A DNA stretch of 64,000 nucleotides from Mya arenaria (lineage: Eukaryota; Mollusca; Bivalvia; Myida; Myidae): the NCBI RefSeq assembly GCF_026914265.1, contig NC_069126.1:28415354-28479353 (forward strand). The letters run 5' to 3'. A program made the position numbers and the translations under genes. Under the pieces are notes generated by a model that was given only the letters and a program-made list of their open reading frames with translations, had not been told where the DNA came from and ran no database searches. This document shows positions 1 to 64,000 of this stretch, one piece after another. Positions within the stretch are counted from its first letter, which is position 1. Every line of letters starts with the position of its first letter.

Positions 1-135
1 TAAAAAACACAAATTCTATACACTGATGAAGTAACCTTCACAGATTATATAAGGGACGAACATTGTAGTTTATGTTGAAGGACTGGTGTTTGTATAATCA
101 CAAATGTAATCATCCACGCTTATGTTTTTTTGCAG

Positions 136-152
136 GAGTTTTCAACCACTAG
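136..152 (+). other. 17-nt micro-exon of gene 0 tail
   Basis: A T-rich tract and tgcag precede 17 exonic bases, followed by gtaatt. It reads SFQPL with split codons at both ends. The equivalent exon is at 17205-17221 in gene A and 50532-50516 in gene B, each also 17 nt after a gcag acceptor. It restores frame between the TM exon (phase 2 out) and the tail exon (two leading bases). Confidence 0.75.
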
Positions 153-2595
153 GTAATTGCATGTAAACTGTTGCATTCCAAATGTGACCTTATCATTATT
201 TCATTTTCTGGAATGCTCTCTTTATATTATAAAGAGTTGTGTACCACAAAAACAAATGCATTGCTTCTTGCAGTATTGTCACTGATTTGTTGTTGACGAA
301 ATACCATTTTATATAACAATCAACAAACATAGCGATTTTTACTGAAGGTACTAGGTTAGAGGAATGGTAACATAACTGACAATAATTACGATGCGATTAG
401 AGATTTACAAGTTTGATTTCAAAAATGCCAGTTAGGAAATAAAAGGGTGATCATAATTTAATAAATCATTAAGATGTTCAATTCTATATAATTGTGGAAA
501 GGTCCTGTGTACGACAATCTGGCTGGTTCCAATCACGGTGATGCTCCATCTGAAGCTATTGCTGAACCGGTTGAGTACGCCTGTGTTGTTAAAAAGGAAG
601 AGAGAAAAATTACAAAACCTGAGGTACTTGAATTCCCTGTAATAAAAAAAATGTAGTTAATATATCTTAAATACCCTGTATTTAATATGTCTTAAACTTA
701 TACTCTGTGTAGTTATTTCGACTTAAAGTCCCTTTAGTTAAATTGTCATCTTGTAATTTATTTTACTTACACTTTCCGTATGAAAAATGTCTTTAACTTC
801 CCGTATTTGATAAGTCTTATTCTCCCTACACTAATAATTGTATCTTAAACTCATTGAAAGTAATATGTCTGCAACTCTCTGTTGTAATTATTACCTACGG
901 TCAGTGAACTGAATATGTCTTAAATTACTTCTCCTAGACATGCCTTAAACGTCATGTAGTGTATATGCCTTAAACGTCATGTAGTGTATATGCCTTAAAC
1001 GTCATGTAGTGTATATACCTTAAACGTCATGTAGTGTATTTGGCTTATACACCCTGTAGTGTATTTGGCTTGTACTCCAAGTAGTGTATATGCCTTAAAC
1101 GTCATGTAGTGTATTTGGCTTATACACCCTGAAGTGTATATGCCTTATACTCCTTATAGTGAATACGCCTTATACTCCACGAAGTGTACATGTCTTATAC
1201 TTCCTGTAGTATATACGTCTTATACTCCCTGAAGTGTATATGTCTTATACTCCCGGTAGTGTATATGCCTTACACTTCCTGTAGTGTATATGACTTAAAC
1301 TCCCTCTAGTTTATATGTCTATTACTTCATGTAGTGCATATTCCTTAAACCTCCTGTGCCTTAAAATTACTGAAGTTTATATGTCTTACACTCCCTGGAG
1401 TGTATATGTCTTATACTCCATGTTATATATATACCTTAAACTCCCTATAGTTCATATGTCTTGTACTCTCTGGAGTGTATATATCTTATATTTCCTGTAG
1501 TGTTTATGTCTTATACTCCCTGTAGTGTATATGTCTTTTACTTCCTGTAGTGTATATGTCTTATACTTCCTGTAGTGTATATGCCTTGAACTCCCGGTAG
1601 TGTATATGTCTTATACTCCCTGAAGTGTATATGCCTTATACTTCCTGTAGTGTATATGTCTTATACTTCCTGTAGTGTATATGTCTTATACTTCCTGTAG
1701 TGTATATGTCTTATACTCCATGTAGTGTATATGTCTTTTACTTCCTGAAGTGTATATGCCTTATACCTCCTGTAGTGTATATGCCTTATACTTCCTGTAG
1801 TGTTTATGTCTTATACTTCCTGTAGTGTATATGTCTTTTACTTCCTGAAGTGTATATGTCTTATACTTCCTGAAGTGTATATGTCTTATACTTCCTGAAG
1901 TGTATATGCCTTACACTTCCTGTAGTGTATATGCCTTGAACTCCCGGTAGTGTATATGCCTTGAACTCCCGGTAGTGTATATGCCTTGAACTCCCGGTAG
2001 TGTATATGTCTAATACTTCCTGTAGTGTCTTTGCCTTATACCCCCTATAGTGTCTATGTATTATACTCCCTGAAGTGTATATGCCTTATACCCCCTATAG
2101 TGTCTATGTATTATTCTCCCTGAAGTGTATATGCCTTATACTCCGTGTATTGAATATGTTTGAAATTCCTTGTAGTGTATAAGCCTTAAAATCCGTGTAT
2201 TGAATATGTTTGAAACTCAATGTCTTAAATTATCCACGTTGTTACTATGTTTTTACTCCCTGTGTATGTCTTAATCTCCTTGTAGTTAATGTGTTTTAAT
2301 CTCCTTGTAATTATTAGGTCTTAAACTCCATGTAGTCAAAATGACTTCAACTCAACTTCATTTGAATTTTATTTTTGAATTACCTATTACATTATCGTAA
2401 TGAATTGATGAACTTTTTTGTATGTGTTGTTCAATGTAGGCCGAGGATAGTGCACTCATCTACGCTGATCTTGATCTACCCGCAGAGGGTTCCACACGAG
2501 GGATTCCAACAGTGAATTTTGACGCCGGGACAACATACGTTTCAATTGATTTTGCTCAGACGGCTAAAATGAAAGGATCTGTGTTAGACGATTAG
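136..2595 (+). CDS. Cytoplasmic tail exons of an Ig-superfamily receptor with ITIM-like motifs (gene 0, 3' part only)
   Basis: Three exons are read: a 17-nt micro-exon 136-152 (tgcag before it, gtaatt after), 502-623, and 2440-2595 ending in TAG. Phases fit throughout: the micro-exon needs two incoming bases and leaves one, the next exon starts with two, and the last junction is phase 0. The tail carries Tyr motifs PVYDNL, VEYACV, LIYADL and TTYVSI, about 22, 23 and 25 residues apart. VEYACV and LIYADL match the ITIM consensus; TTYVSI matches the ITSM core. In vertebrate receptors such motifs recruit SH2 proteins such as SHP phosphatases once phosphorylated, so an inhibitory role is inferred. 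The same micro-exon and phase pattern follow the TM exons of genes A and B, so the ectodomain and TM of this gene should lie left of the window. An AATAAA lies at 2775. The function is inferred from motifs only. Confidence 0.78.
153..501 (+). other. Intron of gene 0
   Basis: Non-coding interval between the micro-exon and the first long tail exon. Its first 80 bases resemble the bases after the gene B micro-exon on the other strand (below 50516). I see no other element in it. Confidence 0.6.
930..2330 (+). repeat. 25-bp minisatellite in the gene 0 tail intron
   Basis: About 50 tandem copies of a 25-bp unit (gtagtgtatatgtcttatac plus ttcct or tccct), regular from about 950 to 2170 and decaying at both ends. 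It lies in the intron between the VEYACV exon and the LIYADL exon. On the complementary strand the unit matches the unit of the array at 48690-49840, which occupies the same intron of gene B. Short ORFs here are repeat artefacts. Confidence 0.93.
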
Positions 2596-3720
2596 TTAAA
2601 TGAATATCCACGAGGAAAATGACCCGATTACTTTTTGTGTATTGATGTAACGTTGCTAGATTGTTATATTACACGTGAATCACTAATCATACTTTGAAAG
2701 CTAATTGTGATATTTTAACGTAGTTCTGCTCCTTTTAAATTGGTTGACACCGATGTCACATATACTTTATATAAAATAAATGTAATCCTATACAGAGCCC
2801 TTGTTCGAACATTAATAATGCATGAGAACTGAACTGTAACAATATCATTGATTATATTCAGTTTGCTTACCATTCAATGTATATAGAATGGGTCGTAACT
2901 GATGTTGTTAAAACTAGTCGCCAAATCATTGTTCATGTAAATACTGATGAACGTTTACTATGCTACATTACAATGCTTCTTTTAACTTTGTCTTCTTTAT
3001 TGCATTGTGTTAATGTATCTCATGCAATAACGTATGATTCTGACCTTTTTTTCAACATGTTTGTAGACACTTCATTTTTTAATCCAAATTAAATCTTATC
3101 AAAATGTCACAATCTACAATTAAGATTTGCACTGAAGGCAAAGTGGAATAGCAGCAACGCCGCATTTCTACTGATTTTATATAGTTTCAAATATAATGTG
3201 TCGCACTGATATATAAATGTTTCTGTCAACATTTACGAATCGATTGACAAATTGTAAAAATTTCATGTCCTCGCATTCTTTATCGCAGTAATTTATAGAT
3301 GAGCTGTATCATTTTATAGTGTGCCGTGATTTTTCAAGGGTTTGTTTTCGGGGCAATAAAGTATGACAATGGGCGACAACAAAAACGACAATAGCTAGCC
3401 ATGCATATGCCAGTACTCTCACATAAATCTGGCATACGTATTGCATTTATCTTTATTACACATAAATCACAGGTACTGCATCACTTCTCATGTATACATA
3501 TCGCACACACGGTTGTTATCTAGCTTGCACAAAAAGCACACACATTGTTGTTATAGTTCATGAAGGAAAAACACATTCTCCGCAGTTTACTTCATACGTC
3601 GAATTCACTCTACATCCTTTTCATTCGAAGTGTCGTAAGTAGCTATTAATGAGTGTGAACACTGGAGGATAATGTGTGCATTTCCTGATTGATATCATAG
3701 TCAATTTCAAAGCAGCAAAG
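2596..3720 (+). other. 3' UTR of gene 0 and intergenic sequence
   Basis: Contains an AATAAA at about 2775, roughly 180 bases after the gene 0 stop. The stretch 3410-3600 has scattered CACACA-containing segments that look like a decayed form of the 33-bp minisatellite upstream of gene A's leader exon. No convincing coding exon is seen. Confidence 0.45.
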
Positions 3721-4937
3721 ATGGATTATATATTTTTCATTTGTAAAATCGTTTATGTTCTATTTTGTCTACCAAGTCATCAATGTGAAGGTAAGACACT
3801 TATTATTATTAAATGAGTTTTACACAAAACAATAACATCAAATGTGAAAATATAATTTACAGTTCAAGTCATGTTTTATCATTATTTCCCCTTTTCAAGG
3901 CGAGTAGGACGATGGCATACTATATTTATATCAGACTGTAAAACTCATGAGAACCGCAACAAGCAGGAATGGGTATTGTAGTAGATATGACGTTAGAGGG
4001 AAATAACGCGTAATACATTGTCTCGACTACAAATGGACTTGGGGCGCTCACCTCGTGATATGTTAATCAGCTCATAATGCTTTCACAATTGACATGACTT
4101 TTAAAACTGTCAAATATAAGAAAACCCTATTTCTTCTATCTACGTTTCATGTAGGGTTTGCTTTAAATGTTTTTATATATTATTATGTATTTGAGAAGCC
4201 GCATTCGGTTTCAAAACAAAATACCCTGATAAGTGTGCATTTTATTGTATAAACTGTTCCATACATTTTATTTATCACGTGTTTTTTGACAAAAGAAAAT
4301 CTTTCTTGCTGCATATAATAATACCCCTGAATATTTAGATAATGAACAAAATGAATTCGGAATATAATTTATGTTTTGACTGGGTCGTGTTATATTTCTC
4401 TCAGAACGAATACCATTGTGTAAATAAACACATTACGGAGATAGATGGTAACTTATAAAATTAATTGCTTTATATCTGACAATGCTAAAATGTTGTTTTA
4501 ATATTTGAGAACCTAACTTTGTAAAATATCAGTAAAATATGATCAATAAAAAATGAAAATCAGTTTATTTATGTTAGAGGTGTCAACGAGTTCGACTATA
4601 GTAGCCATACAATTTTGTAATAAACACTTATTTTCTTGTAAAATGTTGCACATTAGCTTTCTGTGATAATGATCAAATCAATCAAGGTAACAATGTGACA
4701 CACGGTTTTCCAAGTTATCAAAAACCAAATACAGATTAGGTCCGATGATGGTAGAAAAAGGAAAAAGTAATAGACACCGCCATACAGCGTCATTCAATTC
4801 AGGGTCAACAACCCCTGTCACATTGATAATACTTAACATCATAGCTGATGATAACGGTGAATACATTGCGGATTTAGGAAGCAAAATAATTATGTTCAAC
4901 ACCAAGGGCCACATTAACACTGTAGTTTTAGTGCAAG
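3721..4937 (+). pseudogene. Partial tandem copy of the gene A 5' end: leader exon plus decayed V-like Ig exon (A1)
   Basis: The leader exon 3721-3790 is intact: ATG, a hydrophobic signal peptide (MDYIFFICKIVYVLFCLP), 70 nt, donor gtaag, phase 1, exactly like gene A's 70-nt leader. The V-like exon at about 4643-4937 is ruined. Its acceptor AG has become AA, and the reading frame breaks near 4735 with TAG and TGA codons and a frameshift. Its second half still aligns with gene A in another frame (DDNGEY against DEDNGGY) and the donor remains (gtatttc). Downstream intron sequence to about 6050 also aligns with the gene A intron around 10450-11040, so the duplicated unit exceeds 2 kb. No later Ig exons follow. 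The leader could still act as an alternative first exon for gene A because its donor phase matches. Confidence 0.72.
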
Positions 4938-6470
4938 GTATTTCGAATCAAATCCTTTAGCATTTTTTAAACTAAATAATGTAGTCTATAATTTGTGTGG
5001 GAACAGCATATCAACAGTATCATTATAACTCTATTTATCGTGTGAAAATGATTAAGAACATAATAACGCCACATCAACCCATGATTATACCATACCGTTA
5101 AAACTACTTGTTTTATATGAATACAATTAAATTGTTAAAGTGACACTCTTACTCCAAAACCAATGCATACAGATTTATAACAAACATAAATTTTGAGTGA
5201 TAAACCTCGAATTACTTACTATAAAATACGTTTGTGGAAAATATTAATAACTGATTACCAGATTTTAGCCCTTTATTTAGTTGTTGAAAAGGCAACACAT
5301 TTAAATGATTAGTATGCTAAAATATTTACTTTAAACTACTATCATCTCATAAGGTAGCAATACCTTGTTTCCTGCACCTTTCTTTCAAATAAGTTCGGTA
5401 TCTTTCATAACAACTATTGTTTTCGACATTTTTGGAGAATGTAAAGAATTGCATTCAGTGTGGTAAATATTATTTTGGAGTTAAAAGTACGGCGGTTAAA
5501 ATCCACGTGTAAACGATTTAATCATAATAAATGGGTACTCTTTTATTCTTCATAATAATTCAATTAATCTAACAAGGTATTCGCTTAAGCGACTTAATGA
5601 AAGTTAGTCGTTTGTGCACATTGTTTAGTCGAAAATGTGTCGTTATCAGTTAGTCAGTCGGGAGTCGACTTCATATTTTTTTCTTAACAAATATGTGAGT
5701 TATTTCAATGAAATGATCAGTTAATAATAGTTGAGCTCATTTATGAACTAATTGGATGTCAGTATTGTTCAATATATTCGAATCTAAATTCCAGAATGAT
5801 CGGCCTTTGACGTACCTACTTAGTGGTTAAATCGCCAATATGTGGCAATTAACATTCGAGTTGAAAAAACGGGATGAATGAAAATTGTGTGAAGTTAGCG
5901 TCGTAATTCTATAAAAAGTACTGTAGAAAGTACTTGGGTATTTTTCATACCGATTCTGCTTAGATTACACACTATTTTTAAAAGCAAAAGTCGTTTTGGT
6001 GTGAAATTGATGATGCATAAATCACAAATCTCTGACATATGTATTGCTACAATCCGTTGGACGACATTCCAAAAAGAAAATTGATTATAGAGTCAAAATT
6101 GAACTTGCCTTCAGAACGCAGGGGCATGCTATGCTTTAGAGTCATTTTGGAATTTTGATAAATAATGCTTATGTACATCAAACATACTCGTATGCTTTTT
6201 CGAAACAGTAAATCATTTATATCGTTGAATCATGCCATGGTTATATGTCATATCATTTTTTTTATTTCCATTACGGACTTAAAGCAGATAATATTACTAC
6301 CTACCAACACGTTAACAAGTGGGTAAAACGATACTAAACACACTCATTATCATTTGCGTCCTATTGGAGCTCAACCTCGAAACATCTTTAGAGGAGATCG
6401 GGCACCAAAGCAACTAGACCACATATCCATCATCTAACAATTCCAGACAAATAGCACACACTGTAATCTT
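4938..6470 (+). other. Non-coding flank of the A1 copy
   Basis: To about 6050 this aligns with the intron after gene A's V-like exon (for example the segment with gcttaagcgactta near 5583 against cttaagcgaccta near 10580). The rest is unremarkable AT-rich DNA. No exon is supported. Confidence 0.5.
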
Positions 6471-6479
6471 CCTTTCATA

Positions 6480-7680
6480 AAAAGCATACGCACTGCACTA
6501 CTCTTCCTTTGAAACAAACACACGCCTTAATTCAGTAATCTTTATTATACAAAAACACACACACAGTTGTAATATTTGTTGTACAAAAACACACGCACTA
6601 CAGAAATCTCAACCGTATGAAACACACACCCTGCTTAACTCTATGTTACACTTAAACACATGCACTGCAGAAATCTCACCCGTATGAAACACACACTCTG
6701 CTTTACTCTTTGTTACACTTAAACACATGCACTGTAGAAATCACACCCGTATGAAACACACACTCTGCTTTACTCTTTGTTACACTTAAACACACGCACT
6801 GCAGAAATCTCACCCGTATGAAACACACACTCTGCTTTACTCTTTGTTACACTTAAACACACGCACTGCAGAAATCTCACCCGTATGAAACACACACTCT
6901 GCTTTACTCTTTGTTACACTTAAACACACGCACTGCAAAAATCTCACCCGTATGAAACACACACTCTGCTTTACTCTTTGTTACACTTAAACACACGCAC
7001 TGCAGAAATCTCACCCGTATGAAACACACACTCTGCTTTACTCTTTGTTACACTTAAACACACGCACTGCAGAAATCTCACCCGTATGAAACACACACCC
7101 TGCTTTACTCTTTGTTACACTTAAACACACACAGTGCAGTAATCTCACCCGTATGAAACACACACTCTGCTTTACTCTTGTTACACTTAAACACATGCAC
7201 TACAGAAATCTCACCCGTATGAAACACACACTTTGCTTTACTCTTTGTTACACTTAAACACACGCACTGCAGAAATCTCACCCGTATGAAACACACACTC
7301 TGCTTTACTCTTTGTTACACTTAAACACACGCAGTGCAGAAATCTCACCCGTATGATACACACACTCTGCTTTCCTCGTTGTTACACTTAAACACACGCA
7401 GTGCAGAAATCTCACCCGTATGAAACACACACTCTGCTTTACTCTTTGTTACATTTAAACACACGCAGTGCAGAAATCTCAACCGTATGAAACACACACT
7501 CTGCTTTACTCTTTGTTACACTTAAACACACGCACTGCAGAAATCTCACCCGTATGAAACACACACTCTGCTTTACCCTTTGTTACACTTAAACACACGC
7601 AGTGCAGAAATCTCACCCGTATGAAACACACACTTTGCTTTAATCTTTGTTACACTTAAACACACGCAATGCTGTAGTCT
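6480..7680 (+). repeat. 67-bp minisatellite (dimer of a 33/34-bp unit) upstream of gene A
   Basis: About 16 tandem copies of a 67-bp unit containing cacgcactgcagaaatctca and cacactctgctttactcttt. The spacing of the tacactt motif is exactly 67 (6714, 6781, 6848). Each unit is two diverged 33/34-bp halves related to the simpler array at 7780-8565, so this is a higher-order form of one family. Minus-strand ORFs here reflect the repeat. Confidence 0.9.
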
Positions 7681-7779
7681 CTCTTGTACAATATCCCCTG
7701 CACTGCGAAAACATCTGTTGTGAAAAACACACACACACTGCAATATATTCTCTTTCAAAAAAAACACGCACTGTAGTCC

Positions 7780-8565
7780 TCCCTGTCATACAATAATAAA
7801 GGCACTGTCGTCATCTTTCTTGTACAAAAAGACACGCACTGCAGTATTCACTACTGTAGAAAAAGACATGCACTGCTGTAATGCCTTTTATACAAAAACC
7901 CACGCACTGCTGTAATGTCTTTTATACAAAAACCCACGCACTGCTGTAATGTCTTTTATACAAAAACACAAGCACTGCTGTATTGTGTTTTTACAAAAAC
8001 ACAAGCACTGCTGTAATGTCTTTTATACAAAACACAAGCACTGCTGTAATGTCTTTTATACAAAACACATGCACTGCTGTAATGTCTTTTATACAAAAAC
8101 ACAAGCACTGCTGTAATGTCTTTTATACAAAAACACATGCACTGCTGTAATGCCTTTTATACAAAGACACACGCACATCTGTAATGTCTTTTATACCAAA
8201 ACACACGCACATCTGTAATGTCTTTTATACCAAAACACACGCACTGCAGTTATCTCTTTTGTACAAAAACACACTCACTGCAGTAATCACTTTTGTAGAA
8301 AAACACAAGCACTGCTGTAATGCCTTTTATACAAAAAAGCACTGCTGTAATGTCTTTTATACTAAAACACAAGCACTGCTCTAATGTTTTTGTACAAAAT
8401 CACACGCACTGCTGTAATGCCTTTTATACAAAAACACAAGCACTGCTGTAAGGTCTTTTATACAAAACACAAGCACTGCTGTAATGTCTTTTATACAAAA
8501 ACACACGCTCTGCTGTAATGTCTTTTATACAAAAACACACGCACTGCTGTTATGTCTTTGATACT
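7780..8565 (+). repeat. 33/34-bp minisatellite upstream of gene A leader exon
   Basis: More than 20 tandem copies of a unit containing acacaagcactgctgtaatg and tcttttatacaaa. It ends about 280 bases before the gene A start codon. The array at 58580-59600, upstream of gene B, is the same family on the other strand. Confidence 0.92.
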
Positions 8566-8848
8566 TGTAATGGTTTTAATGAACATACTTTAGAACAAAA
8601 CTATTGTTGAAATATGTTTCTATCAGGGAATGGTTTCATGCTCATATGTTAACAAATTAAAACTCTAAAGCAGTCAATGTCATTTTAATATTTCAATGAT
8701 TCAAACTCATAATTCAAATCCACTTTCATGCTCTTCATTTGAAGTAGCAGGAAATATGAAAACTTCCTGATCTCTTTATGGCTGTAAAACCAGATGCCAA
8801 CGTTTGTATATCCTCAATGATATCACTGTCAATTCCGAAGCTAAAAGT

Positions 8849-11800
8849 ATGGGATATAAAAGTGTCATTTTTAAAACTGTTTATATTTTAGTTTTGTTAC
8901 CTTGTCTACATTGTCAAGGTCAGATAAAAAAAAAAATTAATGACATGTACACATTTAATGTGAACACATATCGTTTTTTAAGTCGTCTTTTATCATTTGA
9001 TTCTATGACACATTTGACGAGGGCATACGAGTATTGTATTTATATCAAACTCTAAAAATCATAATCATGATAAAACAAACATGCATGAATGGGTGTTATC
9101 GTTTATATGACCTTAGAGGGAAATATGACTTAATACTTTGCATCGACTCCAAATATAATGGCATCTCGTGAGATGTAAAAGGGAGCATACATATTTTTCT
9201 CGTTATTTAGTTTTTGTATTTAAATTATTGTTTGCCTCAACCTAAAACAGAATAGCGGCGCTTATCTCAGTGTAAAATGCTTATAAGGTCATAGTAGCTT
9301 TCAACTTTATATGTAAAGCACTTGACATATTAAAGCTGACAATTTCAATATGAAGTATAAAAACGAACCTTTTCTACTTTAAAAATTTGCATAAATGTAT
9401 ATGTATTTAAAAAGCCGTACTTGGTTTCAAAACATTACACCCTGACTACACATACATTCAATTGTATAAATTGTTGCATACGTTTTCTTCATCAAATGTT
9501 TTACATAGTGTCGAGTTATATTTGTCTTTGAAAGAATGCCGTCGTTTATTTAAAGAGAACAAGAAAGATTGATGTTAATAACTTGGACACATCACTTGGT
9601 GTTTTATGTTTAAAAAAACGATAAGCAATTGATTAGGAAATAACAGTACATGTATATTAATCATTGCTCGTGTTAAAGTTGTTAATAATATTGCCTATTG
9701 CAAAATATCTATTACATGTGTTAATAATGTCCTATTTGCTTTGTAGTATGTGGAACATTGCGGCTTATAAATCCTGAACAAATCAATCGAGGTGACGATG
9801 TGAGACTCGAGTTCTCAAGCACATATATAAGGAATGATACAAGTTTAGTCAGATGGTGGAAATATCTCCAAAAGAAGCCGAATCCCATTGATACCACCTT
9901 GCAGCGTTTTCACATTGATGGTCAACAAGCCCGTGTCATATTGACAATACATAACGTCACAGATGAGGATAACGGTGGTTATACAGTGACTTTAAACAGC
10001 GTACAGTGTTCACCACCGAGGACTACTTTAGTTACAGTGAAAGGTATTTCATTTCCAGACTTAACCAAATTTCTAAATCAAAACTGCAATTATATTTGAT
10101 TTATTTCATATATGTTAGCAAAGGTAATGTTTTCAGCGAAATGCATAACGTTTATATTTTTCGAGAATAATTAAAAACGGAAAATATTCTTTTTTCCTAT
10201 TTGCTTTAATATTTTAAACTAACTGGAACTTGTTGGTGCCCGAAATTGCTTAAATATATGTCTTTACCTTAGCGTAGAAGTATTGTTTAGTTATGGCTTT
10301 CATAAGATCAGTTAATATAGAAAATACAAGGCATGGTATTTTTTATGCAGAGTAGAACAGAATATATATATCGTGTACAAATGTGTAAATGATTAAAACA
10401 ATGAAAACACCATCTTTCGACAACCCATGACTATAACCTACCGTTCAAAACTTCTTGTTTCTTTATGGCAACTGTTCGGTATTGTTTATCTGTCAAAGTC
10501 AGTCGTTTTAAAACCGCGTGGAAACGAGCTTGTATTATAACTTCGTTTCTCCTTTGTGTTTCTTTCTTATTCGATTAATCTACTTAAGCGACCTAATTCT
10601 TATAAATTACCGAAACAAGAAAGTAAATCGTTTGTTCGCAATGAGTCGTAATACGTTAGCCGGTCGATTTAAAGACTTTATATATTGTTCTTAAAAGATA
10701 TGTAAGTTGTTTATATGAAATGATAAGTTGATCACTATTGGCATTATATGCGAACAAATGGGATAGCAGTATTTTATTAAAACACACGCCTTCAAATACC
10801 ATATTGATCTGCGTTTGACGGGCCTTTGTATTTGTTAAATCGCCAATTTATTGGCCGTTCACATTGAATTTGAAACGTGTGGTGTGTATGAGTTTTGTGT
10901 GACGTAAGTGTCATATTTTTTAACAGTAATGTACATAGTACTCGGATAGTTTTCATAATACGTTTCTGCTTAGATTACTTTACATTCTAAAAATTGGTGC
11001 AAAACTGACGATGCATGGATCACAAGAAAACAAGAGCTTTGCATGCAGGCTCGCCCTTAGTCAAGAAGAACAAGTCAACATTTATTTTGCCCTGACACTT
11101 TATCATAAAAATGGAGCTTGTTTCGTTTGCTTAAGATTCGTATTCAGTCATGGGACAATTTTTTTAATAAATGTTCAACATCTTTTTTTAGAGACTACAA
11201 CACCACTAAGGTATGAGAGACTACCCCTTGTAAGATTTTCTCGATAATCATAAACAAGCGTATACCAACATAATCTTAATTGCGTTTAAGTTTATACAAA
11301 TCCAGAGTATACATCAGTTATTATTGTACCTAAATAAATAGAGCAGGAAACAATATGTCAAAAACGGACAAAATATACATTCACGTAGTCAAATTGTGTC
11401 AAGTTCTTAAACGTACATAAATCGGCGGTAGGGGCTCAATATGTTTAATTGAAAGGGGTTTTTCTTGTCAGTAAACAGAAATGATTTCAACCATAAATAC
11501 CTCCAAATAAACATTAACCTATACATATTGCGAGTTCCTGAGTCGTTAACTCAAATATGACTGTCATTATTAAACACTGTCTATTAGTTTAACACTTAAA
11601 TGAAATAGCTACAATTGATATACTTTATAATGTGTTATATCAAGCAATTTCATTCTCATTGTTTTTTCTTATTTCTTGGCAGAGCCAGTCTAAGAACATT
11701 ATGAAAAGTTCTTGTTTAAAGGGGGTATTTGTGCGAAAATTAGATTAACACATGTCCGCTTCTGATTAAAGAGTACTAGGATGTTAATGAAATGTACATT

Positions 11801-14800
11801 GTTGACTTAGATAAAAAAAGAAATCCGACATAGGTGTAACGACGAAACAAGTATACACGTATTTAAAACATAAGTTGATGGTTAAGAGGTTGTCCAACAG
11901 TAATTTACATTTCAGAGCCAAAGGTCCTTTCGATAATTCCCCAATTCCCTGACAATGTTACCATCCCAGAGTTGGATTGTGAACGATGCTTGGTGGGAAC
12001 GGTTGGCGTCTATATGAACGTGGAATGTATTGTGGTTGGAATCAGCCAGAAATACTTGGTAAACAACTTTCTTTTCTCATAATATTTAATCAGTCAGGTC
12101 CAAATATACATACAAATATCCAACTGATTAATTTGCGCAAAACCCCAGACCAAAACGTTCTTCCCGATGAACAGACCGTTTACTCTCATGATATATGAAG
12201 AATATCATCATTTTTTTCAGGCATTTCACTTCAACCACAATAAATGAATATACATATTTTACGCGAATTCTCTACGAACAGTTTGTGTGTTAAATGTTCA
12301 GACCATGTCAGAATCACGAACAGATATTGTAGTGTCATCGTGTTATATCTATACACTGAGTCTTATAACTAGTATTTTTTCTCTGATCCTGGTAATATTG
12401 CTTTATTTCGAAAACGGATCAAGCTAATGGAAACGTAAAGGGGCTAGTCAAAATAGTTTTGAATATGTTTATTAAACGACAATTACCATGCTAAATTCAA
12501 ATTTCTGAAAGCAATAAAGCCTTTCAGTCACTAAGTAAGTGCATACTTCACTGGTCTAATACTGTTCAGGCGGCAAGTAAGCGAATAATTTCTAATTATG
12601 ATTTGCAATCAATTAAAGTGTCAAACATCTGAACATTGCAACAAGCACCAGGAATTTGGCTTCCTCTATGATTGTTAAAAATGAATGGAGATAATTGAGT
12701 ACTGCCACAGACGAGTCCTTTTTCGCACAATAGTTGTTTAAAAGTATGGCACTGACGGAACATTCAGAGAATTTTGGTTTACTTTTTCTAATTTGGTTTT
12801 GTTTAATGCAATATGCAAAAACTATTTAATGCTTGTACGTAAGACGACTATATAAAGTTACATTTGAATTTACTCATACTCATGTGTTAAGGGCATGGAA
12901 TTGAAGCTAACGAAAAATGGAAGTATACTTCCCAATGTGACCGTGGAAGGGTCTCCATGGTATCGAGCATTTTATGGATACATTCCGAGTGGAGAAGATA
13001 CAGATCATACCGTTACTTGCGAGGCTACTAGAGATGGCGTACACCCAAAAACCGTATCAATCAATCTCATCGTTTTGCGTTAGTTTTTTTATAATTAATT
13101 CATATTGTATTACTTATGAAAATAATATGACAATGAAAACAACAGAGAAACAGAAAAAAGTGAAATGTTGCATTTTTAAACTCATATCAAAAGGGCAAGC
13201 AAAGGGATCGGACCAGAATTAACATCAGTTACTTATCTTTTATAATTTATTCGTTATAAAGTGAGGCATTACTATTTTAATGATTCCTATAACTTATAAC
13301 GTTCGATGTTACATTTTAAGATATCAACAGTTTTTAATTACAACTTGTGAAGATCTTCCAGTAAATAAAAAATGGTAATGCTATATTATAAGATGATAAT
13401 ACAGATCAAATGCGAAATTGCCACACCAATACGAACACTATACATGTCATTATATATCATTTGTAGAGAAGCAGGAAAATTCATTTGGCAAAATACATTA
13501 TAAGCTTAAGTTCATGTCTTTACTTACAGGGAAACCATCAGTTCCTGCAATAACATTATCGGAATCAATTAAAGAAGGAAAACATGCACATATTTCTTGC
13601 AAAACCTTCAATGCCAGACCAAAGCCAAGACTGTACTTCATGTACGATTCAACAACTTACAATACAAGCAGCAGCTTTTCAAAAATGAAAGACGATAAAA
13701 CAGTTGATGCTGAAACAATCTTAGAAAAAACTTTCAGCCGTTATGACAATAATAGGAGTGTAATGTGTTGCGTTGAGTTTATGGCGTATTACAACAACAG
13801 ACTGAAAACGTATTGCTCGACTTCTGCCATTGATGTTTTATGTAAGTGTATCAGAGTTAATGTGTTCCTTATGTTAAACAGATTGAAATGATAAAACAAT
13901 ACATAAATACAATAGCTCGAAGCAATGAACAGTTTCTTTATATTTTAAATATTCAAAATACAGTGTGTAATTTACATGTTTTAAGAATGCGAATATAACT
14001 TCATTGTGTAAACTAGAAACCGATCACTTGCACCAAAATTTGTGTAAATTTTAATAACTGAATTGCATGCATAGGTCCCGACATGAATCAATTCATTCGG
14101 TCACTTAAATATCGTATTTCTTTCTTCAACCAGTCCCAACGAAGTTTCTACAGCTTGAAGAATTAAAGAGAACCAACGACTTAGAAGGTAATACAAGACT
14201 CATGTTGCAGTGTACAAGCGACGTATCTAATCCAGTTAGTAAAATAAGATGGAACATTTCGTCAAATGTGAATAAATATGAAACCTCCCATAAAAAGAAA
14301 ACAGATGAAGAATTGTCTGGACATATAAGGACTAAGGTAATACATAATTGAGAACTATTTATTTATATTTTCGTGTAACAAGTAACGTTTTACGATTAAA
14401 GCGTAAATCATTCATTAATTTTCTGGATATGTAAGGACTGGGGCAATTAATAACTGAGGCCGATTGATGTTTTTATGTTTAGAACAAACACGTTACGCCC
14501 GACGCTTACAACGTTATTCTAAATAAAATAATGCAGACACGGCACATTGAGTGTATTTTACGGCGTATAATTTATAAAAGCAAAATATGGACGGTTTAAT
14601 GTTTGAATGACGTTTATTGTATATAGCTCTCTACCTTTTGTGTATTTGATAAAATAAACGGCAAGCAGAGTAAGTAGTTCAGTTTATTTTTGTAAGCGGG
14701 AAAGATTCCCTTGACTGTTTCTAAAATTGCACCGTCAATAAAGTCTTGTTTTGAAGGTCGGGGATGTTTCATGCAGTGTTTTGTGTAAAACATGTGCTGG

Positions 14801-17800
14801 TATGACACCAACAGTCTGACAATTTCAAAAATATATATATGACTCTGCTTTCTATGTTCAGTTAATTGTATTGTTTTTGAAAATGAAATGTGTATTTATC
14901 CATTTGTTCAAAATAACATTAAGTCTCGTTTAACAACCTCAAAGTTGAATTGTTGATGTTCCTTGTCCATTTGCAGATTTTATCTGCCAACCTCTCACGA
15001 CATAACAATGGAGAAACACTATCGTGTTACTTGGAAAATCCTGCGTTTCCAGAGATCAAAGTAATCGAAAACTATAAACTAAACATTACATGTAAGTTAT
15101 TACTTTGCATTATATGATAATCTTTAGTTGATGGTTACTATACATGAATATTTAAAACCAAAATGCAAAACACTCAGCTGCGACAGCTGTGTGGAGTTGA
15201 AAGAGTAAACACAATCCTACACAAAACGCTGTCATCGAATATGAAGTACATACAAATTGTTTACAGTTGCCTGCATGAATTTTACTTTAATTAAACAACA
15301 TTACTAGGCGGCCTTTGAAATTAACTGATTGTTGGAAACATATCATACTTCTCTTCAATCTAAGTTATACCTAAGATAGTATGGAATAAAAGTGAGGTTA
15401 TATTCAGTTACTGAGTATTTACATTTTTAAACATTTATCTTAATACTTATTGTATCATCAGTACCCACATCGGGTGTGTAACCTCCTTCCACGCATACGT
15501 ACCAAATACATTACTTAATCTGTTCATCATGTTTTAATGCCGAATAGTGCCAATTTTGAACTTCTACGTAACCCGTTACACCCTCTTGAATACCAATAAC
15601 TCCAAAAGACAACTAAATGTTGCGTACCAAAAAAGTGATTTCCTCTTAAGCCACATTCCGTTTGCACCATTCGACTGTGAAGAAGAGCAATGTTCAATAT
15701 TGTATACGAAAATAAATTTCCTTTTCCGTTTTTAGACAAACCGTTCATCAGTTTTTCCAATGAAGAATCCGTACTAAGGTCCTTTGATGACAGTGTCAAC
15801 GTGTTATGCAAAGTTGACGCAAATCCATTTGCCAAGATCGAATGGCTGAACACGTCTTTGAGAGAGATCGGTAATAGTTTGATCTGATTTACCACACCAA
15901 AGTATCATTGTTGTCCAGGTGTTTTTGTTTTTATGCACATGCACATATTTTTATATGCAATGGGTACTTGATGTTTATGGTTATTATAACAATGTCAACA
16001 TCTCCAGCACCGGCTTAACAGTTGTTATGGTTTAAAGACTCTCATAGCCATATTTGACGAATACTTGATAATCCAGAATATTGGAAATATAAGGAAAGAT
16101 AATCAGTAGGACAAGAGAGTCAGTCAGAATGCTGGAAAGAACAAAATCAACAGCAACCCATCATAGCATTCATTTAATATCGAAAAGGTTTTTAATGTAA
16201 AATTAACATGTTGATAATTGTTTATAATTATTAACCATTGATGTAAAAAACCGTTACCTGAACAATAACAACAATTTTGCCTTACAAATAAAATGTGTTT
16301 TATAACACAGTGCAAGTTCAAAACACAATGTAACACATGCTAATAATAAAAAAACGGTATAGAGTTATTATGCAGACCTGCTTTACAATAATACAATTTT
16401 CATAATATTTTCCAGGTAGTAAAACAGAAAGTAGTCTTGAATTAAAGATTCGAGTTCCATCAAGTGGCCATTATAATTATTCATGTATGGCAGAAAACAC
16501 AATTGGTTCGGCAGTAAATGCAATTGCTGTTTTCTTGGTCAAAGGTATATATTTGTTTCTATTGAGTGTTGCTTTGTGGTGTATATGTTTGTGTTTGACA
16601 TACACTTAAACAAATTATAAAAGTCCTACTTATATATATGTTTTTACAAACAATGATTAAATAACTTTATTGAATAGAAATATAATTAGTGAATGTTTTC
16701 GTGTTCGATATATAAAACCGCATAAGGTGCAATTTTGTTCACAAATGTACGACTTTTCCCCTTCGCTTTGTTTGTAGATCAGCGACTATCGACACCAAGC
16801 GCTCATACTTGTAACGACGTCTCCACCTCCATGTTGATCGGAATTGTTTGCGGTATTTTGGCCGTTCTGACTGTTGTTATTTTATTTGTCGGGGGCGTCG
16901 TTGTATCAAAAAGACGACAGAATACACCGAGGAGCGAGGAATATGCCGATTTACATTTACAGGATCAACATTTGTAAGAGTATTTGTTTTTATACTGTCG
17001 AAATTTTAACCATTATTGATCTATACATCAACATGATGAGATAAAGTTTGTATGTTTTGGAAATTCGACTTTGTTTTCATTTTAGAAATTCTTTGAACAT
17101 ATTTTGGGCTTTTATCTTCAGAGTGAAACATAAAACAAATAAACTGATTAATGCATACCACTGGAATTCGCTTAAACATAAGTACTTAAATGTGTATTTT
17201 GCAGATATATGCAGCCTTTAGGTAAATGCATGTCGAGTATATAAGAAAGGATAAGAAACACCTGCATGTCGAGTATACTGGAAAGGATGCGAAACACCAC
17301 GTGTAAGGTTACCTGAGAATTGATTTTGCATTACGTTGTACAAGTTTAGAAACATATTTCAGATAGCAAAGAAAAGCAATAAATGGGAATTTTGAAAACG
17401 ACTTTTTAAACTCAACTGCCACTTAAAAAGTACACGAACGTGTTTCCCAGCCTCTCTTTTATTTCTTTATAACCACCTTATTGATTGTATTTATGGTTTT
17501 TACCACGCATATTACGAAAGATGATACAAAATAACGTGGACTTGTCATACAACATTACAACACAAAACAAAATTCAAACTGGAACAGGTGAACACATGTT
17601 AATCCAATAGGTTTGTTTATTACAGAATAATAGTAGTTTAGTCGGGATATCCAGAACCTTAATGTTTTGGAGAGATGCTATTCATGATTATTGAAATTTT
17701 TATAAAGTAACACCAGATACACTCGACTAGAATAGTTATGAATCATTTGTTCAAAGCTTCGATTTTATTTGTTTCACAATAAAACTGTTGTCAAATGGTA

Positions 17801-18486
17801 ACCATATTCTTTACGGAATCGTGATTTAAATTAAAGTTAAAAGAGGTCTAATATCCTGTTGCAATTAGCAGTAATAAATAAGTTCAAATTAAGAATATTT
17901 CAACGCTAGTTCGTATTTTGTAAACCAAAGACTAAATACAAAACATGAAAAATATATATTAAATAACGCAATGCATGCTCAAGATATAATAACAGTCCAC
18001 GCAATTTTGCATCACCCGTCGTTATGTACATGCAGACGAAAGAATGTTTTTACGTCGTACTGTTTTTCTTTTATGTAGCCTATTTTATATCATAAATGAT
18101 GTCATCATGCGGCATTCTTTATGTTGATTTTAAATAACTGTACACTTTTGACTAGTCGTATTATAAAAATAGCGTTGATAATTAAACGCCTTACTGCGAT
18201 AGTCTTTTAGTAGACGCAATAGTGCTAATATTACATGTATTTTCAACAAAATAAATATTATTTAAAAGAGTAAATTACTTGTGGATTGTCAAGTCTATGC
18301 ATATAGTATACTGTCACTAAACAATTATATTTATACCAAGACTTACTTAAACAAAATAACATAATGTGTTGACAATTCAGTGTTTATCTTTTTTAATTGA
18401 CACAACTAGGTGCTGTGCACGTCATCACTGATGGTTCACAGTCACCTGATGGCCAACAAACACAAACTTATGATTGTGTAAAGTGA
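8849..18486 (+). CDS. Five-Ig-domain type I transmembrane receptor with tyrosine-motif tail (gene A)
   Basis: Twelve exons: 8849-8918, 9747-10043, 11916-12058, 12892-13078, 13530-13841, 14134-14336, 14977-15091, 15736-15870, 16416-16544, 16778-16973, 17205-17221, 18410-18486. All have GT-AG borders and phases agree. The total is 1,881 nt, 626 codons plus TGA. Order: signal peptide; V-like Ig1 (one exon) lacking the canonical Cys pair; Ig2 (two exons, VEC and VTC); Ig3 (one exon, ISC and MCC, no core Trp); Ig4 (two exons, Cys-Trp-Cys); Ig5 (two exons, VLC, EW, YSC, I-set-like); TM helix from LIGIVCGILAVLTVVILFVG; KRR stop-transfer; tail with EEYADL, LYMQ and QTYDCV. YADL and YDCV are YxxL/V motifs but miss the strict ITIM -2 residue. 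It probably acts at the cell surface in recognition or adhesion with SH2-linked signalling (inferred). The last exon was chosen because it keeps frame and resembles gene 0's tail. An AATAAA lies at 19321. Confidence 0.82.
10044..11915 (+). other. Intron 2 of gene A
   Basis: A long intron between the V-like exon and the first half of Ig2. Its first kilobase aligns with the flank of the A1 pseudogene copy (5000-6050). The apparent ORF at 11011-11247 has no domain or splice support and I treat it as chance. Confidence 0.55.
17205..17221 (+). other. 17-nt micro-exon of gene A
   Basis: The tract tgtgtattttgcag is followed by 17 bases and gtaaatgc. It completes codons from the TM exon (two bases) and leaves one base for exon 12. 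It encodes YMQPL and so brings a tyrosine into the tail. Without it, exon 10 cannot join exon 12 in frame. Confidence 0.7.
18410..18486 (+). other. Terminal coding exon of gene A tail
   Basis: The acceptor follows a T-rich stretch (ttatcttttttaattgac). The 24 codons after two leading bases end in TYDCVK and TGA. The placement mirrors the gene 0 exon ending EYACVV, so this looks like a shortened, diverged version of the first ITIM exon. The call rests on phase, motif and position, with no transcript. Confidence 0.6.
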
Positions 18487-21400
18487 GCCGATGAAGGACA
18501 GTTCCATGTTGCATGCAGGTAAATTAGCCAACTATGAAACTTGGATTAAATGTCCACCACATTCTGTAACGTGCAGAACCCATATTCTGGACGAGCCGAT
18601 TCTGGGTCAAGGTCACAGATTAAAACCTTGGTTCGAGCCATACGTTTCATGTCTAATCCACACCTCGTATTTTACAGGCACGCCTGCTGACGATCAACGT
18701 CATCGTTAATTGTAAAAAAAGAAAATCGAGTAATATATTTTATGTCCGCTTTACATCTCAGATATCCCTTGAATGGGGTAAAATATAACCCAAATTCATA
18801 CAGCATGCATATCTGTTTAAGAAGAAAGATTTAAGTCGTAGGTTTAATGTCGTCTTTATATCTCCTTATCCTCGTGATGGATTTTAATGAAACTCTGGTC
18901 AAAATTCTATCATCTGGAGACAATATGAAGAAACCCATTCTCAGGTGCGCCGGCTTAAGGTCAAGGTCAAACACCGTTTAGACCTGATATTACAGGCGAA
19001 CCGGCTCAAGGCCAAGGCCGGAGTTTAATGTGAAAGGTTTGAGCCATATGTGTTAGGTCTTTTCTATATATCATAAATCAAATGAAGGATTTTGATAAAA
19101 TTGTGATAAAATGTTCATCTTATCAAGACAGCGTGCAGAAGCCTTATTCCAAACATGCTGCCTCAATATCATGATCAGTGTTCAAGGTCAACATTCGAGC
19201 CATATTGTTCATGTTGACTCTTTCTCTTCTTAACCCATTGAAAGTTTTCTTTACACGTAAACATAACAAACAGGCATGTTAGACATCTTAACAAAGCATT
19301 CCACGTCCGATTTCAGTTGAAATAAAAAAAATATATATGCAAAGTCCAACAATCTTATCTGCAATGCACTTTCGGTCATCTAGTTCAAATAATAGTTATC
19401 CGTCATTTATCTGTACACGACATATTTCCACACATCGTTATCATGCAGATGCCATACTGAATAAACTTTAACTTTTTTCTTGTATTGTTAAGGAAATGGA
19501 CAAACCTTGTTATTAAAGCTGATCAATTTGATTCCGAGCATTTTCAGTCAATGCTGTTGCGAAAGTTACCTTTATTATCATCGTCTTTTATCATACTGCA
19601 AGAAGCGTAATTTTTTTTATTACAAGCCGACGTAGAAAATCAAGTCCAAGCTGAATGTTTTAATTACCTACAGAAACTTCTACTAAACTGCAACCAACAC
19701 TGAAAATAGTACAGCAAAATGACTCAGTACCTTCCTGTCGACTGACAGCTGACTGACAGGGGCGTAACTGGACTTGAATTGACGTGAAGGCCCAGTATGC
19801 TATTGGATCACGCGAATTCACGCTCAACATAAGCCCTGTTTCATTTTGCAGTTTGAAAATATAGATAAAAACATGTTTAAATGCTCTACATGTATTTAAA
19901 TTTACTCACGACCATATGAACGGATTTGTAAAAAATGTTAATACTCCATTTAATTTGTTTCATTACATGTAATCATAACTTGTTCAACTACTGGATTACA
20001 CTATGGGGTAGTTTGTTAAATTACATTAGGTATAAAACACTTCAATTGGTTTCATAAACACCAACTTGGACCTAGTAATTTCAATTATTGTCAGGATTTA
20101 ATAATCTCTGCTTTAGTGATAACATGCACTCATTCAAGTTGTGCTCAATTACATTGATACATTATGTAACTGAATAAAATCACAATTATTGAAATCATAT
20201 TGATACATCTCAGGACCAATTTACTTAAAAATGAATAATTACTTTAACTTATGGGTTAATATGCGATCTGATATGGAGTATACCTGGCAATGGAACCATA
20301 TGGTTTCATGCGCCCCATCGGGTCGCCTAGTACCCTCGTAACGAATATATCACGTCAACAACCTGTTTACATTGACCAATTTATTAATTGAAAAGTTTGC
20401 ATCCTTTCATCGGAATCGTTAAATAGACGCCATTTTGGTACGATATAAAGATTGGTGACCCAATAAGAACACACATTAGGTCACCACGTGACCAGTCCTG
20501 GACAAACGGCGTTGTGTCATTTATGTTTGATGCGTCATATACGTGTTTATGAAAATGAGTCTGGCGTCATTTCTATAAAAATGTATAAAACAATTATATA
20601 TATTAATGCTACTGTGTCGTTAATGTAAATTGTAAATTTGTCCATGTTTAAATTGTTTAGTTATCTTGTTTGTATTTTATATTTGTTCTTCGTATATGCT
20701 TTTCTTTATTTATGGCAGATAACAGGGATACAGTTCATCGAAGGAATTGCTGTACACATTGAAAGCATCCTTTTTGACCTGGAAACGTCTTATAACCTAA
20801 ACCAATTTAACAAATATTGAGAATCGCACAACAATTTACTATTTATGGTCGGAAATTGAACAACATAGCCAGGTTCAATCATTCGTTTTTTTTTGGTCTT
20901 TGTATTGATACTTAAAGACTTTATTATGGTATGGTTTCTTCATTGTTGTGTTTTGTAAAATTGGTGCCATTTAACAAGACTATCGTTAAATGAAAGTTTA
21001 TATAACAGTTGACATTATAATATACATTTTGTATTTCAATCAGTTTTGATGCTGTAGTTTGTCTTTATTTCTCGTGTATGTTTGTATCTTGGTATGGAAA
21101 AAAGCGCTTTACAAAAGACGAACACTTTATAAGTCTTAGTATTGTTCTTGTTCTTAATTGATAAGCAAATAGCCCCTTCCACAGTAGTCTGAATAAAAAT
21201 TTCGTTATTTCAAGTCACATGTCGAATGAAATAATAACTTTGTTCGTCAAAAAAATGCTGAAAGAATGTTTGGTAGTAAACAAACATGACTGTTTTATAT
21301 CAAAATACCATAACTATCATTGAATTAAGGAAATTATGCAGATATTATGATTCACGACGTAATAGTATTCATGTCCACATAAAAAATCCGATGAATAAGT

Positions 21401-22077
21401 GTACACAGCGTCAATGCGCAGTAATAAAGGGTGCGATCAAATAAATGGTGACGAACTACAAACGTTCTGTGTCGGGATCGCGACCAGCTTGAAACACACC
21501 AATAACTTTCGTGGAATATAAAGTGTAGGAATAAGCCGTGTAGTTGATGTCCTTTCCCTATCAACAATTTCGGCGCAAATTCGCCATCCTCGACATAGTT
21601 TAAACGTCACATTTTGCTCTTTGTTTTCTGACAAACCGGCAAGAAACAGCAATAATCTAGCAATGGTGTATATCATTACACAAAAGTCGATGAAGTGTCA
21701 ACACTAAATTTACCAAAAATCGAATTTGAAAACCCCTTACCGAGCACTTAATGGGCATAAATATAAACCTCAATTTTACAATTTTGGTTACAATTGTACG
21801 TCTATTTCGGGCGTTCTATTAATGATTTTCTGCCAGCATTGGATTAGCAAGACAATAATTATCAATTATAAATGATTCTAAAGTGAAATCTGTAAATAAG
21901 ATTTGAGGCATTTATTACCTAAATTTGGAAACTGGTATATTTAATATACATATGCAATTAGACGTCCAGTTCATGGGGATAAAGTCCATGTTGTTTTCAC
22001 AAAACAGTCTCACTATCGTTTTCAAATTATAATTGTATATAAAATAGTGATATTGCTCAACCAACTTTGTTTTTTCG
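18487..22077. other. Gene A 3' region and intergenic DNA
   Basis: No coding exon is supported. TCAAGGTCA or close forms appear near 18606, 18960 and 19180, in what looks like repetitive sequence. AATAAA occurs at 19321 and 19462. The rest is AT-rich with no recognisable element; short ORFs such as 18491-18709 and 20638-20820 have no support. Confidence 0.4.
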
Positions 22078-24137
22078 GAACGATGTACATTACTACATGA
22101 CCAGTAGTATTAATTATAGTTACTATTATATATTTTGTGAATGGATATTGCAATAGGTTATAAGAAAGCCTTTGAATATACCTCTACAACGAGAATCAGG
22201 TAACTGCCTTAACAAATAACATAACTGTTGGCAACAAACACGATTATATGAAAATTGCGAATGTAGATGAAATGATGCCAATCAATAAAGAAACGTATGG
22301 ACCAAGTTTTTTTTTCCAAAAGCGAATGTTCAAAAAACCTTACGTTCGTTGTTAATATATGGTATGCCAAATAGAAGCTATAAAACACAAATGTTGCATC
22401 TACTTTTACAATAACACTATTGTACCACAATAACTCTATTGTACCACAATAACACTATTGTACCACAATAACTCTGTTGTACCACAATAACACTATTGTA
22501 CCGACAATAACTCTATTGTACCACAATAACACTATTGTACCACAATAACTCTATTGTACCACAATAACACTATTGTACCACAATAACAGTATTGTACCAC
22601 AATAACACTATTGTACCACAATAACTCTATTGTACCACAATAACACTATTGTACCACAATAACACAATTGTACCACAATACCTCTATTGTGCCACAATAA
22701 CACTATTTTACCACAATAACACTATTGTACCACAATAACACTAATGTACCACAATAACTCTATTGTACCACAATAACTCTATTGTACCACAATAACACTT
22801 TTGTACCACAATAACTCTATTGTACCACAATAACACTATTGTACCACAATAACATTGTTGTACCACAATAACACTGTTGTACCACAATAACACTTTTGTA
22901 CCACAATAACTCTATTGTACCACAAAAACACTATTGTATCACAATAACACTATTGTACCACAATAACACTATTGTACCACAATAACACTATTGTACCACA
23001 ATAACACTATTGTAGATAAAGTAAAAGAGCAACGATTGAATATTACAACATCTGGTGGCCTCATTTTAGCATTGTGTCTGTCACTCTGTTCATATATTGT
23101 TCTATTTTCATCATGTATAAACTGTATAGATGATTTTCGCAGCAAAAGGGTACTATAAAATTAGCAGAAATTTTAAACGGAATCCGCGCACGTGGAACTC
23201 CAAATGCGGACTTATAGAACGGTCAACATCAATTTTCAAACAAGGACACGTTCATGTTTGAAGATGAAAGTCATGTTACCCTGGTAAACACTTTTTTATG
23301 CCAATGGAATTATGTCATGACGGAAGCGATGGTGATTAGAATAATTCTTTGAGTTGTTTTTTTCGAGCGATGTGCACGATTGTATTTTCTAAGTTTCATC
23401 ATAATTGAATTTCAAATTTTACTGGATTCCCTTTTTATATGATTTTGTCATTGACTCCGCCGATAGTCGGATACTTCTTGGGTTTCGCTCCATGATAACA
23501 GGTTATAAAAGTGCAAAGATAACATCTTGCCGTATATCGGTGGTCCTTATGTTGCTCTATCCTGCAATTTGCTTATTACTGAACTACTTTTTGTGATGCA
23601 TGCATTACCGATGAACCTTTTATCTAAAGTTCTATTTGTGAACAAAACATCAAGGTCAGAGTTTGAGTTATCTCCAAATTTACTTAGAGTAAGAAAAATC
23701 GGACTATTTGGTTCTAAACATTTGTCTGTGGCAATCGGGTATCACAGTTTTTCATGCTTTTTAATATCAATCTTGGAATCAGGCCATCGCGATTTAATTA
23801 CTACGTTGGCAAAAAATTAAAAGGTAAGTTGGATATTTTTTTCCGTGTTTACCATTTTATTTGGCTCTGTGCAAAAAAGAGCTTCTTCTTTCGCTGCTTA
23901 TATATGGCTTTCCGATTATTTCATTTGAAATATTTATCGTCAACGCAAACTGTATATCTTTTCGAATAAGCCATTTTTCGGACTTCTAATTGGACAGACG
24001 TTCTCGTGCTCGCAGTTTTATATTTTCTGTTCATGTCTGGAAATATTTTCCTAGACCCAACATTATTCATATCGCGTGTTCTTTTATTAACTTTTACTGG
24101 GTTAGTTGTCTATCCCTAATTATCATATGGGTACATG
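22078..24137 (+). pseudogene. Decayed copy of the 821-aa multipass membrane protein gene, split by a minisatellite
   Basis: Nucleotide similarity to the gene at 45403-42938 starts at the start-codon context (cggaacgatgtac). It jumps across a large deletion of the N-terminal ectodomain to the PLNIPLQRKSGNC region near 22165. It continues to the YYNNTFVP-equivalent at 22400, is interrupted by a 19-bp tandem array, and resumes at about 23015 through the TM helices to the VVYP-SYGYM region at 24137. Only fragments stay open: 23405-23596 reads the FLYDFVIDSADS-like segment and 23527-23820 the PMNLLS-like segment. Stops and frameshifts separate these, for example TAA after VVYP. It is on the opposite strand from the intact gene. 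No function is expected. Confidence 0.85.
22407..23014 (+). repeat. 19-bp minisatellite inside the pseudogene
   Basis: About 32 copies of a 19-bp unit, aataacactattgtaccac, alternating with an aataactct variant. The first copy coincides with the pseudogene's version of the coding segment for YNNTFVP (functional gene: tacaataatacttttgttcc), so the array appears to have grown from coding sequence. Confidence 0.92.
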
Positions 24138-24396
24138 CTCGCTAGCCACCTACAAAGCTTATGAATTTAATAAACATATTCCTATCTGCGACACACTGTT
24201 TCCTTTAACGAAGTTCTGAACAATCGGGCAACAGGCACAAAACAACAAAGGCATACTTTACATGCAACAACAAATCATTTTCGATGAATGTTTGGATTAC
24301 CGCTCTGGAATGGTCAGCAAAGCAAAGGTTTGCAAGGGGTATAAACTTGTATTTGAGTATCCAACTCACTCTTTTGAGTCTATGCTGCATGAACTT

Positions 24397-24556
24397 CAGT
24401 CAAACCCCGTTGGCTCGAACTTGCTTGGCTCGAATTGCACTTCGGCTCAAACTAGATGTAAACAACTGATTTCTTTAGAACTGCTTGTCTCGAATTTTTA
24501 AAGTCTTGAGCTATTTTTGCCGGTCCATGGGAGTTCGAGCCAACGAGGTTTGACTG
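24397..24556. mobile_element. 160-bp MITE-like element with terminal inverted repeats
   Basis: The left end begins cagtcaaaccccgttggctc and the right end is its inverted complement with one mismatch over about 24 bp. The interior repeats ggctcgaa several times, with no coding capacity. CAGT-type ends resemble pogo/Tigger-like DNA transposons, which is a suggestion only; a clear TA target duplication is not visible. Confidence 0.65.
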
Positions 24557-24829
24557 TTCTGAATCGATTTTGCTATTTGCTCTTTCATATAGCTGCCTAG
24601 AAATTTAAATGAGCAAATAGCGAAGATGTCTTCCTTTTAAAATACAATTAATGTTTAGCAAAAGGATAATTACATCATCCTCTCACTTTTATAAAACACG
24701 TTCATGTGAACTTATTCTTAATAAACATGTGTGTTAGAAATGTAGGAAATCTAATTGTAATGAGGACTTTAAATGATCCTTAAGGTTTTTCATAGACCAT
24801 AAATAGAAACATACATTTTTTTTAACTTC

Positions 24830-24970
24830 GTAAGTTGAGGTCACAACTTAGTAACTTTAGGTCACAACTTTGTACCTTGAGGCCACAACGTAGTAACTTG
24901 AGTTACTACGTTGTGGCCTCAACTTACTAAGTTGTGGCCTCAAGTTACTTAGTTGTGGCCACAATCCAAG
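24830..24970. repeat. Tandem 20-24 bp repeat with a 22-bp-arm perfect palindrome
   Basis: Several copies of a motif like gaggccacaacttagtaact flank an inversion point. Arms 24877-24898 and 24901-24922 are perfect inverted complements around a 2-nt centre, and weaker pairing continues outward. It could extrude a cruciform. Confidence 0.85.
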
Positions 24971-25416
24971 TGTTGAGGATGTCACCTCTGTGCCAAAGTA
25001 GAAACATATCTAATCAAAACTGCATTTTATAAAACATAAATATAAACATATGACTTTTTAAAGAAAATGTTCTTTAATATGATTTGAACAATCGGGCCCT
25101 TGGTGTTATGGTTGCTCGCATGCGGAAGATAATATTGGGAATGGTTAAAGCAGACCATCAGATATTGAGTACCTCAAGGACCACTGTGCATTGTTTCAAT
25201 ACGTATACACTTGTTTAAGCACTTGTTAAAGCAATTGACTGTGCTTAAATACTTACAATGTTATAGGCTAAAAACAAATCATCATACATATCATTTTCTG
25301 AAGTTAAGCTAACTTCCTCAACCAAAAAGAATGCCATTTAACAAAGTTGCAATGTACATATGATACATATGATGTTTATCAAGAAACTGTTTTGTACATG
25401 TCTGCGAACATAAAAT
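24971..25416. other. Intergenic, nothing recognised
   Basis: AT-rich sequence between the palindromic repeat and a tetranucleotide repeat. No exon, RNA gene or transposon feature is seen. Confidence 0.4.
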
Positions 25417-25505
25417 CGTCCGTCCGCCCGTCCGTCCTTCTGTCTGTCTGTCTGTCCGTCCGTCCGTCCGTCCGTCTGTCCGTCCGTCCGTTCGTCTGTC
25501 CGTTA
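25417..25505. repeat. GTCC/GTCT tetranucleotide repeat
   Basis: Runs of cgtccgtc and tgtctgtc over about 90 bases. Open frames across it on both strands are low-complexity artefacts. Confidence 0.95.
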
Positions 25506-25550
25506 AATGATGATAATTATATAAATTACCGCGCAAAGCAAACAATTATT

Positions 25551-25735
<185 letters not shown>

Positions 25736-26170
25736 TTAATGCTATATAATTTATTTTTTATCATTACTTGTGCTACCATTAATAGTATCTGGATAAAATA
25801 GTATTACAGCTATTCGAACAATTACTACTAGTCTATATAAACAAATTAGAAAAAAAATATTTCTTTCTTCTATATATAAATATGTCTAATTGAACATTTA
25901 CTGCACTCAAAATTTACATATCATTACAGAATTGATAAAGCGCACAACTGGTGATAAGATCCCTCAGGGTTTTGCTGATGAACAGGTAATAGGCGTTTCG
26001 AAATAATAAATAAATAATATAGTTTAAACATGTAGACTATTAAAGGCGTATAGTATTGGTTGCTTCTAAAACGTACACAATATGTACACATGTACTGAAC
26101 AATATAATGGACATAGCAATACCCTCTATCTTCCAATTAAGTCCCTATTTATAAACATTTATTTATTCAG
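25736..26170. other. Intergenic, nothing recognised
   Basis: AT-rich stretch between the TAC array and a 76-bp duplication. No supported gene. Confidence 0.4.
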
Positions 26171-26323
26171 TTTAATGAGGTGACCGCAGGGAACTTAATG
26201 GATGTTACTAGTATTTATTAGCTTTATTACTTGTTGAATCCCTTTGAGTGAGGAGACCGCAGGGAACTTTATGTTTAGTACTAGTGTTTATCAATTTTAT
26301 AAGTTTTTGAATCCCTTTGAATG
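26171..26323. repeat. 76-bp tandem duplication
   Basis: Two adjacent diverged copies, each with gaccgcagggaactt near the start and gaatccctttga near the end. Confidence 0.75.
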
Positions 26324-26881
26324 TATGAGATATACGTTTCAGTTACATTCATCAATGATATTTTGCATTTTCTGTTTGAAATGTTAAACATGAACATGGG
26401 CCAGATGACTTATCACAACGCAGTAAACTGAATACATGTGATAGGACCGGCTTCTATGTAATAGGTTGTGTACCGAATTCTCTTTTTTAATCCGAATCCT
26501 GCGTTTAACAAAAAACGTATTTGTCAATGAATTTTAGAATTGGCTTTCGAAATACTGACAATTTAGGTGTTTATGCAGAAGACGTACAACTACATTGCCT
26601 AAAATTTAAGTATAGGGAAAACATCTTTTTTATTTTAAAATGACACTTGAAAGTGTTTTTTTTTTTTTTTGGCAACATGATTTGTGAATTCTTAATATGA
26701 TTGAATATCGCGTATTTTTCAACCTAATGCAAGGGAGGCAACGCATATTTATGTTGTTTTGAATATTCAATTATAAACGAGTGATGCGTATGGTATAGCG
26801 TGATACTGAAGCGGTCAGAAAGCTTGAATATGTGACGTCGTCAGCGAAAATGAGTCCTGTTGAGGTAATCACGTTACTTGT
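26324..26881. other. Intergenic, nothing recognised
   Basis: AT-rich sequence with a T run near 26658. No supported exon or RNA gene. Confidence 0.4.
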
Positions 26882-27895
<1,014 letters not shown>

Positions 27896-30014
27896 TTCAT
27901 TTACAACACAGTCAACGCCTGCCTTTAATACTCTTACTGCTACTACTCTATATTTTACTTAAACATGTTTCACACCAGCATTTTCGGATTGATTGGAACT
28001 GTTCATTGACAATTACCCAAAGTCCATTACGGTCAGTGCCTGCCTTAGATAGTTTTTATTCAATGCTTGTGCTCAATTGTATTTAAGAGAAAACCAAGCT
28101 TTATTGAAAGTGCATTAAAACCTTAGGATGGACGCTCGATTTATTATGTGAAGAAAATAGTTTCTCCTTGTAATCAACCGAAATATTCTTGAAATATATG
28201 GTAAAAATAGCCTAGCGGTCAAAACTCCTTATTTAAAACGCAGCTTACAAGTTTCCCGACATATTATGAGTAGCAATGTATGATTGTACGCTTTATTTTA
28301 TTATATCTGAACCATCAACTTGTTGAGATGTTAAGCGGATTCACCGATGTCGACATCACTGATGAATGTCGAATCCAGTGCTTTATTGTAGTGTCAAATT
28401 TTGCAAGAAATATAAATTGACAATAAATGCCATTGTAACCACAACATATTGGTAAACGGAATTTATTTCAATTAAACGATAAGTGTCAGTTCCTGTCAAA
28501 TGACAGTGCCAATGCCTGTATTGTTTGTGTATATTGTAAATAACCTTATGCTTTATATGTGTCCATAACGTTTGTGTGTTTGTTTGTTTTTGTTTTTTGT
28601 TGTTATTTTATATGTCTATACTTTGTATTGTATTGCATATATTGTTGTATGTGTATATAAACTATACTTCTTTTCACATTTAGAGGATAAACAGAATAAA
28701 CTAAACTAAACTTTAATAATACAATGTAAATCTCCGAAATAAGCCCAGTAGGAAACTGTTTGATAAAAAATCAAGTTTAAAGGCTAATGAGCAAATGAGA
28801 CTGAAAGATAGACAGAACACGATCGAAGACAGCACACATATAATTTTGCGTTGAGATAACAGAACAGTTAATGTTGGGGTAACCGCGTTGTAGCAGTCAG
28901 TGAAACACGGGTTCACATGGTGCCCGAACAACCACGCAGTTGCCTCTATATCTATCAAAATGCAACCTTTTTCACACCGTTACGCTCTTAATACCGAACG
29001 CCAGGCAAGTGAATTTATTTTGTTATTAGTATTACGATGTTATCATTGTAGCATTAAGTGGTCAATTCTAATATTATCTGACTATAAGCTTACTGATCGC
29101 TATTCACGTTACGCTCTTTCAGGCAAATCGTTCATTAGTTTCTCTCCATGTGTCATCACTACCACCTACGTGAATGACAGCTTAAGCATTTTACGCCTTA
29201 TTGACTTGAACCAATCAACTAAGATCAATTTTGCGTTTTCATTTGTTGTAGTAGGTCATAAATGAGATTTGTTTAGTTTTAAAGAACAACAATATATCTA
29301 CTTAGCAATAAAACACTTGAACAGCTTACTAAAAACATGGAAAACACGACTGAGGGGAAAGAAATAATAATTGTATGTGGTAGTAAGATAGAGGGAGTTA
29401 AATAAACAAGATTTTTTACTCAACTGGTCACAATTACTCTCATCGCACTGAGAAACACACAATTTGTTTTGACGTGAATGCAGTTTTCATCTTGTTCAAA
29501 GGTCCACGTTGGTGAAAATCTGTTTTGATATTGATGGTTATTTATCCTTCATTACAACTTGCATTACGTGTTTTAAAACAGTCGAAAGCAGACCTTTGAT
29601 TATTATTTTGGACGATAATTCACACAGTCTTATTAAAGCCTTTGCTCCCTGATGTTAGAAATAGAAAAAACAAAACTTTTTCAATAAATTTTAAAGACGA
29701 CAAAAGAAGAAGAAGAATGTATCACAAGATATTTCAAACTTAATGTTATACTTGTATGTATATACAAAACGTCATTGGGTAAGCAAAGAGTACGTAAGTT
29801 TCACCATAAGTACGCCGTTATTTGTGTTTATCATTATCTAAGAATACCGTTCATCTTAGTATTTTGGTTGCTATACACATGAAACTTCGTAGAAATGTTG
29901 GTCACCATACATTATTTCTTTATTTTGATATATATTCACAAAAAGAATACTGCTTAGGTAAAGGCTATGTGTGCTTTACCCAGTATAGCACTTTTCATAC
30001 AATGGCCCTGACAA
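27896..30014. other. Intergenic; possible transposon 3' end near 28330-28715
   Basis: Around 28480-28715 a T/GT-rich stretch ends in aataaactaaactaaac, a simple tail of the kind seen at the 3' ends of non-LTR elements. No reverse transcriptase sequence precedes it, so this is weak. ORFs at 28713-28958 and 28900-29265 show no family signature. Confidence 0.3.
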
Positions 30015-30395
30015 TGGTAGTCAAAAAAAAGTCTTAATCCGACCCCGTGTCCATTCGAAGTCCACGGCAATGGTAGACAATAAACAGTCTCAGTCAACTC
30101 TCGCTTCCATTCAAGACATTGACTATGACAGTCAATAAATAGTATCAGCCAGACGACGTTTACATTAAATGTAATTGACAATTGCAGTCAATGCAGCAAT
30201 AAACCGTCCCAGTCAATCCTCGTTTCCATTCAAGACATTGAATCTGACAGTCAATAAATAGTCTCAGCCAGGCTTCGTTTACATTGCATGTCATTGACAA
30301 TTGAGGTCAATGCAGGCAATACTTAGTTTCAGTCAATCTTCGTTTTTTCATTCAATGACATTGATAATGGCAGTCAATAAATAGCCACGCTATGT
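30015..30395. repeat. Tandem repeat with about 60-bp subunit and 120-bp higher-order period
   Basis: Segments containing cattcaagacattga end at 30120 and again at 30240, exactly 120 apart. Between them lie alternate versions with tttacattaaatgtaattga or tttacattgcatgtcattga. Each half has a gacagtcaataaatag-like or cagtcaat segment. Confidence 0.8.
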
Positions 30396-33300
30396 TAAAT
30401 CTCTTAATTACAATGTACGTAATGTGTCTGAAACTCCCTGTTGTTAATATGTCATAAACTCCCTATAATTATCCATTTATATAAAAACAACGATGTTATA
30501 ATCAATGTACGTTGTACAAGTTTTAATAAAATTGTTATGCTCTTTTCTACCTCATAAACATCACGCGATCACAAGTTGGCCTGGAATTGAGCTTTAGCGT
30601 GACCATTATACATATACAATATATTGTTTCAAAGAACAATCTTCACTAAATTATTTGTCGATAAGCTATGTATCTACGTCATAAAAGATAGGCGGCTTTT
30701 TTACTATTTCTGAAAAAATACTTACGCTTGTTGCTTAATGAGGCACTGAAACAAGTTGATATCAGTAACGAACTATTGATAAAGCAGCTTTTAAAATTAA
30801 TTTATTCCATGGTATTGAAAATGGTGAAGAACAATTTTAATAATTCGAATAATTTCTGGTTAAGAAGGTCGTAGAGATTACACCCGATGCCCTTTAGCTA
30901 ACCAATTGGATTGGACTAGCCTATGTACGACATCGATAAGTTCCGGAAGTGCGGCACCAAATTATTATATAATCTTTCAATTGAAACCTAACAAAAATCC
31001 TTTAACAAGATTAGTATTTAATTTAAACAGGGTTGCTTTATATCATTGGGCAGTGAATAAATTAATAAAAGATGCATTTTTTTACAATATGTTGTATATG
31101 CTATTCGTCCCATTTAAAAAGCTTCTAGAAGAAATTATAAATGTGAATACACATTAAGTTTCTCTATGAAAACTCGGATTGTAATGAAATATGTGTACAG
31201 TCTGGGGCTTATATGTATTTATAATTGTGTGATTGGTCCATTTCATGTAACCAATGAAGTGTTGTTTCGCATGTATGTCAAAAATGGTTTGTACATGGTT
31301 ATATTATAACTAGAACAAGATACGACTTTTAGGCAAACTTGTTGACAGTAAAAAATGAATAGTCTCAAAACGTTGCCATACTTTTGACAGAAAATGCATT
31401 TGTATAAAGATAGATTCAAACTCTTAATATATGGCATTTCCTTTTAAGTTGGTTATACATATCTTGAAAGCACTTATCAAGGAATTGTCCCGGACGTAGT
31501 TTACCTCAAACATAACGCAATAAATTAAACACACTTAAATAACAATTTTAAACATGTGGGCGCAATGTTTCGTTTGAACTAAATGATTGGAAGCTTTGCT
31601 CCGACATAAATTATGTATGTGTAATTTATTGAAACAACAATGCATTAAATAATACGTTGACATATACCTCCTGTTTTTGTTTTCCCTTTAATACTGTTTT
31701 AACAATCATTATGTTTGTCTTGAAAATTAATCTTAATTATGTATTAGTGATATGTACTGTCTTTCAATCAACATTGTTGTTAATATACTCTCCTTTTCCT
31801 GGAACTGTTGTGTGTGTTTTTTTCTAGGTACTTGCTAATGTCTTTGTCATTTACGCCTTAATAATAGGGTTCGTTATCATAGATTAGTTCCAGCACTCGA
31901 TTCCAGTGCAAAACAATAAATTACCTGTCACATGTTTTTCACGAATACATAGCGCCGTTTTATTGAACGACTTAATCAGCACAGATAGTAGAGTAAGCTG
32001 ATTTCTAATTTCATCAATACCTAAGATATCATGACAGGGGGTCGCACATAGGCAATGTAATAATGACATTTATTCGCATAATATACTAAAAAAAACGGTA
32101 AATACTTATACTTAGCCATTTCTAAATAAGTTTCCACTAAATTATGTAGCTCTTCTATGTCGACTCTTAAAGAGCTGAAACATTAAAGCTACTTTAAAGA
32201 ACATATTATGCTCCCTCCTCAAGACAGTTATACATTGAGGTATTTTTTTCTGAATATTTGCTCAATGAATCCCGATCGACGTTCACATTTATCATTATAT
32301 AAACTAACTTTATTTCCTTTTCAACGATTATGAAATAATTAATTGGTACTTTTGTTGGTACGCGGTAAGGCGAGAGTGTGATCTTGTATTTCTTGTGTGG
32401 TCCGTTGTGTTGTTTTGTGCGTTGAGTGCCTGTAGTTAAATGGCTCAGGCCGAAGCCTTTTGCCTTACAACATGTTTACTGTTACATGTTTAGCTCCTGA
32501 GCTTGCCCCTGATATTTCCATAGTATTAATAAAAGAAACTAACAAAGAATTCGGCCACAGTCGTACCCATTCATTAACTTTCTTATAAAATAAAGAAACA
32601 CTGTTAGCTTTCTATAACGCAGTATTTCTAAACTAAAGTGTCGCGACGTTTTGCGAGTTGTTTCATGTCGAGAAGAACACGAAATGACATATAGACATTG
32701 AGGTAAGCGTCTATGAGCGCAAATCGACTTACATGTGTGGTACAACTTTTAGACGAGGATCAGAAATTGTTTCTTTAAGTTCACTAGGGATGTCGAACGT
32801 TGCGACTAAAGACGTCAAATTTCAAAACTGTTTTGACATACTGATATTCTCTATGCACACGTCGCAACTCGACCGTGGCAATGCCCTCGTGGATAACACA
32901 TAAACATTTCTTTCAAACTTCTAATCATTTTGTATCTATTTATACATCTTAAGAGTGGTTTTATAAATAATCATGTCAATTCTTAAACGACGAAAGGTTT
33001 TGCGTGTCTTCTCGGTCTTTTAAACGAGTGCTGTGTTGTTAGCAGGCTAACTTACAATTACAAGCAGCTGTTTGTATGGCGCAGCTTTTTAAATTTATAT
33101 ATGGAAAAGTGTACTATAAAAAATCTTTAAAATGCTCATTTTACCATAAGAAAGAACTGACAGAATAACGTACTCTATCACTGTGAAGCCAGATAATGTT
33201 CAACAAAAATATAATTTGAATAACTTTGGTTCTACTGCATGTAGAATACTCGGCAGAGTGCAGTATTGCGAGTATAATGACCGTCTATATAATTTTATAG

Positions 33301-34509
33301 GCCATGCTGGACAGTGTTTTCTTTGTATTATTTTTATGTTAAATACCATGCTATTGGAGCGGTAACACGTATATAGAGCTTATTCGTGCAATAAACATCA
33401 TGCGGATACATTACAATGCTATCCACTTATACGAACGCTGGTCATGGAACAACACGATACAAAACAGACATTTCTCCAACTACCATTCTGAACTAAAGCG
33501 TTCATATATAATTTTGATGCCTAGGGGTTTGGATGAAGTATCTTTTACATAAACAATTAATAGATTACATTGTTCCACGAGTAATTATAACAAGACAACA
33601 TGATACAACACATATAGCATTGATTCTACCGATGTATGTGATTTGATAATTTTAAGATACGATTTCAATTAGACATATTCATACCCACTGCACGTATGCA
33701 GTTGTTGTATTGACATTCTTCGAGATCTGAGCTTGTATCCGTACATAACTCTAAATCCTTCTGCGAATCTTCATAACTTGTATATGAAAAAGAACTGTAT
33801 GAAAATAAATAAATAAATAAATGTAAACTGTACGAACAACAGGGCAATATAAGGTACAAGGACGTATTTTTGTAATAACTCTCGACCTAGAGATCGACAT
33901 AGGAACCGAATCGATCGAATCGGATAGCTCGACTGGCCAACACTGCAGTCCAAATAACTAGACAGTGAAGTGCATATTATATTGTTACAAACCTGATCTC
34001 CCCTTGAAATGAAATAATTAGAATAATTATAATAATTAGAATAATTATTAACGGAAAATACTTTTCATACATTAAAATCAATACTAAGTGTTATATTTAC
34101 CTGTGTAGAATACATACCCAGTTTAAATTGCCTTATAGAAGTCTGGAACAATATAACAGTGGTATGGAATAAGAGAGCCAAACTTGTTAGACTGATATCC
34201 ATCCTTTCAGAAGCATGAATCCGCTTTTAGACAGTAAGCCTATCGAAGAGCAAGCACATAACAATTCCCCAACTAATCGTGATTTACAAACATGCTCAGC
34301 ACTTCATAGCGAATAACAGCTCTAAATGGTTTATTCGGCTTTGAATAACTTTAAAGAATGCTAATTTGGTATTAGGTCAGCACCCCTCCATCTCCAGTGC
34401 CAGTTTTGTATCGAACACCATTTTGGTTTCATTAACCACTTACCTTGTACCAATCCCGTGCAAATACCATATTGGTATTACTCTCTAAAGACGAAACCAA
34501 CTGACTGAC
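30396..34509. other. Intergenic, no gene supported
   Basis: About 4 kb of AT-rich DNA. A TAAA repeat lies near 33805 and an aataattagaat-type repeat near 34020. The stretch 32345-32545 is GT-rich and ends in aataaaagaaac, and could be the 3' end of an unrecognised element. Small ORFs (30906-31157, 31884-32069, 33183-33365) lack splice or domain support. Confidence 0.35.
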
Positions 34510-35240
34510 ATTTATTTAAGTGTTAAAACCAAATCTGGTAACTACCACATACTTCTTGTAGACAAAGTTCCCAAACCAAATCTGGTAAATACCATTCTAA
34601 CAGTGTTTAATTGTTATGACTAAATTTGGTAAATATAAAACCTACTGTGTTTAAGTATTATAACCAAATCTGGTAACTTCCACATACATCGTCGAGACAA
34701 AGTAAAGTTACCAGATCTAGCAAATACCATACTTACAGTGCTAAAGTGTAATGGCCAAATCTGGTAAATGTCATACCAACAGTGTGTTATAACCAAATCT
34801 GGTAAATATTATACCTACAATGTTTGAGTGTTATAACCAAATCTGATGAATATCATACCTACAGTGTTTAAGTGTTATAACCAAACTGGTGAATATCATA
34901 CCTACAGTTTTCAAGTGTTATAACCAAATCTGGTGAATATCATACCTACAATGTTCAATCTACAGTGTTTAAGTGTTATAACCAAATCTGGTGAATATCA
35001 TACCTACAATGTTTAAGTGTAATGACAACATCTGGTAATTTCAACATACTTCGTGTAGACAAAGAACCCATACAAAAACTGGTAATTGCCATACTACCAT
35101 TGTTTAAGTGTAATGATCAATTCTGGTAACTTCCACATACCTAGTGTAGACTATGTACCCATACCAAATCTGGTTAATAATGTAAAAATGTAATAACCAA
35201 ATCGTGTAAATTCCAAACACATCGTGGAGTACTTAAACAA
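34510..35240. repeat. 44-bp minisatellite
   Basis: Roughly 15 diverged copies of a 44-bp unit built around aaccaaatctggtgaatatc and acctacagtgtttaagtgtt. The most regular part is 34780-35020. Confidence 0.88.
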
Positions 35241-35935
35241 TGACAGTGTTTTTCAACGTTATAAGTGCCTGTACAAAACCCGGCAAATGACAACTAAGCC
35301 TTATTACCTACAACATAATATTTTGAATTAGTTGCCAACCACCTGTTTTTCCAGATCTGCAGTCTACCACCCTCACTAGATCTGGTGTATTTAAATCATC
35401 TATCGTATTTTAACTGCTCTGATATACCACTCCCCAACCGGCCCAATCTACCTTTACTTACCATTGGACAATCAAGGAACAACATACGACAACATCAGCC
35501 GGTTAGGCCAGGACGGGTTCTGTTACTACCTATTAAGTCAACCATACGTTGGGCTTACCGACGCAACTTCCCGGACTAAATCGCTTACAAAGACGTTAAA
35601 TACTTATGAAATATATCTGTTCGTTACAGTTGTATAAAGATGTTATATATGTTTGACTCTTTATCTGAGTCACCGATAATTTATCGAAAGCCAGGTCCAA
35701 ACGGACCCTGTTACACTAGAAAAACCCCAAACGTCATAACCTGGGTCGTAACAATATAAACATAGACAGTACAAGTGTATATTTATGAAACAACAATATT
35801 TTTTCAATATTGTTTTAACATTTTATCATCGTTATTTTTATTTTTTATTTATTTTTATCTTCATTTTTTTTAATAACACCAGTTTTAAAACCTAGTGCCA
35901 GTTAGCAGATACATGCACGTGTTTGAAACAAACCA
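35241..35935. other. Intergenic and likely 3' UTR of the minus-strand GPCR
   Basis: The part next to the GPCR stop (about 35800-35935) is T/A-rich with TTTATT (AATAAA on the minus strand) near 35837, fitting a polyadenylation region. The stretch 35385-35760 is more GC-balanced and may be an old element; no family recognised. Confidence 0.4.
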
Positions 35936-38900
35936 TCATGGCCTACATCGATAAACACATCTCAAAACCTTCATAAAAGCTTGTCGAAATTCTTTACTCG
36001 TATAGGCGTATATAAACGGATTCAGGGTCGAATTTAGGTATGTCATCCAAAAAAAGAACGTGTACAAATCTCCCGGAACCAACTCTGATGCCCATGCGTA
36101 CGTATCAAAGACGATGTAAAACGGGAACCAACATATTAGATAGCTACTCATCACGTAAGTCAGAGTTATGAAAATCCTTCGCTCTCGAACATTCCCACCA
36201 TTCTCCTTCCTGAATGGATTCCTCCGGGAGTCGTAGGTTTTATATGTTTTTGTCAATCTTCCTTTCGAGCCAAATCCAGTTTGGCTTGTAGAGGCTCCGT
36301 CCGCAGTACTTCTACCGACACTCAAATACTTGTTTGGGGTTTTATCAGTCATCGTACGATCTCCTCTTGATTCACTATTTTGCAACACGTTAGCCCTGGC
36401 AAGATTGACATCAGTTCTTACCGTAGACACGCTACTTCGGGTTTGAAGGCTAATCCCTGTGTTTGCCGCGATTTTTAATGCTTGGCATCGCATAACGTAG
36501 AGCACTTTCAAATAAGAGAACACCATCACCAGGCAGGGAATGTAATGCCCCATTATAGCCACAAATATGACAAACTCGCGGTTGTTCGACGGCTCCCAGA
36601 TACAGAAATGATCCTCATTATGTTGCAGTCGGTCGGCGATAAAGGGTGGTGTCCATACTGCAACTACACAGAACCTGCAAATAATGATCGAAAAAAAGCG
36701 TATAAGACAAGTAAAGACTTTGTTTATATATATATATTTGAAACACACCCACTAATTCTGATGCTATGAGGCGTTGACAGAATTAATTTTACCCTTATGT
36801 TGCTGTCAATTTTGCAGCCTCATTCAAACCCTGACGATTGTCTTCATATATTCACATATAAGATGTATTTTCCGCTTTCGAGGGATCCCTCTTCCGGAAC
36901 TAATTACATTTATATCATTTTCATCTGTATTGCACGTTCGCTTTAGTCAATATTTCTGCGCAAAGAACCCCCCCCCCCCCTTGATATTATACGAAATGTA
37001 ATAAAATGAAATAATATTAAGTAAAGCTTCATACTGGCTTAATTGATCATACAAGTAAATGCATGAGGTGACTACAACGAATCCCTGAAAGCTTCCTAGA
37101 AGAAGAGTCTTAAATACCTTATGCAAATATCACCATTAGACTTATAACTTTAATATCATCACGCAAACATTCCAAAGGCGTGTCTTATTACACTTGGCAT
37201 ATTAAATACGTTCTATAAGCATACGTTTGAATAAAATGACAAGGTAATTTGCTGCCAAGGCAACAGTTTCTACCTGCGTATTAAAACAACCCTCTTAGTT
37301 TAAAATGAAACTTGATGTTAACTGATTTTTTACACCTTTAATGTACGATATGTTTTTTCAAATAATTGCAATTAAAAGAAATGAATAATTTTGATCTGAA
37401 ACCAAGTTGCAGCTTATAGAAATCAGGATGTTTTATTAATTATTTGCATGTATATTGTTGCCTTACAAATGATTGCAGCGTCGTTCTTCTTTAACGTTGT
37501 ATTCAAATCATTCGACCTAAAGATATTAACAGTATGATATCAAAATTATTTCCATGAAATAAGTATAATTATCTTGTTTATTTTGCTAAACAGACACCAA
37601 TCATTAAACTGGTCGTATTATTTTGATACTTGTACCAACGTTTTTCTTAGCTTAACTTTTACTTAGATCCGGATTAATAGGATATAATTAAAAAAAAAAT
37701 CCAATGCGTTTCGCTTAATGAAACATTTCTCATCGAAGAATATCCATAGCTAAAACGTAAGGCATTCGATTTAGTTATTTAAAGACCTTTTCTATTTTAT
37801 TGTTTTTCGTGTCAAAAGATAATCGTTCACTTCCGAGCAGATAAAACGCTCACCTGTAAATGAGGATGTCAAGTGTTATCGCTTGACAGATGGGAAATTA
37901 TAGCATTCATTAACACCGGCTTGGATGATATCTTCAAGAATAGAAGGAGTCCGAGAATTAAAATGAAATATTCGGAAAATATTCATGGACGTTCAAGTTT
38001 GTAAAAACATACGCCAGAAACGAAAATTGCAGTCGGCGTTCATGGCTTTATCATTTGAATATCTTCCCATAGTGACACAAATAATTCATCTGGTAGGAGA
38101 ATACCATACATTACGTTTACCATTAAACCAATTTCAAACAATATTAAGCTTGACATTTTTATATGAAAACCTTTCGGAAGCAGAATCTTTATCCAACATA
38201 TGGACTGTGTGAAACATTTCATTTACAGTAATGATATATTTCAACGCTGTTTACTTTACATCGGCTAAAGCGCTTCCTGTTCCTAGGAATCATCAAAAAT
38301 ATGAAATGATATCTGTGACAAACAATCTAAAAAGGAATAGTTATTCCACCGACTCATGTCAGTTGTTCTTGAAGTGTTTCTTGGAATAATTTGCCGCTTT
38401 AACTTTTTCCTTTGGCTTCCTGCAACTTGCAATATCAATATTGATTGTAACTCTGAATTATCCAAGTATCAATGAAAGCTTCTGTAATCACTCACAGAGA
38501 AGCGGATTATGGCAATTAAATGATATATAATTACAAGGACCTTTTTAAAGCATGACATTATGTGATTCATGCATAAACGACCAGTAATGTTAATGATGGG
38601 GTTACTTCACACTCGAAGTATCATTCATGTGTATGTTATGAATATTGAGCACACATGTTTAACCACTCGAAAGAATATCAAAGACTACCAGAACATATAT
38701 GAATCAATAACACTAATTTTGAAATACACCAATTTATTTATATATGTGCCAATATGTTTAAGGTAGACGTTAAAATTATGGTTAAGTTTACCTATAAAGC
38801 TTAAGGAAAGCTATAATGTGTTTCTGGTTAGGTTGTAACCGAATGTCTCTTCAGCGTGAGTCGGATACATCTTCCATTCACTATATACGTCTTGGACGGG

Positions 38901-40154
38901 AGTGGTCAGTTCTGTCATTAGTCTATATACGTATTTGGCAAAAGGCAGGACACATGTTCCGTTAGTCAATAAACCTCAATGTAGCAGTTTTTAAGGAGTG
39001 TTTATTTAAAATAAAGTACTTTTCAAACCGATGCTGAAAAATTACAGTGACAGTTTCTATTTTTTTTATCTCACTGCAAGAGTTTGATGTATACATAAAC
39101 ATATTGAAACTATTACTATGATGTGTTACTCTGAACAAATCAAAACCAATATCGCTACAAACACGATAGCAATACGTGAATACGAACAGATTGACGAATG
39201 TATAATGTCATTTTACAATTGACGTATAAGTGTTTGGATATAAAAAGCTAATATAAAGTACGAAATAAAAATATAGGTGGTAACAAGGTGGTAACAAGAT
39301 TCAATACACTTTCAAAAGCAATCAAATACAAGTATATAAAGGATATTGCATTGATCACTCAGAAACGGGATGTATTAAACGACGTTAACATGATAAAAAA
39401 TAGCCTTGGTCGTTTTTTAATCACAATCTAGTAAACGAATATACAGAATAGCGTATTGAAAACAAGAAATGTTACAGTATTTTTAAATCTTATGTATATA
39501 TTTTAATATGTGCTGCACTGAATGCATAAAATGTTGTTATCAACGCGAAAAAATTAAATTGCTACTCATATCATATTACCTATTAGTATATACTATATTG
39601 TTGACATGTAGAATTATGTATAAATTGTTTTTTGTTTTATTTTAGGAAAGTTGGAGATAATTTCCTTACCATATAAACATGAGTATCATTACAGTTCGGC
39701 AACGGTTGTTATATTTTTTGTAATTGATAGCCCATGTGACGCACCAGAAGCGGTCTACGGAGATAGCGACTAACGTAAACACAGACGCAAATGTCATCGC
39801 AAAGTCAAAGTAGATCCACACACCGCACATGATGCGTCCGAACGGCCAGTATCCAAGCAGCGTATCCAACGTATGAAAGGTCATTGCCGTTATGGCAACG
39901 AAGAAGTCCCTTACTGCTAGGATTAGTATGTAGAGGTTAAATGGGTGTAATAAACGTCTCTCAATTGCGAACGATAGGAGTACAAGCAGATTTCCAAATA
40001 TTGTCACTAGGTCCATTAGAGTCTACACCACGGCAAGGATAATGTTTTTAGCCGTAACTTGAAAATCTGGAGGCACAAACTCAGTATTATTGTTTCCAGT
40101 ATTAACTACTGTGGTGTTTTCAAAATGTGTAGTATTATTAGCAATTCCCGTCAT
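35936..40154 (-). CDS. Class A aminergic-type G-protein-coupled receptor, two exons, one in-frame stop in TM1
   Basis: Exon 1 is 40154-39670 and exon 2 is 36674-35936. The split TGG codon joins FI-W-FCVVAVW in TM4, with donor gtaagg and acceptor ttgcag. The total is 408 codons including the stop. Seen: glycosylatable N-terminus (NNT, NTT), TM1 with GN, TM2 with LAVRD, Cys110 before TM3, Asp117 in the amine-binding position of TM3, DRF at 134-136 instead of DRY, TM4 Trp, extracellular-loop Cys (FCIW), a loop 3 of over 100 residues, TM6 CWFPF, and TM7 WMTYLNSTLNPFIY. This pattern fits histamine-, muscarinic- or octopamine-like receptors; the ligand cannot be assigned. Codon 44 is TAG (40025-40023) inside TM1. 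A start at Met47 would lose half of TM1. It could be a sequencing error, a null allele or a young pseudogene; everything else is intact. Confidence 0.85.
36675..39669 (-). other. Intron of the GPCR gene
   Basis: A 3-kb intron with ttgcag acceptor and gtaagg donor on the minus strand. It holds a run of C at 36967-36980 and no other recognised element. ORFs inside it are short and unsupported. Confidence 0.75.
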
Positions 40155-42937
40155 TGTAGAAATGAATTAACTTCTTAAATTACTATTCAGTTCTAATGTA
40201 TGATATATTATCTTTAAAATCCAGTGACATACATGCAACGTATGAAATATTGTTTAAAGCACTTCACTAGCTGACATGAAGCTCCCAGGAGTATTTCCAC
40301 TGAAAACCTGGGAAAAACTTATATACAGTGTTAGAAAGTAAAATCGATTAAGCGGCCCAGGTCTAACTTCAGAATGGATAAAGTTATTATATTTTATTTA
40401 AGAAAATAATGTGTAGCCTTTCATCCCTATTCTGTAAATTGTTCGACAAGGCCTTTTTTGCGATATTGTCTAAACATATCCAAAGATGTTGCGTTGATCG
40501 GAAAATATCCGCAGGAAAATTCTGCATTAAAAGAATGGATTTCATAGTGTAAACATGTACGTTTAGTAAAAATACCCATAACAATTATGTTTACATACTA
40601 GCCTTATATTTATAGTACAAGTATTGATATACGTTAGTTTGAGTTTTCCTTAACTTGATTAGGCCACTAATGAATTTATTTGTATTGAGCCTTTCAATGC
40701 TGTACCTAAAAATTTACACATCTCTTGCAAAAATGTAAATAGGTCGGTCTCATATTTGTGAAGTGGTCTTTCACAGATCTGTATCAGATTGCGTACTAAA
40801 CTTACTCTCCTAGTGAGATGTCATTGACGATAACCGAACACTAAAGATAACAAAATGTTGATGTGGTGTATGTATGAGCTGTGTTGATTTTTCGTTGTCC
40901 ATCATTCGTAAAGTGTCGGTTAAGCCTAAACATTGTGCATCTTAGCAAGGTCTTCGTTGAATCTTCTGGACTTTGACAGAATAACTTCCTTCTGCAGCAG
41001 GTATTGACCAACAGTGTTTAGCTAGTCGTTTACATTTCAAAGAAAAAATAACAAATTATCGTCATAGCCGTGGTGATGATGAAGTTGTCGTGATCGTCAA
41101 CCGCTTCGTTGCAAACAAAGCTTCAATCATAACAAAAAAAAATGACCAGACATAACCAGACAGATATTTTAAAATCCATGTGCGAAAATGAACTCATATT
41201 GATAAAAGGCCTTTAAGTTTTGAATATTTAGAAGTTTTCAGGAGAAAAATCTCGCAGAGAAAAATACACAATGAAATAAAATATGCCACTTTCGAAGAAC
41301 TTGATACAGACTAAGTAAAATTATAACCAATGTGTTTCTCTTTCAAAATTCATACAAAATACTCCATGTTTTGAAATTTCGCAATTGGAAACTTGAGTAC
41401 ATGAATAGAAAAGTTTAATATTTCTTTTTTTTTATAGCCACGATTAACATTTAAATATGAGCAATGCTTTAATGTGTTATATAAAACACCTGTGTTATAA
41501 AACATTAAAACATTTACTTTATTTATTTGTTTACATTCAGGGGGCTGGCATCATTTGTTACGCAGAATCTCAAAACGGTTTTATAGGATTTACCACACTG
41601 GAGTTTGATCACAATGAATACGTATTCGGTAAGAAATGAGGTGTGGATTACACTCCTATCGGTGAGATCATTGCATTTGAGGAAGTAAAATTTTGACAAT
41701 GAAAGTTTGTCTAGAAGAAAATAAGGAAGAAAAACACCGCACTTGAGCAAAACATACACTGTTATTTATTCTGTCCGATTTGTGACATAGACACACATTT
41801 AAAATTGCATTAATTTTGAGAATGGAGACTAATAAAAGACATGTTTGAAAAATATCCAAAGATATCCAAACAGCTTGATAATTGTACATGGAAAAATACA
41901 TAAAGTATATCGAGGGACAGTACTCTAATTCATAAGTTGTATCAATATTTTAAGCATTTTACATGCTGCAATCGGTAATTCAATGAAATGCTCATTTAAT
42001 CACACCATTACAATTTTAGAAGTACAATTATATGTTGTATTGCAAGACAACAGCTCTTTTGATTAATAACTTATAATTATTGTATACTCTATTCACGTAC
42101 AAATCACTTAAAAGTGTGAATTCAACATCTTTTGCATTTTCAAACACTAGTTTCTGTTTCGTTTTAATTTGAAACTCAAGGTAGAAATGCGTAAATGAAA
42201 GAAGTTGTCGTATAGTAATTGGTAAAATTAAGTTTAATCATATTTTAAGATGAATTAAAGAATTACATATTTTGTTTAACGTCGTGATGTTTCAGTTTAA
42301 TGCAAATTCAAGTAAACACATTCTAAAACAAGCACATTTTTCTTATTCAATTCTAACAATTAAATATATAACATCACAATCAAATTTTGAATCTCAATAC
42401 ACACGAGACAATATCATTAATGAAGAAATTACAACAGATGCTGGGCACCAAATGGGCTGATAATGTATTTAACAAAGAGTATGGGTACATCTGTTTTCAG
42501 CATGTTTTATGGATCTAATTATTGAGTCAAACCCCGCAGAAAAAGCTAGTTCACTGACGGCTACAATGTTTTATGTTCAAATTTTATGTCTGGTAACCGA
42601 AATCAATTTTGGTATCATTTTGAATATATCAATTTCCAGTTTACTAATATGTAAACTAGATAACCAAAAGTACATCATACAGTTATTACAGTTTATATAT
42701 TTGCTCTTATTTTCAACTGCTGAACTGGACGCATTTTCCTTTCGTGGATACAAATCATTTTCTAATGATATTTAAACACTACGATGTCACAAGGTATCCA
42801 AATTTCACATATGTGTGTCAAAAACCTAAACATGTTGTTTCAGAATACGTGCATTTTTATGCTGCTTGTTCTTTATAATTAATTCTTGTTTGACACCTCT
42901 TGCTCTTCAATTGAGTTCCAGAGGATTTTGTTCCGAA
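40155..42937. other. Intergenic between the GPCR start and the multipass protein stop
   Basis: AT-rich. It should include the GPCR promoter and 5' UTR and the 3' UTR of the next minus-strand gene, but no specific motif can be defended. Short ORFs here (41457-41639, 42272-42460, 42509-42775) have no recognisable features. Confidence 0.4.
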
Positions 42938-45403
42938 TCACACAGTATAAAAAGGATGTGCCTCATCCTCAGAGCTATCACTGTCCGCCTCTTCAAAATA
43001 TCCCAAATACGTTTTTACAGTATGCGTAAGCTCCTTTCCATAGTGTCCAGCAATGTTATGTCTCTGCTTATCTTTGCAAATTCGTTTGAATATTTGTGGA
43101 ATTGCGCAAATTAATAAAGCCGTTCCAACATGCATAATTATATGAAGTTCCTTGAAACTGTCCGTCTTAATAAGCAGATTGATACACACCAAAAGAATCC
43201 CAAGAACAATGACAGTTTTAAGGAATGTAAGAAATACAAGCTTTCGCCTCGGGCATATGGTTTCTACGACAAGTTCAAACAAAGATTCCCGAACTGCTTT
43301 TCTACCTTTATACTTACAAATCATCCTCCTTTGCAAACAAGTGTTCCCCCTTTCCAGTGAACTTGCTATTTTAACGATATCACTAAGTAGTTGACGATAT
43401 TTCATGGAATACTCACTTATACTCTCCGAAATGTAATAAAATACGGTGATTACAAAAATCATGTACCCATATGATGATTTAGGATAGACAACTAACCCAG
43501 TAAAGGTAAATATAGCAACACGCGATATAAATAATGTTGCGTCGAGGAAAATATTTCCAAACATGAACAGAAAATATAAAACTGCGAGCACGAGAACTGC
43601 TGTCCAAATATAATTTCCAATTAAACCGTTTAAGTACAGGAAAGCGTGTCTTCGAAGAGGTCTACAGTATGCTTTGACGATAATTATTCCGAATGAAATA
43701 ATCGGAAGGCCATATATAAGCAGCGATAATAGCAGCTCTACTATGCACAGTGCCAAATAAAATGGTAAAAATGGAACATATCCAACTTTCCTTTTAATTT
43801 TCCTCCAGCGTAGTAATTGAATTGCGATGGCATGCTTCCAAAACTTAATATTCAAGAGCATGAAAAACTGTGCAATGAAAAGAGTGTATATTTTGTAATA
43901 CCCGTTTGCCACAGACACATTTTTAGAACCCAATATGCCGATCCTTTTTACTGTGAGTAAAATTGGAGATGATTCAAACTCGGACCTTGATGTTCGATTC
44001 ACCAATACAGCTTCAGATAGAAGGTTCATCGGTGATGCAGGCATCACAACAAGTAGTTCAGTAATAAGCAAATAGCAGGCTAGAGCAACATAAGGACCAC
44101 CGATATACGGCAAGAAGTTCTCTTTGCTCTTTGAATAACCTGTTACCATGGAGCGAAACCCAAGGAGTACCCCACTATCGGCGGAGTCGATGACAAAGTC
44201 ATATAAAAATATGTAATCCAGTAAAAGTTGAAGTCCAATTATGATGAAACTTAGGAATGGAAAAAATAATCGTGCACATCGCCCGAAATAACAACTCACA
44301 CAATTGCTTTGATCACCGTCATTTCCGTCATGACATTCTTTCATTGGTATAAACAAAGTGTTGACCAAGGTAACATGATTGGTATCTTCAAATATGAATG
44401 TGTCCTTGTTTTGAAATCGATGACTGTACTCTACGTCCACATTTGAAAGTCGACGTGGATTACGTCTTCTTTCAATTTCAGATAACTTAATGGTACTCTT
44501 TTGCTGCGAAAAACATCTGTACAGTGTGTACATGATGAAAATAGGAGAATATATGAACAGAGTGACAGACACAATGCTAGGAAGAGCCCACCAGATGGTG
44601 TCATATTTCAAAGTTTGCTCTCTACACGTCGTCTCCCTTTTTGGAACAAAAGTATTATTGTAGAAGTAATTGCAACATTTGTGTTTCACAGCTTCTATTG
44701 GGCATACAATGTGTTTGCAAAGAACGTAAGGTTCTATGTACATTCGCTTCTTGTAACAGACGAAGCTGGGTCCGTACATATCCGCATCGATTGTCATCAT
44801 TTCATCTACCAAACTCTTTAACGCCTTCGCAATTTTCTTATCATCGTCTTTGTTGCCAACAGTTATGTTAAGGCAGTTACCTGATTTTCGTTGTAGAGGT
44901 ATATTCAAAGGCTTTCTTATCACCTTTGCATACAGCAATGTCATTGACCAAATGCCGAATTCAGCAGGCCATTTGAGGAATTCAAAAGCACCTTTCTGTC
45001 CCCAAAATGTCCATATCCAAATGTTATCTCCAATTATAAGTACGGGATGCTTAAAAACAATACCTGAGTCATGGGCTGGTGTTAGATTTAAGAAAACAAA
45101 GTTGCTTTCTGAGCTTGTAACTGCATGCCGAAACCTATTGATTGATCGTGAGTCAATTTTTAAAGTGCATATTTCATTTTCAGCATCAGTTTTACGAATT
45201 TTACTTTCTGACGTATTGATCACTGATCGATTTTCGACACTACCTAGACTTTGCTGGTCATGTTGTTTTTCTGGTATCAAATAGCCATTTCCTTTTGTAA
45301 CCGGCGAAAAGTCACCCCTTTGTACAGGTGTATTTAAACATCCATTCACAAAATATATAATTGTAATTGTAAATAGAACTACTGGTCGTGTGGTTAAGTA
45401 CAT
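42938..45403 (-). CDS. Unrecognised 821-aa multipass membrane protein with signal peptide and cysteine-rich ectodomain
   Basis: A single long open frame. I start at the ATG at 45403, not the upstream in-frame ATG at 45442, because a strong acceptor (ttttgttttaatttcag) lies 4 bases before it, implying a 5' UTR intron. The same context is kept in the copy at 60733. Residues 1-22 form a signal peptide. The ectodomain to about 268 has several N-glycosylation sites and about ten cysteines (CKHIVC, KCC). A first TM is near 270-296, then a basic loop (ERRRNPRR). Eight or nine further helices lie between about 379 and 773 (for example 544-577 and 588-620). The acidic tail SDSSEDE ends in FYTV, a possible class II PDZ ligand. 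I do not recognise the family; channel, transporter or receptor are all possible. Two damaged copies lie in this window. Confidence 0.85.
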   Translation of the reverse strand: MYLTTRPVVLFTITIIYFVNGCLNTPVQRGDFSPVTKGNGYLIPEKQHDQQSLGSVENRSVINTSESKIRKTDAENEICTLKIDSRSINRFRHAVTSSESNFVFLNLTPAHDSGIVFKHPVLIIGDNIWIWTFWGQKGAFEFLKWPAEFGIWSMTLLYAKVIRKPLNIPLQRKSGNCLNITVGNKDDDKKIAKALKSLVDEMMTIDADMYGPSFVCYKKRMYIEPYVLCKHIVCPIEAVKHKCCNYFYNNTFVPKRETTCREQTLKYDTIWWALPSIVSVTLFIYSPIFIMYTLYRCFSQQKSTIKLSEIERRRNPRRLSNVDVEYSHRFQNKDTFIFEDTNHVTLVNTLFIPMKECHDGNDGDQSNCVSCYFGRCARLFFPFLSFIIIGLQLLLDYIFLYDFVIDSADSGVLLGFRSMVTGYSKSKENFLPYIGGPYVALACYLLITELLVVMPASPMNLLSEAVLVNRTSRSEFESSPILLTVKRIGILGSKNVSVANGYYKIYTLFIAQFFMLLNIKFWKHAIAIQLLRWRKIKRKVGYVPFLPFYLALCIVELLLSLLIYGLPIISFGIIIVKAYCRPLRRHAFLYLNGLIGNYIWTAVLVLAVLYFLFMFGNIFLDATLFISRVAIFTFTGLVVYPKSSYGYMIFVITVFYYISESISEYSMKYRQLLSDIVKIASSLERGNTCLQRRMICKYKGRKAVRESLFELVVETICPRRKLVFLTFLKTVIVLGILLVCINLLIKTDSFKELHIIMHVGTALLICAIPQIFKRICKDKQRHNIAGHYGKELTHTVKTYLGYFEEADSDSSEDEAHPFYTV

Positions 45404-47454
45404 CGTTCTGAAATTAAAACAAAAAAGATTGAGTAATATCATATATTTTTGTGCAAATCATAGGCACTTTTAGTAAATTGAGTAAATTAAAATATTTAGT
45501 TTGAATTTGAAAACGATAAAGTATATCTCTATGAAGTGAAGTACATAAGCTGTAGTGAAGTTTCCAAATTTGGCTGTGAAACAATTTATTGAACTGATTT
45601 TCTTCCTTAATTTTACACTGCTTGCTTTCTATTTAGCGATTTACAATATGTTTCTTTTAAAGCCAATTATTAAAGGCAAGGTTTGGTAAATCAATCTTCG
45701 TGGTTAAACATAAGAGTATTCTGTGGTGTTTGTTCATGTGGCGCTTTCGGTCAACATCGTGTGAGCCTATAGATTCTGCCTTTAAACAGCGTTTTATTTC
45801 AATTCATCACTAAAATATAACTTAAAATGAATACATATTTGTGTTACACATGGAAGCTGCCGGACATTTGTGTTTTGCGTCGTTATTTTGTTCATTTGAT
45901 TGCCGTAAATGGCTCATGCTTAATTGTGATGAATAAAAGTTTGATTTGCGCACGCGTACCCAAATCTGGGAGATGTAGATAACACATTGTCCATTTGATC
46001 TGAATGTCGGCTGGATTATTTAAACTTAGTTCTGTATTATTGTAAAATTATTTTGAAGTTGATTTGTTTGAATTCGTATCGTTTAATTTATTGCGAACAT
46101 GATATTAAACACTAGTAATTGCAAATCAAGACAAGGGGCTTACATGTTTGAAATAATGTTGTCAATGCCAAAGCGAATAGCATGTGTAAAATATGGCATA
46201 GAACAAACTGGAGTTACACAACAATACTGGTATAGGTTCTACTAAGACTCCTAATGTGAAGAAATCTTGAGACTTGGCCTACCTGAATATCATTAACTTA
46301 AAGGCGGTTTATGGTAACACATTGGTTTAGAAATAAATATATGAAAAAGTTTAAATCATTTATAACGTATTGAAAAATACGTATCGCTTTCATAATATTA
46401 AAAAATAATCAAAGAGCCCGCTTTCTTTGCAACATATATTCAATTTCATTATTACTTTGAATATCGTCTGTGCAGAGATATCAATAATACGTATGCATCA
46501 CGTTACTTTGTAAATCTCTAAAGCTCTTACAAATCAGAACAACAAATGTGTTGCAAACCAAACCTGTTGAATCTCTTCCTTTTGTGTAAAACAGTTTTAA
46601 TTTACTCATAATCCATGTAGCATTTACAAATGTATACACTGTCTAACACCGTTCTTTCATCTGTTCATACTTGTTCATCTTGAATACTTGTGTTTGTGTA
46701 TTGCTGCACGTGTTGTTCAGTTCAAGTCACATGCTCTTATAGAGCCTTGATATTAAAATAAATTTTGAAGAACTTCAAACTTAAACAATATTCCACACGA
46801 ACTCGAACACGAGCAGGAAGAAGGCGTTTCACAACTTCGCAAGTATTGCGATTACTTGAAATTTGAAACAAAAGGTTACCTGAACTCGAACGAAGAAGGA
46901 AGTATTTTGAAACTTCTCAAATATTGCATAAGCTACGTACATCATAGGGAAACTATGAATGAACTTCAAGTCATAAATTAGGGAAATAATAGCATTTATG
47001 TCATACCTGTTATTTCCGTGTATAAAACTGAATGATTTAAACATAAAATCAAATAGGTACGGGATATCACTTAAGACTAAAAGAAAACTAATGACCTTTT
47101 TATTGATTTTACATGTTATAACAAAAGTAAAAGAAACGTTGTTTCGGTCAGACATCTTTAAATACTATCCGTGTATAGCACACGACTTTATTTGTACCAG
47201 GTACATATTGACACTCCGGTTTAACAAGCCAAGTAAAAGAAAATTGATCAGTTTTAAACATCATTTTAAGGCGTTACGAGCATATATGCAGACTATAACT
47301 ATACATATATTCTTGAAGTACTACCCCGAAAATACGTTTCAGCCAATAAAATAACTACTCTAAATGATAAATCAAGCAAAAGTAGATACCCAAGGTATCA
47401 AAGTTTCAGGAATGATGACATGTTTTTCTATTTGAATTGAATTGAGCATGTGTA
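44804..47454. repeat. Segmental duplication, copy 1
   Basis: Covers the 5' third of the multipass gene and about 2 kb of upstream DNA. It is paired with 60088-63853 in direct orientation. Edges were judged by eye from where similarity stops. Confidence 0.8.
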
Positions 47455-48102
47455 GAGCACACGTGTTGTTAAAAAGGGAAATCAATCAATACACAGTATT
47501 AAACCATATTCTTGTAGTTATTTCCCTTATATCGTTCAATTGACTAATGCTCAAAATGCTTTTAAGTAATGTTATTTCTCTTTCAATATAAGATCAGACG
47601 CCAAATCATAGTTAATATAGAAAAATATGTACTAGTAATACATAGAAACTTATTATTTCATATTTAAACTTATTCGTTCCACATTTTGACAAATCTTTGA
47701 CTAATTATTTAAATGAAAATGAAATCCTGTAGCACTAGTAAGAGGAATTGTACAAATGGGACTAAAAAGTACCAATTATAAACGGTTAGCAAGCATTTGA
47801 AGCGAGAATGAAAGACGCTTGATACCTTGCTACGAATCGCCAGATGAAAAACACCCTAATAAATGGCTTGTATGCAAACGGAAAAGGAAAGTAAGTTTTG
47901 CATAAAATCTTGATCATATGCACAATTGATATATCAGGAACATGCTCTATAACAGAACATAATATCAGTTTTATTCCAAAATATTGTAAGTAGAAACTTC
48001 GGTGGAACTGTTTAAGATAAGGTACGATATTTATAAAGGACGCAACTTGCCGTGATACAGATCTGCATGCAGAAATGCTTCCTTTCATAATTTTCCTTTA
48101 AA
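45404..48102. other. 5' flank of the multipass gene; part of a segmental duplication
   Basis: To about 47454 it aligns in the same orientation with 60745-63853, for example around caggtacatattgac (47200) and agtagatacccaaggtatca (47381). It should contain the promoter and a 5' UTR exon of the multipass gene. ORFs at 46829-47155 and 46998-47354 are antisense to each other and not supported. From 47455 to 48102 nothing is recognised. Confidence 0.6.
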
Positions 48103-48207
48103 TCATTTCAATCTGTTGTACATAACGAACTTCACTGTTGGCTTTCTTCGTGTGGAATCCTCTGCTAGTAGATCAAGATCAGCGTAAATGAGTGCTCCAT
48201 CCTCGGT
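48103..48207 (-). pseudogene. Vestigial ITIM-type tail exon of gene B
   Basis: Minus strand: an acceptor (ttag) at 48208-48211, then 34 codons and TGA. It starts TEDGALIYADLDL and is the counterpart of gene 0's exon at 2440-2595. The LIYADL ITIM is intact, but the sequence diverges after the STR motif and lacks the TTYVSI motif. The exon before it (50156-50065) ends in TAA, so this exon can be translated only if alternative splicing skips that stop. Confidence 0.65.
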
Positions 48208-48689
48208 CTAAATGGTGAAAAATATGTTGAAAGGTATCAATCACATGTTAAAGAGCAACTGCTACGAATGTTTGTTTAACTCATTATTCAAAGATGGACA
48301 AAGAAATGGACATAAGCATGAAACAAACTGATCGAGTGACTAAAAACCAGCATAATAATAATAATTATCGATACTGACCAATCATATTTCGTAGTTGGTC
48401 ATCAATTCCATACGTTTTGTGATATATAATTTAATATTTTATTAATATTTCAGGGAATTTAGGAGATACAAACTGGGGTGACTAAAGCATTTTCAAAATA
48501 GGGAGTAGAAGATATATTATATACAGGGTGTTTTAGCCATATTCACAAAGCGTTAAAGACACATTAACGACACTGATGGAGTTTAAGTCATATTCACGAC
48601 AAGTCGATTAAAACAAATCAACAAGAAGCAATTTATGACATATTGAGAACAGGGAGTTTTAGCAAACATATTCATAAAATGGAGTTGAA

Positions 48690-49840
48690 GACATATTCAC
48701 TACAGGTAGGTTAGGACATATTCACTACAGGGAGGTTAGGACATATTCACTACAGGGAGGTTAGGACATATTCATTACAGGGAGGTTAGGACATATTCAC
48801 TACAGGGAGGTTAGGACATATTCACTACAGGGAGGTTAGGACATATTCATTACAGGGAGGTTAGGACATATTCACTACAGGGAGGTTAGGACATATTCAC
48901 TACAGGTAGGTTAGGACATATTCACTACAGGGAGGTCAGGACATATTCACTACAGGGAGGCTAGGAAATATTCACTACGGGGAGGTTAGGACATATTCAC
49001 TACAGGGAGGTTAGGACATATTCACTACGGGGAGGTTAGAAAATATTCACTACGGGGAGGTTAGGACATATTCACTACAGGTAGGTTAGGACATATTCAC
49101 TACAGGTAGGTTAGGACATATTTATTGCAAGGAGGTTAGGACATATTCACTACAGGTAGGTTAGGACATATTCACTACAGGTAGGTTAGGACATATTCAC
49201 TTCAGAGAGGTTAGGACATATTCACTACAGCTAGGTTAGGACATATTCACTACAGGGAGGTTAGGACATATTCACTACAGGTAGGTTCGGACATATTCAT
49301 TGCAAGAAGGTTAGGACATATTCACTTCAGAGATTCTAGGACATATTCACTACATTGAGGTTAGGACATATTCACTACATTGAGGTTAGAAAATATTCAC
49401 TACAGGGAGGTCAGGACATATTCACTACAGGTAGGTTAGGACATATTCACTACAGGAAGGTAAGGACATATTCACTACAGGGAGGTAAGGGCATATTCAC
49501 TACAGGGGGTCAGGATATATTCACTACAGGGAGGTTAGGACATATTCACTTCAGGGAGTTAAGGACATATTCACTTCAGGGATGTTAGAACATATTCACT
49601 ACGGAGAAGTTAGGACATATTTATTACAGGAGGTGTAAGACATATTCACTACAGGGAGGTTTGGACATATTCACAACAGGGATGTTAGGACATATTCACT
49701 ACAGGGAGGTTAGGACATATTCACTACAGGGAGGTTAGGACATATTCACTACATAGATGTTAGGACATATTCACTTCAGGGATGTTAGGACATATTTACT
49801 ACAGGGAGGTTAGGATATATGAACTACAGGGGGGGGGGGG
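48690..49840. repeat. 25-bp minisatellite in the gene B tail intron
   Basis: About 45 copies of a 25-bp unit, acagggaggttaggacatat plus tcact, with scattered variants, ending near a G run at 49830. Orthologous in place and related in sequence (complement strand) to the array at 930-2330 of gene 0. Confidence 0.93.
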
Positions 49841-50515
49841 GTTTAGGAGGTGTTTAATATAGGAAAATTAAGACATAACCACTGCAGGAAAACAATTTTA
49901 CTTCAAGAATATAAGACATATTCACTGATGAGAGTGTAAAACAAATTATCTGCAGTGAGTGTATATAAAATTATCTACAAAAAGTTTTAGCCATTGTCAC
50001 TATAGTGCTTTTCAAGACTTATCAACATTCGTACCTGAGGTTTGGGAGCCTGTCTCACTGCCCTTTAAACAACACAGGAGTGCTCAACCGGTTCAACAAT
50101 AGCTTCAGTAGGAGCATCACCGTGATTGGAACCAGCGGGATCGTTGTGATCAGGATCTTGTCAAAAATATGAATATTTACTTCAGTACTTTCTGAATCCA
50201 TTACTTAATTCATTGGCATTTTAGTTAACTGTTTTGCTTCATAAATTGACACTGAGTGTTTTTTATCAAACCAATACTGTTGTCAGAAATAATACAATTC
50301 ATTCCAGTAACTTAGTACCTGCAACAGCTATCCCTTTTTGGTAACATGTTACCGAAAAGAAAAAGTTATTAATCAACAAAGCATCATTGACATTACCATC
50401 AGATGCAATGCTTATGTTCTTTTCGTACACAAGTTGTTAAATTGTAAAGAAAGCATTCCGAAAGAATGAAGAATGAAAGGTCACATTGGAGAGGCAACAG
50501 TTTGCATGCTATTAT

Positions 50516-50532
50516 CTAGCGGATGAAAACTC
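50516..50532 (-). other. 17-nt micro-exon of gene B with lost donor
   Basis: Follows ttttttgcag on the minus strand and reads SFHPL with split codons, as in gene 0. The base after it is A, giving AT where gene 0 has GT. If skipped, the TM exon joins the tail exon out of frame and meets TGA at the third codon. Confidence 0.65.
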
Positions 50533-52130
50533 CTGCAAAAAACATGAAGGTATAAATGATTAGATTTGTGATTAAACAATCATTGTGTCATTATCAAAAA
50601 CAGTGTTAGTCCCTGACATTAACTGTGTACATTCCTTTATCAGTGAATACATCGTTTGATCCGCGGAAATTTCAGTCATTGATAGTCTTAAGGGTCTCAC
50701 ATACAGAACTGGTGGATGTTTAAACTATGTTGGAATTAAGTAAATATTTATGAAGAGACACAAAACAGCAACTGGCAGATACCACATATTTTAACAGATT
50801 TTTTTAAATCGAAGCCGAAAACCATCTAAAGTGTGAGGTTTCCAATAACAGTGAAGAAATTGTTCAAATTTAAAGCTTCTTTTGACGGACAATAATGATG
50901 CTGTAATATGCTATCTTTATACATTTCAAAAAATATCAATTTCTTTAATAAATGACACTATAAACGTGATTGGGTAATTTTAAATTGAGAAGAACGTACA
51001 GTTTTCGCTCCTGTATATGCATATTATCAGAACGTTCTCTCGTCGAAGTTTCCTTACGTGTTTTCCATACAATCACGCAAATGAATGCTATTATAACGAT
51101 AAGTACAATCGCCAGACACCCGCAAATAATTCTGATCAGCATGGAGGAAGAGATGACTTTACCAGTGGATCGTGACGTAGGCATTGGAATCGGTTTTGTT
51201 GGTTCAGAAGTTTTATCTACAATAAATGAAATTTAATACATGTGTCCTTTATATTGCAACCATAATCTCCAAAAAGCTATCAAGATAATGAAAACATACA
51301 TAGCAAAAATGATAAAAAGCGTGGACATTACTCATTTTGCAGCTTAATACGGGCGTTTTCATTGAAGTTGCAGAGTTTGTTTTCGGTCTTTTTATAGCCG
51401 CTGCTATTAACCCAAACGCCAATCCTACTGTTATTTTACATTAGAATTCCCGAAGAATCTTTGAAATTAATTGGTAAAGAAATGATTTTATTTTTACGCG
51501 AATCGTGAAAAAAAACATAAAATCATATCACTCACGTTATAATTTGAAGTTTTGTAAACAGTAAGTATTTGTTTTAGGTTTTAAACTTTTAAAGTTTTCT
51601 TTCTTTTTTCGGTTCTATAGCGAAGCACTTAACGAGATTAATTACCGCCTCCAAGTTAACATTCCAGCAGAGTTTCATTAACTTGTAAATACCTTTGACC
51701 AAGATGAACACAACACTTTCCTCCAAACCAATCGAGTTACTCGCAATGCACGTGAAGTTATGGCGACCAGTGGATTGAAATTGCATGTTAAGTTCTAGGC
51801 TGACATCAGTTCTTTTACCTGAATAAGCAAGTGTTAGGTATACATATATAATATGATGGCATATTTTCATTCAGACTAAATTTCTATCTTTTGACAAGCG
51901 AATGGCCATACTGCTTTGTACCTGTATATTATGTTATGCTTTAAAGCAAACAAATCAGACTTAAACAAGTACCTATGTTATTCGGAGAAGTGTTTGACCA
52001 TTCGATCTTAGCTGCTGGGTTTGCGTCACATTGACATAAAACGCTTATACTGTCACCCACATTGTTCGTTATTGAGGAACTGGGAGAAAAACTAATGAAC
52101 GGCTTGTCTGAAAGATAACATATTAAACAT

Positions 52131-53230
52131 ATGTCTCAAATCTTGATAAACACACTTCACATGTATATCAATTAAACGCCATGTTTAAATAAATTGGTAT
52201 ATTTTTTTATAAATATCAGTGCTTAGTGTATGGCACTAGGTGAATGTGGTCGTGTTCCACTTTGCGTGATATATTATTTCAAATGTATTAACTATTGGTG
52301 TAAACTTTTGCATATACAAACCCATCGCAACCCAAAACATTGTTACGTTATGTTAAAACGTCAAACGATATTAAAAGAAATAATTGGGTAACAAACGTTA
52401 GAGAAATATTAGTTCAGTATGGCTTTGGTTACAGTTAGATAATGGTTTTGTTTTTAGACAAGTGGTAATACTTATTTTTTATTGTTACAAATTGCTGATT
52501 GATTTTAAAATTTGTCTAAAAGTTGTATTAAGCAATGACACCACTGTATTGTAACTTATGACGTATATAAAATTGTATGTCTTTTGTACTGAATATTTAC
52601 ATTCGTACTTTTCTGAACGATAAAACTTGTGTTCATTTTGCATGAACCGGTCGACATTTCCTGACCTTTGTAGGTTTGGGTTTGCAAGAAAGCAACGCTT
52701 TGATTGGGCGCTGGTGAATCACCGTACGTAGAGATATCTTACTATGATCTCCTTTTTGCTAAATATAGCACGGATCATGTATACAAACAACTGATAATAT
52801 GGCACTGTAAATGTGTCGGGTTTTTTTTCTAAAAGTTTTGACACGTAAAATGTCGAATAGCATTTCTTCATCATGATAATGATATAATGGTATTCCTCAT
52901 ATTAAAGAAGAAAATTACAAAAAAAATCATAATAAATTATCAAACAACATTTAAATACGTGAAATGATTGGAACCTGTCAAATTGTCATGTATTTTTTAA
53001 GTAAGAACAATCGTCTTAAAGTGTCCACTCGGGACGACTTGCACATCATTAAACTATTAAACTTTATGATGTAAACATTCTCTTTATGGTTTTCACTGCT
53101 CATTATTAGTATTTTATTGATACATGATAAACACGCATTGCTCTCTGTTTTGAACATGGGTGAATCAATATTACTATGTATATGTAGTTTTGATCAAACT
53201 TGCCATTTAAATATATTTAAAATGAAGAAC
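52131..53230 (-). other. Gene B intron where the Ig4 exons would be expected
   Basis: Sits between the Ig3 and Ig5 exons. Gene A has two Ig4 exons at this place; here no sequence resembling QCTSD, RWNIS or LSCYLEN is seen on the minus strand. Confidence 0.55.
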
Positions 53231-54538
53231 TTATCTAACTGAAATATACTTACATAAAACATTAATTGTAGAAGTCGAGCATTTCGTTTTCATTTTCCTT
53301 GTGTTTTTGTAATACTCTTTAAACTCAACGCAACAATATATACTCAAAGTGTTGTCATATCGGCTGAAAGGTTTTTCTAGGATTGTTTCAGCATTAACTG
53401 TTTTTATCGCCTTCAGATTTTGAAAAGCTGTTGCTTGTATTGTAAGATGTTGAATTGTACATGAAGTAGAGTCTTGGCTCTGGTCTGGCATTGAAGGTTT
53501 GATATAAAATAGTTGCATTTTTCCCTTCTTTAATTGAGTCCGGCAATGTTATTGTAGGAATCGATGGTTTTCCTATAAGTAAAGATATGCTTGTAAATTT
53601 ATGTTCGTATTAGTGTGACAATTGCGCTTTTTATCAGTTTTCTCATCTCATAATATTGCATTACCATTTTTGATTTACTGGTATGTCTTTTCAAGTTGTA
53701 ATAAATACTGTTGATATCGAAATATGCCTCGGTCTTAATCGGTCAAAGGAATCATTTAAACAATTATGACTCTCTACATAATTATAATAACGTCGTATCA
53801 AGAAATTTGCCTAAAAGCAGTCTGCCAAGATTCACCGTCACGATTAATTGAAAAATAATATTACAAATGACAATGTCGCCAAATAGTTTTGTCTTTTGAG
53901 TAGAAACACTTACTTAAAACTAATGCATTTTGTGATGTTTGTTTGTTTAAAAACTCGTGGCCTTATACCTTTGCTTTCTCTTTTCGATATGAGTTTAAAC
54001 ATCGCTACATTACACTGTTTCTGTTTCTTTGTTTTCCTTATCATATACTGTAACAGTATTTTCTTGTTTTACAATATGATTGATTTAAAACCACTTTCGC
54101 AGAACGATAAGAGTGATTGATACTGTTTCAGGGTGTTGGCCATCTCTAGTAGCCTCGCAAGTAACTGTATGATCTGTCTCTTCTTCACTCGGCATGTAGT
54201 CATAAACTGCTCGATACCATGGAGAGCCGTCCATGTTACCATTGGGTACCTTTCGACCATTTTGCTTGAGTATCAATTCCATGTCCTTCAACACATTATT
54301 ATTTAACTCTAATACAGTTTATGGTATCACCAAAAATTCGCAAAGTATTAGTATGGTTCCTTAGGTTTAAATAAATTTTGGTAGAATCGTCTTAACGTAT
54401 AAACATCAAAATTGTGTTCGCGAATTGCATTCAACTGAAAAAATACACTTATTTATTCAGTGCCATGCGATGGTAACCCTCTATTTATCATGAAGATCGG
54501 TTCAGTCTTCTTCATTATATGCAAATTATGCAGATGAA

Positions 54539-54540
<2 letters not shown>

Positions 54541-54570
<30 letters not shown>

Positions 54571-54572
54571 TT
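54541..54572. repeat. (AT)n microsatellite
   Basis: A short AT dinucleotide run within the gene B intron between the two Ig2 halves. Confidence 0.9.
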
Positions 54573-54828
54573 ATTTTCCTAATTTTGCGTTTACTGTTAT
54601 GGATTTTTGTTTGCAATTCCTTTCAACGATAGTGGCATATCTTTAAAATGCTTTTGAATTAATATAAAAAACGAAAATTGTGTACCGTGTCTTTCTTGCT
54701 GATTCCAAACACAAAACATTCCACTTTCATGTAGACGCCAACCGTTCCGACCAGGCATTTTTCACAACCCAACTCTGGGATTGAAACGTTGTCAGGAAAT
54801 TGGGGAATTGCTGAAAGGACATTTGGCT

Positions 54829-56555
54829 CTTAAATGTAAAAAAGCGATTACACAATGAATAAATCACAACTTACATTTCAAATAAGTGCATAATTGTTAT
54901 GTCGCTACACCTTTATCATATCTTGGTCAGAAAGGAAAATTAAAAAAAAAACACATCAAAGTTCTGTTCAGTCAAAAGCAAACATCTTCGCACAGATTCA
55001 TCCTTTGGGAAAAAAACCCTGTGAAGCTTCATTTTCATTTTCAGATTTGCTCTTTCAAAAAATGAGCAATAACAATGAAAATGTATGATGTAACACATAA
55101 TGAATTATATCAATTGTAGCTATTTCAGTTCAGTGTCAAACTATCAGATATGGTATTCTTTTCCTTTTCATTATTCTTTAACAATGAAACTTATATTTGC
55201 GTTATTAATTTGGAAACTCGCAATGTGTATAGGTTATTTCTTATCTTGAGATATATATGGTAGTTAAACGTTCAAGCCTAGCGTTAATGACACTGTATAT
55301 AATGGTTGAAAGCATTGTCTTTACTGACAAGGCAAAACCCCATTCAACCGAAAATATTTCGCCCCTACCGCTGTTTGATGCACACGTAAGAACTTGACAC
55401 AATTGACTACATTTAGTTATTTTTGGCCTTTGTTTGGACACATTGTTTCCGTCTCTGTTTATATTAGTTAAATAAATTGCCGCTGATGTTATTGATAAGT
55501 ATTAACTCAACCGCAATTAAGAATATGTTGTTAGTCGCTTGTTTTTCAAAGAACTCTTACAAAGGTGTAGTCTCTGATAACTGACAACCACGGTAGTGTT
55601 GTAGAATCCATAAAAATGATGTTGAACGTCAATTAAAAACAGTTTCAGACAAGTCACATAACTGAAAAATAATCTTAAGACTAACAATATAAAGTCAATT
55701 GTTTTATGATAAGTTGTCAGGCAAAAATAAATGTTGATTTGTTCTTCTTGACTAAGAACGAGTGTTCATGCAAAGCCCTTGCTTTTTTGTGTTTTTGTTG
55801 TGACTAATGCATCATCAGTCTAACTCCAAACGACATTAAAACAAACGTGTGATCCAAGGCCACCCGAAAATACATCTGACCCTACCGTGTGTATATTAAA
55901 TTGTATTTTTTTTTGAAGAATACTGAAAAGAAAATGTAGTTTAAAACCGTTACGGTTTCACGCCAAGATGGAATTTTAAAATCAAATATCAGCTTATATG
56001 TTTGTTAAAAACATTTATTAAGTCGTAAAATCGACAGGTTAAACTAAACAATGTATACAAACGACTTACTTTCTTGTTTTAGTAGTTGATAAACAAGGAT
56101 AAGGTCGCTTAAACAAGTTCATTGATAGCTTGTGTCAATTAGTTAGAAGCATAAAAGAGATACCAAGTCATATATCTAGCTCGTTTCCATGCATTATTTT
56201 GAAAGCAAAGTAAAACAGATTCGTTAAAATCCCGCACATTGAATGTCGTATATTTGCCGATTTTATGGAAGCCATAACAAAACAATACTTATACGTTTAG
56301 GTAAAGACTTATATTATATATATTTAAGCAAATTTGTGCAGCAAAAGGATTTTTTTAGAGTAAATAACAAACCAACATGAATAAATTTTGAACGAGTTAT
56401 TTTTTTCCTTTCTGAATTTAACTCTTAAAAATACATTACAAATTTCTCTGAGAACCTGCACTTTGCAAACGTAAAGTGGGTTAACCAAATATAATAATTA
56501 TTAATTATAATTGCAGTTTCGTTTTGAGGATGATTAAAGTTTGGATTCGAATTAC
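54829..56555 (-). other. Gene B intron between V-like Ig and Ig2
   Basis: Counterpart of gene A intron 2. No exon recognised; ORFs at 54894-55088 and 55241-55441 have no support. Confidence 0.5.
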
Positions 56556-57673
56556 CTTTCACTGAAACTAAAATCATCGGTGGTGAACACTGTATGCTTA
56601 CTAAAACCGCAGTGTATTCACCGCTATCATCAGTTGTGACGTTATGTATTGTCAATGTGACAGTGGCTTGTTGAACATCAATGTGAAAACGCTTCAAGCT
56701 GGTATTGATGCGAATCGGCGTGGTTTTGAGATATTTCCACCAACTGACTAAACTTGTATCATTCATTATATATTTGCTTGACAACTCCAGTCTCACATCG
56801 TCTCCTCGATTGATTTGTTCAGTATTCAAGAGCAGCAATGTCCCACATACTTCAAAGCAAATAGACTGAATTTACAAATGCAATAAATATCTTTCAATAT
56901 GCAATATCATTTACACTTTTAACACGAGCAATGATTACACAGTTAATGTCTAATCAACTGCTTGACTTTAATAAACATTAAACACTAAGCGATGTATCTA
57001 AGTTCTTAACAGCGACCTTTGTCTCTGTCTTTAAATAAGCGACGGTATTTTCCCAGGACAAATATACCCCCGTCTACAATACTTGATAAAGACAACGTAT
57101 ATAACAATTCATACATTTGAATGCATGTGTACCCTGTGTGAAATGTTTTAAACCAAGTGTGGCTACCAAAAACATATTTATTTATACCAGTATTTAAAGC
57201 AATATGCAGAAATGGATCGTTTTATACCTCGTTTTATACCCCTTTTTGACATTTTTAGTTTAAAGCATCATGCCAAGTGTAAGATAATATTTGACCTTGT
57301 GCATTTTACACTGAGATGAGGGCCGCCATTATGTGCTCTTCTTTACATGTCACAATATGCCATTATATTTGTAGTCGATGCAAAGTACTAAGTCATATTT
57401 CCCTCTCAGGGCATATAAACGATAATATCCATTCCTGCTTGTTACGTTTCTCATGATTATGATTTCTACAGTTTGATATAAATACAATATGCCGTCGTCA
57501 AATATGTCATTTCAAGAACCAAATGATAAATGACGATATAAAATAAACAATCTATTTCCACATTTTATGTTTTTCTTATCATAGAATAAAATGTTTGTCT
57601 TACCTTCACAATTAAGACTAGGTAGCAATAATAAAATGTAAACAGTTTCATAAATGGAAAACGTATATCCCAT

Positions 57674-58579
57674 ACTTTTAGCTTCGGAATTGACTGAAAT
57701 AACAATGAAGATACACGAACGCTGGAATCAAGTTGTACAGCCAATAAGAGATTAACCAGGAAGGCCTGATATTTCCTGCTACTTACGACACTTGATATGA
57801 AGAGCATGAACGTATATTCGTAATATGAGTTTAACTAATCGAAATATTAATATAAAATTACCGGCTTTGAAATGTTCCCTTTTTTTCTAAGCATGAACCA
57901 ATGAGCAACAGTTTAATGCACCCTCTTGAAAGCTTTTCATTTCCGTATTCCCTTACAAAAATATATCAACAAATCTGATAGTTTTGTTCTCAAGTATGTT
58001 GATTTCAACCAACACAACCCAAACAAACATTCAAATATTGACTTTTTTTTCGATGTTGACAAATTCTTAAAAAATTGAAACTTTTGATTTTGATGTTATA
58101 AATACTCACCCAGAGCATCTGTCTATAATGTATTGTATATTGTGCCCGACCTCATACCTGTCTGCGAAATAAATGTTTTTACTTTCATTTATTTATTGTT
58201 TTTATTATTTTATTTATAAAAAAATAGTTTTTTGTCTGACCAAATCAACTTCAAATGTAAAACAACATTTTCAGGAAATCATATCAGAACAAAAGCTAAC
58301 GACGTGCCTTGAATAGTTATATTGTGTACTTTTATTTTTCCTCGCCGCTTAACCGGTAGTTATGGTAGTTATGGAACAACTGTTCAAACTTTAAGCATGG
58401 AAATGTAAAGATACTTAACCTTGGTGATGATTCTTGTAAAACAATTTATACTATGATAAATGCTACCCGCCAGAAGAAGCGTTTCTTATAGTACAGCACA
58501 ACTGAATTCAAGTTATCTAAATTTGACTTCATGTAGCTATATCACGATTGACATGAATGATAACTGCGTTGCAGGTGTT
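57674..58579. other. Upstream region of gene B
   Basis: Just upstream of the start codon the sequence matches the gene A 5' UTR (caattccgaagctaaaagt in both). No TATA box or other element can be defended. Confidence 0.45.
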
Positions 58580-59600
58580 TTTGTTATACAAGAATGATAA
58601 CTGCAGAGTTTAACTGCAGAGCTTCTGTTCTTTACACCAATATGATAACTGAGGCGCTTGTTATTTGTATACAATAATAATAATTGAGGCGCTCGTGCCT
58701 TTTAAAACAAGAATGATAACTGCAGTGCTTGTGTATTTTAAACAAAAACGATTACTGCGTTGCAGGTGTTTTTATACAAAATTGATAACTGCAGTGCTTG
58801 TGATTTTATACAAGAATAATAACTGTGCGCTTGTGCTTTTTATACAAGAAAGCTAACTGAGGCGCTTGTACCTTTTATACCAGACTAATAACTGCGTGTT
58901 TGTATTTTAATACAATAATGAAAACTGCAGTGTTTGTGATTCTTATACAAGAATGAAAACTGCGTGTGTGTGATTTTTATCAAAGAATAATAGCTGTAGG
59001 GCATGTGTTCTTTTATACAAGAATGATAATTGCAGTGCTTGTGTATTTTAAACAAAACTGATAAATGCGTTGCTTATGGGGGTTTTTTTTATACAAAAAT
59101 GGTTACTGCGTTGCAGGTGTTTTTATACAAAATTGATAACTGCAGTGCTTGTGATTTTATACAAGAATAATAACTGTGCGCTTGTGCTTTTTATACAAGA
59201 AAGCTAACTGAGGCGCTTGTACCTTTTATCCAGACTAATAACTGCGTGTTTGTATTTTAATACAATAATGAAAACTGCAGTGCTTGTGATTCTTATACAA
59301 GAATGAAAACTGCGTGTGTGTGATTTTTATCAAAGAATAATAGCTGTAGGGCATGTGTTCTTTTATACAAGAATGATAATTGCAGTACTTGTGTATTTTA
59401 AACAAAACTGATAACTGCGTTGCTTATGGGTTTTTTTTATACAAGAATGATTACTGCGTTGCAGGTGTTTTTAATACGATAATGATCACTGTGGTGTTTG
59501 TGCCTTTTTACAAGAGTAATAACTGCAGTGAGTGTGCTTTTCAACAAGAAAGACTACAGCAGTGCCGTTGATTTTAATACACAATAAACTACAGTGCGTG
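58580..59600. repeat. 33-bp minisatellite upstream of gene B, with 351-bp higher-order duplication
   Basis: About 30 copies of a unit containing gataactgcagtgcttgtg and ttttatacaagaat. The segment starting ttactgcgttgcaggt recurs at 58752 and 59103, 351 bases apart, with near-identical following sequence. On the other strand the unit matches the array at 7780-8565 upstream of gene A. Confidence 0.9.
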
Positions 59601-59690
59601 TTAGGCCAAAACAAGCAAGTAATAATTCGAGCCCTAGATATATTGTTTACACGTCCTCTCAAGATGAAAACCAGGCATGCATGTACAGTT

Positions 59691-59770
59691 TGCGGCGTAG
59701 CGGCCTGGCGGCGTAAAGTAAGCGGCGTAGCGGCGTGAAGTTAGCGGCCTAGCGGCGTGAAGTTAGTGGC
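59691..59770. repeat. GC-rich 22-bp tandem repeat
   Basis: Three or so copies built from agcggcgtagcggcgtgaag, strikingly GC-rich for this AT-rich window. Confidence 0.8.
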
Positions 59771-60087
59771 TTATAGGTGATCTCTATTTCAAACCAATTG
59801 TGCATGCGTGTTCTTGGAAAACAATGATAAATAAATGTGGTTGTGTTTTTTTTATAAATAAACATTCTGAAGCGATCAACAAGTTAGTGACCAAAATTGT
59901 TTTCTATTTCGAGGCATAATTATACGCGTGTTCGTCAAAACGCAATAATAATTAATAATTATTATGCACAAATAATCACTTGCAAGCGAGTATCAACAAT
60001 TTCAAAAAAGTCGATTAAGCAGTCCAACGGCCAGTAAAATGAACAACAAAGCACCTTTTACATCAATAACTCTACAAATTAACTATT

Positions 60088-60733
60088 TAAGGTATCTACC
60101 AAACCTTTTAACGCCTTTGAAAATTTCTTATGATCGTCTTTGTTGCCAACAGTTATGTTAAGGCAGTTACCTGATTTTCGTTGTAGAGGTATATTCAAAG
60201 GCTTTCTTATCACCTTTGCATAAAGCAATGCCATTGAACAAATGCAGAACTCAGCAGGCCATTTGAGGAATTCAAAAGCACCTTTCTGTCCCCAAAATGT
60301 CCATATCCAAATGGTGTCTTCAATTATAAGTACGGAATGCTTACAAACAATACCTGAGTCATGGTCTGGTGTTAGATTTAAGAAAACAAAGTTGCCTTCT
60401 GAGCTGGTAACTGCATGCCGAAACCGATTGATTGATCGTAAGTCAATTTTAAAGTGAATATTTCGTTTTCAGCATCAGTGTTACGAATTTTACTTTCTGA
60501 CGTTTTGATCCCTGATCGATTGTCGGCACTCCCTAGACTTTGCTGGTCAGCAATGTTTAAGTCTAAACGAAGTGACAATTGCTTGTCCTCAGGTTGTTTT
60601 CCTGGTATTAAATAGTCATTTTCTTTTGTAACCGGCAAAAGTCACCCTTTTGTACATTGTATTTAAACATCTATTCACAAAATATATAATTGTAATTGCA
60701 AATAGAACTACTGGTCGTGTGGTTTTGTTCATC
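60088..60733 (-). pseudogene. Truncated copy of the 821-aa multipass protein gene (5' part)
   Basis: On the minus strand it begins with the same acceptor and ATG context as the intact gene (tttcagaacgatgaac). It covers the signal peptide and ectodomain to about the KALKSLVDE region, where the segmental duplication ends. Frameshifts occur near 60450 and 60640, and an extra segment (LSLRLDLNIADQ) is present near 60550 that the intact gene lacks. All TM helices beyond the signal are missing. Confidence 0.82.
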
Positions 60734-62597
60734 GTTCTGAAATTAAAAAGAATATTTTTTGAGTATCATAATATATTTTGGTGCAAATCATAGGTGCTTT
60801 TAACAAACTGAGTATATAAAAATTACAGTTCAAATTTAAAAACGATATTGAGACGTTTCCTGTGAATTAAACATGAAGTCTATCTCTATGAAGAGGATGT
60901 CTAATTACAAAAGCTGTAGTAAAGATTCCAAATTTGTTTGTGAAACAATTTGAACTCATTTACTTTCAAAGCTTTACACTGCTTGCTTTGATTTGTTTTA
61001 ATTTTTATTGTTTAATTAATTGCGAACATGATGTTAAACACTTGTAATTGCACATCAAGACAAGGGGTTTACATGATTGAAATAAGTTTGTAGCGGCTTG
61101 ACCTATTAGAATATCATTAACCTAAAGCCGATATATGGTAACACATTGGTTTAGAAATAAATATATTTTCACTTTCTGCATTATTGGATTAGTTTAAGTT
61201 TAATTTCGAGAATGTACTAAAAGGAATATGGTTGAAAAATTTGTAACATTTGGATATATAAGCTAATGTGTTGTGTAAATAAAGAAGTTTAAATCATAAA
61301 TAATGTATTGAAAAATACGTATCGCTTTGTGATTCAATAATATTGAAATATATCGAAGAGCCCTTTTTTGTAATGCATATTCAATTGATGTTTCATTTTT
61401 ACTTTGAATGTCATATGTGTAGAGATATCATAATTAAATATGCATCACGTTACTTTGTTAATCGCCACAGCTATTTCAAATCAGAACAACAAATGAGTTG
61501 CAAACCAAACCTGTTAAAGCTCTTCCTTTTGTGTAAAACAATTTTAATTACTCATAATCCATGAGCATTTACAAATGTATACACTGTCTAATACCGATCC
61601 TTCATCTGTTCATACTAATTTTGAAAATTTGTGTTTGTGTATTGCTTGAGTAGTTCAGTTCAAGCCACATGCTCTTACTGAGCCTTCATATTAAAATAAA
61701 TCTTAAAGAGCTTGAAACTATTGCGATAACTTGACACTTGAAACAAAAGTCCACACGAACTCGAACCAAGAAGGAAGCATATTGTAACTCCTCAAGTATT
61801 GCATAATTATTAAACTAAATTTAAGATGCACTCTCACTCCCAAATAAGATTTACCACAATTAATACAATTGTTTTTATATACAAAAAAGAATGAATAAAT
61901 GTCAAAATCATTGGTTCTTATGAAGAATGCCGAGTTTAATTTGAATGAAATGTGCAGATAACATGATAGTTCTACCTTATAAGACTATAGCAAATCACAG
62001 AAAATATTTTAGCTTTCACCAATCTTTTAATAATTTTGTGTTTTCAGCTATTTAATACACGGTTATAATATTGTTAATAGTAATAATTATTATTTTCCAT
62101 AAGTGCATTATTTAGTAAGTAGTAAAAGGTGTATCACTCAAAATTTATGTTTGTTATACATGGGTATGTATAGATTTTGATTAAGAGTGTCACTTTAAGG
62201 GAAACTAAGAATGAACTGCAATTCATAAATAAGGAAAATAATTGAGATAAAGTAACACCGGTTTAATTTCTATGTAAAATAGTGCATGATTTAAACATAA
62301 AATAAAATGGACACGGGATATCACTTAAGATTTTATGCAATCTAATGACATTTTAATTGATTTTACATTTAATAAAAAAGTAATAGAAGAGTGGTTTCGG
62401 TCAGATATGGATAACATTTCAACACGTGAACAATGAAGCATCGCCACTCATGAAAATAAGGCTATTACTGCTCACTTGATGAAACCAAATAGTCGATATT
62501 TTAATGAATCTAAAATTTGTCCTTTTCGATCATATTACATCAATACTACAATTAATATAATTATTAACATATCCAATTTTAGCAAACTGATTCTTTA

Positions 62598-62759
62598 ACA
62601 AAGCAACATATTATTATATGTTTGTTGTCCGGTTAGCGCAGTGGTTAGCGCATTCTCTTCTCACCAAGGCGACCCGGGTTCGATTCCCGGCCTGAGCGCA
62701 TGTGAGTTTGGTTTGTGGTCATCAAGCCTTCAACAAAACAACATATTAGTATATGTTTG
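62598..62759 (+). mobile_element. tRNA-derived SINE, 3'-truncated, flanked by direct repeats
   Basis: The head at 62624-62700 has an A box (tagcgcagtgg, 62634-62644) and a B box (ggttcgattcc, 62677-62687). The anticodon-loop region tctcacc resembles tRNA-Glu. The body stops after about 30 bases. Near-perfect 27-bp direct repeats (one or two mismatches) at 62598-62624 and 62733-62759 look like target-site duplications. Confidence 0.85.
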
Positions 62760-62958
62760 GTTGTCCGGTTAGCGCAGTGTTTAGCGCACTAGCTTTTCAC
62801 CGAGGCGACCCTGGTTCGATTCCCAGCATGGGCGCATGTGAGTTTGGCTAGTGGTCTCCAAGCCGGACAATTGTTTTCTTCGGGTACTCCGGTTTCCCCC
62901 ACAACACAATACCACACTCTCGCGCAACATCGTGCCAACGAGAATGACTTAGTTTAAG
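62760..62958 (+). mobile_element. tRNA-derived SINE, longer copy
   Basis: A second head in tandem (B box 62813-62823, anticodon-like tttcacc), followed by a body including cttcgggtactccggtttcc and ccacactctcgcgcaacatc. That body resembles the conserved central part of SINEs that I associate with bivalve genomes. The acceptor-stem ends do not pair as in a functional tRNA. Confidence 0.85.
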
Positions 62959-63499
62959 GTATCATATCTTTCTTCACAATCATTGTAAAATATATCATGT
63001 TTAAACTAGTATATGTTTTTCTTTGAAACTGAGTTCAGAAGATTCGTTCGTTACAGGACTATTTTCTTCTTAATATTCACGACTTGCTACAGACAAAATG
63101 AAACAACAGAACGAGTAAAACACTCAATCGATTTGCATTTCAAAACAACATGCCGAAAATTTGTACACTATAATATAATTATTTTTATCTTTAAATACTT
63201 TCCGTGTACAGCACACGACTTCATTTGTACCAGGTACAAAATGATACTTTAGTTTAACAGACCGAGTAAAGAAAAGAATCGTTTTAACTTCCGATACACC
63301 AGATCATACAAAACAAAGAAATAATAAATCACTTTCGATTTCTCTGTTTTCCATCAAAGCTACATACATGTCAAGAAGAAGTATTGGTAAAACCTCAACA
63401 CTGTACTTTACAGCTTTAACTCAACTATTGCAATATGTGAAATGATCAGTTTTAGACAACATTTTAAGGCGTTACGGGCATATATGCAGACTATAAATA

Positions 63500-63501
<2 letters not shown>

Positions 63502-63566
<65 letters not shown>
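63502..63566. repeat. (TA)n microsatellite
   Basis: An uninterrupted run of about 32 TA units inside copy 2 of the segmental duplication; absent from copy 1 at about 47300. Confidence 0.97.
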
Positions 63567-63567
<1 letters not shown>

Positions 63568-64000
63568 CCATACATATATTCTTTAAGTACGACCCCAAAA
63601 TTACATTTCAGCCAATGAAAAGGAGGGTTAAGTTATTCCTAAGATTGAAGAAAAATCATCATACATGAATTACAGAATTGCACAGTCCGCCTTGACAGTT
63701 CTTCCAAAATGACCTTTAAACTTTAAGGCTGTGATAAATTCTTAAATATCTACTCTCAATGTTAAATCAAGCAAGAGTAGATACCCAAGGTATCAACGTT
63801 TCAGGAATTATGACATGTGTTTTCTATTTGAAGTGAATTGAGCATGTGTTAACATATCTATCAGCCGTAAAAACTGAGAAATTTTACATATTGGAAATTC
63901 ATATGACGTAATGGTGTCGTCATATATTAGACTTTCAATGCGAGGCAGCTCATACACTGATAAACCGTATTGTCGAAATTATATTTTTCGTATGATCCCG

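Follow-up and report, generated by a model that had tools for sequence, protein, structure and literature searches.

An earlier note, made from the sequence alone, had read three exons at the start of this locus as the tail of an inhibitory immunoglobulin (Ig) receptor, probably from a mollusc. The question raised by the locus is to which gene these exons belong and whether a tail of this kind could serve inhibitory signalling. The window, i.e. the whole stretch of 64,000 nucleotides that was analysed, corresponds to positions 28,415,354-28,479,353 of contig C5 of the bivalve Mya arenaria, and the family protein P0005 matched one receptor in it (copy C) in eight stretches at 97-100%, so that the molluscan origin was confirmed. 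We found that the three exons form the cytoplasmic tail of a single-pass Ig superfamily (IgSF) receptor that belongs to a cluster of such receptors in this clam.

Tail exons and state of copy A

The gene at the start of the window, copy A (LOC128234984), ends in three tail exons on the plus strand: a 17-nt microexon that encodes SFQPL (136..152), a 122-nt exon that carries PVYDNL and VEYACV and is 90% identical to P0001 (502..623), and a 156-nt last exon with the stop codon (2440..2595), in which LIYADL is followed by TTYVSI with a gap of 25 residues. All three exons have AG/GT borders and compatible phases, in agreement with the earlier note; the pyrimidine tract of the exon 2 acceptor is weak. 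The joined tail reads SFQPLG-PVYDNL-...-VEYACV-...-LIYADL-...-TTYVSI-...-DD and a stop (translation SFQPLGPVYDNLAGSNHGDAPSEAIAEPVEYACVVKKEERKITKPEAEDSALIYADLDLPAEGSTRGIPTVNFDAGTTYVSIDFAQTAKMKGSVLDD), with tyrosines at residues 9, 31, 54 and 79, i.e. at spacings of 22, 23 and 25. An ITIM is defined as [SIVL]xYxx[IVL] and an ITSM as TxYxx[VI]. When the sequence was re-read and matched to these motifs, the four motifs of the earlier note were recovered, with VEYACV and LIYADL as strict ITIMs and TTYVSI as an ITSM. The same exon joins are present in the NCBI models of the paralogs P0001 and P0002 (...PSFQPLGPVYDNL...), the 17-nt microexon has recognisable homologs in copies C and D, and a single transmembrane (TM) exon lies in frame upstream of the tail in copy A and its paralogs. 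At least two ITIMs together with one ITSM were obtained in 29 of 200,000 shuffles of the 97 tail residues; based on these shuffles, the paralogs and the selection described below, a random open frame with chance motifs was rejected. Comparison of the tail with PDB sequences gave no matches. A 25-bp minisatellite (940..2209, no strand assigned) lies in the intron that separates tail exon 2 from tail exon 3, and since a related one occupies the same intron of copy D (48690-49831), it is probably older than the duplication of the two copies.

The earlier note had proposed an Ig-like ectodomain to the left as a check of its reading, and indeed the gene continues beyond the window with D2, Ig3, Ig4, Ig5 and TM exons. 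The Ig5a exon contains an in-frame TAA (C5 28413841-28413843), and among the 19 genome-wide Ig5a matches no other contains a stop. Additionally, a deletion has removed the splice donor after Ig5b, which is kept in copies C and D, in gene E (see below) and in four other genes. The NCBI model of LOC128234984, P0013 (297 aa), reads like copy A, starts at an internal Met and ends at the Ig5a TAA. No signal-peptide or Ig1 exon was detected for copy A at E 1e-3 leftward to 28.30 Mb, and in a more permissive search for the signal peptide (28.385-28.410 Mb) no match was better than E 0.66. Based on the TAA, the lost donor and the end of P0013 at the TAA, the view of copy A as an intact receptor was rejected. 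The TM exon and the three tail exons have kept their frame and splice sites; due to the TAA and the deleted donor, the tail does not stand in frame with its own ectodomain in the reference. In the reference, the gene of copy A is thus probably defective, and because of the TAA, the deleted donor and the lack of a detected signal-peptide exon it is unlikely that the reference allele yields the tail as protein. The lesions may stem from a null allele that segregates or from an error in the assembly.

A sister gene, E (C5 28521232-28533497), has a TAA of its own in Ig5b and a last exon that is 98% identical. As equal-scoring duplicates exist elsewhere in the assembly, we considered that A and E might be retained haplotigs. 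This is disfavoured, since their respective short-tail neighbours are distinct: copy C matches P0010 at 76% over 78% of residues 345-458 and at 69% in the last exon. A tandem duplication of A and E is tentatively preferred. The duplicates in question are SH2 matches of equal score that recur at distances of about 1-1.5 Mb on C2, C4, C13, C15 and other contigs and may be retained haplotype duplicates.

Receptor copies in the window and the cluster on C5

Copy C (LOC128234983; 8849..18486, plus strand) is a short-tail receptor, and no stop was found in any exon read. It consists of a signal-peptide exon (8849-8918), Ig1 (9747-10043), two D2 exons (about 11916-12058 and 12892-13079), Ig3 (13530-13841), two Ig4 exons (14134-14336 and 14977-15091), two Ig5 exons (15736-15870 and 16416-16544), a TM exon carrying EEYADL (16778-16973), the microexon (17205-17221), which reads LYMQPL where the long class reads SFQPL, and a last exon encoding GAVHVITDGSQSPDGQQTQTYDCVK and a stop (18410-18486), all on the plus strand. 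In NCBI isoform X2 an alternative last exon (20719..20762, plus strand) encodes DNRDTVHRRNCCTH and a stop. The same isoform starts at 3490-3633 and not at the signal-peptide exon 8849-8918, and a 95% copy of that start is located at C5 28534405. A combination of copy C with the long tail was rejected, as copy C has its own short tail and copy A its own ectodomain; the composite of the two was used as a search probe only.

The other copies in the window are relics or broken. Copy B (3721..4909, plus strand) is a relic that retains a signal-peptide exon at 3721-3789 together with a first Ig exon that has decayed and contains stops (4644-4909), and an isolated Ig5 exon relic is found at 29125..29226 on the plus strand. 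Copy D (48106..57673, minus strand) is a long-tail pseudogene, in which Ig3 has a frameshift (53255-53573), the microexon has lost its donor (50516-50532) and tail exon 2 contains a stop and has lost its tyrosines (50035-50154); tail exon 3 (48106-48207) has kept LIYADL and is divergent beyond it, and no match was found for the Ig4 exon. Copies A, B and D are thus broken or relics, and copy C is without a stop.

Protein searches with the composite tail region, a six-member alignment and the short-tail region returned 6, 17 and 3 proteins, respectively, giving 17 distinct family proteins, all from Mya arenaria and contig C5. No relatives were found outside Mya by these searches, which need shared 5-residue words and, for the alignment search, scored the 7,995 best candidates. 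In the genome (1,216,080,610 bases in 18 contigs) we found 19 matches to the Ig5a exon, 13 to the long-tail last exon and 5 to the short-tail last exon, all within a 588-kb cluster at C5 28.309-28.897 Mb; these counts are lower bounds, as pseudogene D falls outside the 13 and two more Ig5a-like relics with stops exist (28324173 and 28350260). The usual architecture is a signal peptide, an optional Ig1, an Ig-like D2, three further Ig domains, one TM, the 17-nt microexon and one of two tails. The ectodomain of P0004 has only Ig1 and D2. Pfam matches above the cut-off were Ig_3 and C2-set_2 in P0003 and P0005 and C2-set_2 in P0012, and the model of copy C also has Pfam Ig domains above the cut-off; NCBIfam returned no families for three proteins.

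An Ig ectodomain and the long tail occur together in the whole NCBI models P0001, P0002, P0003 and P0006. Ig1 is absent from the models P0001, P0002 and P0006, which beyond the tail are known from NCBI models alone. For LOC128234980 (P0003; 28353543-28368042), which has a whole NCBI model, every exon was matched in our exon-by-exon survey of C5 28.30-28.59 Mb (3,146 of 290,000 bases N). Two further long-tail genes, at 28329470-28344091 and 28483612-28497226, had every exon type matched and no stop in the matched pieces. NCBI splits the first into P0011 and P0017 and starts the second, P0014, only at Ig4, and because they are not modelled whole these two genes may be broken too. On the plus strand, four of the five short-tail last exons come after a long-tail last exon (long/short pairs 28417793/28433759, 28533348/28556852, 28771883/28784963 and 28813925/28835466), an order of positions that would fit the duplication of a long-short pair. 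In P0007 (LOC128234347, 1039 aa), a short-tail receptor seems to be fused to the ectodomain of another receptor with no TM or tail in between, either by read-through or by an annotation error.

Tail classes and conservation of the tyrosine motifs

The earlier note had described a tail with four motifs. Among eight aligned long tails (an alignment without copy D and without P0016, which is another model of the P0004 gene), VEYxxV was present in seven and both LIYADL and the ITSM in all eight, so that three of the motifs are widespread in the family. The fourth did not hold as a general pattern: PVYDNL was found in three tails and PDYNDL in one, and four tails had no such motif. The short tails (P0007-P0010 and P0012) contain neither an ITIM nor an ITSM and follow the pattern EEY(A/T)DL-x7-YM(Q/K)PL-GPV(Y/H)VT...TY(D/E)S(V/L)E. 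They do not fit an ITAM (YxxL/I-x6-12-YxxL/I), as the residue at +3 of the second tyrosine in Y(A/T)DL-x7-YM(Q/K)PL is a proline.

The 13 genomic last exons of the long class all encode TxYxxI and the 25-residue gap, and 12 of them have the ITIM tyrosine, which is His in L013. The dN/dS of the motif codons was 0.09 compared to 0.61 elsewhere in these exons, and 0.04 compared to 0.57 without L013; these are Nei-Gojobori counts summed over all pairs, which are not independent, and the values are indicative. Among 465 placements of two 6-codon blocks, seven, including the real one, reached as low a dN/dS. In the last exon of the eight long tails, 11 of 12 motif columns were invariant compared to 11 of 38 others (p = 1.7e-4, with shared descent ignored). 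The residues adjoining LIYADL are conserved too. Taken as indicative, these figures point to purifying selection on the motif codons.

The ectodomains of the two classes are related to a varying degree. The highest long-short identities were 0.79-0.83 for D2, Ig3, Ig4 and Ig5 but 0.61 for Ig1; among long-long pairs the closest reached 0.97, and some long-short Ig5 pairs were as low as 0.47. In trees without P0008 and P0009, which are isoforms of P0007 (and, for the TM tree, also without P0005 and P0010), the Ig5 of P0012 grouped with the long type (split support 1.0) and its TM with the short type (0.997). The combination of a long-type Ig5 and a short-type TM in this predicted model suggests that exons may have been exchanged between the tail classes.

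Proposed signalling and comparison with known receptors

We consider it moderately probable that the long-tail family consists of checkpoint-like inhibitory receptors that would act through SHP-2. PD-1 and BTLA are known from vertebrates and have one Ig domain, and no sequence relation to the clam receptors was seen beyond the motifs. In both of them, as in the clam, 25 residues separate the ITIM and ITSM tyrosines, and the BTLA ITIM (IVYASL) has Ala at pY+1 like LIYADL, a residue described as favouring SHP-1 docking in human cells (PMC8631942). VEYACV also has Ala at this position. A candidate partner is encoded at C9 63.174-63.194 Mb, where two SH2 exons are followed by a PTP exon; compared by eye, this was the one place among the matches listed that combines SH2, SH2 and phosphatase exons on one strand (63.174-63.189 Mb). 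SHP-2 was the best match of the two SH2 exons (E = 1.6e-38), whereas the PTP exon alone matched receptor PTP alpha slightly better (2.3e-15) than SHP-2 (4.2e-15). Based on the 25-residue gap, the pY+1 Ala and the SHP-2-like gene, we infer that whole long-tail members would mediate inhibition by SHP-2. Such a member, presumably expressed on haemocytes, would be clustered through its Ig ectodomain by a putative ligand, and a Src-family kinase would then phosphorylate the ITIM LIYADL and, 25 residues on, the ITSM TTYVSI; in most long tails VEYxxV would provide a further ITIM. Both SH2 domains of the clam SHP-2 would dock on the phosphorylated pair, and the docked phosphatase would damp activating signals. 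The short-tail neighbours, with their similar ectodomains and TYDSV-type end, may be activating or decoy partners. Support for the inhibitory logic of the earlier note comes from the tandem ITIM/ITSM, which selection has maintained throughout the family, and from the presence of an SHP-2-like gene, whereas copy A itself is probably broken.

Alternatively, the receptors could serve adhesion or guidance like those of the SYG-2/irreC-roughest/nephrin type, with a tail that recruits Grb2, Nck or PI3K adaptors and not an inhibitory phosphatase. NCBI names one family member irregular chiasm C-roughest protein-like, the family profile ranks titin, SYG-2 and neurotrimin chains over any immune receptor, and PVYDNL contains a pYxN site, which we take to be of the Grb2 type. 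However, among the four motifs this one is conserved least, being absent from half of the eight tails, and the ITIM/ITSM pair is conserved most; furthermore, a duplicating 588-kb cluster with pseudogenes and without detected relatives outside Mya is unlike a conserved guidance receptor, and we regard this reading as rather unlikely. Scavenger or uptake receptors were also considered, since all four copy A tail motifs (YDNL, YACV, YADL and YVSI) fit YxxPhi, an endocytic sorting signal, which would be read by AP-2, and YADL or YTDL is kept near the membrane in the short tails. The YxxPhi signal does not depend on position -2, which is L in the ITIM and T in the ITSM, or on a constant distance between motifs, but all 13 last exons preserve these -2 residues and the 25-residue gap, which makes uptake as the explanation quite improbable. 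It is equally doubtful that the tail in the window is non-functional pseudogene sequence and the finding without further meaning. The lesions of copy A, the end of P0013 and the fact that copies B and D of the window are broken as well are in line with this idea, but the intact frame and splice sites of the TM and tail exons, the nearly identical tail of paralogs with whole models (P0001, 86% in exon 3) and the possible origin of the lesion as a segregating null or assembly error argue against it, and the family-level finding holds either way.

The inhibitory reading brings vertebrate paired receptors into comparison. Because copy C, the stop-free receptor of the window, has a short tail without ITIM or ITSM, the clam cluster may resemble such systems, with putatively opposite signalling of the two classes. 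The CEACAM1/CEACAM3, KIR, SIRP and Siglec genes lie in clusters of IgSF genes whose ectodomains are alike and whose tails are of two kinds, which in the paired CEACAMs are ITIM/ITSM and ITAM-like tails (PMC5112662). In contrast, the short tails of the clam are not canonical ITAMs, and the best first-Ig identity between tail classes (0.61) is lower than that given for paired Ceacams of Xenopus (80-93%; PMC5112662).

Membership in the Siglecs was rejected even though P0012 and P0017 carry the NCBI name 'sialic acid-binding Ig-like lectin 7'. The sialic-acid-binding Arg of Siglecs lies in strand F of the first Ig domain, and we took it to be Y+3 of DxGxYxxR; in all 11 first-Ig matches, from 9 of the 17 proteins and including some isoforms, this position is K, S, T or D, so that the Siglec likeness suggested earlier was not borne out in this one feature.

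Botryllus and Hydractinia are colonial animals, and their FcoR and Alr families are allorecognition families, whereas the clam cluster has no known role of this kind. Like the clam cluster, the fuhc locus of Botryllus comprises many linked IgSF loci, the FcoRs, with ITIM or hemITAM tails, and the Alr genes of Hydractinia are candidate allorecognition genes with such motifs (PMC12065747); the FcoRs differ in having a sushi domain. Among molluscs, CgSiglec-1 and CgIgIT2 of the oyster are also Ig receptors, with a place in immunity: blocking CgSiglec-1 with antibody increased phagocytosis and apoptosis (PMC5877582), and CgIgIT2 has five Ig domains, a TM and an ITAM (PMC11999971). As presented in these sources, they are single genes without a cluster or a tandem ITIM-ITSM. 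The clam cluster is probably a convergent instance of the known ITIM-receptor type. In our searches of the open-licence PMC literature we found no report of the C5 receptor cluster, and the word immunoglobulin does not occur in the main texts of two papers on transmissible cancer in Mya.

These results place in a protostome a cluster of checkpoint-style receptors with the ITIM-25-ITSM arrangement, the motif codons of which appear to be under purifying selection. Receptors with such motifs have been described at allorecognition loci of one cnidarian and one tunicate (PMC12065747), and the Mya example would make it testable whether signalling clusters of this kind arise repeatedly. Cancer passes between animals in Mya arenaria (PMC10663159), and a receptor-based self-recognition in bivalves, which a transmissible cancer would have to evade, would become testable as well. 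It could be speculated that the C5 cluster is a missing-self complex of PD-1-like long-tail and tandem short-tail haemocyte receptors, in which variation or loss, such as the nulls of A and E, bears on the acceptance of contagious cancer, but we hold this to be very improbable.

The window also contains other features. An 839-aa open reading frame (42938-45457, minus strand) with hydrophobic stretches had no Pfam or NCBIfam match and has partial copies at 22041-24137 and 60079-60989. In addition to the minisatellite of copy D (48690-49831), large minisatellites are located at 6587-8564, 22408-23014 and 58700-59552, and a diverged segmental duplication on the plus strand links 44804-47453 and 60094-63849. 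Two open frames on the minus strand (35936-36751 and 39666-40022) match rhodopsin-type GPCRs (Pfam 7tm_1) and are probably exons of one gene.
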